NCBI GenBank assembly: GCA_031763025.1
Contig: JASSKH010000007.1
Location: 5,905,930 to 5,969,929, forward strand
Length of the DNA stretch: 64,000 nucleotides
Origin: Macrocystis pyrifera
Lineage: Eukaryota > Sar > Phaeophyceae > Laminariales > Laminariaceae
Direction of reading: 5' to 3'
Shown piece after piece: positions 1-64,000 of this stretch. The notes beneath the pieces were generated by a model. It did no database searches, had not been told where the DNA came from, and saw nothing but the letters and a program-made list of their open reading frames with translations. Positions within the stretch are counted from its first letter, which is position 1. Each line of letters starts with the position of its first letter. The translations under genes were made by a program, and so were the position numbers.

Positions 1-877
1 TGTCGCGTCCACGACCAGGGCCAAGATTATGGCGAAGAGGGCTGGCCATCGCTTGACCAGGACGATCACCGGTCGCAGCAGACGCGCCCCGCGTGAATTC
101 TCCGCGGCCTCGGCCGTACCGGCGGTTTTCATCGCCCAAACACACGCCACGGCCATGGGCCTCTCGAGGGAGGTCAACGGAGACTCCGGCCTGGCGGTCG
201 TTTGAGCTGCGGCACACTCCACCTCCAACCCTTCCCAGCAACAAAGCACACAGGCCATCGCAGCTCTTTGGCCCTGAAGCGCCGCTGCCAAGGAGCCCTC
301 GTCCAATGACGGCATGAGCGTAACCCCGCCATTGCCGTTACCGCTGCCGCTGCTGCCTTGCTTTTCTCGCCCCCCGCTTCCTCCCCGACCACCCCCTGGC
401 CGAAGTAGTTGCAGCAGCGTCGGCCGTAGTGCTTCGAGCAGCACGGCCCCACGAGTGCCTATCATCGCCAACGAGTTGCACGCAGCTCCTGTCACTTCGT
501 CCCTCTCGAACACTGTCTCCCACAGGCTAGCAGGTGCAAGGGCTGCACTTTTCGCCTCCGTCATCTCCTCTCCCTCCTCCTCCCCTTCCTCCTCCCCCTC
601 CCTCTCCCCCCCCCCCCCCCCCCCCCTCCTCCTCCTTCTCCTCCTCCTCCTCTTCCTCCTCCTTGCGCTTGACATTGACCCTATAGGCCGCCGACTTTTG
701 TCGTTGCCGCTTGCCACCGCCACCGCGGCCGCGACTGCCTGCACCAACACCCTCTGCTTGTCCTGCGGTCCTCTTGCTCCGCCCCGAGGGTTGGGGGCCG
801 GTATATCCGGTCAGAACGCCTACCAGGAACCCGAGGTACGCGCTGGGGCTGAAACTCCGACGGCGGTGGTGCATCAC
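1..877 (-). CDS. TEX10: TEX10 exon 7, runs off window; homopolymer frame slip
   Basis: From acceptor ACAAAAG at 878 the frame reads SPSAYLGFLVGVLTGYTG, then a basic and poly-Glu stretch into a 21-base C run (606-626; G on the coding strand). Beyond it the open, helix-rich frame (SLWETVFERDEVTG, AMIGTRGAVLLEALRPTL, LLRPVIVLVKRWPALF) is offset by one base and runs to the window edge. A homopolymer length error in the assembly is the likeliest cause. A real frameshift or a small intron across the run cannot be excluded. Confidence 0.65.
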
Positions 878-3800
878 CTTTTGTAATTGGCAGGGGGGGG
901 GCACAGATGCAGTGGGGTGCGCAAGCGCTTGAGACAACGCTGGTGTAGGTAACCAATACAGTGATAGCACCGAATCGGGGGGGGAGGGTACTCATTGTCG
1001 TGCATGACCGTAGTCGTATGACCATAGACCTTCGCAACCCTACAACGCCGGGACGGAGCACGTTGGGTTTTCACCGACCAGGCAGGGGGGGGGAGTGTCC
1101 AGTCAAGAGACGTTACATATACACCGACGATAAGCATCGTTTGTGTCGCGAAAACGATCGATTGCTGCGCTGCAAGTTATACGCACATTGAGAAGTCACA
1201 CGATGAAAAACCAAGACTAACAAAAAATCCGACGACAAGCCACACTGGGCGCGCCGCGCGAGCACACGCAGGAAACCCAAGTCCTTTTGGAATGTGACGA
1301 CTCTCACAAACCACCCAGCGCGAAGTATCCTACGTATTCTATCGCGGTCGTAGTGTTAGCAATAGTGTAGGTAAAAATTCACCTCAAGAACGAAAGAGCG
1401 TACGTCGCCGCGAAGCGCTTCAGGATCCGAGCACACCGCGGCGAGGGCGGACACCACACAAGCCGGAACCGAGGGTAGGTGAAAGAGCAGCGACACCGCG
1501 TCTAACTGCGCAGAAGGTGGGAGCGCGACAAACCCTCGCCCGGAGAAAAACTCGCCCAACAACGCTGGTGAGATGGAGCCGACCAGCTCCGACGATGCTG
1601 TTGCCCACGCCCCTCCCTGCTCCTCCTGTCCCTCCCGATACCGCTACTACTGCCGCCGCAGCCGTCTTGCCCTTCGCCCTGCCGTCTCCACAGGTGCTGC
1701 CAGAGGTTTCCGGGGCGGGCGGGGGCAGAGACGGCGCATGCTTCGCCACCCCCAGAAGGGCTCCGAGCGCTGCCGCCGAGCTCTCGGGGAGATCCCCTTC
1801 CCAGCGACACAGAAGCTCGGGCAGCGACTGGAGCCACCGGCAGACTTCACGCGCGGCGTCGGGGTCGTCACCGACTGTCGTCCGGCCACCGCCCCCGCCG
1901 AGAGGTGTGGAGCCCGGAAGGAGCGTGCTGGTTAAGCTGCAGACAAACTTCACGCACATCACCTTGGCCTCGTCACGGGGGAGCAAGGACTCAAAAAAGT
2001 CGCCGAAAGCTGCGAGCAACCGCTGCCTGTAGGCGGGTTGAGGGGATTTGGGGAGAAACGTTTTGGGAACAGGCAAGCTGTGAGCGAGCGTCGTGCTCAT
2101 GGCCGGGGGAAAATTAAGAAAAAATCTGGCTTCAAGGACACCGCACGTGCCGTTCATCCAGTGGACGTGTCAAAGTCAAGACAGAGAGTACAAAACAGAT
2201 CGATCCTCTCGCGCCTTTGAGAGGGCGTGCAATCACCCCTCCGCGCTTACGGAACATCAAGGCTCTGACGCCTCCGAGGACACGGTTTACAACGATTGTC
2301 ACGTTTCACCCGTGTCCGCAATAAAAGGCCAACCCCCCCGCGCCAACGACAGAAATCAGCTCGCCTTTGGGCTGTCCAGTCCGCGATACCACTTGACTTC
2401 CCCGTCGGATTGTGGGTTGCTGCTCTCAATACGCGCAAGACGCTCGTAACCTGCGGTTCCGCCACGCCGCTCCCCCCAACCCCGCTCTGAAGCACGTCGT
2501 GCACGTGCGCCAAAACGGGCGCAAGCCAATCAGATGGACTCTCTCCTTCGCCGACCTTCTTCCCCGCTGCGCCCGCGCTTGTGGTGGCAACGGCACCGGC
2601 AGCGACTTCGGCAGACCCAGTGCAGGCCGCGACGACAAGCTCGCAAAGCCCCATGTTGAGTGCCTGGATGGCGCGCAGACGCTCCGCTTCGGCGTCTCCC
2701 AGCAGCTCCCCTTCAAGCGGGCGGACGGGAAACGCTTCCAAGATAAGCGGGACGAAATGGGAGAACCACACGGGTGCGCCGCCCCCGCGATGCCCCTCAT
2801 CGCCGGGCCATGAGACCATTGCCGCGCGGCAGCCGCCGCCGCCGCCGCCGTCGCCGCCCCCGCTGTTCGCTACCTTGACCCCGTTATGAGGGCTGTCGCC
2901 GCCACCACCGCTGTCCGCCGCCGTCCACGCCGGAGAAGCGATCGCCTCAAGCAGCACATCCACGACGCTTTGCATCAACCCGATGTCCGGAGGAACGGCC
3001 GCGAGAGCCTCCATCCACACCTCCTTCAGTCTCGCCAGCATCTGCGGGAGGATGAACGCAAGCGCTTTCGTGGGCGCGTCTGATCCGGCGCCGCCACCAC
3101 CGCTGCCCTCAACCGCGCTCTCGGTCACCGCAGGCGCTGGGCGCGCACACAACATCAAGGCGCCGTTCCTGCGCGAGCCCCGCTTCCAGGACAGCCGAAC
3201 CGAGCCCAATCCCCTGCCCCGTACAACGCTGTAATCACTACTGCCGCCGCCGCCGCCACCGCCGCTGCCTCGACCGTAGCGCAGTGAGACGGCCCTAAAC
3301 AATCTCACCAGACTCTGAAGGGCTTCCACCCTGCTCGTTTGTTTCTTGGAGGCCGGGTCGACGGCCAGGAGGGTCGCGTAGTTTGGCGCCAATCGCTCGG
3401 CGCGATCGGCTACGGCTTCCGGGAAGCGCGCGAGCAGAAGGGCGAGGAGCCTGAGGCTATCACGCCGCACTCCTCCGTCGAGGCTGGTCATAGCGCTCAC
3501 CACGTACGCCATGTAGAGGTTCGCGAAAGGAGAGAAGGTCCCAGCCGAGACGCAACTAAGCAATGCCTCCTGGAAAGCGAGCAACCCCCTGGTTGAAGCG
3601 ACGCAAATATCAACGTACAGCGGAGCAGGGAGTGATCAACAGCGGCTGTCGAAAGCATGGGACGAGAGCGGTCACGCGTTCTGCTTGCCCTACGAGGCTT
3701 GTTTCAACATCGAAAATGTGCCGCTGGATGTATCAATAAGAGTCTAGAGGAAAAAGGGCGAAAAATATTCTACAAATAGACACATCGACATCGTCAGAGA

Positions 3801-6800
3801 TACCGGTGAAAAGATCCGCCGGTCGGGAAGTGGCGCAGTATTCAGGGCACGAGGAAGCTCTGCTCGGTCGCACACTTTGCAAGAGCCAGAAAGACTACGT
3901 GCGTATACATCAGCAAGCCACGCGGTAAAGCTCTTGGGCGCGGCGCGTTCACCAGAACGAACGCATCGAAGAAGACGCGCCGAGCGACAAACGTCTTGCA
4001 TGTTACTTCGGAGGAGCTGCTGCGGGAAGCGAGAACAAATGGGGAAGGTCCACATTGCGCGCCGACGTGCGATCCCCAACTGACGCTCTGAAGTACATGG
4101 AAAGGATGCGAGCACGCCTGGACCGCTGTCCCATGCTTCGGTAACGACATTCGGCGGGTCTCCGCGCAAAAATTACCCTTGCCCGCGCCCCCGAAACAAT
4201 TTATGTAGCCCTTCGCTTGAACGCGCGCGAGAGAGATTTCTGCTGTTGGCGATTCTCCACCCCGGTCCTTACCTTCGAACTTCATTGTCGGAGCACACGG
4301 CCAGTTCGAGACTAGCTTCTGCCAGCCGCGCGAAGTTGACCTCGGCGAACGTCCCGTGTCGATCTACAATCGTTTTGAGGCCCGCCAAGGCGTCTCGTTT
4401 GCTGCTCGAGTTGTAGTGGCGCAGTTGCACGATTAGCTCCTGTTCGATGGGGGGGAAGGGGGCAAGACGGCAGGATGGGACGCGGGTTCAACTATTGTCG
4501 CGTGTCTGACGCCAAGAGTTTCCACTCCTATGGTAACGGCAACTAGGAGAGGGTGTGACTCCCACCGGAGGCGGATGCAGTTACATGCCGGTACTCTAAA
4601 AGCGTGGAAATCCGAGCCGTCGCAACGGATTTTTTGGAAAGCTTTGCAAAAAAAAAAACACATCAACCACAAAGGAATTGCCTCGTATACAGGATGCTGA
4701 GCTCTTCCATCCGTTTCCAACCAAATAACTTCTTGAACACACGCTATCAATAGATCACACGGGTGTACACCGTACTCGGAAGCTGTCGCTTGCATCGCCC
4801 GGATCCGTTGAGACCCATTGCATCTCGTTGCCGAAAGATTTGCGCCAACCTGGCTAACTGCTGACGGCGCCAGTCAACGCTCCGCTTCCGAACAACCGTG
4901 CGAAGCATGACCATCAGCAACGCTTGACCAAATGGGGGGAGAAAAAGTGAGACACCAAATCCCACTTCGCGGTGCACTGCTATCATCGCCATTTAGGCCA
5001 AGAGTAGTAGACACCATGGTGTGTACAATTCTACCATTGAACGATCGCGTTTCACGTTCGGAAACTGCCACGAAAGGCTAACGCCGCGCGAGATGACAGT
5101 ACGAAGTGATGCGATTGCGTAAAATGTTACATAAGAGATGTTTCAATGAGTCGTGCACGGAGTCCGGGATCACACCTGCCAGGTTTTATACGCGACACAA
5201 CAGCATTATGTGTATCGTTAAATTTGTGAAATGTTTTGTCTTTTTTCCAACTTTTCTCTTCGTGCGAGCACTTTCCGGCAAAACGCTAAGTACGCCGACA
5301 CAGGAAGCCCGTCTGGACACGGTGATCGAGGTCTGGGCGCGATCCGAGCCCTCTGGTGCGCGTGGCGGGCGCTCGAACCTTTTTTTTCTCTGCGGGAGTG
5401 CATAAGACGGTGTGGCTGGTTGTGTTTATCGGAGCCTGCGGTCTGTAATCCACCATCTACCTCTTTTTGCTGCTGCTGCTGCTGCTGCTGTGTGACAGAT
5501 CCACGCACACTCTTGACGGAAAGGTAAGGACCGTGTGGATCAAATATGAGTACCTCAACTGTCCTAATATTTCCGACGTTTTGTGTTTCTTGCCCGAAGC
5601 ACATCCCGGAAATCTACGTACTACACATAAAAAAAAAAATGCAAAGAACACGAACAACGTTGCAACCCCACCTACTGTAGCAGCACAAGCGGCAGTGGGC
5701 GACACCACGCGCGTGTCGCAGGTCCGTGCTGTAGTGCTGCTGTGGCTAATTGCTTTATCGGAGGCTGCGGTCCGTCATCGGTTATCACCACCTCTAGCTC
5801 TCCTGCTTAGCTGCTGTACATGATGTGTGTGCGGTGTGTCGTGCGCCCCGCGTAAAATAGTAACAAGGACCTTTCCACATGTGGTCAAAGGGTCACGACG
5901 TCCGATTTTGGACTTGAACGCGCTGTAGTTCGATCCTCGCAGAGATTTTTTACTTTTTTTCTTCATTTTTTTTTTTTCGTATTATTATGTACGTAACCCA
6001 GACACCACAGACAACAAACAGCACATGAGCAGTGCAGGGCGCATGCTACAACCAGCTGGCTACAACGCCTTGCACGCCTGCCGCCCGCCAGCAGAGCAGG
6101 AAGCAACATTACACTTCTGCGGTAGCTTGTCCGCGCTGTACTGCTGCGGCTTTCTATTATTAGCTGCTTTGTTATTGGACCCTACGGGGTGTAGAGCTGG
6201 GTGGGGGTCTCTGCTGATGTGCGATACAGGCATGCTGCCGCAGGTACAACAACACTGTTGCGGCAGTGCGATTTTCGTGGGCGGCAGAGTGTGGTTTAGA
6301 GTTCCAGCCCCTTCTTCGGTGGTGCATCCTTTCCAGTTTCTGCAAATATCCCACTACTGTACTGCTGTGTACTGTGTGTCACGCGTGTGTGTGCGGTGTG
6401 TGCCGTGTGTGCCGTGAGTCACGCGTGGAGTCTTTTCAAATATCTAACCTTTGTTTCTGTCGGCAGTTATCGGTTTTGCGCGGGAGAGGCCTTCTTCGCC
6501 GTGAGCGCCACAACAAAGTCATGCAATAACATACTGACAAATATGATACCAGCATGTTTGGCGGAATCATTTCGAAAATCTATACAAACGATTCAGTCCA
6601 TGGTAAAAGTTCCACACTATCTCCATGTACGTTTAGTCCCCAAAAATGCAGGTGCAGTTCTAAAAGAGTCTACTGCACATGTCTATAGGTACAGCAATAT
6701 TATGCAGATTTTCATAGCGTCGTAATATCACGCGCGATCGAAGTATCACACACAGCTTGCGAAGACAGGATTCAATGAAATCCTCGATCTCATAGCTGGT

Positions 6801-8910
6801 TTTGTTTTTAAATTCTATACCTGGTAAATATTGTATCACGTGCGTGTGATACAACATCGCATGCCGTATGGTTTTCAATTCGTTCTGGCCCCACTTCCCC
6901 TAGACACGTCCCGGAGGGGCACCTTGAACGGTAGTCTATGAAGTATACACAACACACCAATAGCTGGTACAATGAGGCAGTCGCCGCGCCATTGGTGTGC
7001 GCGTACAGGGGTGTGGCTCTATACATGTACCGCCCAGAGGGGCGCTGCCGACCGGAGGCAAACGCAACAAGAACGCTACTCCTCAGCAGCAGTGCAGCGC
7101 CTCTTGGATAATAAACGTCTTCGACCGAAGAGAAGGAGGCTCTCCCAATGAAAAAAGTTCCAAAAACAGCACGCAGAATACGAGCCGAAAATACGAAGCA
7201 GCAGGTTCACTTCATGTTCTGTGTAAAAGTCTAAATCTGCGACGCACCCTTTTTGCCAAGCCGAGTTGCCTCACCTGAACTCCCTGTCCCCTAGCCGTAA
7301 CGGCGTCCGCATCGCCTAGGTCGTGGAGGATGCTCTGCGCCGAGACTCTCACACGCTTGCTCTTGAACGAGGTGTCTGTGTGGCTGGCCGCCTGTGGAGC
7401 CCGCTTGCCGACCTACAAAGTTAAAATAAGCAGAATCCCGAACATGGAGTGGGTTGGGCTTTACTCCTTATCTCTCGAGTACGAACGACATATTTTTCGT
7501 TGCTCCTGTCGTAGCTCTACGAGTATGATACGAGCATGCATGGTATTTTTCGTACTAATAGTTTCGTCTTTTCGTATGCCTTTTCCCTTGCATACGTCTG
7601 TAGTCCCCCCCCAACACCGGCTGTCACTGGCCTCCTCTCGATGTAGAAAGTAGCGTGTACTCGTATTTACACACTTATACGAATATCAGGTACAATACAC
7701 TACTACGTATTTTAATATTGCAGGGCAAGGCAAGGCGGAGCCATCATGTAACCACATGGAAGCCACGACGAGTAGACGGCCGCACTCCGCACTGCTATAT
7801 TACTAGTATGTGTATGTTCCTTCACATTAAACCGTTCTTTCCAGCCGTCGACATCCAGGCACAACCAGTGTCCGTGCCGATTCTTACCCTAGAGAGATAC
7901 GTACAAGTGCTGTGGTAACAAAATTACGTATACGGCAGTCTTGCACCGACTTCGTCAATATCTTGTCCTCCGGCAAAAAACGACTGCTGTAGAACGGAGC
8001 ACGCCAGCAGCGCTACGAACTGCGAGTAGGGTGGTACGTTTCCAAGGCCAGCGAAAAAGAAAGTCGGCGTGGCGAGTGACAAACTCTGGGCTTTTGCTCC
8101 AAAGCTTAGAGAAGCCTGCGTATGTATACACGAGGGGTATGTTTCAGTTTCATCAAGGCACCCATGTACGTAATACAGCGAGAGACTATTTAACAACTGC
8201 TGTAGTACATACCTAGTACATTTTTTGTATAATATTGCTCATTATATACATCTACTATGCTACAAACAACGGATACATGATGGACGGCAGTATTTTTGGG
8301 TGACTTTGAACTGCTGTCCGCGTGCGGAAAATCTATGCTATACGATGTACAGCACACCATAATAAAATATAAGCCTTGCAGGAGGTGGGGGGGGTACGCT
8401 TGACGCAATCCAGATGACTGCCGGTGCGGGGCTCGTGTGAATTCTGGTTGGTTATATCCCGCGACGTGCCCATCAGGGTGGCGGAGAAGCGCGATCTGCG
8501 CAGGAGTACGTAGAGCAAGCACTACCCGCCCCTGACATACTGGAGCAAAGTTAGCCGTATTACGAGTGAGTTTTACTGGACATTTCTCTTCCCTTCCACG
8601 AGGACATGTGGACATGAACCCGCATGCTCTGTGAGCATACAGACAGAGTGTTGCATCCAGCAGACTGTCTACGTCACCAGAACAAGGAGACTTCCAGTCT
8701 TCGATGCCGTCTGCCTGCTGCCTTGCCTCCAGTGGGTCGCGCTATGATACTACTGCACTCTGGCACATCTACGCACGCGGGGCTGGCAAGTCTGCGACAG
8801 TGCCTTTGGCGTGCACGCGGCGCCGAGGACCTTACCTTCGCTTTCAGCCGCTTGAAGTCTGCTGTTGCCCCGGTTGATGACTTCTTTCGCAGAAAATTCG
8901 ACTTCGGCAT
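1..8910 (-). CDS. TEX10: TEX10/IPI1 homologue, seven exons seen, 3' end off window
   Basis: This gene encodes a nuclear/nucleolar ribosome-biogenesis protein. In its family, IPI1/TEX10 works with Rix1/PELP1 and Ipi3/WDR18 on pre-60S particles and ITS2 processing. The N-terminus gives ADFKRLKAKVGKRAP, then HTDTSFKSKR, then QLRHYNSSSKRDALAGLK, then LYMAYVVSAMTSL with RRDSLRLLALLLARFPE. This is the usual IPI1 order: basic start, TDTSFKSK block, HYN..KRDAL repeat, Ipi1_N core. Near the 3' end AYLGFLVGVLTGY resembles the C-terminal region of animal TEX10. Exons join 8910-8836, 7412-7275, 4439-4273, 3588-~2398, 2026-~1692, 1564-1383 and 877 to the edge, with matching phases. Gly-rich inserts lengthen it relative to yeast IPI1 (about 330 aa) toward animal TEX10 (about 930 aa). 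Identity is strong; exact ends of exons 4 and 5 are uncertain. Confidence 0.88.
878..1382 (-). other. TEX10 intron 6 with a hairpin-head repeat fragment
   Basis: Intron of 505 nt. Positions 977-1096 carry a plus-oriented fragment of the hairpin/poly-G family described below (CATGACCGTAGTCGTATG, then a GGGACGGAGCACGTTGGG block). Nothing else was recognised. Confidence 0.6.
1383..1564 (-). CDS. TEX10: TEX10 exon 6
   Basis: Acceptor CTCACCAG/CG, then LLGEFFSGRGFVALPP, SLLFHLPSVPACVV and RSFVLE, with donor GAG/GTGAAT in phase 0. Reading through the donor meets a stop at about 1356. The phase-0 continuation at 877 gives a TEX10-like segment, so splicing is preferred. Confidence 0.7.
1692..2026 (-). 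CDS. TEX10: TEX10 exon 5 (3' boundary tentative)
   Basis: Opens QRLLAAFGDFFESLLPRDE after acceptor CCTACAG and continues through REVCRWLQSLPELLCRW to ETSGST. Helical and Leu-rich, consistent with the ARM/HEAT-like body of TEX10. The end is uncertain: a phase-1 donor ACCT/GTGGAG at 1691 would give a 127-nt intron and restore the frame of exon 6. Confidence 0.6.
2398..3588 (-). CDS. TEX10: TEX10 exon 4 (Ipi1_N core)
   Basis: Long exon opening GLLAFQEALLSCVSAG and carrying FSPFANLYMAYVVSAMTSL then RRDSLRLLALLLARFPE, the Ipi1_N core. Later helices (VWMEALAAVPPDIG, WFSHFVPLILEAFPVRP) are separated by two poly-Gly linkers, and the coding DNA is rich in GCC/GGC runs. The acceptor is AACCAG at 3590-3589. 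The 3' end is inferred from phase (GAA/GTCAAG, phase 2), a weak donor, so this boundary may be wrong. Confidence 0.8.
4273..4439 (-). CDS. TEX10: TEX10 exon 3
   Basis: Reads ELIVQLRHYN, SSSKRDALAGLKTIVDRHG, then LAVCSDNEVR. This is the first helical repeat of the family (HYN, KRDAL.GL). The acceptor is CGAACAG/GAG and the donor CGAAG/GTAAGG in phase 2. It joins exon 4 as NEVRRGLLAFQEALL. Confidence 0.9.
4440..7274 (-). other. TEX10 intron 2, mostly unassigned
   Basis: No exon with IPI1 similarity was found here. It holds a CTG trinucleotide run at about 5467-5490, poly-A/T stretches near 5631-5640 and 5947-5980, and short GT-rich runs near 6380-6420. The stretch 6740-6850 resembles sequence near 41950-42020 and 59290-59400, so it is probably a dispersed repeat. 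Confidence 0.5.
7275..7412 (-). CDS. TEX10: TEX10 exon 2
   Basis: Forty-six codons, VGKRAPQAAS through HTDTSFKSKRVRVSAQ to ARGQGVQ. The TDTSFKSK block followed by a V/I..QS segment is the signature of the IPI1/TEX10 N-terminus. The acceptor is TTTGTAG/GTC and the donor CAG/GTGAGG, both phase 0. Confidence 0.9.
7413..8835 (-). other. TEX10 intron 1
   Basis: Intron of 1,423 nt rich in TAC/GTA-containing A+T sequence. No coding frame, RNA gene or bounded repeat was recognised. Confidence 0.5.
8836..8910 (-). CDS. TEX10: TEX10 exon 1 (start codon)
   Basis: Twenty-five codons from ATG at 8910, beginning MPKSNFLRKK and ending ADFKRLKAK, a Lys-rich start typical of IPI1 proteins. The donor is AAG/GTAAGG in phase 0. 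The ATG choice rests on the family N-terminus and on direct phase-0 continuation into VGKRAP of exon 2. Confidence 0.85.
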
Positions 8911-9149
8911 GGTTCCAGCTCCCCAGTACCACGCCAACCAGTACTGCTGGTGTGTCGTACTCAGATCCCGATACAGGGGACAACAAACAAATTTGCCCGA
9001 ACACATTTTGCCAACTACTATTTTGAAACCCACCTCGACCTCGACAAGGGAACGGTTGGGAAATAAAACAGTTCGTACCAACCCGTCAGCACTCGGCGCC
9101 CCGAAACCAGCCAAGGCCGGGAGTGACGATCACAAGGCCGCCATCGAAT
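8911..9149. promoter_or_regulatory. Divergent promoter region between TEX10 and the gene at 9150
   Basis: The two start codons point away from each other across 239 bp, so both 5' UTRs and core promoters must overlap or lie here, unless upstream non-coding exons exist. No clear TATA box was seen. Confidence 0.55.
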
Positions 9150-10598
9150 ATGTCGGGAATGGAGAGTGATGATTTCAACTGCGTCGGGCTGCAGCGATCC
9201 CCGGCGAAGAGGACGCCCCAAACGGGGGGGTACTATGCTGGAGAGGGTTGTGGAACCAGTATCAGAGGGGAACCGTTATCCGCTGCGACCACGGACAGGA
9301 TGTCGACCGGGAGTAGCACCACCTCCACTGACTCTCGCCGGCGCCGTGCCCTCCAACCGGTGGCCGCCAATACGCCCGACACATCTAGGGCCGCCCGTAC
9401 TCCGTCCTCCTTGGCCTTGCTGTCGTCGTCGATCTCCAGCAAGAAGAGCTCGTCCAGGGCGGCGCTGAGCGCGCGGCGGTTCGAGACCCTTCCCGTGCAA
9501 AGGACGCTGAGCCTGTCTCCCGAAGAGGCTCCGCGACCAGACCCGACGATGATAAGCGACAGGGCTGACTGCGCCAGAAATTGCGGCGGCAGCAACAGCA
9601 AGCCGCACTCCCCGAGGGACGTTCGGCGCCACTTTCCCCCCCCGTCGACTCGCACGCCTCTTTTCCCCGAGAATTCGTCCCATACTCCCTCTCCCCAACA
9701 ACAGCACCAGCAACACCTGCACCAGCAACACGAGCACCAGCAGTCACGGTCGTCCAACACATCTCACGGACCACCAGGAACAAGAACGCCGACCACAGCA
9801 CCCTACGCCTCCAGCCACGGGTTCACCGGAGACTCCGCCGCTCGACATCCTCTCTCGACCCCGGCCATGGCGGACCCGTACACGTCTCCTCCTTCGTACG
9901 CCGCGGCCGAGGAGGGGAGCTACGCCCACAACGACGACGGCGAGTGGTCGGATGGCTCCTTCACCGGGGCGGCCTTCTCCCCAGACCCGCCTTCGCTCGC
10001 AGCGGTGCACCGCAGCGGCGGCGGCACCAGTAGCAGCGGCGGCGGCGGCGTCAGCAGCAGCAGCAGAGGTTGGCCCGGGCACGGAGGGGATAACAAGATG
10101 GAAGGGTCGACGGCGGCGTCGCCGATATCTCACATCCACAACGCGTCTTCGGGGAGCGCCCTGCGCGGTGTCGGCGGAGCGACGACCCCACAGTTCGCCG
10201 GGTTCCAAGCTTCGCCTCCTCCCGAGGGGACAATGAACCACTTCGAGAGCACTCCGGCCGCATCATTGGCTCTTCTTCGATTGGGCGGTAGCTCGGTGGT
10301 GCCCGAGAGCGCTAATAGCAAAGCTAGCAGCACAGCTAGCCACTACTCGTACGCGACCCGCGATCGTGCATCACCCGCCGCGGTGCGCGAGAATGAAGAA
10401 CTACCGGACACTCCAGCGGCAGCAGCGACTCTAGCGGCGATGATGATGGTGGGAGGTGGGGGTGCTGTTGCTAATAGTAGCTTGTGCGGGACTGTTGTCC
10501 GAGAGGAGCGAAGTTTTCAGGAGGACGAGGAGGAGGAGGAGGAGGAGGGGAGCAGCTTCCTTGCTCAAGGATCTTCAGAAGGGTCGGCGGAAGCGCAG
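9150..10598 (+). CDS. Anchored protein exon 1
   Basis: Starts MSGMESDDFNCVGLQRSPAK. A second in-frame ATG lies four codons downstream. It has poly-Ser, His/Gln (QQQHQQHLHQQHEHQQ), Gly/Ser and acidic runs. Donor GCGCAG/GTAAAT, phase 0. Confidence 0.75.
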
Positions 10599-13500
10599 GT
10601 AAATAACATGTAGGCTGGCGATCCGGGCCGACTTTAGCTTTGGGAGCTTTGCGGATTTTGAATTCCCAAACTTTTTTTTCATGCAAAATTAAGTTCGGTT
10701 TGCTGTCGTATTCCGGAATTCAGAAGCGTCGTAAAAAGTACCTGTGGTAAGGGCCGTTCCTAACGAACCGAAAAGAAATCGCGATTCGTGACTTTTAGGC
10801 ATGCCAAAAGATCACGATCCGTGACATTTCAGTTCTAACGAAAAAAGCCGAAAAACGTTGCGTTTCGTGATATTTTCAAATAGTTCAAGTTCTGATATTT
10901 CAAACCCAACGTTTTTTGGGGGTGTGGAGTGTGGAGCAAACTCTCGAGAGTGGGGCACGGCCAGGCCGGGCTGGGCCGTCCGCACCTGGCCCAGCCCGTG
11001 ACATATTCGAATTGCGGTCCGAAGCCTGACCCAGCCTACGAGATTCCAACTTCGCCGGCCGTCGGCCAAGCTCGTTTCGCGAGATTCCATCTCGCAGGCC
11101 GTCGGCCCGGCCTGGCCAGTGACATCCCCAGGTCATTTTCGCGTTTGTCTTCCAGCAGTGGCTCCTTCTCCTGGAAATTTCGAGGCCACAACCTCCTCGT
11201 TAGCCCGCGCCCAGCGGTGTCTTTGGGTAGCCGCCCGTAGTCCACAAGCGGCGTACGAAGCAGAGTCTGCCATGCCCCTATGCCGACCATCGGATACCGT
11301 TGGTGCACGTGGGTTGCGTAGTGCCTTGATCAGGCGTATTTTGAGACACGACAAATGTCACGAATCGTGATTTTGTTTTTTTTAGGGAAAAGCTAAAAAA
11401 ATTGGCGTCATGAATCGTGATTTTTTTTGTCGTGATTCACGACAAAAAAATCACGATTCACGACAAAAATCTCACGAATCGTGATTTTTTTTTGTTCGTT
11501 AGGAGTGGCCCTAAGAAGCAACACGTGCGCAAGGAATTCGAAGCTCAAAATTGAAAGCAGCAGCAGTACGCGTACTCGTATGCTTTTTTGTACCACAGGT
11601 ACCAGACCAGGTATACATGTACGAGTGTAGACTATACTGTAGTAGTAATGTAATACGAGTGCTGTGCGAGTTCGCTTGCGCGCGATTTTTCAACTGCTGG
11701 CTATTTCTTGCGCATTTACTATAGTATGATACTCTGTAGATCCCTGAGAGTTTACTCTTTGGGTCCCCCTCTCGGGGAAAAAAAAAGCTACGAGTTCATA
11801 CATTTTTGAAGCAAAGACCTATGCCAATGGAAACGCGAAATCCGAAAGTTTTTTTTCAAAAATATTGCTTAAAAAAAACAGCCGAAAATATCCTCGTACC
11901 GCCGCTGCGGGAAAAAAGGGAAAAAATGTTTGATTTTTTCTTTTTCTTTTTCCAACGGCTGCAGGCGGCGCAATTTGTTTTCTCTCGTTGCAAATTGTCA
12001 ACACGCTGATAACAATCAGCTCGTGCGACGATAGATGCTCGATCTCGATATAGACTCACCCAAGGCCAACCCGCTTGGTGTCGGGCAAGGCCAACGAGTA
12101 TAGATAACGGCATCGAAGATAGAACGTGAATACATGCTCCAGGGGGCGAGAGCTTGCCGGTGGCGTCCTGCGGTATCCTCCCAAACCTGAAAAAAAGCCT
12201 GTTTTTTGCCAATTCGAGACGGATCGAGAATTTTTGTCTTCTGTTTTGTACACACCAGCGTCTATTTGTTTTTTTATCGTGCGCCTGGCCAGCGCCCGCC
12301 GCACGTCACTGGCCATTGTGTGAAGACGGTGACCCAAGGGTGGGTCGGAGCGCCTAACGAGCGCACTCCGTTCAGAATTCATGACGCAATCGTTGGTTTT
12401 GTCGATCGATGTCTGTCGAGGACTCGGAATCTCGCCGCTTCGAACCAAAGATCGGCCTGAGTTTTTCTCAGGCCGATCTTGGCCCAACATGGGCCCCAGA
12501 TTTGCTTTTTTCGGGCTTTTCCAAAAGTTGGGAACTTTTTTTTTTTCCACACGTGCCCATAGGAAGCGTGTTCTAAATTTTTTTGGCGGGTATCTTTGGA
12601 ATTCAAACTTTTTATTGATACTTCGGGTTGCCATTGGCATAGGTCTAACTCTACAAGTATTCTTGACGGAAAATCGTAAATGGCGACTAACTGGGAAACC
12701 GAAAAGTGTACGAGGTATAGGGTATACGGCAGACATACTACGTATGTGGCACAACCTGCGACGTTTAAGAATATCAGCGGCAGGTTTCGCGCAATGCGGC
12801 AGCTGCGCGCAAGGAGTTCAGACTTATACACATTAGGCATCAATCTGGTCGACCATTTTAATGCTTCAGGCCGTTTCCTATGCGGTTCGATTTTTGAGCT
12901 TCAGAATTTGACCCGATCGTATTTTCAGATGTGAACTTGACAAATCGAAACAGTCGTCCTATGCGAAAAAATCAGATTTATTACGCGTGCTGAAGTTCGA
13001 GCAAACGCCAAGACCAACTGCTTTTGTTGTGGTCTGGCGCCGCGAAGAGACACGCTGGGTGCGCTGCCCTGCGCGTAGGACCCAAGCATCCGAGCCAAGG
13101 CTGACTGCCTCTGGTCTGGCGGCGAAGAGACGTGGCGCGTGCGCTAGAGTCAAGCTGTCGTGGTATTTTGTGTTTCATGGTGTGCCTGCTGCTGCTGCTG
13201 CTGTGCAGCAGTGTAGTCTACGAGTACGTATCCACGGAAAGGTGCGCGCCGAGTGCACTTGTCTTGGTCTCTAGGCCCGAGCCCGCGCCAACTGACTGTA
13301 GTCTGGCCACGGAGGGACGCGCCGCCCGCCGACCGCGCGTTGGGCGCGAAACAATGTCACTATACAGCTGTGTCAACATCCAGCTCATCGATCGTTCTGC
13401 TGCTGTTTGTTGTCGTGGACAACATATTGAATTTAGAGAGCATGTCATTTTTCGATTTGAAAATCTGATGACCCAAGTCGTCGGATTTTGGGCCGAAATC

Positions 13501-16500
13501 CGATGACTGGGTCATCGGCTTCTCAAATCGAAAAAAATCCGGTCGGATTTTGCATATTTGGACTGCTTAAGCAGGGTCATTCATTTTTTAGATCGAAAAA
13601 TATAAATCTGAAGCTCGAAATCGAACCGCATAGGAAACAGCCTCAAACATCAACATTATCCAACTCTGATTCAAAATTGGTGGCTGGTCACCGAAAGGTC
13701 GGTTGACGTTGTAACATGAGCTCTTCTCTTGGTCCAAACCGAACTCCCGAAAATGCTGAATACCAGGTATACTCGTGCCAGTACGAAATCAATAGTAGTA
13801 TTTGTAAGTAGAGTGTTTCTGAAAGTTTTTTTTTTGTCACCTCCCTTCCCCAACATAAACACCGAAGGTAGGATTTGAGGTAAATTCTTGAAAAAAGGGC
13901 AAAAAAGTATTTTAGCGAAGGTAATAATTTGACGATATGTACGTACAGTTTTGCTCTCCATATCATTGGCTTAGGGCCATTCCTAACGAACAAAAAAAAT
14001 CACGATTCGTGAGATTTTTGTCGTGAATCGTGATTTTCACGACAAAAAAATCACGATTCAAGACGCCGATTTTTTTTTAGCTTTTCCCTAAAAAAACAAA
14101 ATCACGATTCGTGACATTTGTCGTGTCTCGAAATACGCCTGATCAAGACACCACGCAACCCACGCGCACCAACGGTATCCGAAGGTCGGTATAGGGGCAT
14201 GGCAGACTCTGCTTCGTACGCCACTTGTGGACAACGGGCGGCTACCAAAGACACCGCTGGGCGCGGGCTAACGAGGACGTTGTGGCCTCGAAATTTCGAG
14301 GAGGGGGAGCCACAGCTCGAAGATAACGCGAAAATGACCTGTGGATGTCAGAGGCGGACCGGGCTTGACTGACGGTCGGTGAAATTGGAATCTCGCAAGC
14401 TGGGTCAGGCTTCGGCCCGTGACTCGAATTTATCACGGGCTGGGCCAGGCGCGGTCGGCCCGGCCCGGCCTGGCCGTGCCCCACTCGCGAGAGTTGGCTC
14501 CACCCCCAAAAATCGTTGGGTTTGAAATATCGGAAGTTTTACAATTTGACAATATCACGAAACGTGACGTTTTTCGGCTTTTTTAGTTAGAACTGAAATG
14601 TCACGGATCGTGACTTTGGCTCACGAATCTTGATTTTTTTTTTCGGTTCGTCAGGAACGGCCCTTATAAACACCGAGAATCTTCCATGTCTCCACGCACC
14701 ATGCTGCTTGCTGTACACAACACGACATCCGCTGGGAGCACAAAGGCTCGAGAGGTATAGCTGGAGTATACCGCGGACGAGCGGGGTTGGATTGTGGCAG
14801 CGGGCCGCCGGCGGGCCGCTGCTACGGTACGCTCTCGCCCGCTTGGTGTCGTGGAGGATGCGTCGTCCGGAAAGGACTCGTACTCGTACCCGTGCTCGTA
14901 CCGCCTTGCTTGAAGAGCACGACAGCATGACAGCTCGTGTATCATTTCAATTCTACCATACCAGGTACTGCGGTAGCAGAAGCAGTAGCAGCAGCGGCGG
15001 TGGCGGCGGCGGCGGAGTAAACCACACGGGCGCTGTGGCACGCGTAGGCCGAGTGCAGCACCAGCAAAAGCAGCAGTAGCAGCAATCGAAAAGTACACGA
15101 CTGGAAGCTGGTGCTGGGGCTGGTGCTGATGCTGTTTAGTTTTGAGCTGATGCTGCCGCTTGCTGTGCTGCTACTTGCGATCGTGGGATGGCAATGGCGA
15201 CACTGCGGTCAACTTTGCAGCCGACACCGTTGCTAAGCTGCCGTTGCTACGCGCACGCTGTTTTTTTTTGTTTTTCGTCTTTTTCTCGGTTGCCGCGTTG
15301 CCGCACATCCCCACACTTCCCTCCTCAGTTCCGGAGGCGTCGTCCGCAGGATTTTTTTTAACCTCGTCCGCATACACACCAAGATCATGATGGGAAGGAT
15401 TTTCACTTTTTGTAGCCGAAGGAAAGTACATTTCTGAAGACATTTTTTCGCAAACACTCTCGTATTACGGTACTGATGCTGTCTCAACACTCCGTCCGGA
15501 AGTGTACGTATCGTTTGTGTACGTGAATACCGTAACGGTCCCTACCTTTCCGGGCAGAGTTATATACGAGTAGTGAATGCCAAAATGGCCACCATCGCTG
15601 CACCAACCATGCTGCCGTGGAAATTTCCCCTTACGAAGTGGTGTTTATGAAGAAGCGTCGTGATCTTCTGACCTTGGCACTTCAATTTCAAGTTATTTAT
15701 TAAAATTAACAAAACGTCAGCCAGGCGATGGAGGATTTGTCGACACTCATCTTTTGCAAGCTGCGTAGTATGATGCTTCGATCGCGCGTACTACTGTTTT
15801 TTGGGGGGTTGCGCATACTGCACAGGTTCGGATTACTGCTGTTTAGGTTATTTCATTATTGGCAAAAAGTGCGATCGTCCCTTGTGGCGAAATAAGCCAA
15901 CAACGGGTTTACGCAGCTGGCAAGGTTTAGGATTGCTTAGGATTGGTCGATTTCGCGCCTGGCGCGTTTTCATTTTGGGGTACAAATCACATGTGTTCGT
16001 TTCGGTGTTACGTGCAAGCATTTACTCTTGTCCTTGGACGGCCGACCAAAATCATGTCGCGGGGCCTTAAATGTGTGGTGTGCTGCGATTTGTCCTCAAA
16101 CGCAAATGGGTGCTTCCTTCTCTAAGAGCATCGAATGGCTGATTTCGTAAACCTTCCCTCCACGTTGCAGATGTTCAGCTAATAGTCCTCTGCCACGTGA
16201 CCGACCTTGATTGTCACCGAAACCACGGTGCCCAGCGACAGCAGTGCGAGGCGAGCATGTCAACCCACCCGAGGGCATATATATGATGATGATGATGCTA
16301 TCACATTAGCTCATTTCCCTTAAATCTCGCCCCGTGGTCAGCTGTACATACGTCCCCGCCAACAGTCAGGTAGTCTCACGAAAGCAAAGAATACTTGAAG
16401 CGAATCGCTACGGTGTGTTAGGGCTCATGCTTACCCCCACCAACTCGCCCTCCAAACAGGTTCCTGGAAGGTCTGCGGCACCGAAATCTCCGCTTGGAAG

Positions 16501-19029
16501 GTCGACCGTGAGCTCGAGAAGGTCGGCCATGACGCCGAGGCGCCCGAAGGCGGCGATGGCGCTCTTGGAGCTCAGCGCGGAAACCCCACGGCGTATGATC
16601 AGGTGCCCGCGATATGTTATATGCTCTGGTTGCGGCGAGAGTATTTGGTCAGCGTGTTTGCGCGTGTTTGCGCGTGTGCGTGTGTGTGCGTGTGTGGTGT
16701 GTGTACGCGTGTGTGTATGTGTGCGTGTGTGCGCGCATGTGCGCGTGTGTGTTTGCTTAGTGGGAGGAATCGGCGGCGACAGCCGTGGCGGTGGGCATTT
16801 GGTGTCGGGTGGGATGTGTGATGATGGATACTGCCGAAGCAAAGCCAGTCGGGGGGGGGGAGGGGTCGTCGTTAGCGCTGCGAACGCAAGCGCGGCGTGG
16901 AGTTACATGTGTCATGCGTTGTGCATGGCAATGTTGGCTAGTTGGGAAGTCGTTTTCCTTCGCGCGTTGTACGTCGTGAGTGTGCCTGCCGCCCGCACAC
17001 CATACTCTGCCCTGCTGCTTGTTATGATTCGCGTGTGGCTTCTGGGCGATCCCTTGCGAAAGAAATCCTGGTATCTGCACCCGAGCCATCGTTCTTGTAC
17101 TATTGCACTATCCTCGTAATAATTTCTTCGCTGCAACCACTTTTTTTCTCACTCGATCTGCCCCCAAACCTTTGCATTTCCATTCCGTACTTCCTCCTCT
17201 CTCTGCCTCCACGTCTAGGGGAATTCTCGGCGGACCAGGCCTGGCCGGAAAGTCCTGGCAGCAAGACCAGCGCTTTGTGCCGCAGGTGTCGAAAGTGACC
17301 GAAACTGAAACCGTCGAGGAGGAGACGCCTCGAAGGTTTATCACGGGGATGATGTCAGCCGGCGATAAGCCGGTCGCCGACGAGGGTAGCTTGAACGAAG
17401 GCCGAACCTCTCTCCCGAATGCCTTGGTCGGTGCTCGCGGCCGATACACCTCGACGTCTTCTGTGGCGGCCGCTGCGGCTGCTGCTGCTGCTGCTGCTGC
17501 AGCAGCAGCAACCACCGCCGCGGCCAAAGCCAAAGCCTCTGCTTCCTCTTCTGCTGCAGATGCTGTGGCAGCGTCGTCGTCGGCGAGGGAGCGGGGCGAA
17601 CGTGCTGCCCAAGATTGCGACGCGGGCGTCACCGTTGGCGCGGTGCTGCAGAACGTCAAGGTGGGGTTTGACTGTCAGGGAATTTCGCGGGAACGGGTGG
17701 GCAACTTTTTATACGGTGCCCGTTCGCGGGAGAGTAGCGGCGTCGAGATGCCCCCTGTCGCCCCACAGGGCGGTCGCGCGCTGGCAGGGACGCGTCCTCT
17801 ACGACAAGCGTAGCTTACAAACTGCAGTGCGCCCCTGCGGCACCCCACTGTGCTGTCACGGCCGGGTGAAACTTGATGGGGCCTGTTGATAGAAAACGGT
17901 TTCGAGCCGGGTCTTTTGGTTCCGTTGTGTTGAGTTGCTGGCCAGCGCGTTTGGGAGGCCCCGGAAGATTTTCCCGGGAATGGGGTAAATATAGTGAAGG
18001 GCATGGTCGAGGCAGGTGCCAAGCTATTGCACATTTGTTTAGGTGTACGTGCTTTCTTGAGATCGAAGCTTTCAAAGATGAATTAACCCCTATTGGTCTC
18101 AATCTGTATAGAATCATGAAGGTTTGCCTGAAAATAAAGCGAAGTCTACAAGGCATTGGACCTGCGGTGTATTGAATTACTATTTAGGAAGTCCTTTCTT
18201 ACATGTCAAACTGACCGAAACCCGACACGGTTCGAGGAATACTGCTTTCACCCTTCCCTGCTCCTTATTACTGGCATTTGGTCCATTTTGAAGACGCGTG
18301 AGCGATACCCTAATCGCGACGTTGGCCCTGCACTGACGGAACCCTTTTTTTCGCTCCGCGTTTGGGAGGCCCCGGAAGATTTTCCCGGGAATGGGTAAAT
18401 ATAGTGAAGGGCATGGTCGAGGCAGGTGCCAAGCTATTGCACATTTGTTTAGGTGTACGTGCTTTCTTGAGATCGAAGCTTTCAAAGATGAATTAACCCC
18501 TATTGGTCTCAATCTGTATAGAATCATGAAGGTTTGCCTGAAAATAAAGCGAAGTCTACAAGGCATTGGACCTGCGGTGTATTGAATTACTATTTAGGAA
18601 GTCCTTTCTTACATGTCAAACTGACCGAAACCCGACACGGTTCGAGGAATACTGCTTTCACCCTTCCCTGCTCCTTATTACTGGCATTTGGTCCATTTTG
18701 AAGACGCGTGAGCGATACCCTAATCGCGACGTTGGCCCTGCACTGACGGAACCCTTTTTTTCGCTCCAATCGGCTGCGGTCTCGCATTCACCATTTGCCC
18801 AATTCAGGCGAACTCGGCGACCATTCCTGTGGACGCTGCCCCCGGCGCCGCTGTATTGGCGCACAACGGGACGGTAGTAGGGCGCGGCGTTTCTGGTAGA
18901 GGGAAGCAAATTTTTCGGACCGTGTTGGCCCTCACCGTGATCGCGATACTTTGCGTGGCTATCTTCGGCGTGTTCATTTCGGCGTGTTTTGTTTTTGCTA
19001 AACCCCAGCTTACGGTACCTATCTACTAA
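9150..19029 (+). CDS. Low-complexity, C-terminally membrane-anchored protein (4 exons, 751 aa)
   Basis: Exons 9150-10598, 16460-16602, 17219-17660 and 18808-19029 join in consistent phases (0, 2, 0) to give 752 codons including the stop. Residues 1-483 are Ser/Pro/Thr-rich with QQQHQQH and Gly/Ser runs and an acidic EDEEEEEEEGSS end. Residues ~484-678 are basic then Ala-rich. Residues ~717-741 (VLALTVIAILCVAIFGVF...) form one hydrophobic helix followed by ten residues, the layout of a tail-anchored or type II membrane protein. There is no signal peptide and no recognised catalytic motif. The gene is divergent from TEX10 and convergent with the giant gene. I do not recognise a family; the function is unknown. 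Confidence 0.75.
10751..11511 (+). mobile_element. PIF/Harbinger-like MITE, copy 1
   Basis: The ends are GGGCCGTTCCTAACGAAC and its imperfect inverse GTTCGTTAGGAGTGGCCC, flanked by TAA at 10748-10750 and 11512-11514 as a 3-bp target duplication. GGGCC-type TIRs with TWA duplications are typical of PIF/Harbinger. No transposase frame; non-autonomous. Palindromic TCACGATTCGTGA motifs repeat near the ends. Confidence 0.8.
11817..12643. mobile_element. TIR element, target duplication eroded
   Basis: Inverted ends: GACCTATGCCAATGG near 11817 and CCATTGGCATAGGTC ending near 12643, extending imperfectly for about 30 bases (AACSCGAA). Flanks AAA / TAA could be a decayed 3-bp duplication. It contains a perfect 14-bp-stem hairpin at 12448-12480. 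No transposase frame. Confidence 0.6.
12448..12480. repeat. Perfect hairpin, 14-bp stem and TTTTT loop
   Basis: AAGATCGGCCTGAG, TTTTT, then the exact reverse complement. It lies inside the TIR element 11817-12643. Confidence 0.85.
12869..13642. mobile_element. TIR element with TCA target duplication
   Basis: Inverted ends GGCCGTTTCCTATGCGGTTC and GAACCGCATAGGAAACAGCC (left start 12869, right end 13642), flanked by TCA on both sides (12866-12868, 13643-13645). Three-base TNA duplication and GGC start fit PIF/Harbinger-like MITEs. It contains an ~85-nt imperfect palindrome at 13449-13533. Confidence 0.72.
13449..13533. repeat. Imperfect ~85-nt palindrome
   Basis: Left arm TTTTTCGATTTGA..GATGACCCA, right arm TGGGTCATC..TCAAATCGAAAAA, centred near 13491. 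It sits inside the 12869-13642 element. Confidence 0.75.
13974..14663 (-). mobile_element. PIF/Harbinger-like MITE, copy 2 (inverted)
   Basis: Same family as 10751-11511 in the opposite orientation. Ends are GGGCCATTCCTAACGAAC and GGTTCGTCAGGAACGGCCC. Target duplication TTA at 13971-13973 and 14664-14666. Interior blocks (GGCCAGGC-rich core, TATGGTCGG.., AATCACGATTCGTGA) match copy 1 in reverse complement. Confidence 0.8.
16460..16602 (+). CDS. Anchored protein exon 2
   Basis: Acceptor CCAAACAG, then VPGRSAAPKSPLGRSTVSS, MTPRRPKAAMALLELS and ETPRRMI. Donor ATCAG/GTGCCC in phase 2 completes an Arg codon with exon 3. Basic and Pro/Ser-rich. Support comes from phase on both sides. Confidence 0.65.
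16603..17218 (+). other. Intron 2 with GT-rich microsatellite
   Basis: Contains an impure (GT)n/(GCGT)n tract at about 16660-16755. Otherwise nothing recognised. Confidence 0.6.
17219..17660 (+). CDS. Anchored protein exon 3
   Basis: Acceptor CACGTCTAG, then GILGGPGLAGKSWQQDQR, a Glu/Thr stretch, a 15-residue Ala run encoded by mixed GCN codons, and GAVLQNVK. Donor AAG/GTGGGG, phase 0. Another donor could be used, because the frame stays open to about 17813. Confidence 0.65.
17947..18767 (+). repeat. 411-bp near-identical tandem duplication
   Basis: Positions 17947-18357 repeat as 18358-18767. The one difference I see is a run of four versus three G (AATGGGGTAAAT / AATGGGTAAAT). It lies wholly in intron 3 of the anchored-protein gene. 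It is either very recent or an assembly duplicate. Confidence 0.9.
18808..19029 (+). CDS. Anchored protein exon 4 (membrane anchor and stop)
   Basis: Acceptor CCAATTCAG, then ANSATIPVDAAPGAAVL, the basic RGKQIFR, a ~25-residue hydrophobic helix and the tail AKPQLTVPIY before TAA. Basic residues precede the helix, so the bulk of the protein is predicted to be cytosolic. Confidence 0.8.
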   Translation, partial: ANSATIPVDAAPGAAVLAHNGTVVGRGVSGRGKQIFRTVLALTVIAILCVAIFGVFISACFVFAKPQLTVPIY

Positions 19030-20563
19030 AGGGCGGCGACGGGTGGGCAGATGTTGGGGGAAGGATGGCCGCGGACTCTCGCCGCACGAGGGAGGCTGAT
19101 GGGCAATAATCGTGCACTCCTGTGACGGCGATCACCAAGAAGATACGGAGGGAAGGTCGATTGGTGGGGAGTTCGATGCGGACAAGATTTTTGGCTGCTG
19201 GGCACGTTTTGGTAGAGAGCTTGGCCGAGACAGTGGGACGTGGCCCAACCGTCGCTGGCATGCCCACGGTTACGTGGCCTTTAATTCGTGATAATAAGGT
19301 AGGGTGCGCATGAGTAGATCGGTGTGTGTGGACCTGCGCGGTTAGATTCGCTCGGGTTTTCCAGCCGATGATAGCTCCGCCTGGCCTCGAGCGAGCGGTA
19401 GCGCGATGTTTGCATGTTGTGTATGATTAGTGTACTGCCAGGTAGTGGGTTTGCAGGTGCTCTGGTGTAGAGCGTGCCGTGTATGGTCTGGGTAAGGGGC
19501 GCAGCGCGTGGCGTGTTTTACGCGTCAAAATTCAACGCCTGGCGCTTAAGCACGAGCTCGTCGCGGCTCTAGAAATAAGTTGAGAAGTGACAGTTTTTTT
19601 TCACCATGGGGCCCTCTAGTTCTCTCTGCTGAAGGAAGCGCTCAGATAACAGACTTTTTCGCTCGACACTTGAGGTGGCGTGCGCAAAATCGTGATTGAG
19701 TTTATGGATAATCACGCGTTAGACATTAAGCTACTGCCAGCACTTTAGACGTGCGAGGTATAATCAGATGTGTCGTAGCCGTCACGATCTGCAGTAGAGT
19801 CACACGACATATGTGTGCATCAGTTTATTCACCGTGGACGCGGTGTTTTTTAGCTGGTTAGAAAGCTGCGAATAGGGAAGTGTGCAGGGTAGGTCCGTGG
19901 TTGTCTCTTCCAAGGATACTTTCGCATTTAATAAAACATCATGCCAACCACACGCGCGATTCGTGCTCTCGGGATACCCGGAGGGCATGCCTCTGTATTT
20001 TACTGGAGCAACTCAACGCTTCAACAGCTCGTACAGCGTCATGATGCCAAACCAAGACTCTCAAGGACGGCGACTGTCACGACGCCGCATTTTTGCAACG
20101 AGTCTCTATTCTTCTCATTACACTGACGCTCCACCACGAAAACCAGCAGCCCGCTTTCCGATCACACAGCGTGGTGACAGAAGCTAGGACGTTCATCAGC
20201 GATACGCACATAATCTTGAAAAAAACTCTTCACCTGTTGTATTCCACACAAACTCCTAGCCTTCACCCTCTCATCCCCCATCCCCCGACGATGCGCAAGA
20301 AAACAATAAATCACCCCCCTCGGCTCAGCCTTTTTTTTTCAATTTTGTCTTTCGGGGTCCCGGCTTCCTTCCTCCTTGTGCATCCCATGTCTCCCCTCGC
20401 TCCTCCCCACATATCGCTTCACAAGCAGTACGTACGAGATTTCCTTGTTGCCTCCCCCCGTTCCTCGACCTCTCGCGTTAAAACAAAAAAACTAGACTCT
20501 TAGGAAATCAGTTCGCGGCTTCCTATCACCCGAGAACTATTATATACTGTACCAAACAACACA
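19030..20563. other. Convergent 3' regions of two genes
   Basis: Between the stop codons of the plus-strand gene (19029) and the giant minus-strand gene (20564). It must contain both 3' UTRs. AATAAA-like words occur (for example 20304-20309 on plus), but no terminator is certain. Confidence 0.4.
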
Positions 20564-20959
20564 TCACCCGCCTTCGCGATTGGCCCATGCTTCTATACGA
20601 CAACTACACTCTTCCGGCGCCTGCGTGCATTTACACTCGCCGCTGTCGCTCGCGCTCAACCCGCCGTTAGCTCGATGCCTGAAGTCGGTCCTAGCGGTCT
20701 GCCGGCTTCCCAATCCTTCCAACCTCAACGCCCTGGCTACCCCGAGGTCGGGCCCCTCGATGGGGGATCCCACGGGGTCAAACGCCTCGTTGTCGCATAG
20801 GGGAAAGGCGTACGTCTCCTCGCAGTAGCCCTCCCTCACGAGCCAGTTGCCCACCTTGCCGATTTCCGCGAGGCATTCCGAGGTGTACTCGGAGAAAGAG
20901 GCGGGTGTGGAGGTGACTTGCCCGCGGAATGTCACGTCGCACGCCTTGCACATGCGGAC
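20564..20959 (-). CDS. Giant gene last exon (Cys-rich C-terminus, stop)
   Basis: VRMCKACDVTFRGQVTSTPA, YTSECLAEIGKVGNWLVREG, YCEETYAFPLCDNEAFDPVG, then CKCTQAPEECSCRIEAWANR and TGA. Acceptor CGAAAAG. Likely disulfide-bonded. No membrane helix or GPI-type tail is seen. Confidence 0.78.
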   Translation of the reverse strand, partial: VRMCKACDVTFRGQVTSTPASFSEYTSECLAEIGKVGNWLVREGYCEETYAFPLCDNEAFDPVGSPIEGPDLGVARALRLEGLGSRQTARTDFRHRANGGLSASDSGECKCTQAPEECSCRIEAWANREGG

Positions 20960-23900
20960 CTTTTCGTTTTTTTCGGGAAGAGTGGGGGGGGAAGCGGGGC
21001 GTGTTCACATGGTTGATCGAGGCCGTATTCTCGTAGTTCGTTTTCAGTTTAATTTGCTTTGGTTGACGTCACGCGCGCAACACGAGGGTGGCACGGGAGA
21101 TTTTTCAAGTCCATGGCCTTTGCTCTTGCTTGCTTGCAACACCCTCAAAGAACGTGTCCACAAAAGGACGGACCGCGACAGACAGAAGTCAGACAACGGG
21201 CGCGCGTGGGGTATTCACGTGTTGGCATTGTTAACGCCCAGTGATGAAATGGCCTTGTCACAGTGCACGGGCCTGTAGCAGTGTATCTCTATACTACAGT
21301 AACAGGGCTCTTAATAGTACAGGCGGCGGTTCCTTCGTAGATGATCTAGCATATTTGAGTAGAACTTAACATGTGTGTTGGTGCGCGTCCGTGGTTACAA
21401 AAAAAAAACGTCGCTGTCCTCTAGCTACACTTGTCTGGCTGTTTAAGTCTGGTGTTGGTGTTTTTAGTGGATGCGTCCGTGAACGAAAGTCAAGTGTTTC
21501 GATATTTCGTGCGCCGTTGTTGTTTTCTGCCACCTTAATCTTGCTGTTCAGCCTGGTGTTGGCGTTGGTCTTGTTGCCTCCTAGACCGGGCCATCCGTCC
21601 TCGCAAACGTCCTCGACGGCCGCGTAACAAAGGCCCTGCTGGTCTGTGTCCACCTGTATGACTGGGGATTGGCATTCGCACAGGTCGTGCGCGTCGCCTT
21701 CCTCGAATAGGCGGCACCTGCGACAAAGGATGCGCCATTGTACATCGTGAATGTTCAAAGATAAGTCCGCACAATCGAAGTGCTGGTCACGATGTGTTTC
21801 TTCGTGGTGTATACCTACGTATCGAAGAGTGATCTGTGGCATGCGGAGGATACATACACGAGCTTTTTGGGCACCTGTGAAGACAACGACATGTTACGAC
21901 GTGATCATTTTTCGAGGTATTCGTAGTCCGCAAGGTGGCTGGTGACAGCGCATCTGTTTGTTGTGTTGGCAAGGCACCTATCGATGGCTTCATCTGTGGC
22001 GCGTGGGGGATGCGCGGGTTTTGGGCGGGTACACAGAAAGCGCGTGTTTTGGGCGTGCTTCTCTACAGAAAGGATGCACGTCACAAGTTTTCTCCAGATG
22101 AACGATGAACGCTTCTCTCTGGGTGCTGGCGTCGGAAAAACAACGAAACATAACACATACATACACGTCATATACACGAGTAAGCTACAACGATCAGCCT
22201 CGAGAACGTGTTGGGAGATTACGGACCCCTCTCCCCGGCAATCTCTAGACTCAAAGTTATCCATCGCGACACCTCCCGAGGTCGTATCTTGCACCCACCC
22301 AAAACTTGTCGCAATAAAAATATGAGAATACAGGTCCCACCACTTCCACTCCTTGCCCGCCCACTGATCACCCTCGCGTGACCCGGAAACCCTTCCTTCG
22401 GCCAAAGTACCTGGGTATATACTGCAGTACAACGTACTTGTGTACTACTGCCAAGGTCAAATTCCATCGGGCTACTGGCGAAAGGTGAACTGATCACTTC
22501 ACCCGAACTAAGCCTTACAACATCCCCCCACCCCTGGAAGGGACCGGATATGCGGGTCGACGCATCACCAACACGCGGTTCAAATTCCTGGGGACCCAGG
22601 GAGAGTATTTCGCCCTGCCGACGACTCCATTTGTTAAGGTAGTAGTTCGTTGGGATACTGGTGAAAGGTTAACCGATCACCTAACCCAAACTAAGCTTTC
22701 GAGCACCACAGAACACCTACATCAGAGTAAAACTGACACACGACGCCTATTTTCTTTGATATCAGTGCCAAAATACTCCAAACGGTGTTTACGCTGCCCG
22801 CCAAAGTGACAATAATCCCTTTATGTGCAGAACTGCACGCCCAAGTGTTTTCGGTACAGACTATTCCACACCTCGGACAAATCACGATCTACAGTACAGT
22901 AGATCATCTACCAGGTAGTACCTTACCTGTCGTGATGAGATGTCGCGCAGGATCTGTCTATATGTAGTCCAGATCCAAACCAGGAACCATGTCCTCACAG
23001 TAGGTCATGCAGGCCATACAGTGTCCCACCCGGCAACATGAGCTGTATCATACAGATCAGGAATATGTATGCCCTGAAAGAGCTAGATGATCAAGTAGAA
23101 ATCTATGATCTGCCGGAGATGTGAACAATTCGTTGGAATTACAACTAGACTACGTAATATAGAATACATATTTTTTTGCAGTTTTCTAGAAAGGGGTATT
23201 TGCTTCTTTACTGTTGACCATCCAATCCCCGGGAGGATTATTGAGAAATTAACTCATTCCTGGTAATTCAACAAAACAAACTTGCCTTCGTGTGTGCACC
23301 CCCCCTACCCAAGCCTCCTCCGACTTGACCGCACCAACGGTCACGCTGAAGCTGAAATCGTCGGGCCCCAGGTAGCCCTCCTCCGGCACGTACCACACCT
23401 TCGCCCAGCCTCCCCCCGTCGAGGTGTCCACTCGGTTTCTGGCGGCAACCGCACCCAGCACACGCGTCGAGAGGCTAGGGCCGACCCCGAAAGTATCGTC
23501 CGGGCAGCTGCTGGAGGGGCCGCCGCCGCCGCCCACCCCGCGGCAGGGTCCAAGGTGGCGACCGAAACCCGGGGCGGCGGTGATCTCATACACAACAGTG
23601 GCGCCGTCAACTGTTCTGGTGGATGTTCCCGCCGCTGCTGTTGCTGTTGCTGCTGCTGCGGCCTCAGCAGCCGTCGACGCCGTGAACAAGCGGCCATACT
23701 TAGGGAGTGTCTCCACGGTTACGAACGAGTCCGTCGCGAAGCGAAAAACGTTGCCGAAAAAGTCCGTCACCACTAACTGTGCGTGTGACCAGGCGGGGGG
23801 TAGAGGGGGGGGGCGTACTCATTTGTTGCTTGCCTTAGTCATTTGACCATTGACCACGCATCCCTTTCAAGACGGAGCACCGTAATCGATATCATGCATG

Positions 23901-26900
23901 GCCGTAGTCGTACGACCATAGGGGGGGGGGGGGGGGGGTGTACTCATTATCGTGCATGGTCGTAGTCATATGACCATAGACCCTCGCATCCCTACAATAC
24001 CGGGACGGAACACGTCGGGTTTACACCGAAACAGGCAGACATTTGTTGCACCAAGCGCGGAGCGCCGTGAGGTGTTCGTCGAGTCGCATTGAGGGTGAGC
24101 TGTATCCCACTAAGAACCTCTTATGAGGCAACGTTCGGCACCTTGTGCGTACTTTCTTACACACGGATGACAGCGTCGAATGAGTTGATTTTGTCTTCCG
24201 GTGTGGTCACTTCAAGAGACAGCAATGGGTGCGGGGGGTATGTCCGGGATGTGTGCCACGATGGACGGTGACACGGAGTTAACGCCGTGGTTTCCCATAC
24301 TTTAGTGCGGGTAGGAGAGGCAGGCACTTCTAGTGGCAAAGTTGGCTCGATCCAGTTGAGGCAACAAGGAAATGCCACTACGTATACAACAAGAGACAAC
24401 CGTCCGTTGGACACACGATACGGAATACATCTGCAAAAAATGGCGGTCTATCCCCAATAGACACAACCAACTTGTAACAATTCCACAGACCGGCAAATTA
24501 TGCTGCTGCTGCTGATGATGATGACGATGATCATCACGATTATGTTCGCACGGTAGCTCATTTCCCTGACATCTAGCCAGAAACGTGCATATAATATATG
24601 CAAGCGCACAAGTACAAGAGAAGACCGTACCATGATACTCGTATAGCGCTATATAGTTGCGGGGTAATAAATAATGGAGCATGGAGGGTAGCATTCACCT
24701 CCCAACCAGCGATTCCCCCATCGCCATGCTTGTCTCGAACAGCCGCCCTGCCGATGCCCGTCGCGGTCTCCTTCATTGTCGTATCCCGGAAGCGCAGGAT
24801 CCACCGCCCGCTCAAGGCCGTGTCCATGAAAGCTGCGGTCAAGCTTTCCTCTGCTTGGATCGGGTCCCACTCCTCGCGGGCGGGAACTGGGTTCGACCGC
24901 ATCGACCTGAAAAACAACACGGCGGGGGTTGAGCGTTGGCGACCGGACGAAGGCTTACGGTATGGGGGGGGGGGTTGTACTTTAGTCATGCATGGCCGTT
25001 GTCGTATGACCATAGACCCTCGCATCCCAAAATGTCGAGACGGAGCACGTCGGGTTTTCACCGACCAGGCAGGCATTGCTTGCACCAAGCGCGAACCACC
25101 GTGAGGTTTTGGGCGAATCGCATGACGGGTGAGCTGCATCCTACTATGAACCGCTTTCGAGGCAGATTTTCTTGCAAATGGATGACGGCGTCAGTTAATT
25201 GATTAATTTTCTGGTGTGGCCACTTCCAGAGACAGCAATGGGTTTACTATGTAACTGCCAAGTGGGTGCCTTACCATGTACACATTGCGTGATACGATTA
25301 TCCCACTTGTGCGGAGTTAAGTTTTCCCCGGACAAAAAATATCTAACTCGACGGCCAGCCGTGGTGACCGCCCCCCCCAAAAAACGGTACCCTGGTTGTC
25401 CAGCTTAGACAGTGAGAGGCGTGTTTCACAGCGTCGCCTCCAACCGACGCCAACTCAACCTATATATACCAGGTATATAATTTAGAGGGGGGCGGGGGTC
25501 GTGCTAAGAACCGCTTGTGAGCCGGACTTGCATACGGACGACAGCTTCAATGAGTTCATTTATTTTCTAGTGTGGCCACTTCCAGAAACAGCAATGGGGG
25601 GTACTATGTAACTGCCTCGTGGGTTGACCGTAAACACTACGAGATGCAATCATTCCCTCTATGCGGAGAAAAGCTCCTCCACTCTCCAACTCAATCGCCA
25701 GCTGTGACCGACCGCCGAAAAAAAAAAAAAAAACGGCACCCTGATTGTCTAGGTCACATAGTGAGTGGCATGTTTTACAGTATCGTTGCCATCCGACGCG
25801 TACCCAACCTATATATAATATATAGGCGGGAGTAGGCCTACTTCCATTGCCGAGTTTAGAGCGACTGCGCGTGTTGCTCCGTGAACTTGCTCAAAGACAC
25901 CGACTTGGCAGAGGTTTGTTGGAGCAGCGTCACTGCCAATTTTCATGGACCGACATCTGAAACACACAAATACCTACCAGGTACGTAAGACTGTGGCGAG
26001 ATAGGGTGGCCACTCTTGCGAAGGGCTCTTAGCGGCCGGAACACGAAGGCCCTCAAAGTGACCCCTCACACGGCAGCTCTGGTCACTGGCGGAAGGTGTA
26101 TAACCATGCGCCGCCCTATGAGAGTGTCGAACCATTCATCTCCAGGTGGACAGGGCATCCCCGCAAACGAAATATATAGAGCGACTCCCGACGAACAGGC
26201 CGACCGATTCGTGCTGTGTACTCTCGACAGGAAGCATGTTTAGCTCTCTCCTCGTCAGTGGAGAGAATAAGGGTTGGTGGTCATCGAAGACACGAACGTG
26301 GGGTGCGCGGACGAAGGGCGGTGTCGCCCACAACTTCATACACTCTTATCTCAGTTGACTAAAGGGAGTTTTTCTCCCGTGCAGTAAAGTAGTGATTTTA
26401 CTCTTAGTAATACTGTTGTAACATCGCGTTGTAGGTTGATTCGTACCTAGTACATAGTTTGGGATCAATGAGGCCTCCTGCTGCGATCAGCCGGAGACTC
26501 TTACCCAGGGTTACTACTCCCGCGTTAATTATCTGGCAATCAACGCGGCACCTCGTCGCAGAGAGTAGGTACCCCGGTCAAATAAACAATAATAAAACTG
26601 ATGTCTTTGTCGACGGTACACCTCGCTACCAACGATGGTCAGGTGGGATGGTCAGTTTTTTTTCCTTCCCTCTTTATATTTTTTCCTTTTGTTGTAGAGC
26701 TGCGACATCACTCACGGAGTGATACTTAGTCACTGTCTCCCAGTACAACAATGAGGCTTTCCCGAAAAGGGAGTCACCCTGCGGGCGTCCCCTCTTGTCT
26801 GTTTCAGATTACTGTTGAAAAATCGCGTGGTAGATTACTTCGTATATAGTTTGGGATCAATGAGGTCTCTCTGCTGCGGCAGGAGATCACACCCATGCCT

Positions 26901-29900
26901 GTTGACTCTTCTCTTATCTCAATGTCGTCGCTCGTTTGACTCGTATCCTTGACTCGTATCCTTTCTGCGGGTTCCTTCTCTTCCTTACTGTCCCCAAACT
27001 TAAAGCCTATTTGATTAGGGGCTCTGCTACCGTTGGTTGTCCAGTGGGAACGTCGTGTACGATTTTCCAAACCCCTCCGACAGTGATGAGCTGCTTAGGT
27101 ATGCGATTGCGGTGTGTGGCACCCGGAACGCGTTTACCTGGTAGTCGGCCCGCAGGCTTTCGTGGCGTGTCTCCCTGCGGTTCTTCTGGAGTTATCATAC
27201 GCTCACGTCGTGCTTGAGGGGCTGTTGTAGAGTTAAGATATCGCTCACGGAGTGACACTTGATCATTGTCTTCTAGTACAACGATGAGGCGTTTCCGAAA
27301 AGGGATCCACTCTGCGGGCGCCCCCTCGTTTCTGTTTCAGATTACCAAACATATCCTGCATCTACATAGTGAGAATCAGTCATAAAATAGAGTTAGGCGT
27401 TAGAAAAGCGATTATTTTAGCGGCGACCCCGACTTTTTAAGCATACAAAATCCGCGCCGCTGAAACCCTCTCAGAACTACACCCAACGATGTTTGGGGAC
27501 AAACTACACCTGCAAGAAGGTGTTAGATAATATTTTCAGTCGAAAAAAGAGTATAGGTTAAGAACCTCGGTTTAGGTTTCACCGGTCCCGGTCGGGTCGG
27601 GTCGGGTCAGCTCGGGTCAGGTAGCTTTCAAATTATCACGGATCGGGTCGGCATTACCCGACCCGACCCTACCCGACCCGACTCGATCCGACCCGACCCG
27701 CGAGGTTTGACCAGACCCGTGAACAGCCCAGGTTATTTCCCTTTTGCGGTGGCCCCGTTACTTAACCTTGCAAACCTCGGCTTGGGTTTCACCAGTCCCG
27801 GCCCTCGCCAAGCTGACCCGCTCACCCTAAGTAAGTATGGTTGCACTCACTTCGATAGGGGCAGAAATGACAGTTCGTACGCCTGCAGCTCACTGATGGA
27901 CAGGTACCCCGTCCCCTCCAGCTGGACGCGAATGACGCGGCCCCCCACGCCGCCGGCGATGGGGATGTTCACCTCCGGCTCGTTGTCGGGCACGTACACA
28001 GAGTAGCTCGCGTTGGCTTTGGCCTGCTCGAGCGACTCTAACCTGTTTGTGCGTGTGGTTTAAGCAGGGCGGCGTCGTGGGAGGAAATAAAGGAACCGAT
28101 CTATCATAACCGGTTTAGGACTGCAGTCCCATTGTGGACACACACCACTAAAATTCCAAGTAGTTTGTCCCCAAAACGAGACTGCAGTCCTAAAAGGGAC
28201 GATTTGTGTGGGCGTCCTTCAATATGACAGGGACGTATATGTAGCAACTTCTGGCGAAAAATATTTATCTGTGATGGGGCCGGGGCTCCTCAACTGGAGC
28301 ACTAGACCCAATAATGTATTATAGGAATATCGTTTGTGTGTTCACGTGATATATTCGATGTAAACCTACTATTCAACAGGCATTTGGGTTTGGCTTTTTT
28401 CGGGTTACACTTTCGTTTTTTTTTTCTCTCGAAAAGTCAGTTTTTTTTAGGCTGAGGTGTATAGAGTGCCTCGGGTGAACGAGTCTCAGAAAAAAATTAG
28501 GTGAACCCCTACCGTATGTCTGATGGGGAAGTGGTCATACGGGAGAGCGATTAATGGAAGCTGTGTTTTTTTCCAATTTTGCTTCTAGTCGGGCACCGTT
28601 TTTTTTTTTCGGCCGCTGGTGGAGCCCACTATGAACCATCTTTCGTAACACGGTACACGTGGTAGGTTTGCGGCAATGTCGTGTTTTGTTCTATGTGATG
28701 TTGCAGGCGGCAGGCGATCTCGGGGCAAGTGACCAACACACTCACTCCTGTCGGCGGCGGGTCTTTCCTGCTATAGACGCTGCTGCACATTATTAACAAG
28801 GGGGGAGAAGCTTACGCTTTAACCCATTGTGTACGTCATACATGAGGGGAGATTGATCTCTCAACGTATAATGCAGGCAAAACAACAGATACAACAAGTA
28901 CTCATGAAAAAAAAAAACGTCAGCGGCAGGATTTCGTTGAAACTCGTCTTTGCAAGCTGTGTTGATATTTCATTTTTAAGGGGGGGAGGGGGTGAAATAT
29001 AAATTATATGAAACGCTTTTCCAGGAGACAATATGGATCAACCATGGCAAAAAACAATATCAGTCGGGGACACGCCACGGTGAACCGGACGCGGTTTGCA
29101 CTTGCCCATCGGCGGCCTCCGTGGAGTTGAACACCATCACCCAACTTGGCCCATGCACGGCGGTGATAGTGTGACTGACCCCATTCACATAGATCCTGCA
29201 CGGTACGGAAAGTAGTAACAAAAGGAGCCCACAGTTGGGGGGGGGGGGGGGGGGGGGGTGATAGGTATTGGCGGTACGATATATTACATGGAAAAGGTGC
29301 GCGCGGACGGGGGGGGGGGGGGGTGCTTATGCATGCATGGCCGTAGTTGTATATCCATAGACCCTCGCATCCCTTCAATGCCGGGACGGTGCACGTCGGG
29401 TTTTCACCGACCAGGCAGACATTACTTGCACCAAGATCGAGACGTCGTGAGGTGTGTTCGTCGAGTCACATGAAGAGTAAACTGCATCCTGCTAAGAACC
29501 GCTTGTGATGTGGACTTTTTTGCATATGGATGATAGCGTCGGACTAATTGGGGGGAGGGAGAGGGGGTGTACTCATGCCATGCAAGCTGTATGACCATAG
29601 ACCCTCGCATCTCTACAATACCGGGACGGAGTACGTTGGGTTTGACTGACCAGGCATTGATTGCTTGCACCAAGCGCGGAGCACCGTGAGATGTTGGGCG
29701 AGTCGCATGAACGGTGAGCTGCATCTTGTTTTGGGCTATAAAAATGCTACCATGCCCTCATCGTCGCACGCGTTTCTCACCCTCCGGCCGTAGTGCCGTC
29801 CTGGATCGTGGCGAAGGTGAAACTATTTCCGAAGCTGGTGAGGCCTTCGTCAGAGCCGAGTTCTATCTGAGGCAAGTCGCCCGCCGGCGACACAAACGTT

Positions 29901-32900
29901 ACCGTCCAGGTGCGCTGATACAGCTCGGCGGAAGAAGATGAGCTCGATCGAGTCACCTGTAATAGAAGTGGTAATAGTAGGTAGTAGTACAGTAGCAGTA
30001 ATAGTAGTATTAGTAGTAGCGTAGTAGTATTGGTACATACGCGCGCAGAATATATATAAAAGTGTTTATTAAATCATGTTGTAAAAAATAGATTGCAAAT
30101 AGGTTGGTTCGTTTGTATAATTAAACAGTCTCGTCAACAAATCAATCCGCTCGTTGAAGAAGGTGAATCGGTTCGGTGAACGCCAATCAATTGGTGTAGA
30201 GCTTGATCGAGTCACCTGTAGTTACACGCGCAATATAAAAAGCGTTTTGTAAAACCAAAGTGGGTCGCAATTGTATTTTTCGTTCAAGGTCAAGCCGATG
30301 TGCTGAATGTCAATCGGTCCGTTGAACGCCAAAGCCAAATCGGTTGGTGTAACGTTAATATTTTTCGTTCAAACGTAGAAGAAAAAATGTTCGTTGAACG
30401 TTCAATCGGTTCGTTGAAGGTCACTCTATAGTGAGCAGTCGTTCGACTGCGCCGTGTGAAACGTCGAGCTTGCAGATAAAGAAGAAGGTTTTCACGAGTG
30501 TCGTTGCTGGAATGTTTCACACGTCGAACTACAGCAGACCATCTACTGTAGAACCTAACCTGCCGTCATGAGATCTTGTGCAGGACCTGCATAGTGCATA
30601 CCCAACTCAGGAAATACGTGCTAAATCGTGGTGGTGACGCGGCTCCTATCGGGCAACATGAGCTCGATCATGCGGGTCAGGGATGTGTCTGCCCTGAACG
30701 CTCTACAGTATATCATGAAGCAGGAATCGGTTATCTGTAGGGGGAGTGGAGCGTTCCTTTTTGAGGAAGACCTACAACATGTGCCGGTTGCAGGTATCAT
30801 ATAAACTCGTACTGATCCATACATGTATGCGGGGTCATAGAGGTGAAGAGCCATGAGTTTTCGACGGTGTTGGTGTTCCCGAACCACCTCAAAGGCCTGA
30901 CCGAGGGAGCTATAAAACCGGGAAACTTTCGCGGAACTTGGGTTCCTGCCGTGAGCGTAGTCCCATCGGTGGTCTTGTACTTCACCTGCACAGCCGAGGG
31001 TGGTCTCCATCGCAACGGCTCATGCAACCGCAGCCATTACTATGCTGAGCAGGTGATATGTTTGTCTGCACACCACACAGTCACTCCCGACTACTGATGT
31101 GCCTCTTCTGATCACCACACAGACAGGGGTTGATTTAGAGTCACACCTTAACGAAGCTATTCGTGATTTATCACTTCACAAAAATGACGCGCAGGGGGAG
31201 TTAGTTTTTGCGTGGCCTGTCTGGCGCACCTACTCATGTGAGAAACCCCCCACGCACCCACATCCGTATCCCTGTAATCACATGCGTATCAGTTCGACAG
31301 AGATAGTGTGCATACATCATCATCATAATCATCGTTGTCATACCTCGACCGACGTGATGCTGGAGAGCTCCTCCAGCTTCGACTCCAACGACTCTCCGCG
31401 ACCCGTGCCCGTGGCATTCCCTTGCTCATCCCCCAGCGCCCCGACTGCGTTGTAGTAGATATCGCCTATTTTTCGTATGCGAGCAAATCGCAATAATTAA
31501 ATGAGGCGTAACAATTATCTGTTCGACGGAGGAAAGCTAAAAATGCAGCTATTTTTCCACGAGGGACTAAAAACATGGTAATCAGAACCCACGATAGACA
31601 CAAAAGTCCTATACCCCGGTATGTTTACACGCCGTTTTTTGTTTGAAATACTATGTCCCCCCCCTATAATATGTACTTGGTATATGCAGGTTGGGTTGGC
31701 GTCGGTTGGCTACGACGCTGTAAAACACGCCTCTCACTGCGTAAGTTAGACAGCCAGGGTCCCTATTTTTATTTTATTTGGGCGGTTACCACGGCTGGTG
31801 GTCAAGTTAGATCTTTTTGTGGGGGGAGAACCTTTACTCCGCACAAGGGGGATGATCGTATCACGTAGTGTGTATATGGTGAGGCACCCACGAGGCAGTT
31901 GCATAGTAAACCCATTGCTGTCTCTGGAAGTGGCCACACCAGAAATTAAATCAATTCATTGATGCTGTCATCCATATGCAAGAAAATCCGCCTCTAAAGC
32001 GGTTCTTGGTAGGATGCAGCTTACCCTTCATGCGACCCGCCGAATACCTCACGGCGTTTGCTTCGCGCTTGGTGCAAGCAATGTCTGCCTGGTCGGTGAA
32101 AACCCGACGCCCTCCGTCCCGGCATTGTAGGTATTCGAGGGTCTACGGTCATACGACTACTGTCATGGATGATAATGAGTACACCCCCCCCGTAATAGCT
32201 GGTTCTTAGTAGGATGCAGCTTACCCTTCATGTGACTCGCGCAATACCTCACGGCGCTTGCTTCGCGCTTCGTGCAAGCAATGTCTGTCTGGTCGGGGAA
32301 AACCCGACGTGCTCCGTCCCGGCATTGTAGGGATGCGAGGGTCTGGTCATACGACTACGGCCAAGCATGATAATGGGTACCCCCCCCCCCCCCCGCTTTT
32401 GCTCGTAATACCTCCTCAAACACTTTTTTAGGTAAAAGACGAGGCAAGAGAAGGGGTGGTGTGTGAGCGCTGCAGGATGTTAATGCCACTACTATAGCGT
32501 ACCCGCCTGACACTTTTCTAGGTGTGTGAGTAAGGCATGCCTTTGGTTGGACTTCACGACCACTGTAGTTGCTACTGTCGTCGGGTGGCGAAATAAGCCA
32601 ACTATGCTGACGACGGCCATAACAATATATCGCCATGAATTTAATTTGCTCAAGAATCGTAGCTACAGTAGCTCACCGGTCGAACCGCTGGCTCCTCTAG
32701 CATCCGTGAAATTCAGCGTGAAGCTCCCGCTTAGCGCGTTCTTGCTCCTGAGAGTTATCGTCTGGACCTCACTCTTCACGATTTCTTCCTCTTGTCCGAA
32801 CAGCCGGATGTAACCCAGTGTGTACGAGCTTGCGAGCGCTACCTAAAACATGGTCGTGGAGTCATACATACTCACAGGGTCAGAGTGGACATACATGCAC

Positions 32901-35900
32901 CTGTCCTCTTACCAATACATGGAGAGCTCAGCTTTCAGGCCATCAATCGATGTGGACAACACAAGTGTCCTATTTTCTAATACTAAGTCGACGTGTCCTG
33001 GGAGGATGTCCAGTTATGAAAAACCTAAAACTTATAAAAGGTGGGGCTGAACTTCAGATGAGCCCTCTGCATTCCACTATCTACAAAGGGAATTTTTTCA
33101 ATATGTAAGGTCGTGAGTTAGGCATGCCTTGGCTGGACTTTTGACGAAGTGCTTTGTTGGACGTGGTGGAGTGAGTCAACCAACTGACTTGATATTTTTT
33201 GTCAATACAAAAACACAACCGTCGCGCCACCACCAACCGCGCCAGCAGATTCAAAAGACGCAGAACCCCTCCGCAATTTTCCGCACGGATACTATCCGTA
33301 AAATATCTACCTGGTACGTATCTAACCAACTGTTAACTAGTCGGTGGTTACTACTAGTCAGCCAGCTCATAGCCCTGTAATAGAAAAATATTACCCTTTT
33401 TCCTTCCATTCTCTTGACCTGTTTCACACAAGAAAGCCAAAGGAGGGTCCACCGCACTCTGGATGCGAAGTGAAACGTTGCTGCGCGCATCAGAACGATT
33501 ACCGGGCCCCGTGAGTTCGCTTACAAACCGACTTGACGGCTTATAGTATTTTCCGGTACTTGGGTGGCGAAAGAACAAGCCAATTCGTAGCTGACTTATC
33601 GTTTTCGCATAAAGTAGAAAACCCCACGTCAAGCCACAAAACGCGCCGGTCAGATACGTACACAACTACGTACTAGTACGAGGAACTTCGTAAATTTCCA
33701 TCACGCAATTAATTGCACTGTAATACCTAATCAATTAGTACCCCGAAGTAATCGGCGACTTATACTCACTATTAATAGTCGGCGACTTATGGTCAACCAA
33801 ACCATAGCCCTAGATATATTGAGGTAAAACGTTATCTTACTATGCTTACCTGCCACCATGGCTCCTCTTCGAGAGCGGTCATCGTGGTAGACCCGTCGGA
33901 GAAGAACCGGCTAGGTTTCCCGTCCACCGCTGCCCCCGACACGCCTCCGAAGGCGGTAGAACTCTGCCTCGAAACCGCTTGCTCGTGCTTGGCCTGCACC
34001 ATTTATTGGAGGTGTCAGTGGTTCACATTTTTCGGGAAAAGTCATCGAATTATGTTTGCTTTTTAGCGAAGGCGGCCATCATCTTGCAGCATCCGCGCGG
34101 ACGTGTTTTTTTACCGTATCCCTGGTAAGTAACAAGCAAGACCCTCCCTTGGATTTTTTTCAGAGCCTCTCTTTTCCCAAGCATTGGGGGGGGGTTCTCG
34201 ATATCAGGCATGGCCGTAGTCATATGGCCATAAACCCTCGCATCCCTACAATGCCGGGACGGAGCACGCCGGGTTTTCACTAATCAGGCAGACATTGCAG
34301 GCACCAAGCTTTGGGAAGCGCCGTGACTTGTTCGGCGAGTGGCATGAAGGGTGAGCTGCATCCTACTAAGAACCGTTTGTGAAGCGGACTTTCTTGTAAA
34401 TATATGACAGCTTCAATGAGCTAATGGAGAGAGGGCACACACAAACGAAAACGGTGGCGTTGGAAAGGTCTACTCGTAGTCGAACTACTTCCATCGCCCG
34501 GCGTTGTTTGGTGATACTCTCCCCGTTGTAGCGAAAACATAAATAACTACAGTACCTACCTACTCGTGCCCTACGGTACTATCTTACACATCCTTGCACT
34601 CTCACCACGTTCTCCCCAACCACATCGGCGAAGGCATAGTCGTAGCCTATCCCTCGGTGCCGATACGCCGGTCGTGAAGGTGCGCCCGTTGAAGCAGCTG
34701 TTTGTTATCATGGTATCATAGTCCACATATAGTACATTCGCCAGCAGTGTGAGGGGTAAGGATTGTGTGAAGATGACCGGGAACGGGGCGGGGGGGGGGG
34801 GGGGTACTTATTATAATGCTTGGTCGTGGTCGTAAAGACCAATAGGCGCCGGGGGGGGGGGAAGGACTCATTATCATGCATGGCCGTAGTCGTATGACCA
34901 TAGGGGGGGGGGGGGGGGGGGGGGGTGCTTGATAGGAGAGATGTACCCGATCTCATGCATGGCCGTAATCGCATGATCATAGACACTCGCGTCCCTATAA
35001 TGCCGGGACGGAGCATGTCAGGTTTTCACCGACCAGGCAGACATTGCTTGCACCAAGCGCGAAGCGCCGTGAGGTGTTAGGCGAGTCGCATGAACGGCGA
35101 GCTGCATCCCACTAAGAACCGCTTTTGAGGCAGATTTTCTTGCATATGGATGACAGCTTCAATGAATTGATAAATTTCCGGTGTGGCCATTTTCAGATAC
35201 AGCAATGAGTTTACGGCGGGGGGAGGGGGGGTATTTATTATAATGCTTGGTCGTGGTCGTAAAGACCAAAAGGCGCCGGGTGGGGGGCAGGAGGGATCAG
35301 TATCATACATGGCCGTAGGTATATGACCATAGATGGGGGGGGGTGTACTCGATAGGAGAGATATACTCGATCTCATGCATGGCCGTAGTCGTATGACCAT
35401 AGACCCTCGCATCCCTACAATGCCGGGACGGAGCATGTCGGGTTTTCACCGACCAGACAGACATTGCTTGCACCAAGCGCGAAGCGTCGTGAGGTGTTGG
35501 GCGAGTCGCATGAAGGGTGAGCTGCATCCTACTAAGAACTGCTTGTGAGGCGGACTTGCTTGGGGATGACAACTTCAATGAGTTAGTTTAATTTCCGGTG
35601 TAGCCACTTCCAGAGACAGCAATGGGAGTACTATGTAACTGCCTCTTGGATGCCAAAGTGCCGTGAGGTGTCCGGCGAGTCGCATGAAGGGTGAGCTGCA
35701 TCCTACTAAGGACCGCTTGTGAGGCGGACTTGCTTATGGATGACAGCTTCAATGAGTTAGTTAATTTCCGGTGTAGCCACTTCCAGAGACAGCAATGGGA
35801 GTACTATGTAACTGCCTCGTGGGTGCCTTACCATAAACACCACGTGATACGATGTACTCGATATCATGCGTGGCCGTAGTCGTATGACCATAAACCCCCG

Positions 35901-38900
35901 CATCCCTACATTGCCAGGACGGAGCACGACGGGTTTTCGCCGACCAGGCAGACGTTGCTTGCACCAAGCGGTGCTTATTGTCATGCATGACCGTAATTCA
36001 GACCGTAGGGCGTGGGGGTTGGGGGGGGGAGGCTCCCACGGATTCCCACGGAGCTGTCTTGATCAGATGCGTCAAAATGAACCACAAGCCGGTGTGATAC
36101 ATTGATGTATGTACGCATGACCGTGGGCGAACGGGGCACGGCTTGGATTAACGCGTTATGATGTATTTTGGGATGTAATCTACGTGAGTGCCTCCACGCA
36201 AAGGCAACCGCGAAAAACTAAATGACTACGCTGGCATTGAAATATTGCAATGTCGTCTTCTTGCCCACCAAGTGTTAATGTGTCTTCACTTCACTTGCAA
36301 ACGACTAAGCTACACCCCGGTTCACATTTTTTAGTAAATCATTACTCTAGAGCTAAGGATGCTCGAAACGCTCAACACGCACCAGGATTCGGCCCGAAGC
36401 CTTGCATATAGCGGCGGTCCTCAGGGACTCCGAATTGCACTGCGGCAGGTCGTTTTCTTGTCTCGGTCGATGCGGACAAGATGCAAGAGTGCTCTTGGTG
36501 CATCAAGGTGATATCGAGGTCCGACGCGTCCGCGTGATACAGCCCTCGAACAACGACCTCGGTCTTGGTAACGAGATCTAGCAGGGATCCTGGAAAAAAA
36601 CCAGTAAGAGAGAGAGCCATATCAGCCATCGTGTCAAGTGAAGCCGGGACGAGGAATAAGTTGCAGGCAAAAGGGGTGTTTCTTGCGGTAAAATCGCAGA
36701 GTTGTTTTTTGTTATAGCCCAGCTGTTAGAATGCCCGGGGATTGCACAGCCCCCCTCTCTTGACTTGGGGAAGAAGTACGCTCTTATGCAGTAAACAGTA
36801 CTTACCCCCCTTTCTGACACCGACTTACCCCCTTCTGTCACCGACGTATCCCTTTCTGTCATCGATGTACTCCCTTCTGAAATTAACTTAGCTCCTTCTG
36901 ACACCGACGTACCCCATTAGGACACCGATGTACCCGCTTCCGACACCGGTGTACCCCCCTTCTGACACAGATGTACCCCCTTCTGATACCGACGTACCCC
37001 CTTCTGACACCACCGTACCCCACTATGACACCGGTATACCCCATTTTGACACCGATTTTTACCCCCTTCTGACACCGACATACTCTCTTCTGGGACCGAA
37101 GTACCCCATTCTGATACCGATGTACCCCCTTCTGAGACCGACGTATCTCCTTCTGTGAACGACGTACCCCCTTCTGGCACCCATGTACCCCCTTCTGACA
37201 CCGATGTACCCGATTCTTACACCAATGTACCCCCTTCTGACACTGACGAAACTCTTTCTCAGACCGACGAAACCCATTCTTACACCAATGTATCCCCTTC
37301 TGACACCGACTTACGCCCTTCTGTCACCGACGTACCCCCTTTTGAGACCGGCGGATCACCTTCTGATACCAACGCATGTGTACTCCCTTCTGCAAACGAG
37401 GTACCCCCCCTTTTGACAACGAGGTACCCCCCTCTGACACTAATGTACCCGTTCTGACACCGACGTGTGCCCCTTCTGATACCGATGTATTCGCTGCTGA
37501 CACAGACGTGCCGGTATCCCCTTCTGACACCGGCGTACCCCCTTCCGACACCACCGTACCCCCTTCTGAGACCGACGTATCCCCTTCTGACACCAATGTC
37601 CCCCTTGTGACCTCGATGTACCCCCCTTGTGACACCAATGTATCCCCTTCTGACACATATTTACCCCCTTCTGACAACGACATGTACCCCCTTCTGACAC
37701 CAACGTACCCGCTTCTGACACCAAACTGCCGGTACTCCTTTCTGACACCACCGTACGCCATTCTGACACCGATGCACCCCCTTCTGATACCGACATGCCC
37801 CCTTCTGATATCGATGTACCCCCCTCTGACACCGACTTACCTCCTTCTGACACCGGCAGATTGATGAGCGCGTCTGTGGTGGGGTTCGTAGACGCGCGTT
37901 TGATGGTGGCGTTCAAGTAAAGCTCCAAGGAGTCCGAGCCAGCGTGTTTGAAGTGCGTCGCATCATCACCGTCCCGCACCACGTAAACGAACGACAAGGC
38001 GCGGTCCTCGTCGGCAAAACTGTTTTTGTTTTCGTTTTGTGTTTCATCCGTTGAGGCGGTCCGTTGGAGTGGCATAAGGTGGGACACGAAGTAAGAAACA
38101 GGAAAGCTGGCCCCGGGCTGGATTTTTTTGTTGGGGAAATAATGCATTCTATGATAGAATCAGCACAATAACGGCTTCTGAGATTTTTCTTCCCGCACAT
38201 TTCAGTCTGCCTCTTCCATGTATATACGTAGTGACGCGTGCTGACCTTATGGGGATAGAACCTAACTGTTATGAGTCTCCTCGCTAGAAGAGCTCCACGT
38301 ATTGTACCTCACCCAAAACTAACTTTTGATGAAGTGTGTAAGCTCAATCCGATGGACAATCAACCCCATGGCCTGGGTTCTAGCGAAAAGTAGCCCTCAA
38401 ACACAAATGGGATAAGGCATGCCTTCTTGGGGTGGTGTTGTCAGTGCCCTTGGGGAGCACCGTCAGCCGTAAACAGTTCGCCCAAAAACTGATACAGTGA
38501 GTACCCCCATTTAAGAGCTCCCCAAAATAAGAGCATTCGGGACTTTAAGAGCGGTCTAATTGGCATGTCCCGCCTATGCTGAAAGCTATATGTTGCCCAC
38601 TACATATAAACGCGTTGTGTGCAGTAGTTATGAGCGCCTGTTTTAGCTTGTCAAGGGGCGCTCTTAAACCGGGGTACCCACTGCTACCCCTATCGCAGCA
38701 CGCGTCTAGTGCTCGTTCTCTTAATCCTTTTTGGGAATGCAGTCCCGTTCTGGGGACAAAATACTTGGAGTTAAAGTGGTTTGTCCCCGAACGGGACTGC
38801 AGTTTCGAAAGGGTTAATAGGCGTCCTGCAGGGCAAGGTAGCGGGGGGACGGAAGTTAAACAGGGAAATTGTCAAAATCAGCTGTTTGTTGGTTTGACAG

Positions 38901-41900
38901 CACGACGAGAAGGGGGAAGGCCGGGAGGGGCATGCTGGTAGTTGGTTTGACCGAGCTCGAGGCGGGGGGAAGATCGGTGTATATAGACTTAGCAGGCATG
39001 AATGGACACAGAAGAAGCGAAGGTTCGGGAGTTAAAACCAGACGGCCTCGCGTACTCACTGCATTACGAGTGATGTACCGTACGAGCGGACGGATGGACG
39101 GAGGGCCGTGCCATCGAGTCTACGCCGTCGCACCGTTTTACCCTATGTGGCCATAACGCGTAGTATCAGACCGTGCAAGTGAAGCTGTAGCACCTGATTC
39201 AACACCTTTCGTCGGTATACGTAGCAGGATTGTTATTCTGCCAAATATTTGCATCCACTACACACTTTGGTCTCCTAGTCGGGCACTTTAGTGATGTTTA
39301 CAGTCCAGTGTAGACGCCGACGATACGCCGAGCGTCCGACACGACCCATCGAGCTACATAGCGGTGTAAAAAAATCGAGGCATTAACCTGAGAGAGGGAA
39401 AAATGCGTCCGAACTATAAATAGCGGCTACAAGCAGCATCGACTACACAAAGCAGTCCAGGCTGTCGGGGGTATATAGCTAGTGTATGCCAAGCGCAGCT
39501 TAGAGAGACGTACAACACGGCGCATCAGGCTGGTAGGTGCACGAAATATACCCCTACCGCTGTGCGCTCTTGCTGCACGGTCGGTAAGACCGCACTTCCT
39601 TCTCGTTGTTTAGGGTGGCAAAAAAAGAACAGTGTGCACCACTTAAAAATAGTACCCGCGCGCTTACTACAAGACGCACCTGCCAGAGTCGAAGGAGCTG
39701 TCGAAGTACGCGTAGGACACCGGCGAAGTGTCATTCGCAGAGTCCAGGACAAACGATAGGCGGGGAGTGCCGCTGACATTAACCGGCTTATTGTAGATCA
39801 CCTTAAAATAATAGCGCATAGAACCAATACAAAGGTGATCAAAGGGAGGGAGGGGAGGGCAGCTGTCTGGCTGGGTGATTACGAGCGGGTACGCCTCGTT
39901 GGTAAGTGTGGGCACTTGCACGTATTGTGCACGCGCTACAATTACATAGGCAATGGTCAAATCGTCGCGAGCGGTCAAATAGACGACGAATGGGCAGATT
40001 TTTCGGCGGTCGGCGAGATTCCGTATCCAACGAGTCTCGTCGTTTTCCGTCATATATTATGGTGTGTTTCTCGGACGGATGTCGCATATAATCTACTGGC
40101 AGCATACAATACATTGGCAAGGCTCAACCAGTAGATGGCTACGTACTGCCAGTAGCAGTCTACTGGCTGTGCCTGGTATATATTAGCTGTTGCCGTTGCG
40201 CAGTCCTACACATTAATTCCAACAAACCTGAAGGTCGACGGACTGTCCCATGGTGTACACCCCCTCCCTCAAGGACAAGACGGCAATGACGTACGGTGCC
40301 GAAGTGTCAATCACGATGTCGTTGTTGATCATCAAGCTACCGTCCTCTCCAGAAATTGGCAGCGTGGTGTCTGCCACCTGTTAGCCGCAAGACATGACGA
40401 AGCTGTTTACCGTAGTAGTCCCGATCAGGCGTTCTTGGGGAGATTGTTTGATAAAAAGCACCCCACGATAAATGCAGACTTGATGGATGCTCAGGAATAG
40501 TAGATAAGAGGTCAAACAGGACGTATGCGCAGAAAGAAGTTAGACGTCGTGCACAGACACGTAGGTGTCCCCTTTTTTGTTTTGGTTTCCCTTGGTTGTC
40601 TTCTTCTCTCGGGATTTGTTTTTGAGCGACCAACGATTAAGCTCATTCATACTGCAAAACATTGTCGGATAGCAAAACGCAACATACAATACTACTAGAC
40701 GTTTGGGAGCGAACCCGACAGTATTATTTCTCTGGATGATGAGATGCCCCTATGCGGAACGCATTTTTCATCAAAAGGGGCAGGCAGGCAACCTCAGCGC
40801 GTGATTGCTGTATAATAGAAGAAGTTGCTCGGAAAATAATGGCGACATTTATATTTTTCTTTCTCCACTTTTGGCAGATCGGGTGGCACAACTACAACGA
40901 GTTTGGGTAGTTATTTGGGTTAGGAGCCCATCAGTCATACAAATTGTGACGAAAAAGTCAAGGTCAGCCGCCCGCGTTCTGGGGACAAACTAAATTGAAG
41001 TTAAGAGTTGGATAACGACGGCGGCAAGACACACACCCCGCATAAAATATACTAAGCACGTATACCAGGGTACATATAGTATTGCACTTTAGCCTTGCGG
41101 GCTAACCTGGGTGGGCGCGTCGGAATCGCGGAGGACGATGCCGACCAAGCCACTACCCGCGCCGGCCTCTCCCCCTTCGTACGTCCCTAGGTCCACCGAT
41201 TCATCTCCATCTGCTACGGTGTAGAGAAAAGTCAGGGCGTTGCTGCCGTTGCCAGACAGATAAGGGGCCATACCCGAGGACTGATCGCCACCGGTACCCA
41301 GCAACAGAACTGCACCAGGTAGAAGCACGACAGGATAGTCGAAGGTAATCGTAACATCGATCTCCTCACCCGCGCCGTACTCCTCTGGAGAACAAGTGAC
41401 GCGTTGAGAACGGGGGAAGGGGGGTTAAGGATAAAAAACGTGGAATTGTGGGGCGCTTAAGCCATACCGCTGTGTCCCTAAATTTAAGCACCATTTGTAA
41501 ATTCGTGTTTGAAGAATAAAAAAGGCGTCACATTTCGGGACAGAGTGGTATTTCTTGCCAACCTGCCGGAGCATCAAAAAGCAAAACAAAAAAGGGTTGA
41601 ACATGCTGCAGACACAGTTCGTCGTTTGACGCCACACTAAATTTAAGGGTCACTGGTGAAAGCGACTAATAATAGAAGGATGTATACATGCAGCGAGAAT
41701 ATCGTACTCGGAGCTTGCCCGCGTCCCTACTTGAACCTCTAAATTACCTAAACCTTTTGAAAACACCGCAGCGAATAGATTACCCACGGTGAAACACTCG
41801 GTATGCTTTCTCCCCCCCTCCCTTCCTCCTTCCCTCCCTGCGTTTTACGCCGAGCGATGGAAACGGCAACCAACACTACGAATACACACAGCAACAGATC

Positions 41901-44900
41901 GAACAGAAAGAAAACATTGTATTCCCGACCTATGGTACACTTCCGCACGACGGGTGTTGCAATACATACCAGGCATGGGTTTCGACGAAATTCTCGATCT
42001 CACAGCTGTTGTTTTTTTTAATTTTATGAGTATGCAGCATGATCTTCAACTTTGACCACTCACTTACTGGAGCTTCAACGTTTTCGTAACAACACACACG
42101 TAACATTCCCAAAAAAATGCAGAAGAAGCAACTCAAGGAGAAAACCACGAAAAAATGCTTACCGTTTCGTTTGCCGGACTCAACATTGAGCACGTAGGGA
42201 GGGACGGTGTGCACCACCAGGTCATTGTTCAGCGCCAACCACCCCTGCCCACTGTCGTCGTTAGCCTGCAGGAGAACCATAGGCGTCCTTCCTTCGTCCA
42301 GAGTCTGGTCGCAGATGGTTTAGTGAGAAACATCAGAGTAACACAATAACAAATTATGACAGGGAGTGGGCAAGGAAACAAAATAAGCCCTTGGAGCCCT
42401 ATGCAAAAATGAAAAAGATGGTTTTCGCTGGATTTATTATTCAATGGGAATATGTATCAGGCTTAGCTTACATTTGTTCTCAAAAGCCGGTTGTTGAGTG
42501 GAATGTAGAGCCCCTCATTTGTGAGAGGAGTCTCGGGGGATTGTTTTTGTGCTATCCCCCCCCCCCCCCCCTCGTGGCACGCCTCACAAGCAGTGCAGAT
42601 TTGGTTTTGTGTTGTATATACGTTGGTGAGGAGAAGCCGGGAGGGCGGCGCACTCGCTGATAAATTATGTTCGACAAGACACAAATTTGAGGGACTTTTG
42701 GAGAAAAAAAAGGGCGGCAACTTTACTATTATGGGGGACCATAGTAAATAGGACCTACGGTACACACAAAAAACCATATATTTTCTATTTTTACTAGCAC
42801 TATGTGGTCCTACGTATTACTATGGTCCCCCGTAGTAGAGAAGAACATCCCTCACCTCGGACACATAAATTATGTACAGATAGATAATCTATAGATAGAT
42901 CATCAATAGATAGATCATCTTGAACCTAACCCGTCGTTATGAGAGGTTGCGCAGGGCCTGTCGAGTACAGACACCAATCCAGGGAGCACGTCCTGCTGAA
43001 GATCGTGTAAACTGTACGGTCCCGACAAACCCGGCAACATGAGCTAGATTTTTATCCTACAGGTCAGGGATCTATCTATCCTCCCTGAAATATGTAGATG
43101 ATGAAGAGTAAACTATCTGTCCGATCTGTCGGAAGTGGGCAAGGATAAGGTTTCGAAAAGAAACGCGCCCGGCATCGGCGACTGCAGAAGTTCTTCGTTA
43201 TCCATCATACGCACTTCTAAGTAGATTGAACCCAACGTCGTATAGTTGCACGGAATACATACCTGGGGGGGGGTGTACTCGATAGGAGAGATGTACTCGA
43301 TCTCATGCATGGCCGTAGTATTATGACCATAGACCCTCGCATCCCTACAATGCCGGGACGGAGCATGTCGGGTTTTCACCGACCAGGCAGACATTGCTTG
43401 CACCAAGCGCGAAACGCCGTGAGGTGTCCGGCGAGAGTCGCATGAAGGGTGAGCTGCATCCTACTAAGAACCGCTTGTGAGGCGGACTTGCTTAGGGATG
43501 ACAGCATCAATGAGTTGGGTAAATTTCCGGTATAGCCACTTCCAGAGACAGCAATTGGAGTACTATGTAACTGCCTCTTGGGTGCCTTACCTTGAACACT
43601 ACGTGATGCGATCAATTCCCTTGTGCAGAGCAAAGATTCTTGACCTCGCACAAATGATCTAACTCGACGACCAGCTGTGGGCGACCGCCAAAAAACAAAA
43701 CAAAAAACCCCCCGGTACCCTGGATGTCTAGCTCACGTAGTGAGCGGCATGTTTTACAGTGTCGTTGCCAACCGACGCCAACCCAACCCATGTATAATAT
43801 ATAATGGGGGGAGGGGGGGGGGGTGTACTCATTATCGTGCATGGCCGTAATCGTATGGGGTGTGTGTATGACCATAGACCCTCGCATCCCAATAATGCCG
43901 GGAAGGAACACGTCGGGTTTTCACCGACCAGGCAAAGGGGCGAGAAACATTCTACCACGTGGTCGCGCGCTGTTCAACTGTCCTCCGTCGTCATGTTTCT
44001 TTGCTTGTTGTGAACGCACATACATCCAGCGGCCGCTCGTTGGTCATGGCAAAAAATAGCTCGAGGCATGGAGGCATTATTCAGCATGAGTCAGGTCACT
44101 CACCCATGAATAATAATACAGCAGTCCGCATGCACGTGTTCATCACTAGAGTATTGCAACGCCATCGTACCGCGTGACCTGTGCGCATTTTTGCGCTGCC
44201 AACAGTCGATACGCACTTTGCCTCCCGTGGCGGCATCTACCGGAAGTTTGCTGGAACGAAGTACACACCCACAACGTATTTTTTCTCACTGAGTCTGCTA
44301 CCCCAACGGGACGCGTCTCCGTGTTCAGCGCCCGTTGTCTCTCTATATCTAAGGGCCAGTAGGGCACAACCATAAAAAAGTATGTGCTCGAATTCTTTCT
44401 TTGGCATTGGAACCTAAACTAAGGTAGGGCTGTGAGTGAGTAAGGTGTTCCACTTTTCGTTGGTTGACTGGCAAAGTAACTCTATGAACTGACTTTAGTG
44501 TTTGCGGTTCGGGTCAAAACCTCGCCGGTAGGTTACCGAGGCGTAAGGTTTTGAAGGTCTCCTGACCCGACCCGACCAGACCCGTGAGATGCTGAAGACC
44601 TCCTGACCCAACCGGCGGGTCGAGTAATGACCCGTGAACAGCGCTGAATATATGGCAATAAAAACCATGATTCCGAGGCAAAAACGAGCCAGCCTGAAAC
44701 AAAGATACAGAACTCCGTGATACCTTTCTCCCCACGCTAACTACAGTAACTGCAATACCCAGTATGTAGTCAGCTAAAACGCATACAAATTGCAATACCC
44801 CGTATATTAGCCAACTATTAATAGGACGCAAAACTAACTGCAATACCTCGTACATTAGCGAACTAAGACGCAAACTAACTGCAATACCCCGTATACTAAC

Positions 44901-47079
44901 CAACTAACTAGCAAAACTAACTGCAATACTCCGTATATTAGCCTACAAACACGCAAAACTAACTACAATACCCCGTATATCAGCCAGCTAAGACGTAAAA
45001 CTAACTGCAGTACCCTTTACATAGGCAACTAACACGCCAAAACAAACTGCAACACCCCGTATATAAGTCAACAGACACGCAAACCTAACTCCAATACCCC
45101 GTACATTAGCCAACCAACAAGCAGAACTCGCTGAAATATACCGCATATTAGCTACGTAAAGTGACACGCAAAACTAGCTGCAATACCCCGCATATTAGCC
45201 AACTATTCATAACACGCGGAACTAACTACAAAAGTCAACTATTACAACACGCGAAACCAGTTTAGCTGCAATGCCAATTGCCAACTAATAAATCAATCGG
45301 CGACTTGTATCAGGTCAAGTCAGCCAACCCATAGCTCCATCAATCGCATATAGGGCCCCACCTTGATACTGGCACCCTCCGGAATGACGAGCGAGTTCTG
45401 GCCGTTCGTGTCGAGGTCTCCGGTACTTTCTCCCTCTGAAATGGTGTAGAGAAACCAAAGCACACCGTCGTTTTCCCCGCCGTACGCATACACGGCCGTG
45501 GTGTCGGGGCCCGCGTTCAGTTCCAAAAACGGCGTTCCTTCGACCTCCTGAAGAGTGGGGGGGGGGGGGGGGGGGGAGGGGGGAACAGGAAAAGCGTACC
45601 TACAATCGTTGACATTCATCCCAAAATCGCCACGAAAAAATACCGGCATTATCCTTGCGGAAAATGTATATTCATAGCTGGTTGGGAACTTACCCTAAGG
45701 TTGATACCTGGTCTTTGCTTTGGAATTTTTGCCGTTTGTAGGTCTACGTAGCGCTCTGCTGTTATGGTGCTTTGATACGGAACGAAAGGTTTTGCTGATG
45801 TTGACGAGCACATGTTTCTCCTTTCGCGGTAATACGTCGTTCTGTGATTAGAGTTTGGATGGTTCGAACAGGGGGGCGGATCTCCCAGATTCGTAGATCG
45901 AAGGGCCGTGTAGAGTCCGTCGTAGGCTAACTAACTCGGTTCCTCTGCGGCGGACCAAACCCTCTGTACCTCATGGGAGCCCAAGGCACGTACGCATGCT
46001 ACCGGATGGAAGGAAATGCGGGAGAAGCGGACACCACAAAAAGTGGAACGATTTGGCCTACCGCGTACTTATTGAACCCAACGTAAATCGTGTCTAATAA
46101 GCGGTAGGCTCGGTCCAACAGGATTCTCGTCTCCGTCGCAGTTTTTTCATCTCTCTCGGCTTGCCATCATACCTGGTAGTGTTTTTAGTACGACAAACCC
46201 GCCCCATTGATGATCATCGCCGTGTCATTTCGTGCCCGCAGTTTTTTCTCTTATAGGCTGAACTTTCGATCGGAGTGATCTGATTGGTCGACTTCCTACG
46301 GATCAAACTTCTGAAACGAATGATCTGATTGGTCGACTCCTTACAGGTCATTTTTTTCATCTGATTGGTCGACTTTTTACTTAGATCAAACTTTTGAAAG
46401 GAGTCTTATGATTGGCCGACAAAAAAATGGTCGCCAAGTGACGTACAATACGCCATCCACGCTGCGGGGGTCGCGGGGGTCGCTTGAAAAACAAATGGTC
46501 TTTTTTTTTCGAAACGGTGAATCTCGGGGGAAAACTGAAAGTTCACCTGTTGTCCTTCATCGTTTTCAGTGTCCTCTGTCGATCACGAATCAGCAAATTT
46601 GAAATTTGCTACTGTAGTTTCACCGTCGGGGTCAACCTTCTAGAGACTGCAGAGGGGAAAATTGACAATGAGAAGTGACGATTACCCAAACCGCCACTGC
46701 GTGATTGAGGGATGATACACAGCTAGTGTCCGAGTTACAATGCTTGAAAGCAAGGAGTCGTACGTCACGGGCGCAACATTAATCTACCCGTATTACTACT
46801 GTAGTACTCCTGGGCCCTCTCGCTGCTCGTGTATAGACGGTTGATAGGACCAAAGTTACCAACCATTTGTTCTGGTCGCTACCTCGGAGTCCCAAAGGGA
46901 TCAGCGCGGCGCTACCTTCTCTCACCACAAGGGTAGACATGTAGACCTGGATATAAATGTCTTCACCAACGCCATATACCCCATTCGGTTTACTCGAGTT
47001 GACCTGTAATGCAAGGAAAACAATAATGCGGCAGGCACACGGACAGGCAGACAGACAGGCAAGACAGGCAGACAGACAT

Positions 47080-47142
<63 letters not shown>

Positions 47143-47157
47143 GGCAGACAGGCAAGC

Positions 47158-47198
<41 letters not shown>

Positions 47199-47237
47199 GG
47201 CAGACAGGCAGGCAGGCAAATAGACAGACAGGCAGGC

Positions 47238-47314
<77 letters not shown>

Positions 47315-47320
47315 GGCAGG

Positions 47321-47366
<46 letters not shown>

Positions 47367-50300
47367 GGCAGGCAGACAGACAGACAGACAGAAAGACAGA
47401 CAGAAAGACAGACAGTATTGTCAATGACCACCAGCGAAGGGCACCCAGGCAAAGCCCTACATGCTGGCTAGTGTGTATATACTCATGCCCCGCCGCCACG
47501 TATTGATCCCGAAAATATCAAATACTTTTCTGGTCAATGAAAGACAATTATCCAGCGAGTTGAAGAGAAAAGAAGATTCGAGCGAGGAGAAGACATTTGT
47601 CGCAAAAATTAATGCTCTTCACGGGTCAGGGACATTTTCGAAATCTAACGGGTCAGGTTGGGCCGGGTCGGGTCAGGAAGTTTTCAAACTATCGCGGGCC
47701 AGGTCGGATCACCCTTGCACGACCTGACCCGACCCAACCCGACCTGACCCTTGAGGTTTGACCGGACCCGCGAACAGCCCTGGCGAAAAGGATTGTGCTG
47801 AAAATCTAAAGGGCGGGGGGTACATCCAATAAACTCCTCATTATATCCGTTGCCCGCTCTTCCTCCCTCGCTTGAAGGAGAACTTGATTTGCATACCGTC
47901 GTATACGGAGAGAATATGTTACGTCTCGCAATATCGTTGTCGGTAGTATTGTACAGGACGGCCCAGAGACCGATCTCTTTCATCAACGAGGGGAAAAAAT
48001 CCTTGACGCGATCACTCCTCAGATGCCTATCCACTTCGACTCCGAAAATATGTTTTCAAAATATTTATATATATCGAGAAAAGTACACGTAGCCGTCGCT
48101 TTTGAATGGAGCTCCACCGCCAGCAAAACAATTGTAGCTATTGTCGTCAAATTATGTGCTTTGGGGGTATATGCGGCGGACGGCGGACGGCTCCAGGCAT
48201 CTCTCGAAAAAAGGGGTGCTTATTTTGTTTAGTCGCTGCCGTCAAAATTGGAAAATTCTACTACTACCGGGCGGATTCGTAAGAATCATTCAAACGTTAA
48301 TACAAAGACGAAGCGGTCCTTAGATTTCTGTCCAGAGTGCTATATTGTTCCACTCTTTTTTAACTGGCGCACGTCGGACACATGCTTAGATCATCTAGAT
48401 CATTTAGACCATCTACAGATAGATTATCCAGATCATCTACAGATAGATTATCTACAGATATGTCATCTAGATGCTAACCTGCCGCTATGATAACATTGTC
48501 CAGGATCGTGTATGGTACAGGTCCAACCCAGTACAAAAATGTGCTGTGGTAGATCGTGCAGATTGTACAAATCCCATGTGGCAACACGGTGAGCTAAATT
48601 TTAAGACGTCAGGAATTTAGCGTATCTATCTTGTTGAAGGATCTAGATCATGAAGTGGGATTCGATGATTAACTCCGGTGTGTGTAAACCTTGACACCTA
48701 CCACTCTGACCGTGAAAATAAGGACCCTTTAGACGATTTACAAGAAGACCAACCGGCCCTTATATTATCACCCAGAGTGTTAGACTATTGCTACAGCAGT
48801 ATGATACCTAGGTTTAGCTACGTGGCATATTATGATGAGGCGGCTGGACTATTGCTAGGATACCTAGGTTTAGCTACAGTAGGTAGCATATGACCATGAG
48901 GGGGTGCGGGGACGGGCCGGACTACTGTGCATATTGTCTTGACTGGTGCGATTACTCTTGATCACTCACGCTTGTCGACATCATAGTAGCGCTTCCTTTT
49001 CCTCTGAGACGGAGGGCAAGTATTCCTCTTCCATTAGAAATAATAAAAACGTCTCCGCGACAATAAAGGGGAAGCGGGGATGCCGAAGCACTACACCCCG
49101 GTAACTTGGTAGGTGGTCCTCGTGCCTACTAAAATTAACTACGTAAGCTCACCGAGTGCGCATATTCACAGGGACTTTTCCTGCTTAAAAAGTTGATGTG
49201 CGGAAAGTGCGACAGCGTGAGCTAGCAACATTCGATGAAAATTGACGAGCAGTGGGAATGCTAAACCCTATGCGCGATAAAAATGAAGGCATGTGCCGGC
49301 TGGGAGAAGGGACGACACCTGCTGTAACCACTGCTTGTCCAAAACCTGGAAACTAAAAATGATGATAAAAAAAACAAAAAACAGTACTGGTCCCTCTATC
49401 GTGCCGACATGCGCCAGCCAACACTACCGGCACTAACCACTCCGCACACTGCCACACTGTTCAATCCCATCTCTGCCAAGAGATTCCACAGGCACTATAG
49501 CGGGTAACCGGCACTTTTAAACAGGTGGTATAGAGAGACCGCCGCTGTACTCAGGATGGAGACTCTCACATTGACAACACGGGCGGCAGTGGAGTCCACG
49601 ACCACTTCACAAGACCAGCTGAGGCTGCCCGCGGCCCCTTTCGCGGGCAGCGTGAGATCAACCGAGGTCGTGGGGTTTGCGCTCGCCCGAAGGATGTCTC
49701 CTTCTTCCGCGGACAAGGCCGCAGAGGACGTGTACCCTAGCCTGCTTGATCCGTCACCCTCCTCCACCTGGATGGATGCGAGCAAAGGTGGGGACAGGAT
49801 ATTAATGCACATAGAACGCGAACATGAGCTTCATAGTTGGTGCGGGCAGTACAGCGTTTGGACGACGACGGGAGCATCGAAAAAGGTTTCACTGATTGAT
49901 CGGTGCGACGTTTTTACATACTACCTAAATCTTCCGAGACTCCTTGCCTCGCTTAAGAACAACTGATTTAGATTTACAGGGGAAGAGTACAAGCGTAAGT
50001 AAAAGCTGTATATGAGTCCGATCGATGATGCGCGGGCAGTCCCATGGGTTTGGCTAGATATCGAACGATTTATTTTAAAAAAACACCATGGTTTGGGTAG
50101 TTTCTCAGTTGTAGTGGATGAAATGGGTTGCAATGGTTGAGGCCAACCCCCTGATTGCAACTCCTGATTGCTACCCCTAATTGCTACCCTTACTTACAAC
50201 CTCTAGCTGCAATCGTTGCAACCCCTAATTTCGTCCCCTTCGGTAGCACGGGTTCGGTTTCGTTCGTTGCCGCCCAGCGGAGAATCGTGCCAGTTGGACA

Positions 50301-53300
50301 TCGATATCAATTGTAAAGGTGGTTGTTATGATATGGGGGACGACACGTAGTCTCTATCCCCTGACAGGTATTTGCCTGTTGAGCAAGGTCCTCGTTGTTT
50401 CTCACGTGCGATACGCCTCCCAAGCAAATACGAACGCGTGCCCCATTTGCCTGATCCTAGGTAATCACCGGCCTTCCAAGGCAACACCATACGTATCAGA
50501 ATCAACTACATCATCGACAACGGCCAAATAGACACACGTAGATATATCTACTTCCGATTTTCTGCGTCACAAATCAGTCTCTTCCCCCGCTTTGTTCACG
50601 AGGTCGGCTAAGATGGTGGTGGTATACGTTTTCCTCGTCAAACTACTTTTCTAGGCAAATTTCTCCAATACGAGGGAATATACTGGTAGCATGATTGGAA
50701 CCGATTGCGGTAGGTAAACAAAGGGGAGTATGTGGTATTTGGGTCCATCGTGGGTTCTGATTACTGTTCTTTCCCCACCGTAAGAGGCGCTACGTCAGCG
50801 TCTGAGACTCATCCCACAGTAGGAGTACCTCTCTCTTTTTGACTCAATATTTTCTGACCGGTTGGGCTCCCCACGTGATCAACTACTAGTATACCGGTCA
50901 GTACAGTATTAATACTATGCGTATACTGTATATTTTCAGGACTATTACGGAGGCTTCTTTTAGCAAGAACCAAATTGGGCCAAATTACACTTAGAAATAG
51001 TGTTACTAGCCACCAAAGATCCCGATCAAATTATGGAATATGGCGCAGGAAAGCTCGGGAACTCCTGGTGACAGTAAGGTGGTCTAGTCCTAAGATAGCT
51101 TATTCACCCGGGGGAAAATCTAAAACATGTAGATCGTATGTAATATTAATAGCGCATAAAAGCATTGGTCCGGTTGCAGGAGCAATCCTCTCCGAAGTTA
51201 TGTTCCGGGTTATATATTGAGCCCTCTATGTGAGGAGCTCAGAAAATAAGAAGAGACCATCGAGTCGATGAAGAGGTACGGTGGTGCACACGCAAGCTGC
51301 TGCTTATTTTAAGGTTGCATCACCCTCCGGGACGTTTTTGGCTCCGTATATTACGCTGCTTGGACTGAGAAAGCTGACCGTTTTTTTTGTCAACCTGATT
51401 TTACACGCCGTGCAGTTACACCACCGCGGCTTCGGTCTAGGCCACGCCACTCTGTGCGTCTAGTCTTGTCATCTCAAACCGTGCATGGCTTTTTCGACGG
51501 TGAAACAAGGTTTAAGAATGCCGCGTCAGCAACACAAGTCTCATTTGCTTCCCTTCTCTTGTCAACGATGACACAACAAAACTATCCCAGATCAAATGAA
51601 CCCTGGAAACCCGACGTGCTTTGTCCCGGCATTTTAGGGGTGCGAGGGTCTAAGGTCATACGACTACGACGATGCATGATATCGAGTGCACAACGCCCCC
51701 CTCCCCCCCCCCCCCCCCCCCCCGCCCCCTCCTGGTGAAGGACAACACCAAGAAAACTTCTTAGACTGAAGTAACCCCCCCCCCCCTGTGTAAGATAACA
51801 CAACAAGAGCACACTAGACAAAATAACGCCCTGCCCCCCCCCCCCCCCCTCCCCTCCCGCGAACGAAAACACAACAAAAACATCCCATACCAAATTAACG
51901 CCCCCCCTGCCCCCTCCCTGACTCCCTCCCTCCCCAGCGCTGGTTTGTTTTCACTTGCCTCGTACTCGAAGACGAGCTCGGCAGTTCCATTTCCTCGAGC
52001 ATACGTCGCGTTCTTGTCTCCATTCTCCCCGCTCGAGTCGAGCCGCAATACCGGCAACCCTTCGCACACGCGATCATTTCCTGTCGCCGTCGAGCTGCCT
52101 CCGCTGCCGCTGCTGCTACTGCTGCTACTGCTGTTGCTACTGGTGCAGTTAATGTACCCCCCGTTAATGACAACGACTGCTGCACTAAATCGAACAGCGA
52201 CGCCCATCACCGCACCCGTGGTGTAAGTTCCGTTGGGCTGGGTGCTTGTCACGTTTACGACGGCGGGAGCGGTGGTGTCGATCGCGATGGTCCGACCGTA
52301 GCTCAGGCTTTCCGATTCCCCGGCCTCCGGTAGAGCTATGTTGATGGACGATGTAGCGTACCTGTTTGTTTTTCGTGTGTGTTTTTTTTTCAAGACCGTC
52401 AGTCTGAAAAAAATAGGCATGCGCACGACTTCGTGCATACATATAGGATGCTTTTTGTGTTTTCGCTCAGTTTTAATTTTTTTATTTTTTGGAGAATGCT
52501 TATGAGTGATCAACGTCGAAGCTGATGCTATATTAAATTGTTGAATGACCAACACAACAACGATGAAAAAAAAATACCACTACGTAAAACATGTCGGCGT
52601 ACCATGCGAGCTCGCTTGACAGATGGGATAGTTGAAAAGCAGGCTACGATCAATCCTACACACTCAGTCCTGGATTTTTCAGCCGGTGGCGCCAATCAGG
52701 TATGATACGTAGCTCTCGACAACTGTGCTACTCCCTTTGTCGCCGTGACCCGCTTGCCAATTTCAAGATTACCGGAGCGAGTTTTGCTCGGGATGCAGAC
52801 AGTTGGCTCAGATCCTGTGTTCGAAGTGGAGTAGTTATCGCGTGGCGTTGAGTCGAATTGAGGGTAGCTTACCACCTACTCCAAAACATGGTTGATGCAC
52901 CCTGTGTACGAGACGGGTGGCAATCAACTCTAACTCCAGCCCTAGGTCAATCAGACCCAAATTAATCAATGTGTGTCAACCATTTTCTCGAGAAGTGAAA
53001 TGACAATCTCTCTACGTCTGGTGCAACTGTCCCGTTCAGAGCGGACGCTGGCGTCTCACTACTGCACGACATGGCATTCATTCATAGATGCAGTAGAGTG
53101 CACCACAACGTATTCGACTCTGGTACCTGGTATGGTTGACACACACTGTACGCGAGGCAAATGGACTAACGCTAAACAATGGTTGATCGGGTCTGATTGG
53201 CTCAGGTGTAGGGCTAGGGTTAGGGTTAGTTATATTATTTTCGTACGCAGTAGCGACTCTCAGCCATAGTGTCGAATAACTGGTGAACTCCCCTCCGTAG

Positions 53301-56300
53301 ATCCAAAACGCCTTCTTACAGCAGTACCGGTTTGTGGAAGCGTATACGCAGCGTTTCCTACGGGACAAAAAACCGACAACAGTAGGAGCACCCCCAACGG
53401 AGGCTGCGAAGGTACAAGTTTGGGGATAATATAAGGAAGAGAAGAAAGCACAACCCGCAGAAAGGATATAGAGACAAAACAAAGCGGCGACATTGAGATA
53501 AATTATGGCGAAAGGACAACAAAAGCATGATGAATGGCCGTGTTCTCTCATCACGGCGCAACAGAGAGAGGCCTCGTTGATACCAAACCATATACAAGTA
53601 CGTGTCTGGTACGAAAAAAAAGGGGGATTCTATTCACGACCAGAGTAGAAGGAATTAAGCTATGAATACGACGCGACGCTTTCAGCAGCAGCAATATCTC
53701 ACGTGGCGTTGAGTCGGACCGTCCCGTTCAGAGCGAACGCCGACGTCACTTCTAAGGCAGCAGTTCCTTGGCCGTCTTGCACGGTGTATGCGAACACCAG
53801 AGCGTTAGCGGCAGAATCTTGTCCGGACAACTCTACCTCGTAACCTGCATGCATGGTGAACGTTGTCCGCTAAACGTAAACTTGTGCCACTCTGACCAGT
53901 AATATAATACACGTTTCGATTCTGATGCTAAATACTAAACAGGCATTGTATTCCCGGGCAGGGTGGTACTGTAATAGAGGTGCTGGACAGATGGCAGTCC
54001 GGTGTTTTGTTTGTTTGTTTTGTTTCGCAGTTCTTGCAGAATATATGCCTGGTTCGAACGTACTCTCCTCATGGTTCATGCAATGGAAAACGGGAATTGA
54101 GTATCAACTGCTGTAACGCATCGGCCGAATTAACGAACAAAATCGTGACAATGAAAAGAAACACAGATAACGGCGCGGCCGACGTGTATATGTTAAATAG
54201 TACGCAGCCTGCGGAGTTAATATCAGATCACTCAATCGGTCGAACTCACAGTTGACGCATTTGTACCAACTTTTTGTGTTGGGGCGCACATGTGGGTGGG
54301 TCCTTGGAGCGGAGCGGGTAAAAACAAATCAAGAGCAGGCACCCACGAAAATGACGTAAAAAGTCGACCATAAAAACTCCAGCTCGACCAATGGATTATC
54401 AGCGGGGCACAACGTATACCCCCCGCCTCCAGTGATGCGAGGGTCTATGGTCATACGACTACGGCCATGCATGATATGAGTACACCCCCCCCCCCATCTG
54501 TTGTCAAACGACTGCGGCCGTGCATGATACTGGATACACCCCCCCCCTCCCCCCTCTATGGTCGTACGACTACGGCCATGCATGATATCGAGTACATCTC
54601 CCCTATAGAGTACCCCTCCCCCCAAGTACTGAAGGGCCCGGCATGTTCGCGATGGATTTGGCGACTCTTGGAAATAAATGGATGATGCTTTGACATTTAT
54701 CCGACGCCATGCATGGTTGGGGGTCACTGACTTTGTACTACACGAATAATACTAACCCCAACTCTAACCCTACCCCCGACCCAATCAACCAACTACTGCA
54801 TGCGTACGTAGGGAAAGTTCTATTCGTATACATCGCACCAGGTACACAGCGGCAGCATGCGTATATCATCGTGTCGAACAAGTGTGGTATGCTCTTATAC
54901 TGGATGCATGGCTATCCATCCGTACGATCAACGGTACTACTGCACCTTGTCATGGGTGTGAAGAATATTTTTTTTTTTTCAGGAAGTGACAAACTTACTA
55001 TACCCCATCTCTCTCACGGCTGATATAGCGAGCGAAAGTCGAACCACCCGAAAAGGCCAATTTTCTATCGACGATGGTGGCAACTACGCGTGGGTTTCTC
55101 CTCCGCAGCGTAGGAATATATAATACGAGGGATCAACTTCCTCCTTCAGATGGCTTGTATGTGGTCATACAGGGAAAAAAACATCTACCAATCTCGACGG
55201 AAATGTTGGGACCGTTTCGGTTTCATATTAGTCAGGGCTGGTTACGGGTCATGATCCGACCAGCGGGTCGGGTATAGAAGGTCTTCAAAAACTCACGGGT
55301 CGGGTCGGGTCGGGTCAGGAGGCATTTGAAATTTCACGAGTCAAGTCGGGTCGAGTCGGGTCGGTTCGGTTCGGGTCAGGTTACCCCATCCGATCGGACC
55401 CGCGAGTTTTGACCCGACCCGTGAAACACCCCATATATTGCAGCTCTGGGCGGAAACATAAAGACCCTTCGGACATTAATATGAAGGTGATGCGTTCCTT
55501 ATATTTCCGATCAGAGTGATACACTCTTTCACACCTCGGACAGATCATGATACAGATCATCTAGCTACAGTAGTTCCTCGTCTGCCGTCGTGAGAGGTTG
55601 TGCAGGATCTGCATAGCACATACCTAACCCAAGGGGGCATGTGGTAAATCGTGCAGACTACAGGGGTCCCGCCCGGCAGCTCGAGCTAGGTCCTACAAGA
55701 TCGGGAACTGGTCTGCCTTGAAACATCTAGCTATTAATAGATCATCAGCTGCTCTGTCTGAGGTGTGCACTCTGTTCGCCGCTGTGCGCAAGCAAGAATA
55801 CTGCTCGCCGCATGCCTACCTGCCTACCTATCTGCCTGCCTGTGCATTGAACAATAGGAAAGCTGCGATAATATTAAGTATTTGCTTACCGCCTGGCTGT
55901 GCGTTGACCGATAGGAAGGCCGTGCTGGATTCCAGCAGTATAGGGAAGCGGAAGCCGACGTACAGGTCGATCCGCTCTCCCGCTCCGTAGGTTCCCTCGG
56001 GGGTCGTTGTCCACACCTGTTGTTGTTCGCCGTCGTGACAACGTCAGCAAACGGTCGGGCGATCAAACCACTTGGATTTAGAGTGGGATACGTGTTAAGA
56101 AAAGAAAACGCACCAACACGGTAGTAGGTTTCAGTGAAGTGTTGAACGTTAAAACAAACGTGCAAATTTAAATACGCGAGCAATACGAGACACACGAAGC
56201 CTTGTCTACAGCATACTCCGTCTCCGAAAAGCCCTGTACATGTCATATGTACACGGAAGGAACACCGTTTAAATTGAAACATGCCAACGTTACGAAACGC

Positions 56301-59300
56301 GCGAAGTTTTCCCTACAGCATATTCCATATTCAACTTCAGAAAATTCTTGCACATATACTTCAAGTATATCATTTGTACCGTATATCAAAATAACACTTT
56401 AGCTGTACTCGACGATTTTTTGGCACCACCCGTTTTGTCTTATAAGCTGCGCAAGACCACCCTTCATTCGTTGAGATCTCAACCACATACTAATACTAGG
56501 TGGATATTTCCTCGATGGGTGTGGAGTTCACTGGTGTTTGCTGTTTTCTGTTCATCTATTAAATAGTTCACACGCATCCAAAGGGACAGGAACTGGTAGA
56601 TCGAAGTCAGTTCAGGCGTTACACGACCCGACACACTACCCGTTTCGCTACCGGTCACACTACCCGTCACACTACCCGTCACATTACCGGTTGAAATATG
56701 GCGGAGACTACACCATACTAAAACTACCCATTACACTACACTACCCGTTACGCCATCCGCTACACTGCCCGTTAGGCTACCTGTCACGCTACCCGTTACA
56801 CTGCCCGTTACTCTACTCTAATTTGATTGCGCATCATCTCCCACACAACTCTTTCCCTCCTCACTCGTTCCACAAGCAGCACTTCGTTACTAATCACGAT
56901 ATCCTTGCTCCAGCTTAGCGACCCCTCCGCCCCCGGCTCGGGCAAGCTCCGAAGGTAAACCGGCTCCAGCGTATCCTTGGCCACGATCGAGCCGAAGGGG
57001 GCGCCGAGAGCGCTGGTCGAGGGAGAGGAGTAGTCCAGACGGTCGGTGGTGTCGCCCGCCTCGACCGTGTAGGTGAATAGCAGCTCGAACGTTCCGTTTC
57101 CCGACGTGTAGTTAGCCTGGCTAGTGGTGGTGGTGGTGGTGTTGGTGGCGGTGTTGGTGACCCACGTGGTGTTGCTCGATGATGGTTCGTCCGAGGAGGA
57201 GGAGGAGGAGGTGCTGGTGCTGGTGTTGGTAGTGGCGGTGGTGTTGGTGTCGCCGCCGGTGGTGGCGGCGTTGAGGGACAGGGATGGTACTCCGTATATC
57301 ACGTACACCTAGAAATATAAGAGGGGGTACAATACTGAAATTATTGTTTTTCTAGCAGGAGGGGGCGGGGGGAGAGGTACTCATCTGTTGCTTGCTTGGT
57401 CACTTGATCATTGACCACACATCCTTAAGGAGGACGAGTGAAAGTGAAAGCAATTAATTGAACAATACAACTCTGACCGGGACAAAATCACCTTTTTTGT
57501 CTGGTGTACATACAAAACGGTCAATGTATTTCTGGCCAGAATACGAGTCGTTTTGGGTTTGGGCGACCGCAAAAAAAGTATTGAGTTCAACACTATATCA
57601 ATTTCAAGACATAACTCACTTTTCACTTTCCGAGGCACACCATATGGTATATGGTTCTCGTCAACTTTTTCTTCAGGTACATGAATACGGAAAACATGTC
57701 TCATTCGGGAAAGTGTGGACCCACAAAAGGGTAGGTTGCAACCACACCCTGTACAAACTCGGCAAGATGCACACGCTCGACGGCTAGAAAAGGCTGCAAT
57801 CTGCACTACCATGTACCAGGTGAGCTCAAGCCACGTGCCACAGCAATGGAGAGCACGCCAGGGAGTTGTAAACCTTGCACGCCTTGGACAGATCATGATC
57901 TATATATCTACAGTAGATCATCTAGCGCATCAACCTGCCGTTGTCAGAGGCTGTGCAGGGCCTGCTGCATAGTATGGATCCAACCCAGGCAACACATGCC
58001 AGATCAGATTGTACGGGCCCCACCCGCAAACACGAGCTAGATCATGCAAGATCGGGAATAGATCTGCCCGGAAAAATGTACAGTATATCATTTAGCGGGA
58101 GCCTATGATCTGCTCGAGGTGTGAAACCTTGGCAGGGAAGAAACAAACCCCTGTTGACACTAAACAAAAAAAACACGTAAAACCGAAAAGTGAACTACAG
58201 TAACTGATGCCAGGAACCGTACTGCAGAAATCCAATACATTGTTTATATTTTCAACACATGTATTCTACATTCAGCAAGTACCGGGGGGGAGAAGGGACG
58301 AAGACAACCGTGACCCGCGGCTCGTCCAGAATGCCACTCTAAAGAAAGCAGGACAAAACGGTGATGATCGAAACAACAAACCAAGAAAGAACTCGAGGCG
58401 GGGAATGATAGATATATTTGTTTGGTCTCCCTTTGCTTTTTCCTCTTTTGGGGAAATGTTTCTGAGTGATCAACGTTGAAGCTCGTGCTGTCCATTGACC
58501 AATGGCTAAACACGCAATTATATTTACGAGCAAAATGCGAGTTTCTGAAATTTGACGACCTTATGAACAGAAAGAGACCGGTTCTAAATAATATATAGAG
58601 AGCCGAAGAGTAGACCTACCACTAGCACTTACGGCAGAAAATAGCTGTCGGAAGACCGACATTGATACGGGAGCATGTTCATAGCCCACCTCCACAGAAA
58701 AGGTAACCACGATGGGGATGACGCTTCCTTCCGGGTAGGTCCCGTTGGAGATGTAGCTGCTCGCTCCCACCGCCCAGATCTGTCCCGTCTGCACCGCCAC
58801 TTTGCTCCCCATGGCGACGATGCTAAACTTCCCGAGCACCGTAAGAGGGTCGCCCGGCGGCGAGAGCGTAAGGTCCGCGTCCTGGCAGTTCATCGTATTA
58901 AGAAAAATGTTCGATGAGGAGGACGAGTATGTGGTCTCGAACGTTCTGCGTTTTTCGCACCCACGCGGATAACGGTGGTGGTGGTGGTGGTGGTGGTGGT
59001 GGTGGTGGTGGTGGCGTTTTTGCGACACTTCAAGTACAATACTGCTTTTATTATTGTTGTTTCTGGGAATGCTTATGGGAGGTCAACGTTGAAGCTAATG
59101 CCGCACACTAAATCGGATGGCAAACGAAATAATAGTAATAATAACATTATATACATTCTTCTTTTTTTCCCCCCCTTGGTTCTCTTCTCCTTTCTAGGGG
59201 CATTTACGAGTGATCAACGTCGAAGCTCCTTATTATTCATGATGCAGAAAATTTTCGGATGGACGTAACAAAATAACATGAGGCCAAATAAAACCCGAGT

Positions 59301-62300
59301 TACGCGCGATCGAATTATCACATACAGCAAAGAGGAGTTTCGAAAAATTCCTTAATCTGATAGATGTTGCTTTTTAATTTAAAAATTAACAATACATTAC
59401 GCTCGTACGTATATACTCGTACAGGTTTCGTTTTCGGTATACCAGTATATTATGTCGTAACGTATATTTCTCCTTTGCTTTTCTGGAGGATGTCCTGAGT
59501 TTTTTTTCTAATCTTCGTTTCCGGTAAAATTATCGAAAATAAATTAAGGAGGCGGTACGTATCTAAGCAAATAAAAAGAGTGGGTCATTTTTCAAACTCC
59601 AATTGGCACGCCCGTCGAAGGCATCATTTTGCCATTGGGGGTTGGTCGGGTGTTCTGGCGGCTGGCTTTCACGCCCTGCTGCGCGACCAAACTGTTGGCT
59701 GAAGGTGTGAAAAAGCATCCAGAACCTGGTGTCCGCAGCACCGATGACTATTCGTACACCTTCCATGTACATACATGCATGCAGAAATTCCTTCTACTAA
59801 TAACACGGGCATTCACAACTATACTACGATAGTAGTACCCTGGCCTTCCCACCTCGAGCAACCCCAACAAGAGTAGACAAAGCTCTCGAAATGTACTAGC
59901 AGGTACTACCGCATGTTGTACGTCGTGTCGCTCTCGTAGTAGAGCCTCGCCGTGTCTTCTTCGCGATGTTCATCGCAAAGCTACATACCAGGTACCAGGT
60001 ACTACTTTGGACGAAAATGTAAGGATATTCTAGTCTTAATATTTATGTATAAACGATCCCTACATTTCCGTCCAGGGTCGTAGGTTGTTACAATCACAGG
60101 TGGATGGCGCGGTGCTCCCGCCCCCCCCCTGTGGTGCTCCGCGCTTTTTTCGCATGTATATATATATATATGCATTTCTTACCTGCGTGGGGTGGGTAGA
60201 AGCCCGCTTGATCGACGCCCCGCTTCTCTCCATCGCCTGCTGCCAAGTCTGGAATAAAAGTAACGATCCTGCTGACTCGTAGTCAAGCAGATTTGTGTAG
60301 TCGCCGTACTCGACCTGACAACAAAATACACCACCGACGAACGCAATACGACGGCATGGTCAGACGGGTGGTACTTACTTGTGCACGTATCGTGTCCCTA
60401 TTTTGGCAACTCACACTACGTACAGTAGCTCAAGTCGCTAACTAAATTGTGTTCGTCCACCCCTACCCCTATGTGGATGAAAAAAAACAACATAAGCGCG
60501 AAAAAATTGCGGCGCAAAACAACAAATGTAGGGTATTGCATTTGTTAAACGGGTGCGATTTGGCACCGGCGTAGTCTTTCTAGTTGTACATACTATTAGC
60601 AAACAGGAGCATAAGGGGGGGGGGGGGGGGGGGCATGGGGGGTACTCAATAGCATGAATGGCCGTAGTCGTATGACCGTCGACCCTCGCATCCCTACAAT
60701 GCAGGGACGGAGTGCATTGGGCTTGTACCGACCAGGCAGATATCGCTAGCACCAAGCGCGAAGCGCCAAGAGGTATTCGGCGAGTCGCATGAAAGGTGAG
60801 CTACATCGTACTAAGAACCGCTTGTGAGGCGGATTTTCTTGCATATGGACGACAGCGTCGAATGAATAGTTTTCTGGTTTGGCCACTTCTAGAGACAGCA
60901 ATGGGTATACTACGTAACTGTCTCGTGAATGCCTTACCATAAACACTATGTGATACGGCCACTCCACTTGCGCGGAGTGGAGGTTCTCCACCCTGCACAA
61001 ATGATCTAACTCGTCCGCCAGTTAGGGCGACCGCCTAAAGAAAGAACGGTATGTACCTTGGTTGTCTAGCACACGTAGTGAGCGGCATGTTTTATAGTGT
61101 CGTTGCCAAACGACGCCAACCCAACCTTTAGATATACATATTATAGGTTCGGGGCAGGGGGGGGGGGGGGGGGTGTACTCGACAGGAGAGATGTACTCGA
61201 TCTCATGCATGGCCGTAGTCGTATGACCATAGACCCTCGCATCCCTACAATGCCGGGACGGAGCATGTCGGGTTTTCACCGACCAGGCAGACATTGCTTG
61301 CACCAAGCGCGAAGCGCCGTGAGGTGTTGGGCGAGTCGCATGAAGGGTGAGCTGCATCCTACTAAGAACCGCTTGTGAGGCGGACTCGCATATAGATGAC
61401 AGCTTCAATGAGTTAGTTTAATTTCCGGTGTAGCCACTTCCAGAGACAGCAATGGGAGCACTATGTAACTGCCTCTTGGGTGCCTTACCTTGAACACTAC
61501 GTGATACGATCAATTCCCTTGTGCAGAATAAAGGTTCTTGACCTCGCACAAATGATCTAACTCGACGACCAGCTGTGGGTGACCGCTAAAAAAAAAACAA
61601 AACAGAATAAAACGGTACCCTGGATGTCTAGCTCACGTGGTGAGCGGCATGTTTTACAGTGTCGTTGCCAATCGACGCCAACCCAACCCATATGTAATAT
61701 ACATAATGGGGGGGGGGGGGGGGGGGGGGGTACTCATGCTATGCATGGCCGCAGTTTTTTTTTACCGTACACCCTCGGATCCCTACAGTACTGGGAGGGA
61801 GCACGTCGGTTTTTCACTGACCAGGCAGACATTGCTCGCACCAAGCGCGTAGCGCCGTGAGGTGGTCTATAAATCGCATAAAGGGTGAGATGCATCTTAC
61901 TAAGAACCGCCTGTGAGGCGAGAATTCTTGCATTGGATGACAGCGTCGAACGAATTGGGCGGAACAATCTATTCTTGTTTTTTATGAAACGAACGATAGC
62001 AGGGGCGCGTTGACCAAAACTGGATACTGTATATCATGAGATGGTTCCGGCATCGAAGCAGGTGGACTAAATTCAAGGTGTCCTGTTTTCGTTCCTGTAG
62101 TACTTTCGCGCGTCGAATTTTGTTTTACCAACACTTGGTGTGATCGGCCTCTTACCGCCACTAATACAAGGGCCCGCGTAAAGTTACATGGTTTACCTCT
62201 TGATCCGCCATCAATCATGCCGGTGTCATGTGCCGATACAACTGCGACAAGCGCAAGTTACCAGTCTCTGATCACCATACCGTTGTGGGTCTCGTTTGCT

Positions 62301-64000
62301 GTGCAAAAGGTTGCGTAAATCGTCCTGCTCTCTGCTCTGACGTGTGTGCGTGCATGCTATCAGTAAGATCGAATCGGCGGAGCCTTCGCCTCAAAATCAT
62401 GTGTGCGTGTGCACTCGCTGACAGCATAAGACCAAGAGATGGGTTAATATGTTCGTAAGCCATCGAAACAACGACGTGCTGATGGAGAAGAAGAAAAAAA
62501 ACAGAACGCACAAATCAGTCAATCAAGCAACGCGCGGGTACGCACGCACCGTGTAGGAGAAGTGGAACTCGTCGGTGCCGTTCCCCCCGGAGTACAGTGC
62601 ACGAGCGCTCCGGTCCGACCTGCCGAGGCTTAGACCTATCGACGGTGTGCCCCCGTCCTCCCCCACCACGACCACGGGCTGCGAAAAACTGCAAACGAGG
62701 GTGATCTCGTCGTCCATGCCGTACACGCCGTCTCCGCTAGTCACCTCCACGGAGCGGACGTATGGAGCCTCGGTATCGAGCGTGATATTCTTGTCGAAGG
62801 AGATGGTTCCGATGGCTCCGGGAACGGCCAAGAAGAGGCGCGCGTCCACGGTTGGTCTATCCGAGGAAGCCTTTATCTGCATATGTGCGTGGTGAGTTGT
62901 TCGTATAGACAGAACCGGCGAGCGGGGATGGGCAGGTAGATAGGTGGGCAGGCAGGTAGGGGTCGGTAGGTAGGTTTCGTTTTTCGTTGGAGTGATTTAT
63001 TGATTTTCACGACCTTATGCAGATGTTTACATTGCTTGCGTCGCAAAAGACGCCAGAACACCTTCAACCGTACATTAGTCAGCCAGATAACTTTATTTGT
63101 TCGTGTTTAATTTACTCCAAACTATTGCGCTCGATGCCTTTACGGCCCTCCTCACGTCCATGTTTTATTCAACAGTTATGCCTGGGTATGGCGTAGCGAC
63201 GTCGTCTCCCAACGTACCCTGTTTTCTGATTGGTCAATTTTTTAGGTTGGGGTTCTTTTATTAGTGAAAAATCCTTGGTCGACGAAATGTCTCACATACC
63301 GTACATGTATTCAGAAAAATGCGGGCACGAACTTTCTTGCATAAATCTACTCCGGGTAAAAAATAGACTCACCTCTGCAGCAGCTGGTCTCACTAGAGCC
63401 GTGGAAAATCTCTGGCGTCTTGTAGTTCGTGTGTCGAGGACATCGAAAATGTCGGTGTAGTCGTCTTCCACGACGGTGTACCGAAACGTCAGGGTGTCGG
63501 TAAGGTTTCCACCAGCATAGCTCGCCTTGATTAGGGTGGCACATTGTTTGCCGTCGTTTTGGTTGTTTTTTACAGCCCACCCGAACGCGATGATGATTAG
63601 GTGGGGGGCGGAAAAAAATGAGCGGACGGGGGGGAGACGATAAAAAGTAGTGCATTACACCCAGCCGGACAATGAGGAGGGGCGGTGAACCAGTAGGAGG
63701 AGGAGGGGGAACGACGGAGTTAGCATAGGCTAAATATAGCATAGCGTCGCGCTCCCACAACGGGGCTGCTCTGCACGCGGACGCGGACCCTACCCCGGTG
63801 TCACTTGTTGTACAGCATTAGGGGTATTTTTCCGTTTGCCATCTGACGATGTGGACGCTTGTTCCAATCAGACCGTCCACATACGAAAAGGAGAATAGAA
63901 TCCAATCAAATCAAGCAAAGAAGATGCCACCGGTCAGACTAGAGCACTTGGCATATTCGAGTTCGATATCATCAACAAATGATACAAGGGGTTGCCAAAC
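20564..64000 (-). CDS. Giant modular extracellular-type protein, 28 exons seen, 5' end off window
   Basis: Exons from 63525 down to the stop at 20564 read about 1,930 residues. Order: about nine copies, whole or partial, of an Ig-like beta repeat (DTTAPxVxxV, NGTYxxGxxIxIxVxFS, VxVxGxPxLxL, AxYxSGNGT, LxFxYTVxxGD), as in SwmB-type/bacterial Ig-like proteins; a P-domain-like half (VVVRGLYHADASDLDITLMH); a fucolectin/F5-8C-like segment (SRQSSTAFGGVSGAAVDG, EEEPWWQ); a YQRTWTVTFVSPAGDLP beta domain; a second F5/8-like segment; a P-domain-like C half (LSGRWILRFRD); a cadherin-like segment (VWYVPEEGYLGPDDFSFSV); and a Cys-rich end. A secreted or cell-wall adhesin is inferred. No membrane helix is seen before the stop; the N-terminus is outside the window. 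Nearly all joins match in phase; two are unresolved (46883 to 45547 and 29.09 to 28.04 kb). Confidence 0.82.
21534..21717 (-). CDS. Giant gene exon aa (Cys-rich)
   Basis: CRLFEEGDAHDLCECQSPVI, QGLCYAAVEDVCEDGWPG, LGGNKTNANTRLNSKIK. Six Cys in about 35 residues. Acceptor TTTGTCGCAG, donor AAG/GTGGCA, phase 0. Confidence 0.72.
22864..23127. mobile_element. ~260-bp TIR element (CACACCTCGG family), copy 1
   Basis: Starts TTCCACACCTCGGACAAATC and ends GATCTGCCGGAGATGTGAA. Shared core: GTCGTGATGAGATGTCGCGC, CGGCAACATGAGCT. No coding frame. Superfamily not determined. Confidence 0.72.
23286..23776 (-). CDS. Giant gene exon z (cadherin-like segment, GC donor)
   Basis: LVVTDFFGNVFRFATDSFVT, TLPKYGRLF, an Ala/Thr insert, AKVWYVPEEGYLGPDDFSFS. 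P.YG.L....VWYVP..GY.G.D.F.F.V is the cadherin-like/tandem-beta pattern. The favoured 3' end is AG/GCAAGT at 23286, phase 2. Confidence 0.78.
23886..24245 (+). repeat. Hairpin-head/poly-G family, copy with doubled head
   Basis: Two heads (GCATGGCCGTAGTCGTACG and GCATGGTCGTAGTCATATG) separated by an 18-base G run. Then the family body: CCGGGACGGA, ACCGAAACAGGCAG, GTGAGCTG and GACAGCAATGGG. Confidence 0.8.
24699..24906 (-). CDS. Giant gene exon y (P-domain-like C half)
   Basis: SMRSNPVPAREEWDPIQAEE, ALSGRWILRFRDT, GDGGIAGWE. LSG.W.L...D....G.I..W resembles the C-terminal half of the proprotein-convertase P domain. Acceptor GTTTTTCAG, donor GAG/GTGAAT, phase 0. Confidence 0.8.
24962..25826 (+). 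repeat. Hairpin-head family, head-to-tail pair
   Basis: A nearly full unit (24962-25471) runs from a G tract and head to CCGACGCCAACTCAACC and a TATATA tail. It is followed by a second unit lacking its head (25486-25826). A full unit is about 530 bp. Confidence 0.82.
26411..27348. repeat. Two ~0.4-0.5-kb direct repeats, LTR-like remnants
   Basis: TTTGGGATCAATGAGG at 26458-26474 recurs at 26851-26867. TCACGGAGTGAYACTT..CGAAAAGGGA..GTTTCAGATTAC at 26712-26812 recurs at 27242-27344. No retroelement gene lies nearby. This may be a pair of long-terminal-repeat remnants or another tandem repeat. Confidence 0.45.
27565..27732. mobile_element. GGGTC-rich foldback element, copy 1
   Basis: GGGTCGGGTC words on the left pair with ACCCGACCCG words on the right around a short centre. 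The right end is GACCCGTGAACAGCCC. hAT-type MITEs often begin CAGGG or TAGGG and contain GGGTC runs, but the target duplication is unclear. Confidence 0.6.
27851..28042 (-). CDS. Giant gene exon x (second F5/8-like segment)
   Basis: LESLEQAKANASYSVYVPDN, NIPIAGGVGGRVIRVQLEGT, GYLSISELQAYE. R.IRVQL.GT.YLS..E...YE is the C-terminal strand pattern of F5/8C-like folds. Acceptor AAACAG, donor GAA/GTGAGT, phase 2. Confidence 0.8.
28108..28198. mobile_element. Second copy of the tiny palindromic element
   Basis: TTTAGGACTGCAGTCCCATT.. and ..GAGACTGCAGTCCTAAAAGG, the same GTTTGTCCCC core as 38723-38817. The TTAA flanks are not preserved. Confidence 0.65.
29085..29195 (-). CDS. Giant gene exon w (3' end tentative)
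   Basis: IYVNGVSHTITAVHGPSWVM then VFNSTEAADGQVQTASGS. Acceptor GGTGCAG in matching phase. The donor needed for phase 2 is weak (CC/GTGGCG or GC/GTCCGG), so the end, or a further small exon, is unresolved. Confidence 0.65.
29312..29735 (+). repeat. Hairpin-head family, two truncated units in tandem
   Basis: Each starts after a G run with GTGCTTATGCATGCATGGCC- or GTACTCATGCCATGC-type heads. Each stops inside the body, at GATGATAGCGTCGGA and CTGCATCTTG respectively. Confidence 0.78.
29781..29956 (-). CDS. Giant gene exon v (WTVTF-type domain)
   Basis: VTRSSSSSSAELYQRTWTVT, FVSPAGDLPQIEL, NSFTFATIQDGTTAG. W-T-V-T-F...GDLP repeats recur in large stramenopile surface proteins; the fold name is uncertain (IPT/filamin-like). 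Acceptor TATTACAG, donor AGG/GTGAGA, phase 2. Confidence 0.82.
30513..30745. mobile_element. CACACCTCGG-family TIR element, copy 2
   Basis: Begins TTTCACACGTCGAACTACAG. Core CCTGCCGTCATGAGATCTTG and GGGCAACATGAGCTCGATCA. The right end is eroded. Confidence 0.62.
31344..31465 (-). CDS. Giant gene exon u
   Basis: DIYYNAVGALGDEQGNATGT then ESLESKLEELSSITSVE, the ..LE.L..I..V.V helix-strand step before the WTVTF motif in the next exon. Donor GAG/GTATGA, phase 0. Confidence 0.82.
31664..32397 (-). repeat. Hairpin-head family, inverted full unit plus partial
   Basis: Reads TATAATATGTAC..GGTTGGGTTGGCGTCGGTTGG to CATACGACTACTGTCATGG and a C run, then a second partial unit ending in a 15-base C run near 32383-32397. 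Confidence 0.82.
32677..32842 (-). CDS. Giant gene exon t
   Basis: VALASSYTLGYIRLFGQEEE completes WWQ(V)xL..Y.LG.IRL of the fucolectin-like fold. Then VQTITLRSKNALSGSFTLNF starts a new beta domain. Acceptor GTTTTAG, donor ACCG/GTGAGC, phase 1. Confidence 0.82.
33850..33993 (-). CDS. Giant gene exon s (fucolectin/F5-8C-like)
   Basis: AKHEQAVSRQSSTAFGGVSG, AAVDGKPSRFF, TALEEEPWWQ. The QSST..GG....AVDG....F....T......PWWQ pattern is the fucolectin-type carbohydrate-binding F5/8C fold. Acceptor GGTGCAG, donor CAG/GTAAGC, phase 0. Confidence 0.85.
34184..34425 (+). repeat. Hairpin-head family, truncated unit
   Basis: G run, CATGGCCGTAGTCATATGGC head, GGGACGGAGCACGCCGGG body, ending near TGACAGCTTCAATGAGC. 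Confidence 0.8.
34588..34697 (-). CDS. Giant gene exon r
   Basis: ASTGAPSRPAYRHRGIGYDY then FADVVGENVVRVQGC. Links the P-like part to the fucolectin-like part. Acceptor AACAAACAG, donor TGT/GTAAGA. Supported by phase on both sides; no domain of its own recognised. Confidence 0.68.
34785..35980 (+). repeat. Hairpin-head family, multi-head tandem cluster
   Basis: Successive heads separated by G tracts (34803-34830, 34875-34900, 34955-34985, then 35235-35270, 35305-35335, 35372-35402), with two bodies. An internal duplication of the body tail follows (35510-35655 / 35660-35850), then another head at 35866. Confidence 0.82.
36383..36589 (-). CDS. Giant gene exon q (P-domain-like N half)
   Basis: SLLDLVTKTEVVVRGLYHAD, ASDLDITLMHQEHSCIL, VPEDRRYMQGFGPNP. 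The G.YH.D..DLDI.L.H pattern resembles the proprotein-convertase P domain. Acceptor TTCCAG, donor CTG/GTGCGT, phase 1. Confidence 0.78.
36802..37856 (-). repeat. 21-bp minisatellite built on a splice donor
   Basis: About 49 diverged units of the plus-strand word CCCCTTCTGACACCGAYGTA plus one C. On the coding strand each unit reads GGTGTCAGAAGGGGGTACRTC. Its right edge (37841-37856) is the coding end of exon 37841-38019 (…LPVSEGG). The unit length is a multiple of three, so several frames stay open. Confidence 0.9.
37841..38019 (-). CDS. Giant gene exon p (donor sits in a minisatellite)
   Basis: FADEDRALSFVYVVRDGDDA, SLELYLNATIKRAST, DALINLPVSEGG. The last codons VSEGG are already the first unit of the 21-bp array. 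Donor GGAG/GTAAGT at 37841/37840, phase 1, which matches the exon at 36589. Confidence 0.85.
38723..38817. mobile_element. ~93-bp palindromic element flanked by TTAA
   Basis: TTAA, then arms TCCTTTTTGGGAATGCAGTC.. and ..GACTGCAGTTTCGAAAGGG, then TTAA. Almost the whole element is stem (GCAGTCCCGTTCTGGGGACA paired with TGTCCCCGAACGGGACTGCA in opposite orientation). Confidence 0.75.
39680..39801 (-). CDS. Giant gene exon o
   Basis: VIYNKPVNVSGTPRLSFVLD then SYAYFDSSFDSG. Middle of the last Ig-like repeat. Donor GGCAG/GTGCGT, phase 2. Confidence 0.83.
40228..40377 (-). CDS. Giant gene exon n
   Basis: VADTTLPISGEDGSLMINND, IDTSAPYVIAVLSL, EGVYTMGQSVDLQ. Linker and opening of the last Ig-like repeat. 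Acceptor GCTAACAG, donor CAG/GTTTGT, phase 0. Confidence 0.85.
41107..41384 (-). CDS. Giant gene exon m (repeat)
   Basis: EYGAGEEIDVTITFDYPVVL, APYLSGNGSNALTFLYTVAD, LVGIVLRDSDAPTQ. Nearly whole repeat. Acceptor TTCTCCAG, donor CAG/GTTAGC, phase 0. Confidence 0.86.
42163..42304 (-). CDS. Giant gene exon l
   Basis: TLDEGRTPMVLLQANDDSGQ then LVVHTVPPYVLNVESGKRN. Linker into the next repeat. Donor ACG/GTAAGC, phase 1. Confidence 0.83.
42721..42840. mobile_element. Foldback element with GGGGGACCATAGTAA arms
   Basis: Left arm TTACTATTATGGGGGACCAT..AGGACCTACG, right arm GTGGTCCTACGTATTACTAT..GGTCCCCC, A/T-rich loop. It lies within the intron between exons 45362-45547 and 42163-42304. Confidence 0.7.
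42855..43140. mobile_element. CACACCTCGG-family TIR element, copy 3
   Basis: Begins CACCTCGGACACATAAATTA. Core CCCGTCGTTATGAGAGGTTG and CCGGCAACATGAGCTAGA. Ends CTGTCCGATCTGTCGGAAGT. GATAGATAATC repeats near the left end. Confidence 0.68.
43263..43935 (+). repeat. Hairpin-head family, full unit plus partial head-to-tail
   Basis: Full unit 43263-43800 from the G run to CGACGCCAACCCAACCCATG and a TATAATATATA tail. A G run and a second unit follow at once and break off in CCGACCAGGCA. Confidence 0.85.
44508..44645. mobile_element. GGGTC-rich foldback element, copy 2
   Basis: Contains GACCCGACCCGACCAGACCC and the family right end GACCCGTGAACAGCG. The left half is degraded. Confidence 0.55.
44735..45290. 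repeat. ~42-bp-period minisatellite
   Basis: About a dozen diverged units with core TAACTGCAATACCCCGTATA then TTAGCCAACTAACACGCAAA. It lies in the intron between exons 45362-45547 and 42163-42304. Confidence 0.85.
45362..45547 (-). CDS. Giant gene exon k
   Basis: EVEGTPFLELNAGPDTTAVY, GVLWFLYTISEGESTGDL, SLVIPEGASIK. Second half of a repeat whose opening half is not seen. Acceptor CTCTTCAG follows a long C run on the coding strand. Donor AAG/GTGGGG, phase 0. Confidence 0.82.
46268..46440. repeat. Tandem repeat with CCAAT-type boxes
   Basis: Three to four units containing CTGATTGGTCGACT, spaced about 45-60 bp and interleaved with GATCAAACTT.TGAAA. Each carries ATTGG, the CCAAT box in reverse. 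Confidence 0.7.
46883..47003 (-). CDS. Giant gene exon j
   Basis: VNSSKPNGVYGVGEDIYIQV, then VVREGSAALIPLGLR. Opening half of a repeat. Donor CGAG/GTAGCG, phase 1, which does not match the next recognised exon, so an exon may be missing or lost. Confidence 0.78.
47036..47416 (-). repeat. (CTGT)n tract upstream of an acceptor
   Basis: About 380 bp of ACAG tetranucleotides with CAGG variants on plus. On the coding strand it is a CTGT/CTGC pyrimidine-rich tract ending about 30 nt before the acceptor of exon 46883-47003. Confidence 0.92.
47610..47783. mobile_element. GGGTC-rich foldback element, copy 3
   Basis: Left CTCTTCACGGGTCAGGGAC and right GGACCCGCGAACAGCCCTG, with GGGCCGGGTCGGGTCAGG and its inverse between them. 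Flanks GCAAAAAT / GCGAAAAG may be an eroded 8-bp duplication. Confidence 0.6.
48365..48690. mobile_element. CACACCTCGG-family TIR element, copy 4
   Basis: Begins GGCGCACGTCGGACACATGC with repeated CATCTAGATCAT-type words. Core CCTGCCGCTATGATAACATT. Ends CTCCGGTGTGTGTAAACC. Confidence 0.62.
49570..49767 (-). CDS. Giant gene exon i
   Basis: VEEGDGSSRLGYTSSAALSA, DILRASANPTTSVDLTLP, GAAGSLSWSCEVVVDSTAA, RVVN. Repeat tail plus linker. Acceptor CATCCAG, donor AAT/GTGAGA, phase 0. Confidence 0.85.
49768..51957 (-). other. Intron of the giant gene, largely unassigned
   Basis: 2.19-kb intron beginning with GC. Apart from the hairpin-head fragment (51598-51712) and C runs at 51695-51723, 51776-51787 and 51835-51850, nothing was recognised. 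Confidence 0.5.
51598..51712 (-). repeat. Hairpin-head family, inverted fragment
   Basis: AACCCGACGTGCTTTGTCCC to CATACGACTACGACGATGCA, then a C-rich run to about 51730. Confidence 0.75.
51959..52361 (-). CDS. Giant gene exon h (full repeat, GC donor)
   Basis: YATSSINIALPEAGESESLS, IAIDTTAPAVVNVTSTQ, NGTYTTGAVMGVAVRFS, a poly-Ser insert, ATYARGNGTAELVFEYE. The end at 51959 uses AG/GCAAGT: only that site gives phase 0 to meet the next exon. Confidence 0.82.
52362..53702 (-). other. Intron of the giant gene with a shared short motif
   Basis: Contains GAATGCTTATGAGTGATCAACGTC-type sequence near 52493-52520, also seen near 58455, 59068 and 59205. A TTAGGG doublet at about 53216-53230 is too short to be telomeric. 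No exon seen. Confidence 0.5.
53703..53844 (-). CDS. Giant gene exon g
   Basis: YEVELSGQDSAANALVFAYT, VQDGQGTAALEV, FALNGTVRLNAT. Closing half of the repeat begun in 55890-56016. Donor CAC/GTGAGA, phase 2. Confidence 0.85.
54425..54630 (-). repeat. Hairpin-head family, three heads without body (inverted)
   Basis: Three copies of the head (CGACTACGGCCATGCATGAT or close variants) at about 54450-54485, 54505-54535 and 54560-54595, each followed by a C tract. Confidence 0.8.
55237..55428. mobile_element. GGGTC-rich foldback element, copy 4
   Basis: Left CAGGGCTGGTTACGGGTCAT, right GACCCGACCCGTGAAACACC, with long GGGTCGGGTC runs and their inverse. Confidence 0.6.
55528..55775. mobile_element. 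CACACCTCGG-family TIR element, copy 5
   Basis: Begins TTTCACACCTCGGACAGATC, ends CTCTGTCTGAGGTGTGCAC. Core CTGCCGTCGTGAGAGGTTGT and CCCGGCAGCTCGAGCTAG. Confidence 0.72.
55890..56016 (-). CDS. Giant gene exon f
   Basis: VWTTTPEGTYGAGERIDLYV then LLESSTAFLSVNAQPG. Opening half of a repeat. Acceptor CAACAACAG, donor GGCG/GTAAGC, phase 1. Confidence 0.85.
56865..57308 (-). CDS. Giant gene exon e (repeat with Thr/Ser insert)
   Basis: VYVIYGVPSLSLNA, a ~40-residue Thr/Ser/Asn insert, ANYTSGNGTFELLFTYTVEA, GDTTDRLDYSS, GAEGSLSWSKDIVIS. The insert expands a loop between two strands. Donor CGA/GTGAGG, phase 0. Confidence 0.85.
57870..58128. mobile_element. CACACCTCGG-family TIR element, copy 6
   Basis: Begins AACCTTGCACGCCTTGGACA and ends TGCTCGAGGTGTGAAACCTT, the best-preserved terminal inverted pair of the family. 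Confidence 0.74.
58690..58881 (-). CDS. Giant gene exon d
   Basis: DADLTLSPPGDPLTVLGKFS, then ISNGTYPEGSVIPIVVTFSVE. It ends one repeat and opens the next. Acceptor ACTGCCAG, donor GAG/GTGGGC, phase 0. Confidence 0.83.
58882..60182 (-). other. Intron of the giant gene
   Basis: Holds a (GGT)n run at 58974-59013 (CAC on the coding strand), two copies of the GTGATCAACGTCGAAGCT motif, and A/T-rich sequence related to 6740-6850. No exon seen. Confidence 0.5.
60183..60314 (-). CDS. Giant gene exon c
   Basis: VEYGDYTNLLDYESAGSLLL then SGASIKRASTHPTQ, the tail of a repeat. Acceptor TTGTCAG, donor CGCAG/GTAAGA, both phase 0. Confidence 0.85.
60618..61965 (+). repeat. Hairpin-head family, three units head-to-tail
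   Basis: Unit 1 is 60618-61146, unit 2 61156-61700 and unit 3 61708-61965 (truncated). At both junctions the CCAACCCAACC-TATA tail is followed by a G run and a new head. Confidence 0.85.
62550..62876 (-). CDS. Giant gene exon b (linker plus repeat)
   Basis: IKASSDRPTVDARLFLAVPG, LDTEAPYVRSVEV, GDGVYGMDDEITLVCSF, VVVVGEDGGTPSIGLSL, ALYSGGNGTDEFHFSYT. This is the clearest single-exon copy of the repeat. Acceptor ATATGCAG, donor ACG/GTGCGT, phase 0. Confidence 0.85.
63373..63525 (-). CDS. Giant gene exon a (partial Ig-like repeat)
   Basis: ASYAGGNLTDTLTFRYTVVE then DDYTDIFDVLDTRT and PAAAE, the second half of a repeat. Donor GAG/GTGAGT. The 5' boundary is uncertain, as the frame is open further upstream (KQCATLIK). 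Confidence 0.65.
63526..64000 (-). other. Right window edge, no exon assigned
   Basis: The next upstream exon of the giant gene must lie here or beyond. An open frame (QNDGKQCATLIK) touches the exon at 63525. No acceptor could be placed further upstream. Confidence 0.4.

Follow-up and report, generated by a model that had tools for sequence, protein, structure and literature searches.

A 49-unit minisatellite across a splice donor of a brown-algal gene, probably of the amphioxus mirage type

Introduction

Two kinds of minisatellite at splice junctions stand closest to the locus described here: the amphioxus "mirages," for which the source cited is reportedly Canestro et al. 2002, and the minisatellite of the human gene 6-16/IFI6, which is said to go back to Turri, Cuin and Porter 1995. 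Mirages are minisatellite-like tandem duplications of exon–intron boundaries, with units of 10–72 or 150–160 bp, which occur in Adh3, BflGb6, BflGb9, TnC, and PGBD5; many but not all of their units carry splice signals, and their length is unstable (PMC3087553, PMC3902484). They are reported to leave splicing undisturbed (PMC3087553). The human 6-16/IFI6 (G1P3) gene behaves differently: splicing there also uses two downstream repeat units as donors, and three mRNAs result (PMC4526556). Boundary repeats have also been described from human segmental duplicates, where tandem repeats lie at exon–intron boundaries (PMC2812944), and from the potato RdRp gene, where an intron was gained by boundary duplication (PMC4974935).

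Here we describe a 21-bp minisatellite at 36800..37855 (minus strand) of a 64-kb window, the whole stretch of Macrocystis pyrifera DNA that was analyzed. As in the amphioxus mirages, its units span an exon–intron boundary, the authentic boundary is found at the cluster's edge (the donor at 37841 is in the outermost unit), and many of the units, though not all, carry splice signals. The host is a brown alga and not a lancelet, and the array has 49 units, whereas the two BflGb6 haplotypes have 6 and 3; its unit measures 21 bp, compared with 10–72 bp in Adh3 and 150–160 bp in the globins. Undisturbed splicing and length instability are reported for the mirages; the brown-algal array is known from the sequence of one haplotype. 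It resembles the 6-16/IFI6 repeat in that it sits at a donor and has repeat units that look like donors, but its in-frame downstream donors are weak, whereas two are used in the human gene. With the human segmental duplicates and potato RdRp, it shares a boundary duplication that copies splice signals and alters exon or intron structure; unlike them, it enlarges an existing intron, and no new intron was seen. The matches listed in the literature, in a coverage that leaves out most subscription journals, included no earlier brown-algal boundary minisatellite.

Results

The host gene and its repeats

The host gene occupies 20567..63504 on the minus strand and encodes a large repeat-domain protein in 28 exons. 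It was delimited by tblastn with the predicted Ectocarpus sp. 13 protein P0021 (1893 aa), whose residues 1–1893 map to 63504–20567, followed by spliced joining, by which 25 of 27 introns were confidently joined. The other orthologs were a partial protein from Hapterophycus canaliculatus (P0001) and a protein from Phaeothamnion (P0002), which is more distant; among 20 protein-search matches, these two were examined whole and five were aligned. The Ectocarpus and Hapterophycus proteins, to which exon 16 is 80% and 79% identical, respectively, are predictions. Pfam found no domain in five exon pieces and gave only sub-threshold matches in the orthologs, chiefly F5/8 type C, in agreement with PDB sequence matches of P0021 residues 1157–1268 to Sm-hPAF, FBP32, and fucolectin-related chains. 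The "P-like" domain named in the initial annotation reflected resemblance by eye only, and no such domain was found by Pfam. A structure model of Hapterophycus P0001 (three sequences) had a mean pLDDT of 35 and was left unused; the junction discussed below was placed in the protein by its repeat motif.

Several other features of the gene and its surroundings were recorded. Two of the 25 confident introns have GC donors, at 51959 (GAG/GCAAGT; the slash marks the splice junction) and 29106 (TGG/GCAAGT). A GACA tetranucleotide array of 93 copies at 47042–47415, read in the transcript as pyrimidine-rich TGTC, stops 39 bp before the acceptor at 47003, and a GTA trinucleotide tract at 29959–30029 comes within 3 bp of the acceptor at 29956. 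A further intron of the gene holds a 42-bp minisatellite of 10.7 copies (44747–45205), with 157 bp between it and the donor at 45362. A 410-bp segment is present as a tandem duplicate at 17946–18767 with 99% identity, a recent event. A dispersed repeat recurs on the minus strand within the gene at 61417–61025, 60800–60441, 43732–43116, 35997–35306, and 29757–29425; its translation contains, by eye, variants of ASQAVLSRMQLTLHATR...SAWSVKTRHAPSRHCRDARVYGH, and it is probably a transposon fragment.

The array begins inside exon 16

Exon 16 (37841..38019, minus strand) ends in ...INLPVSEGG and is followed by the donor GAG/GTAAGT (37835..37843, minus strand), with the cut at 37841/37840 in phase 1. 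Intron 16 (36590..37840, minus strand) is 1251 nt long and ends at the acceptor 36590/36589, and exon 17 (36383..36589, minus strand) starts with SLLDLVTKTE. The resulting join, NLPVSEGG-SLLDLVTKTE, is collinear without gaps with the predicted Ectocarpus NLPTLEGGSLLDLVTKTE and Hapterophycus NLPASEAGSLLDLVTKTE; neither predicted ortholog has extra residues at the junction, and the Phaeothamnion protein is 2 residues longer there. The exon end itself varies, reading TLEGG in Ectocarpus and ASEAG in Hapterophycus rather than VSEGG. Phase and orthologs both uphold the earlier assignment of the real donor to the outermost unit of the array.

The minisatellite runs from 37855 to 36800 and comprises 49 units as assembled, a copy number that the assembly may have miscounted; on wrap-around alignment, 875 of 1029 positions (85%) match the consensus CGGTGTCAGAAGGGGGTACGT. 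Tandem Repeats Finder described the same array as 36807–37855, with period 21, 48.8 copies, 72% matches, and a score of 777. The initial annotation had placed it at 36802..37856, and the array stands with both ends corrected. Unit length is 21 bp in 37 units and 20, 22, 23, or 27 bp in the remainder. Unit 1 reads CGGTGTCAGAAGGAG/GTAAGT, that is, 15 exonic bases plus GTAAGT, exactly 21 bases, so the array sets in 15 bp inside exon 16 and the exon end belongs to it, as expected for the proposed derivation of some 49 units from an exon-end plus intron-start segment. The last unit closes with GTAAGT and is followed by single-copy intron; counted from this GTAAGT, intron 16 would measure 216 nt. 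Four of the 49 units carry GTAAGT, namely unit 1, an internal unit (from 37314), and the two at the far end (36828 and 36805), which had been noted earlier. Edge units have not diverged further from the consensus than those in the interior. No unit-like sequence matching at 16 or more of 21 positions, ungapped, was found outside the array on either strand of the window. A tandem duplication of the junction segment accounts for the period, the phase, and both ends of the array.

Chance adjacency of the array and the exon end was considered and rejected on a unit-by-window comparison, in which the exon end was itself part of unit 1. Among 19 tandem arrays tested within the gene (nested Tandem Repeats Finder rows and arrays outside the gene were excluded), this minisatellite was the sole one to overlap a splice site. 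Separately, 31 of the 152 substitutions from the consensus are of CpG type (G-to-A changes at unit position 20 in 19 cases and C-to-T changes at position 1 in 12); CpG decay, and hence methylation, perhaps shaped the array at 36800–37855.

Relatives have the boundary without the array at the intron start

A comparison with relatives had been suggested at the outset, and we took it up with 11 short ORFs from a further protein search, all of which were examined. Four hold exon 16 and continue into the intron, with exon ends VSEGG (P0026 and P0029), VSEAG (P0027), and VSIGG (P0024). None of the four has the array in the part of the intron that is visible, which covers only the first 41–130 codons (130 in P0026, 112 in P0029, 57 in P0027, and 41 in P0024). 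When repeat peptides were counted in three frames, more than one match was found in P0021 alone, which had two. Three further ORFs (P0022, P0023, and P0025) start in the intron and reach exon 17 at the identical point. DNA of relatives was not found in viral and prokaryotic contigs. Because four relatives have the exon end and the intron and lack the array at the intron start, the exon end is older than the array, and the array at the intron start is an addition, in the lineage of the window, onto an old boundary. Read by hand from the translations, the relatives' introns start with GTGGNT (P0026), GTGTNC (P0029), GTGCNG (P0027), and GTACNT (P0024), the last of which resembles the array consensus. 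Since all of these differ from GTAAGT, the GTAAGT of unit 1 may be derived, and the unit may have gained its strength later.

Unit 1 is the strongest in-frame donor

We scored donors with a position matrix trained on the other 22 GT donors in this gene, excluding the two GC donors and the focal donor and omitting the introns with ends at 58661 and 23309, whose joins were poor. On this matrix, which is mildly circular because the choice of splice sites favored consensus-like ones, the training donors scored from 1.3 to 7.9, and unit 1, at 6.5, was the third best GT donor of the gene. In an array of the IFI6 type, the repeat consensus should itself be a good donor; here the consensus-unit donor GGG/GTACGT scored 1.74, below 20 of the 22 training donors, and GTAAGT was confined to the four units given above. 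Two positions set unit 1 apart from the consensus: it has A at −2, where G occurs in 44 of 49 units, and A at +4, where C occurs in 39 of 49. Among the 1890 two-substitution neighbors of the consensus unit, unit 1 alone attains a score of 6.5.

A scan of 141 GT dinucleotides found, besides unit 1, eight sites scoring at least as high as the weakest real GT donor and none reaching the lower quartile. The former class occurs at about 7.7 per kb in the array, compared with 3.0 per kb in the other introns of the gene (33 kb), where sites at or above the lower quartile occur at 0.54 per kb. These densities indicate that the array is enriched in weak decoys and, by matrix score, lacks a strong one. 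The internal GTAAGT (37309..37314, minus strand) stands in a weak context, GGC/GTAAGT, and scores 0.36. Predicted pairing with U1 put both far-end GTAAGT sites level with the real donor (−10.7 kcal/mol): −10.3 kcal/mol for unit 48 (36823..36828, minus strand) and −11.7 kcal/mol for unit 49 (36800..36805, minus strand). Transcripts spliced at either would contain the stop at 37442, so the far-end copies would not serve as the extending donors that had been supposed.

Of all pairs of changes to the consensus unit, the reversion of positions −2 and +4 raises donor strength the most, which led us to consider that the array could grow only because the amplified copy was a poor donor. We regard this as a tentative idea and somewhat doubtful. 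If true, the array would record selection against decoy donors or, with the order reversed, selection for a stronger unit 1 once competitors had appeared.

Downstream donors would rarely extend the protein

According to the initial annotation, the exon frame stays open to about 37440 with a seven-codon period (VSEGGTS), and downstream donors would add multiples of seven residues, giving a variable linker between two domains. The open frame was borne out, the first in-frame stop reading on from exon 16 being at 37440..37442 (minus strand), but the VSEGGTS frame lasts only into the eighth unit, since this unit measures 23 bp. Stops are missing from all three frames of the consensus unit, which makes an open frame automatic, and we rejected such a frame as a sign of coding. 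Selection on the coding capacity of the array was likewise rejected: substitutions are alike by codon position (50/46/56) and the frame is not maintained, with frame-shifting lengths in 9 of 49 units. The first seven units do keep the frame, and a run as long occurs in 21% of shuffled unit orders (P = 0.21).

The use of successive units as donors, which would extend the protein by about seven residues at a time, has a precedent in human IFI6 (PMC4526556), and there are sites at which it might happen: 12 in-frame, stop-free GT sites, 11 of them downstream alternatives, four of which would add 7, 21, 28, or 35 residues. All four score below zero, however, and 10 of the 11 alternatives (−8.8 to −0.5) fall below every one of the 22 training GT donors. 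The best, CGG/GTACGT at 37703..37708 (minus strand), scores 2.09 and would lengthen the protein by 44 residues, a number not divisible by seven. The donor of relative P0024, GTACNT as read by hand, leaves room for such sites to work in brown algae. Against this, the frame is not conserved along the array and shows no codon-position signal, and the predicted orthologs have no extra residues. Moreover, other repeats of the same protein end in LP..G..GSL (for example, TLPVSGEDGSLTVNNDIVID in P0021), which places the junction inside the conserved LP..GG/SL motif of the last repeat and not between domains, where the variable linker had been put. We consider stepwise extension unlikely, and a role for the array in seven-residue alternative splicing is not supported.

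Somewhat less likely still is that the whole array acts on splicing, for example through G-rich intronic enhancers that define the donor or regulate intron retention. G-runs can function as intronic enhancers in vertebrates. The array is rich in them, with 41 runs of three or more G in 1041 nt (39 per kb, compared with 10.8 per kb in the other introns of the gene), but these stem from the exon-derived unit itself, relatives splice the same intron without the array, and the enhancer role would have to be carried over by analogy from vertebrates to brown algae. In C. elegans, minisatellites are statistically linked to alternative splicing (PMC4039745).

That the array began within the intron and only afterwards replaced the exon end, so that its ancestral look is only apparent, is very improbable: tandem arrays are common in the introns of the gene, one of them 3 bp from an acceptor, and the Ectocarpus and Hapterophycus exon ends are not VSEGG, but the identical VSEGG exon end is encoded in two relatives whose intron starts lack the array (P0026 and P0029), and both edges of the array fit a junction unit.

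Discussion

Probably, the array is a boundary minisatellite of the mirage type, in which a junction segment was duplicated in tandem, unit 1 is still spliced, and the rest is removed as intron. A 21-bp segment straddling the exon-16 donor would have been duplicated in the lineage of the window and then expanded to 49 units, all of which except unit 1 would have turned into intron. The spliceosome would keep to unit 1 as the strongest in-frame donor and excise the remaining units with the intron, and occasional use of a far-end GTAAGT would yield an mRNA with a stop. The array would have no required role and may be a tolerated tract that is probably unstable in length.

This mirage-type explanation draws on the gap-free orthologs, the relatives whose intron starts lack the array, the score of unit 1, the sole overlap with a splice site among the arrays of the gene, and the amphioxus precedent. 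We counted against it the predicted U1 pairing of the far-end sites, which equals that of the real donor, and the richness of the array in weak decoys. The origin of the array from an exon–intron boundary is well supported, and we infer that splicing normally takes place at unit 1.

The brown-algal array is a large further example of a known phenomenon, and its mechanism is not new. Its presence in a brown alga suggests that mirage minisatellites across boundaries are not confined to lancelets. It also offers a natural experiment on the choice of a single donor by the spliceosome from dozens of near-copies spaced at 21 nt, and on the growth of introns.
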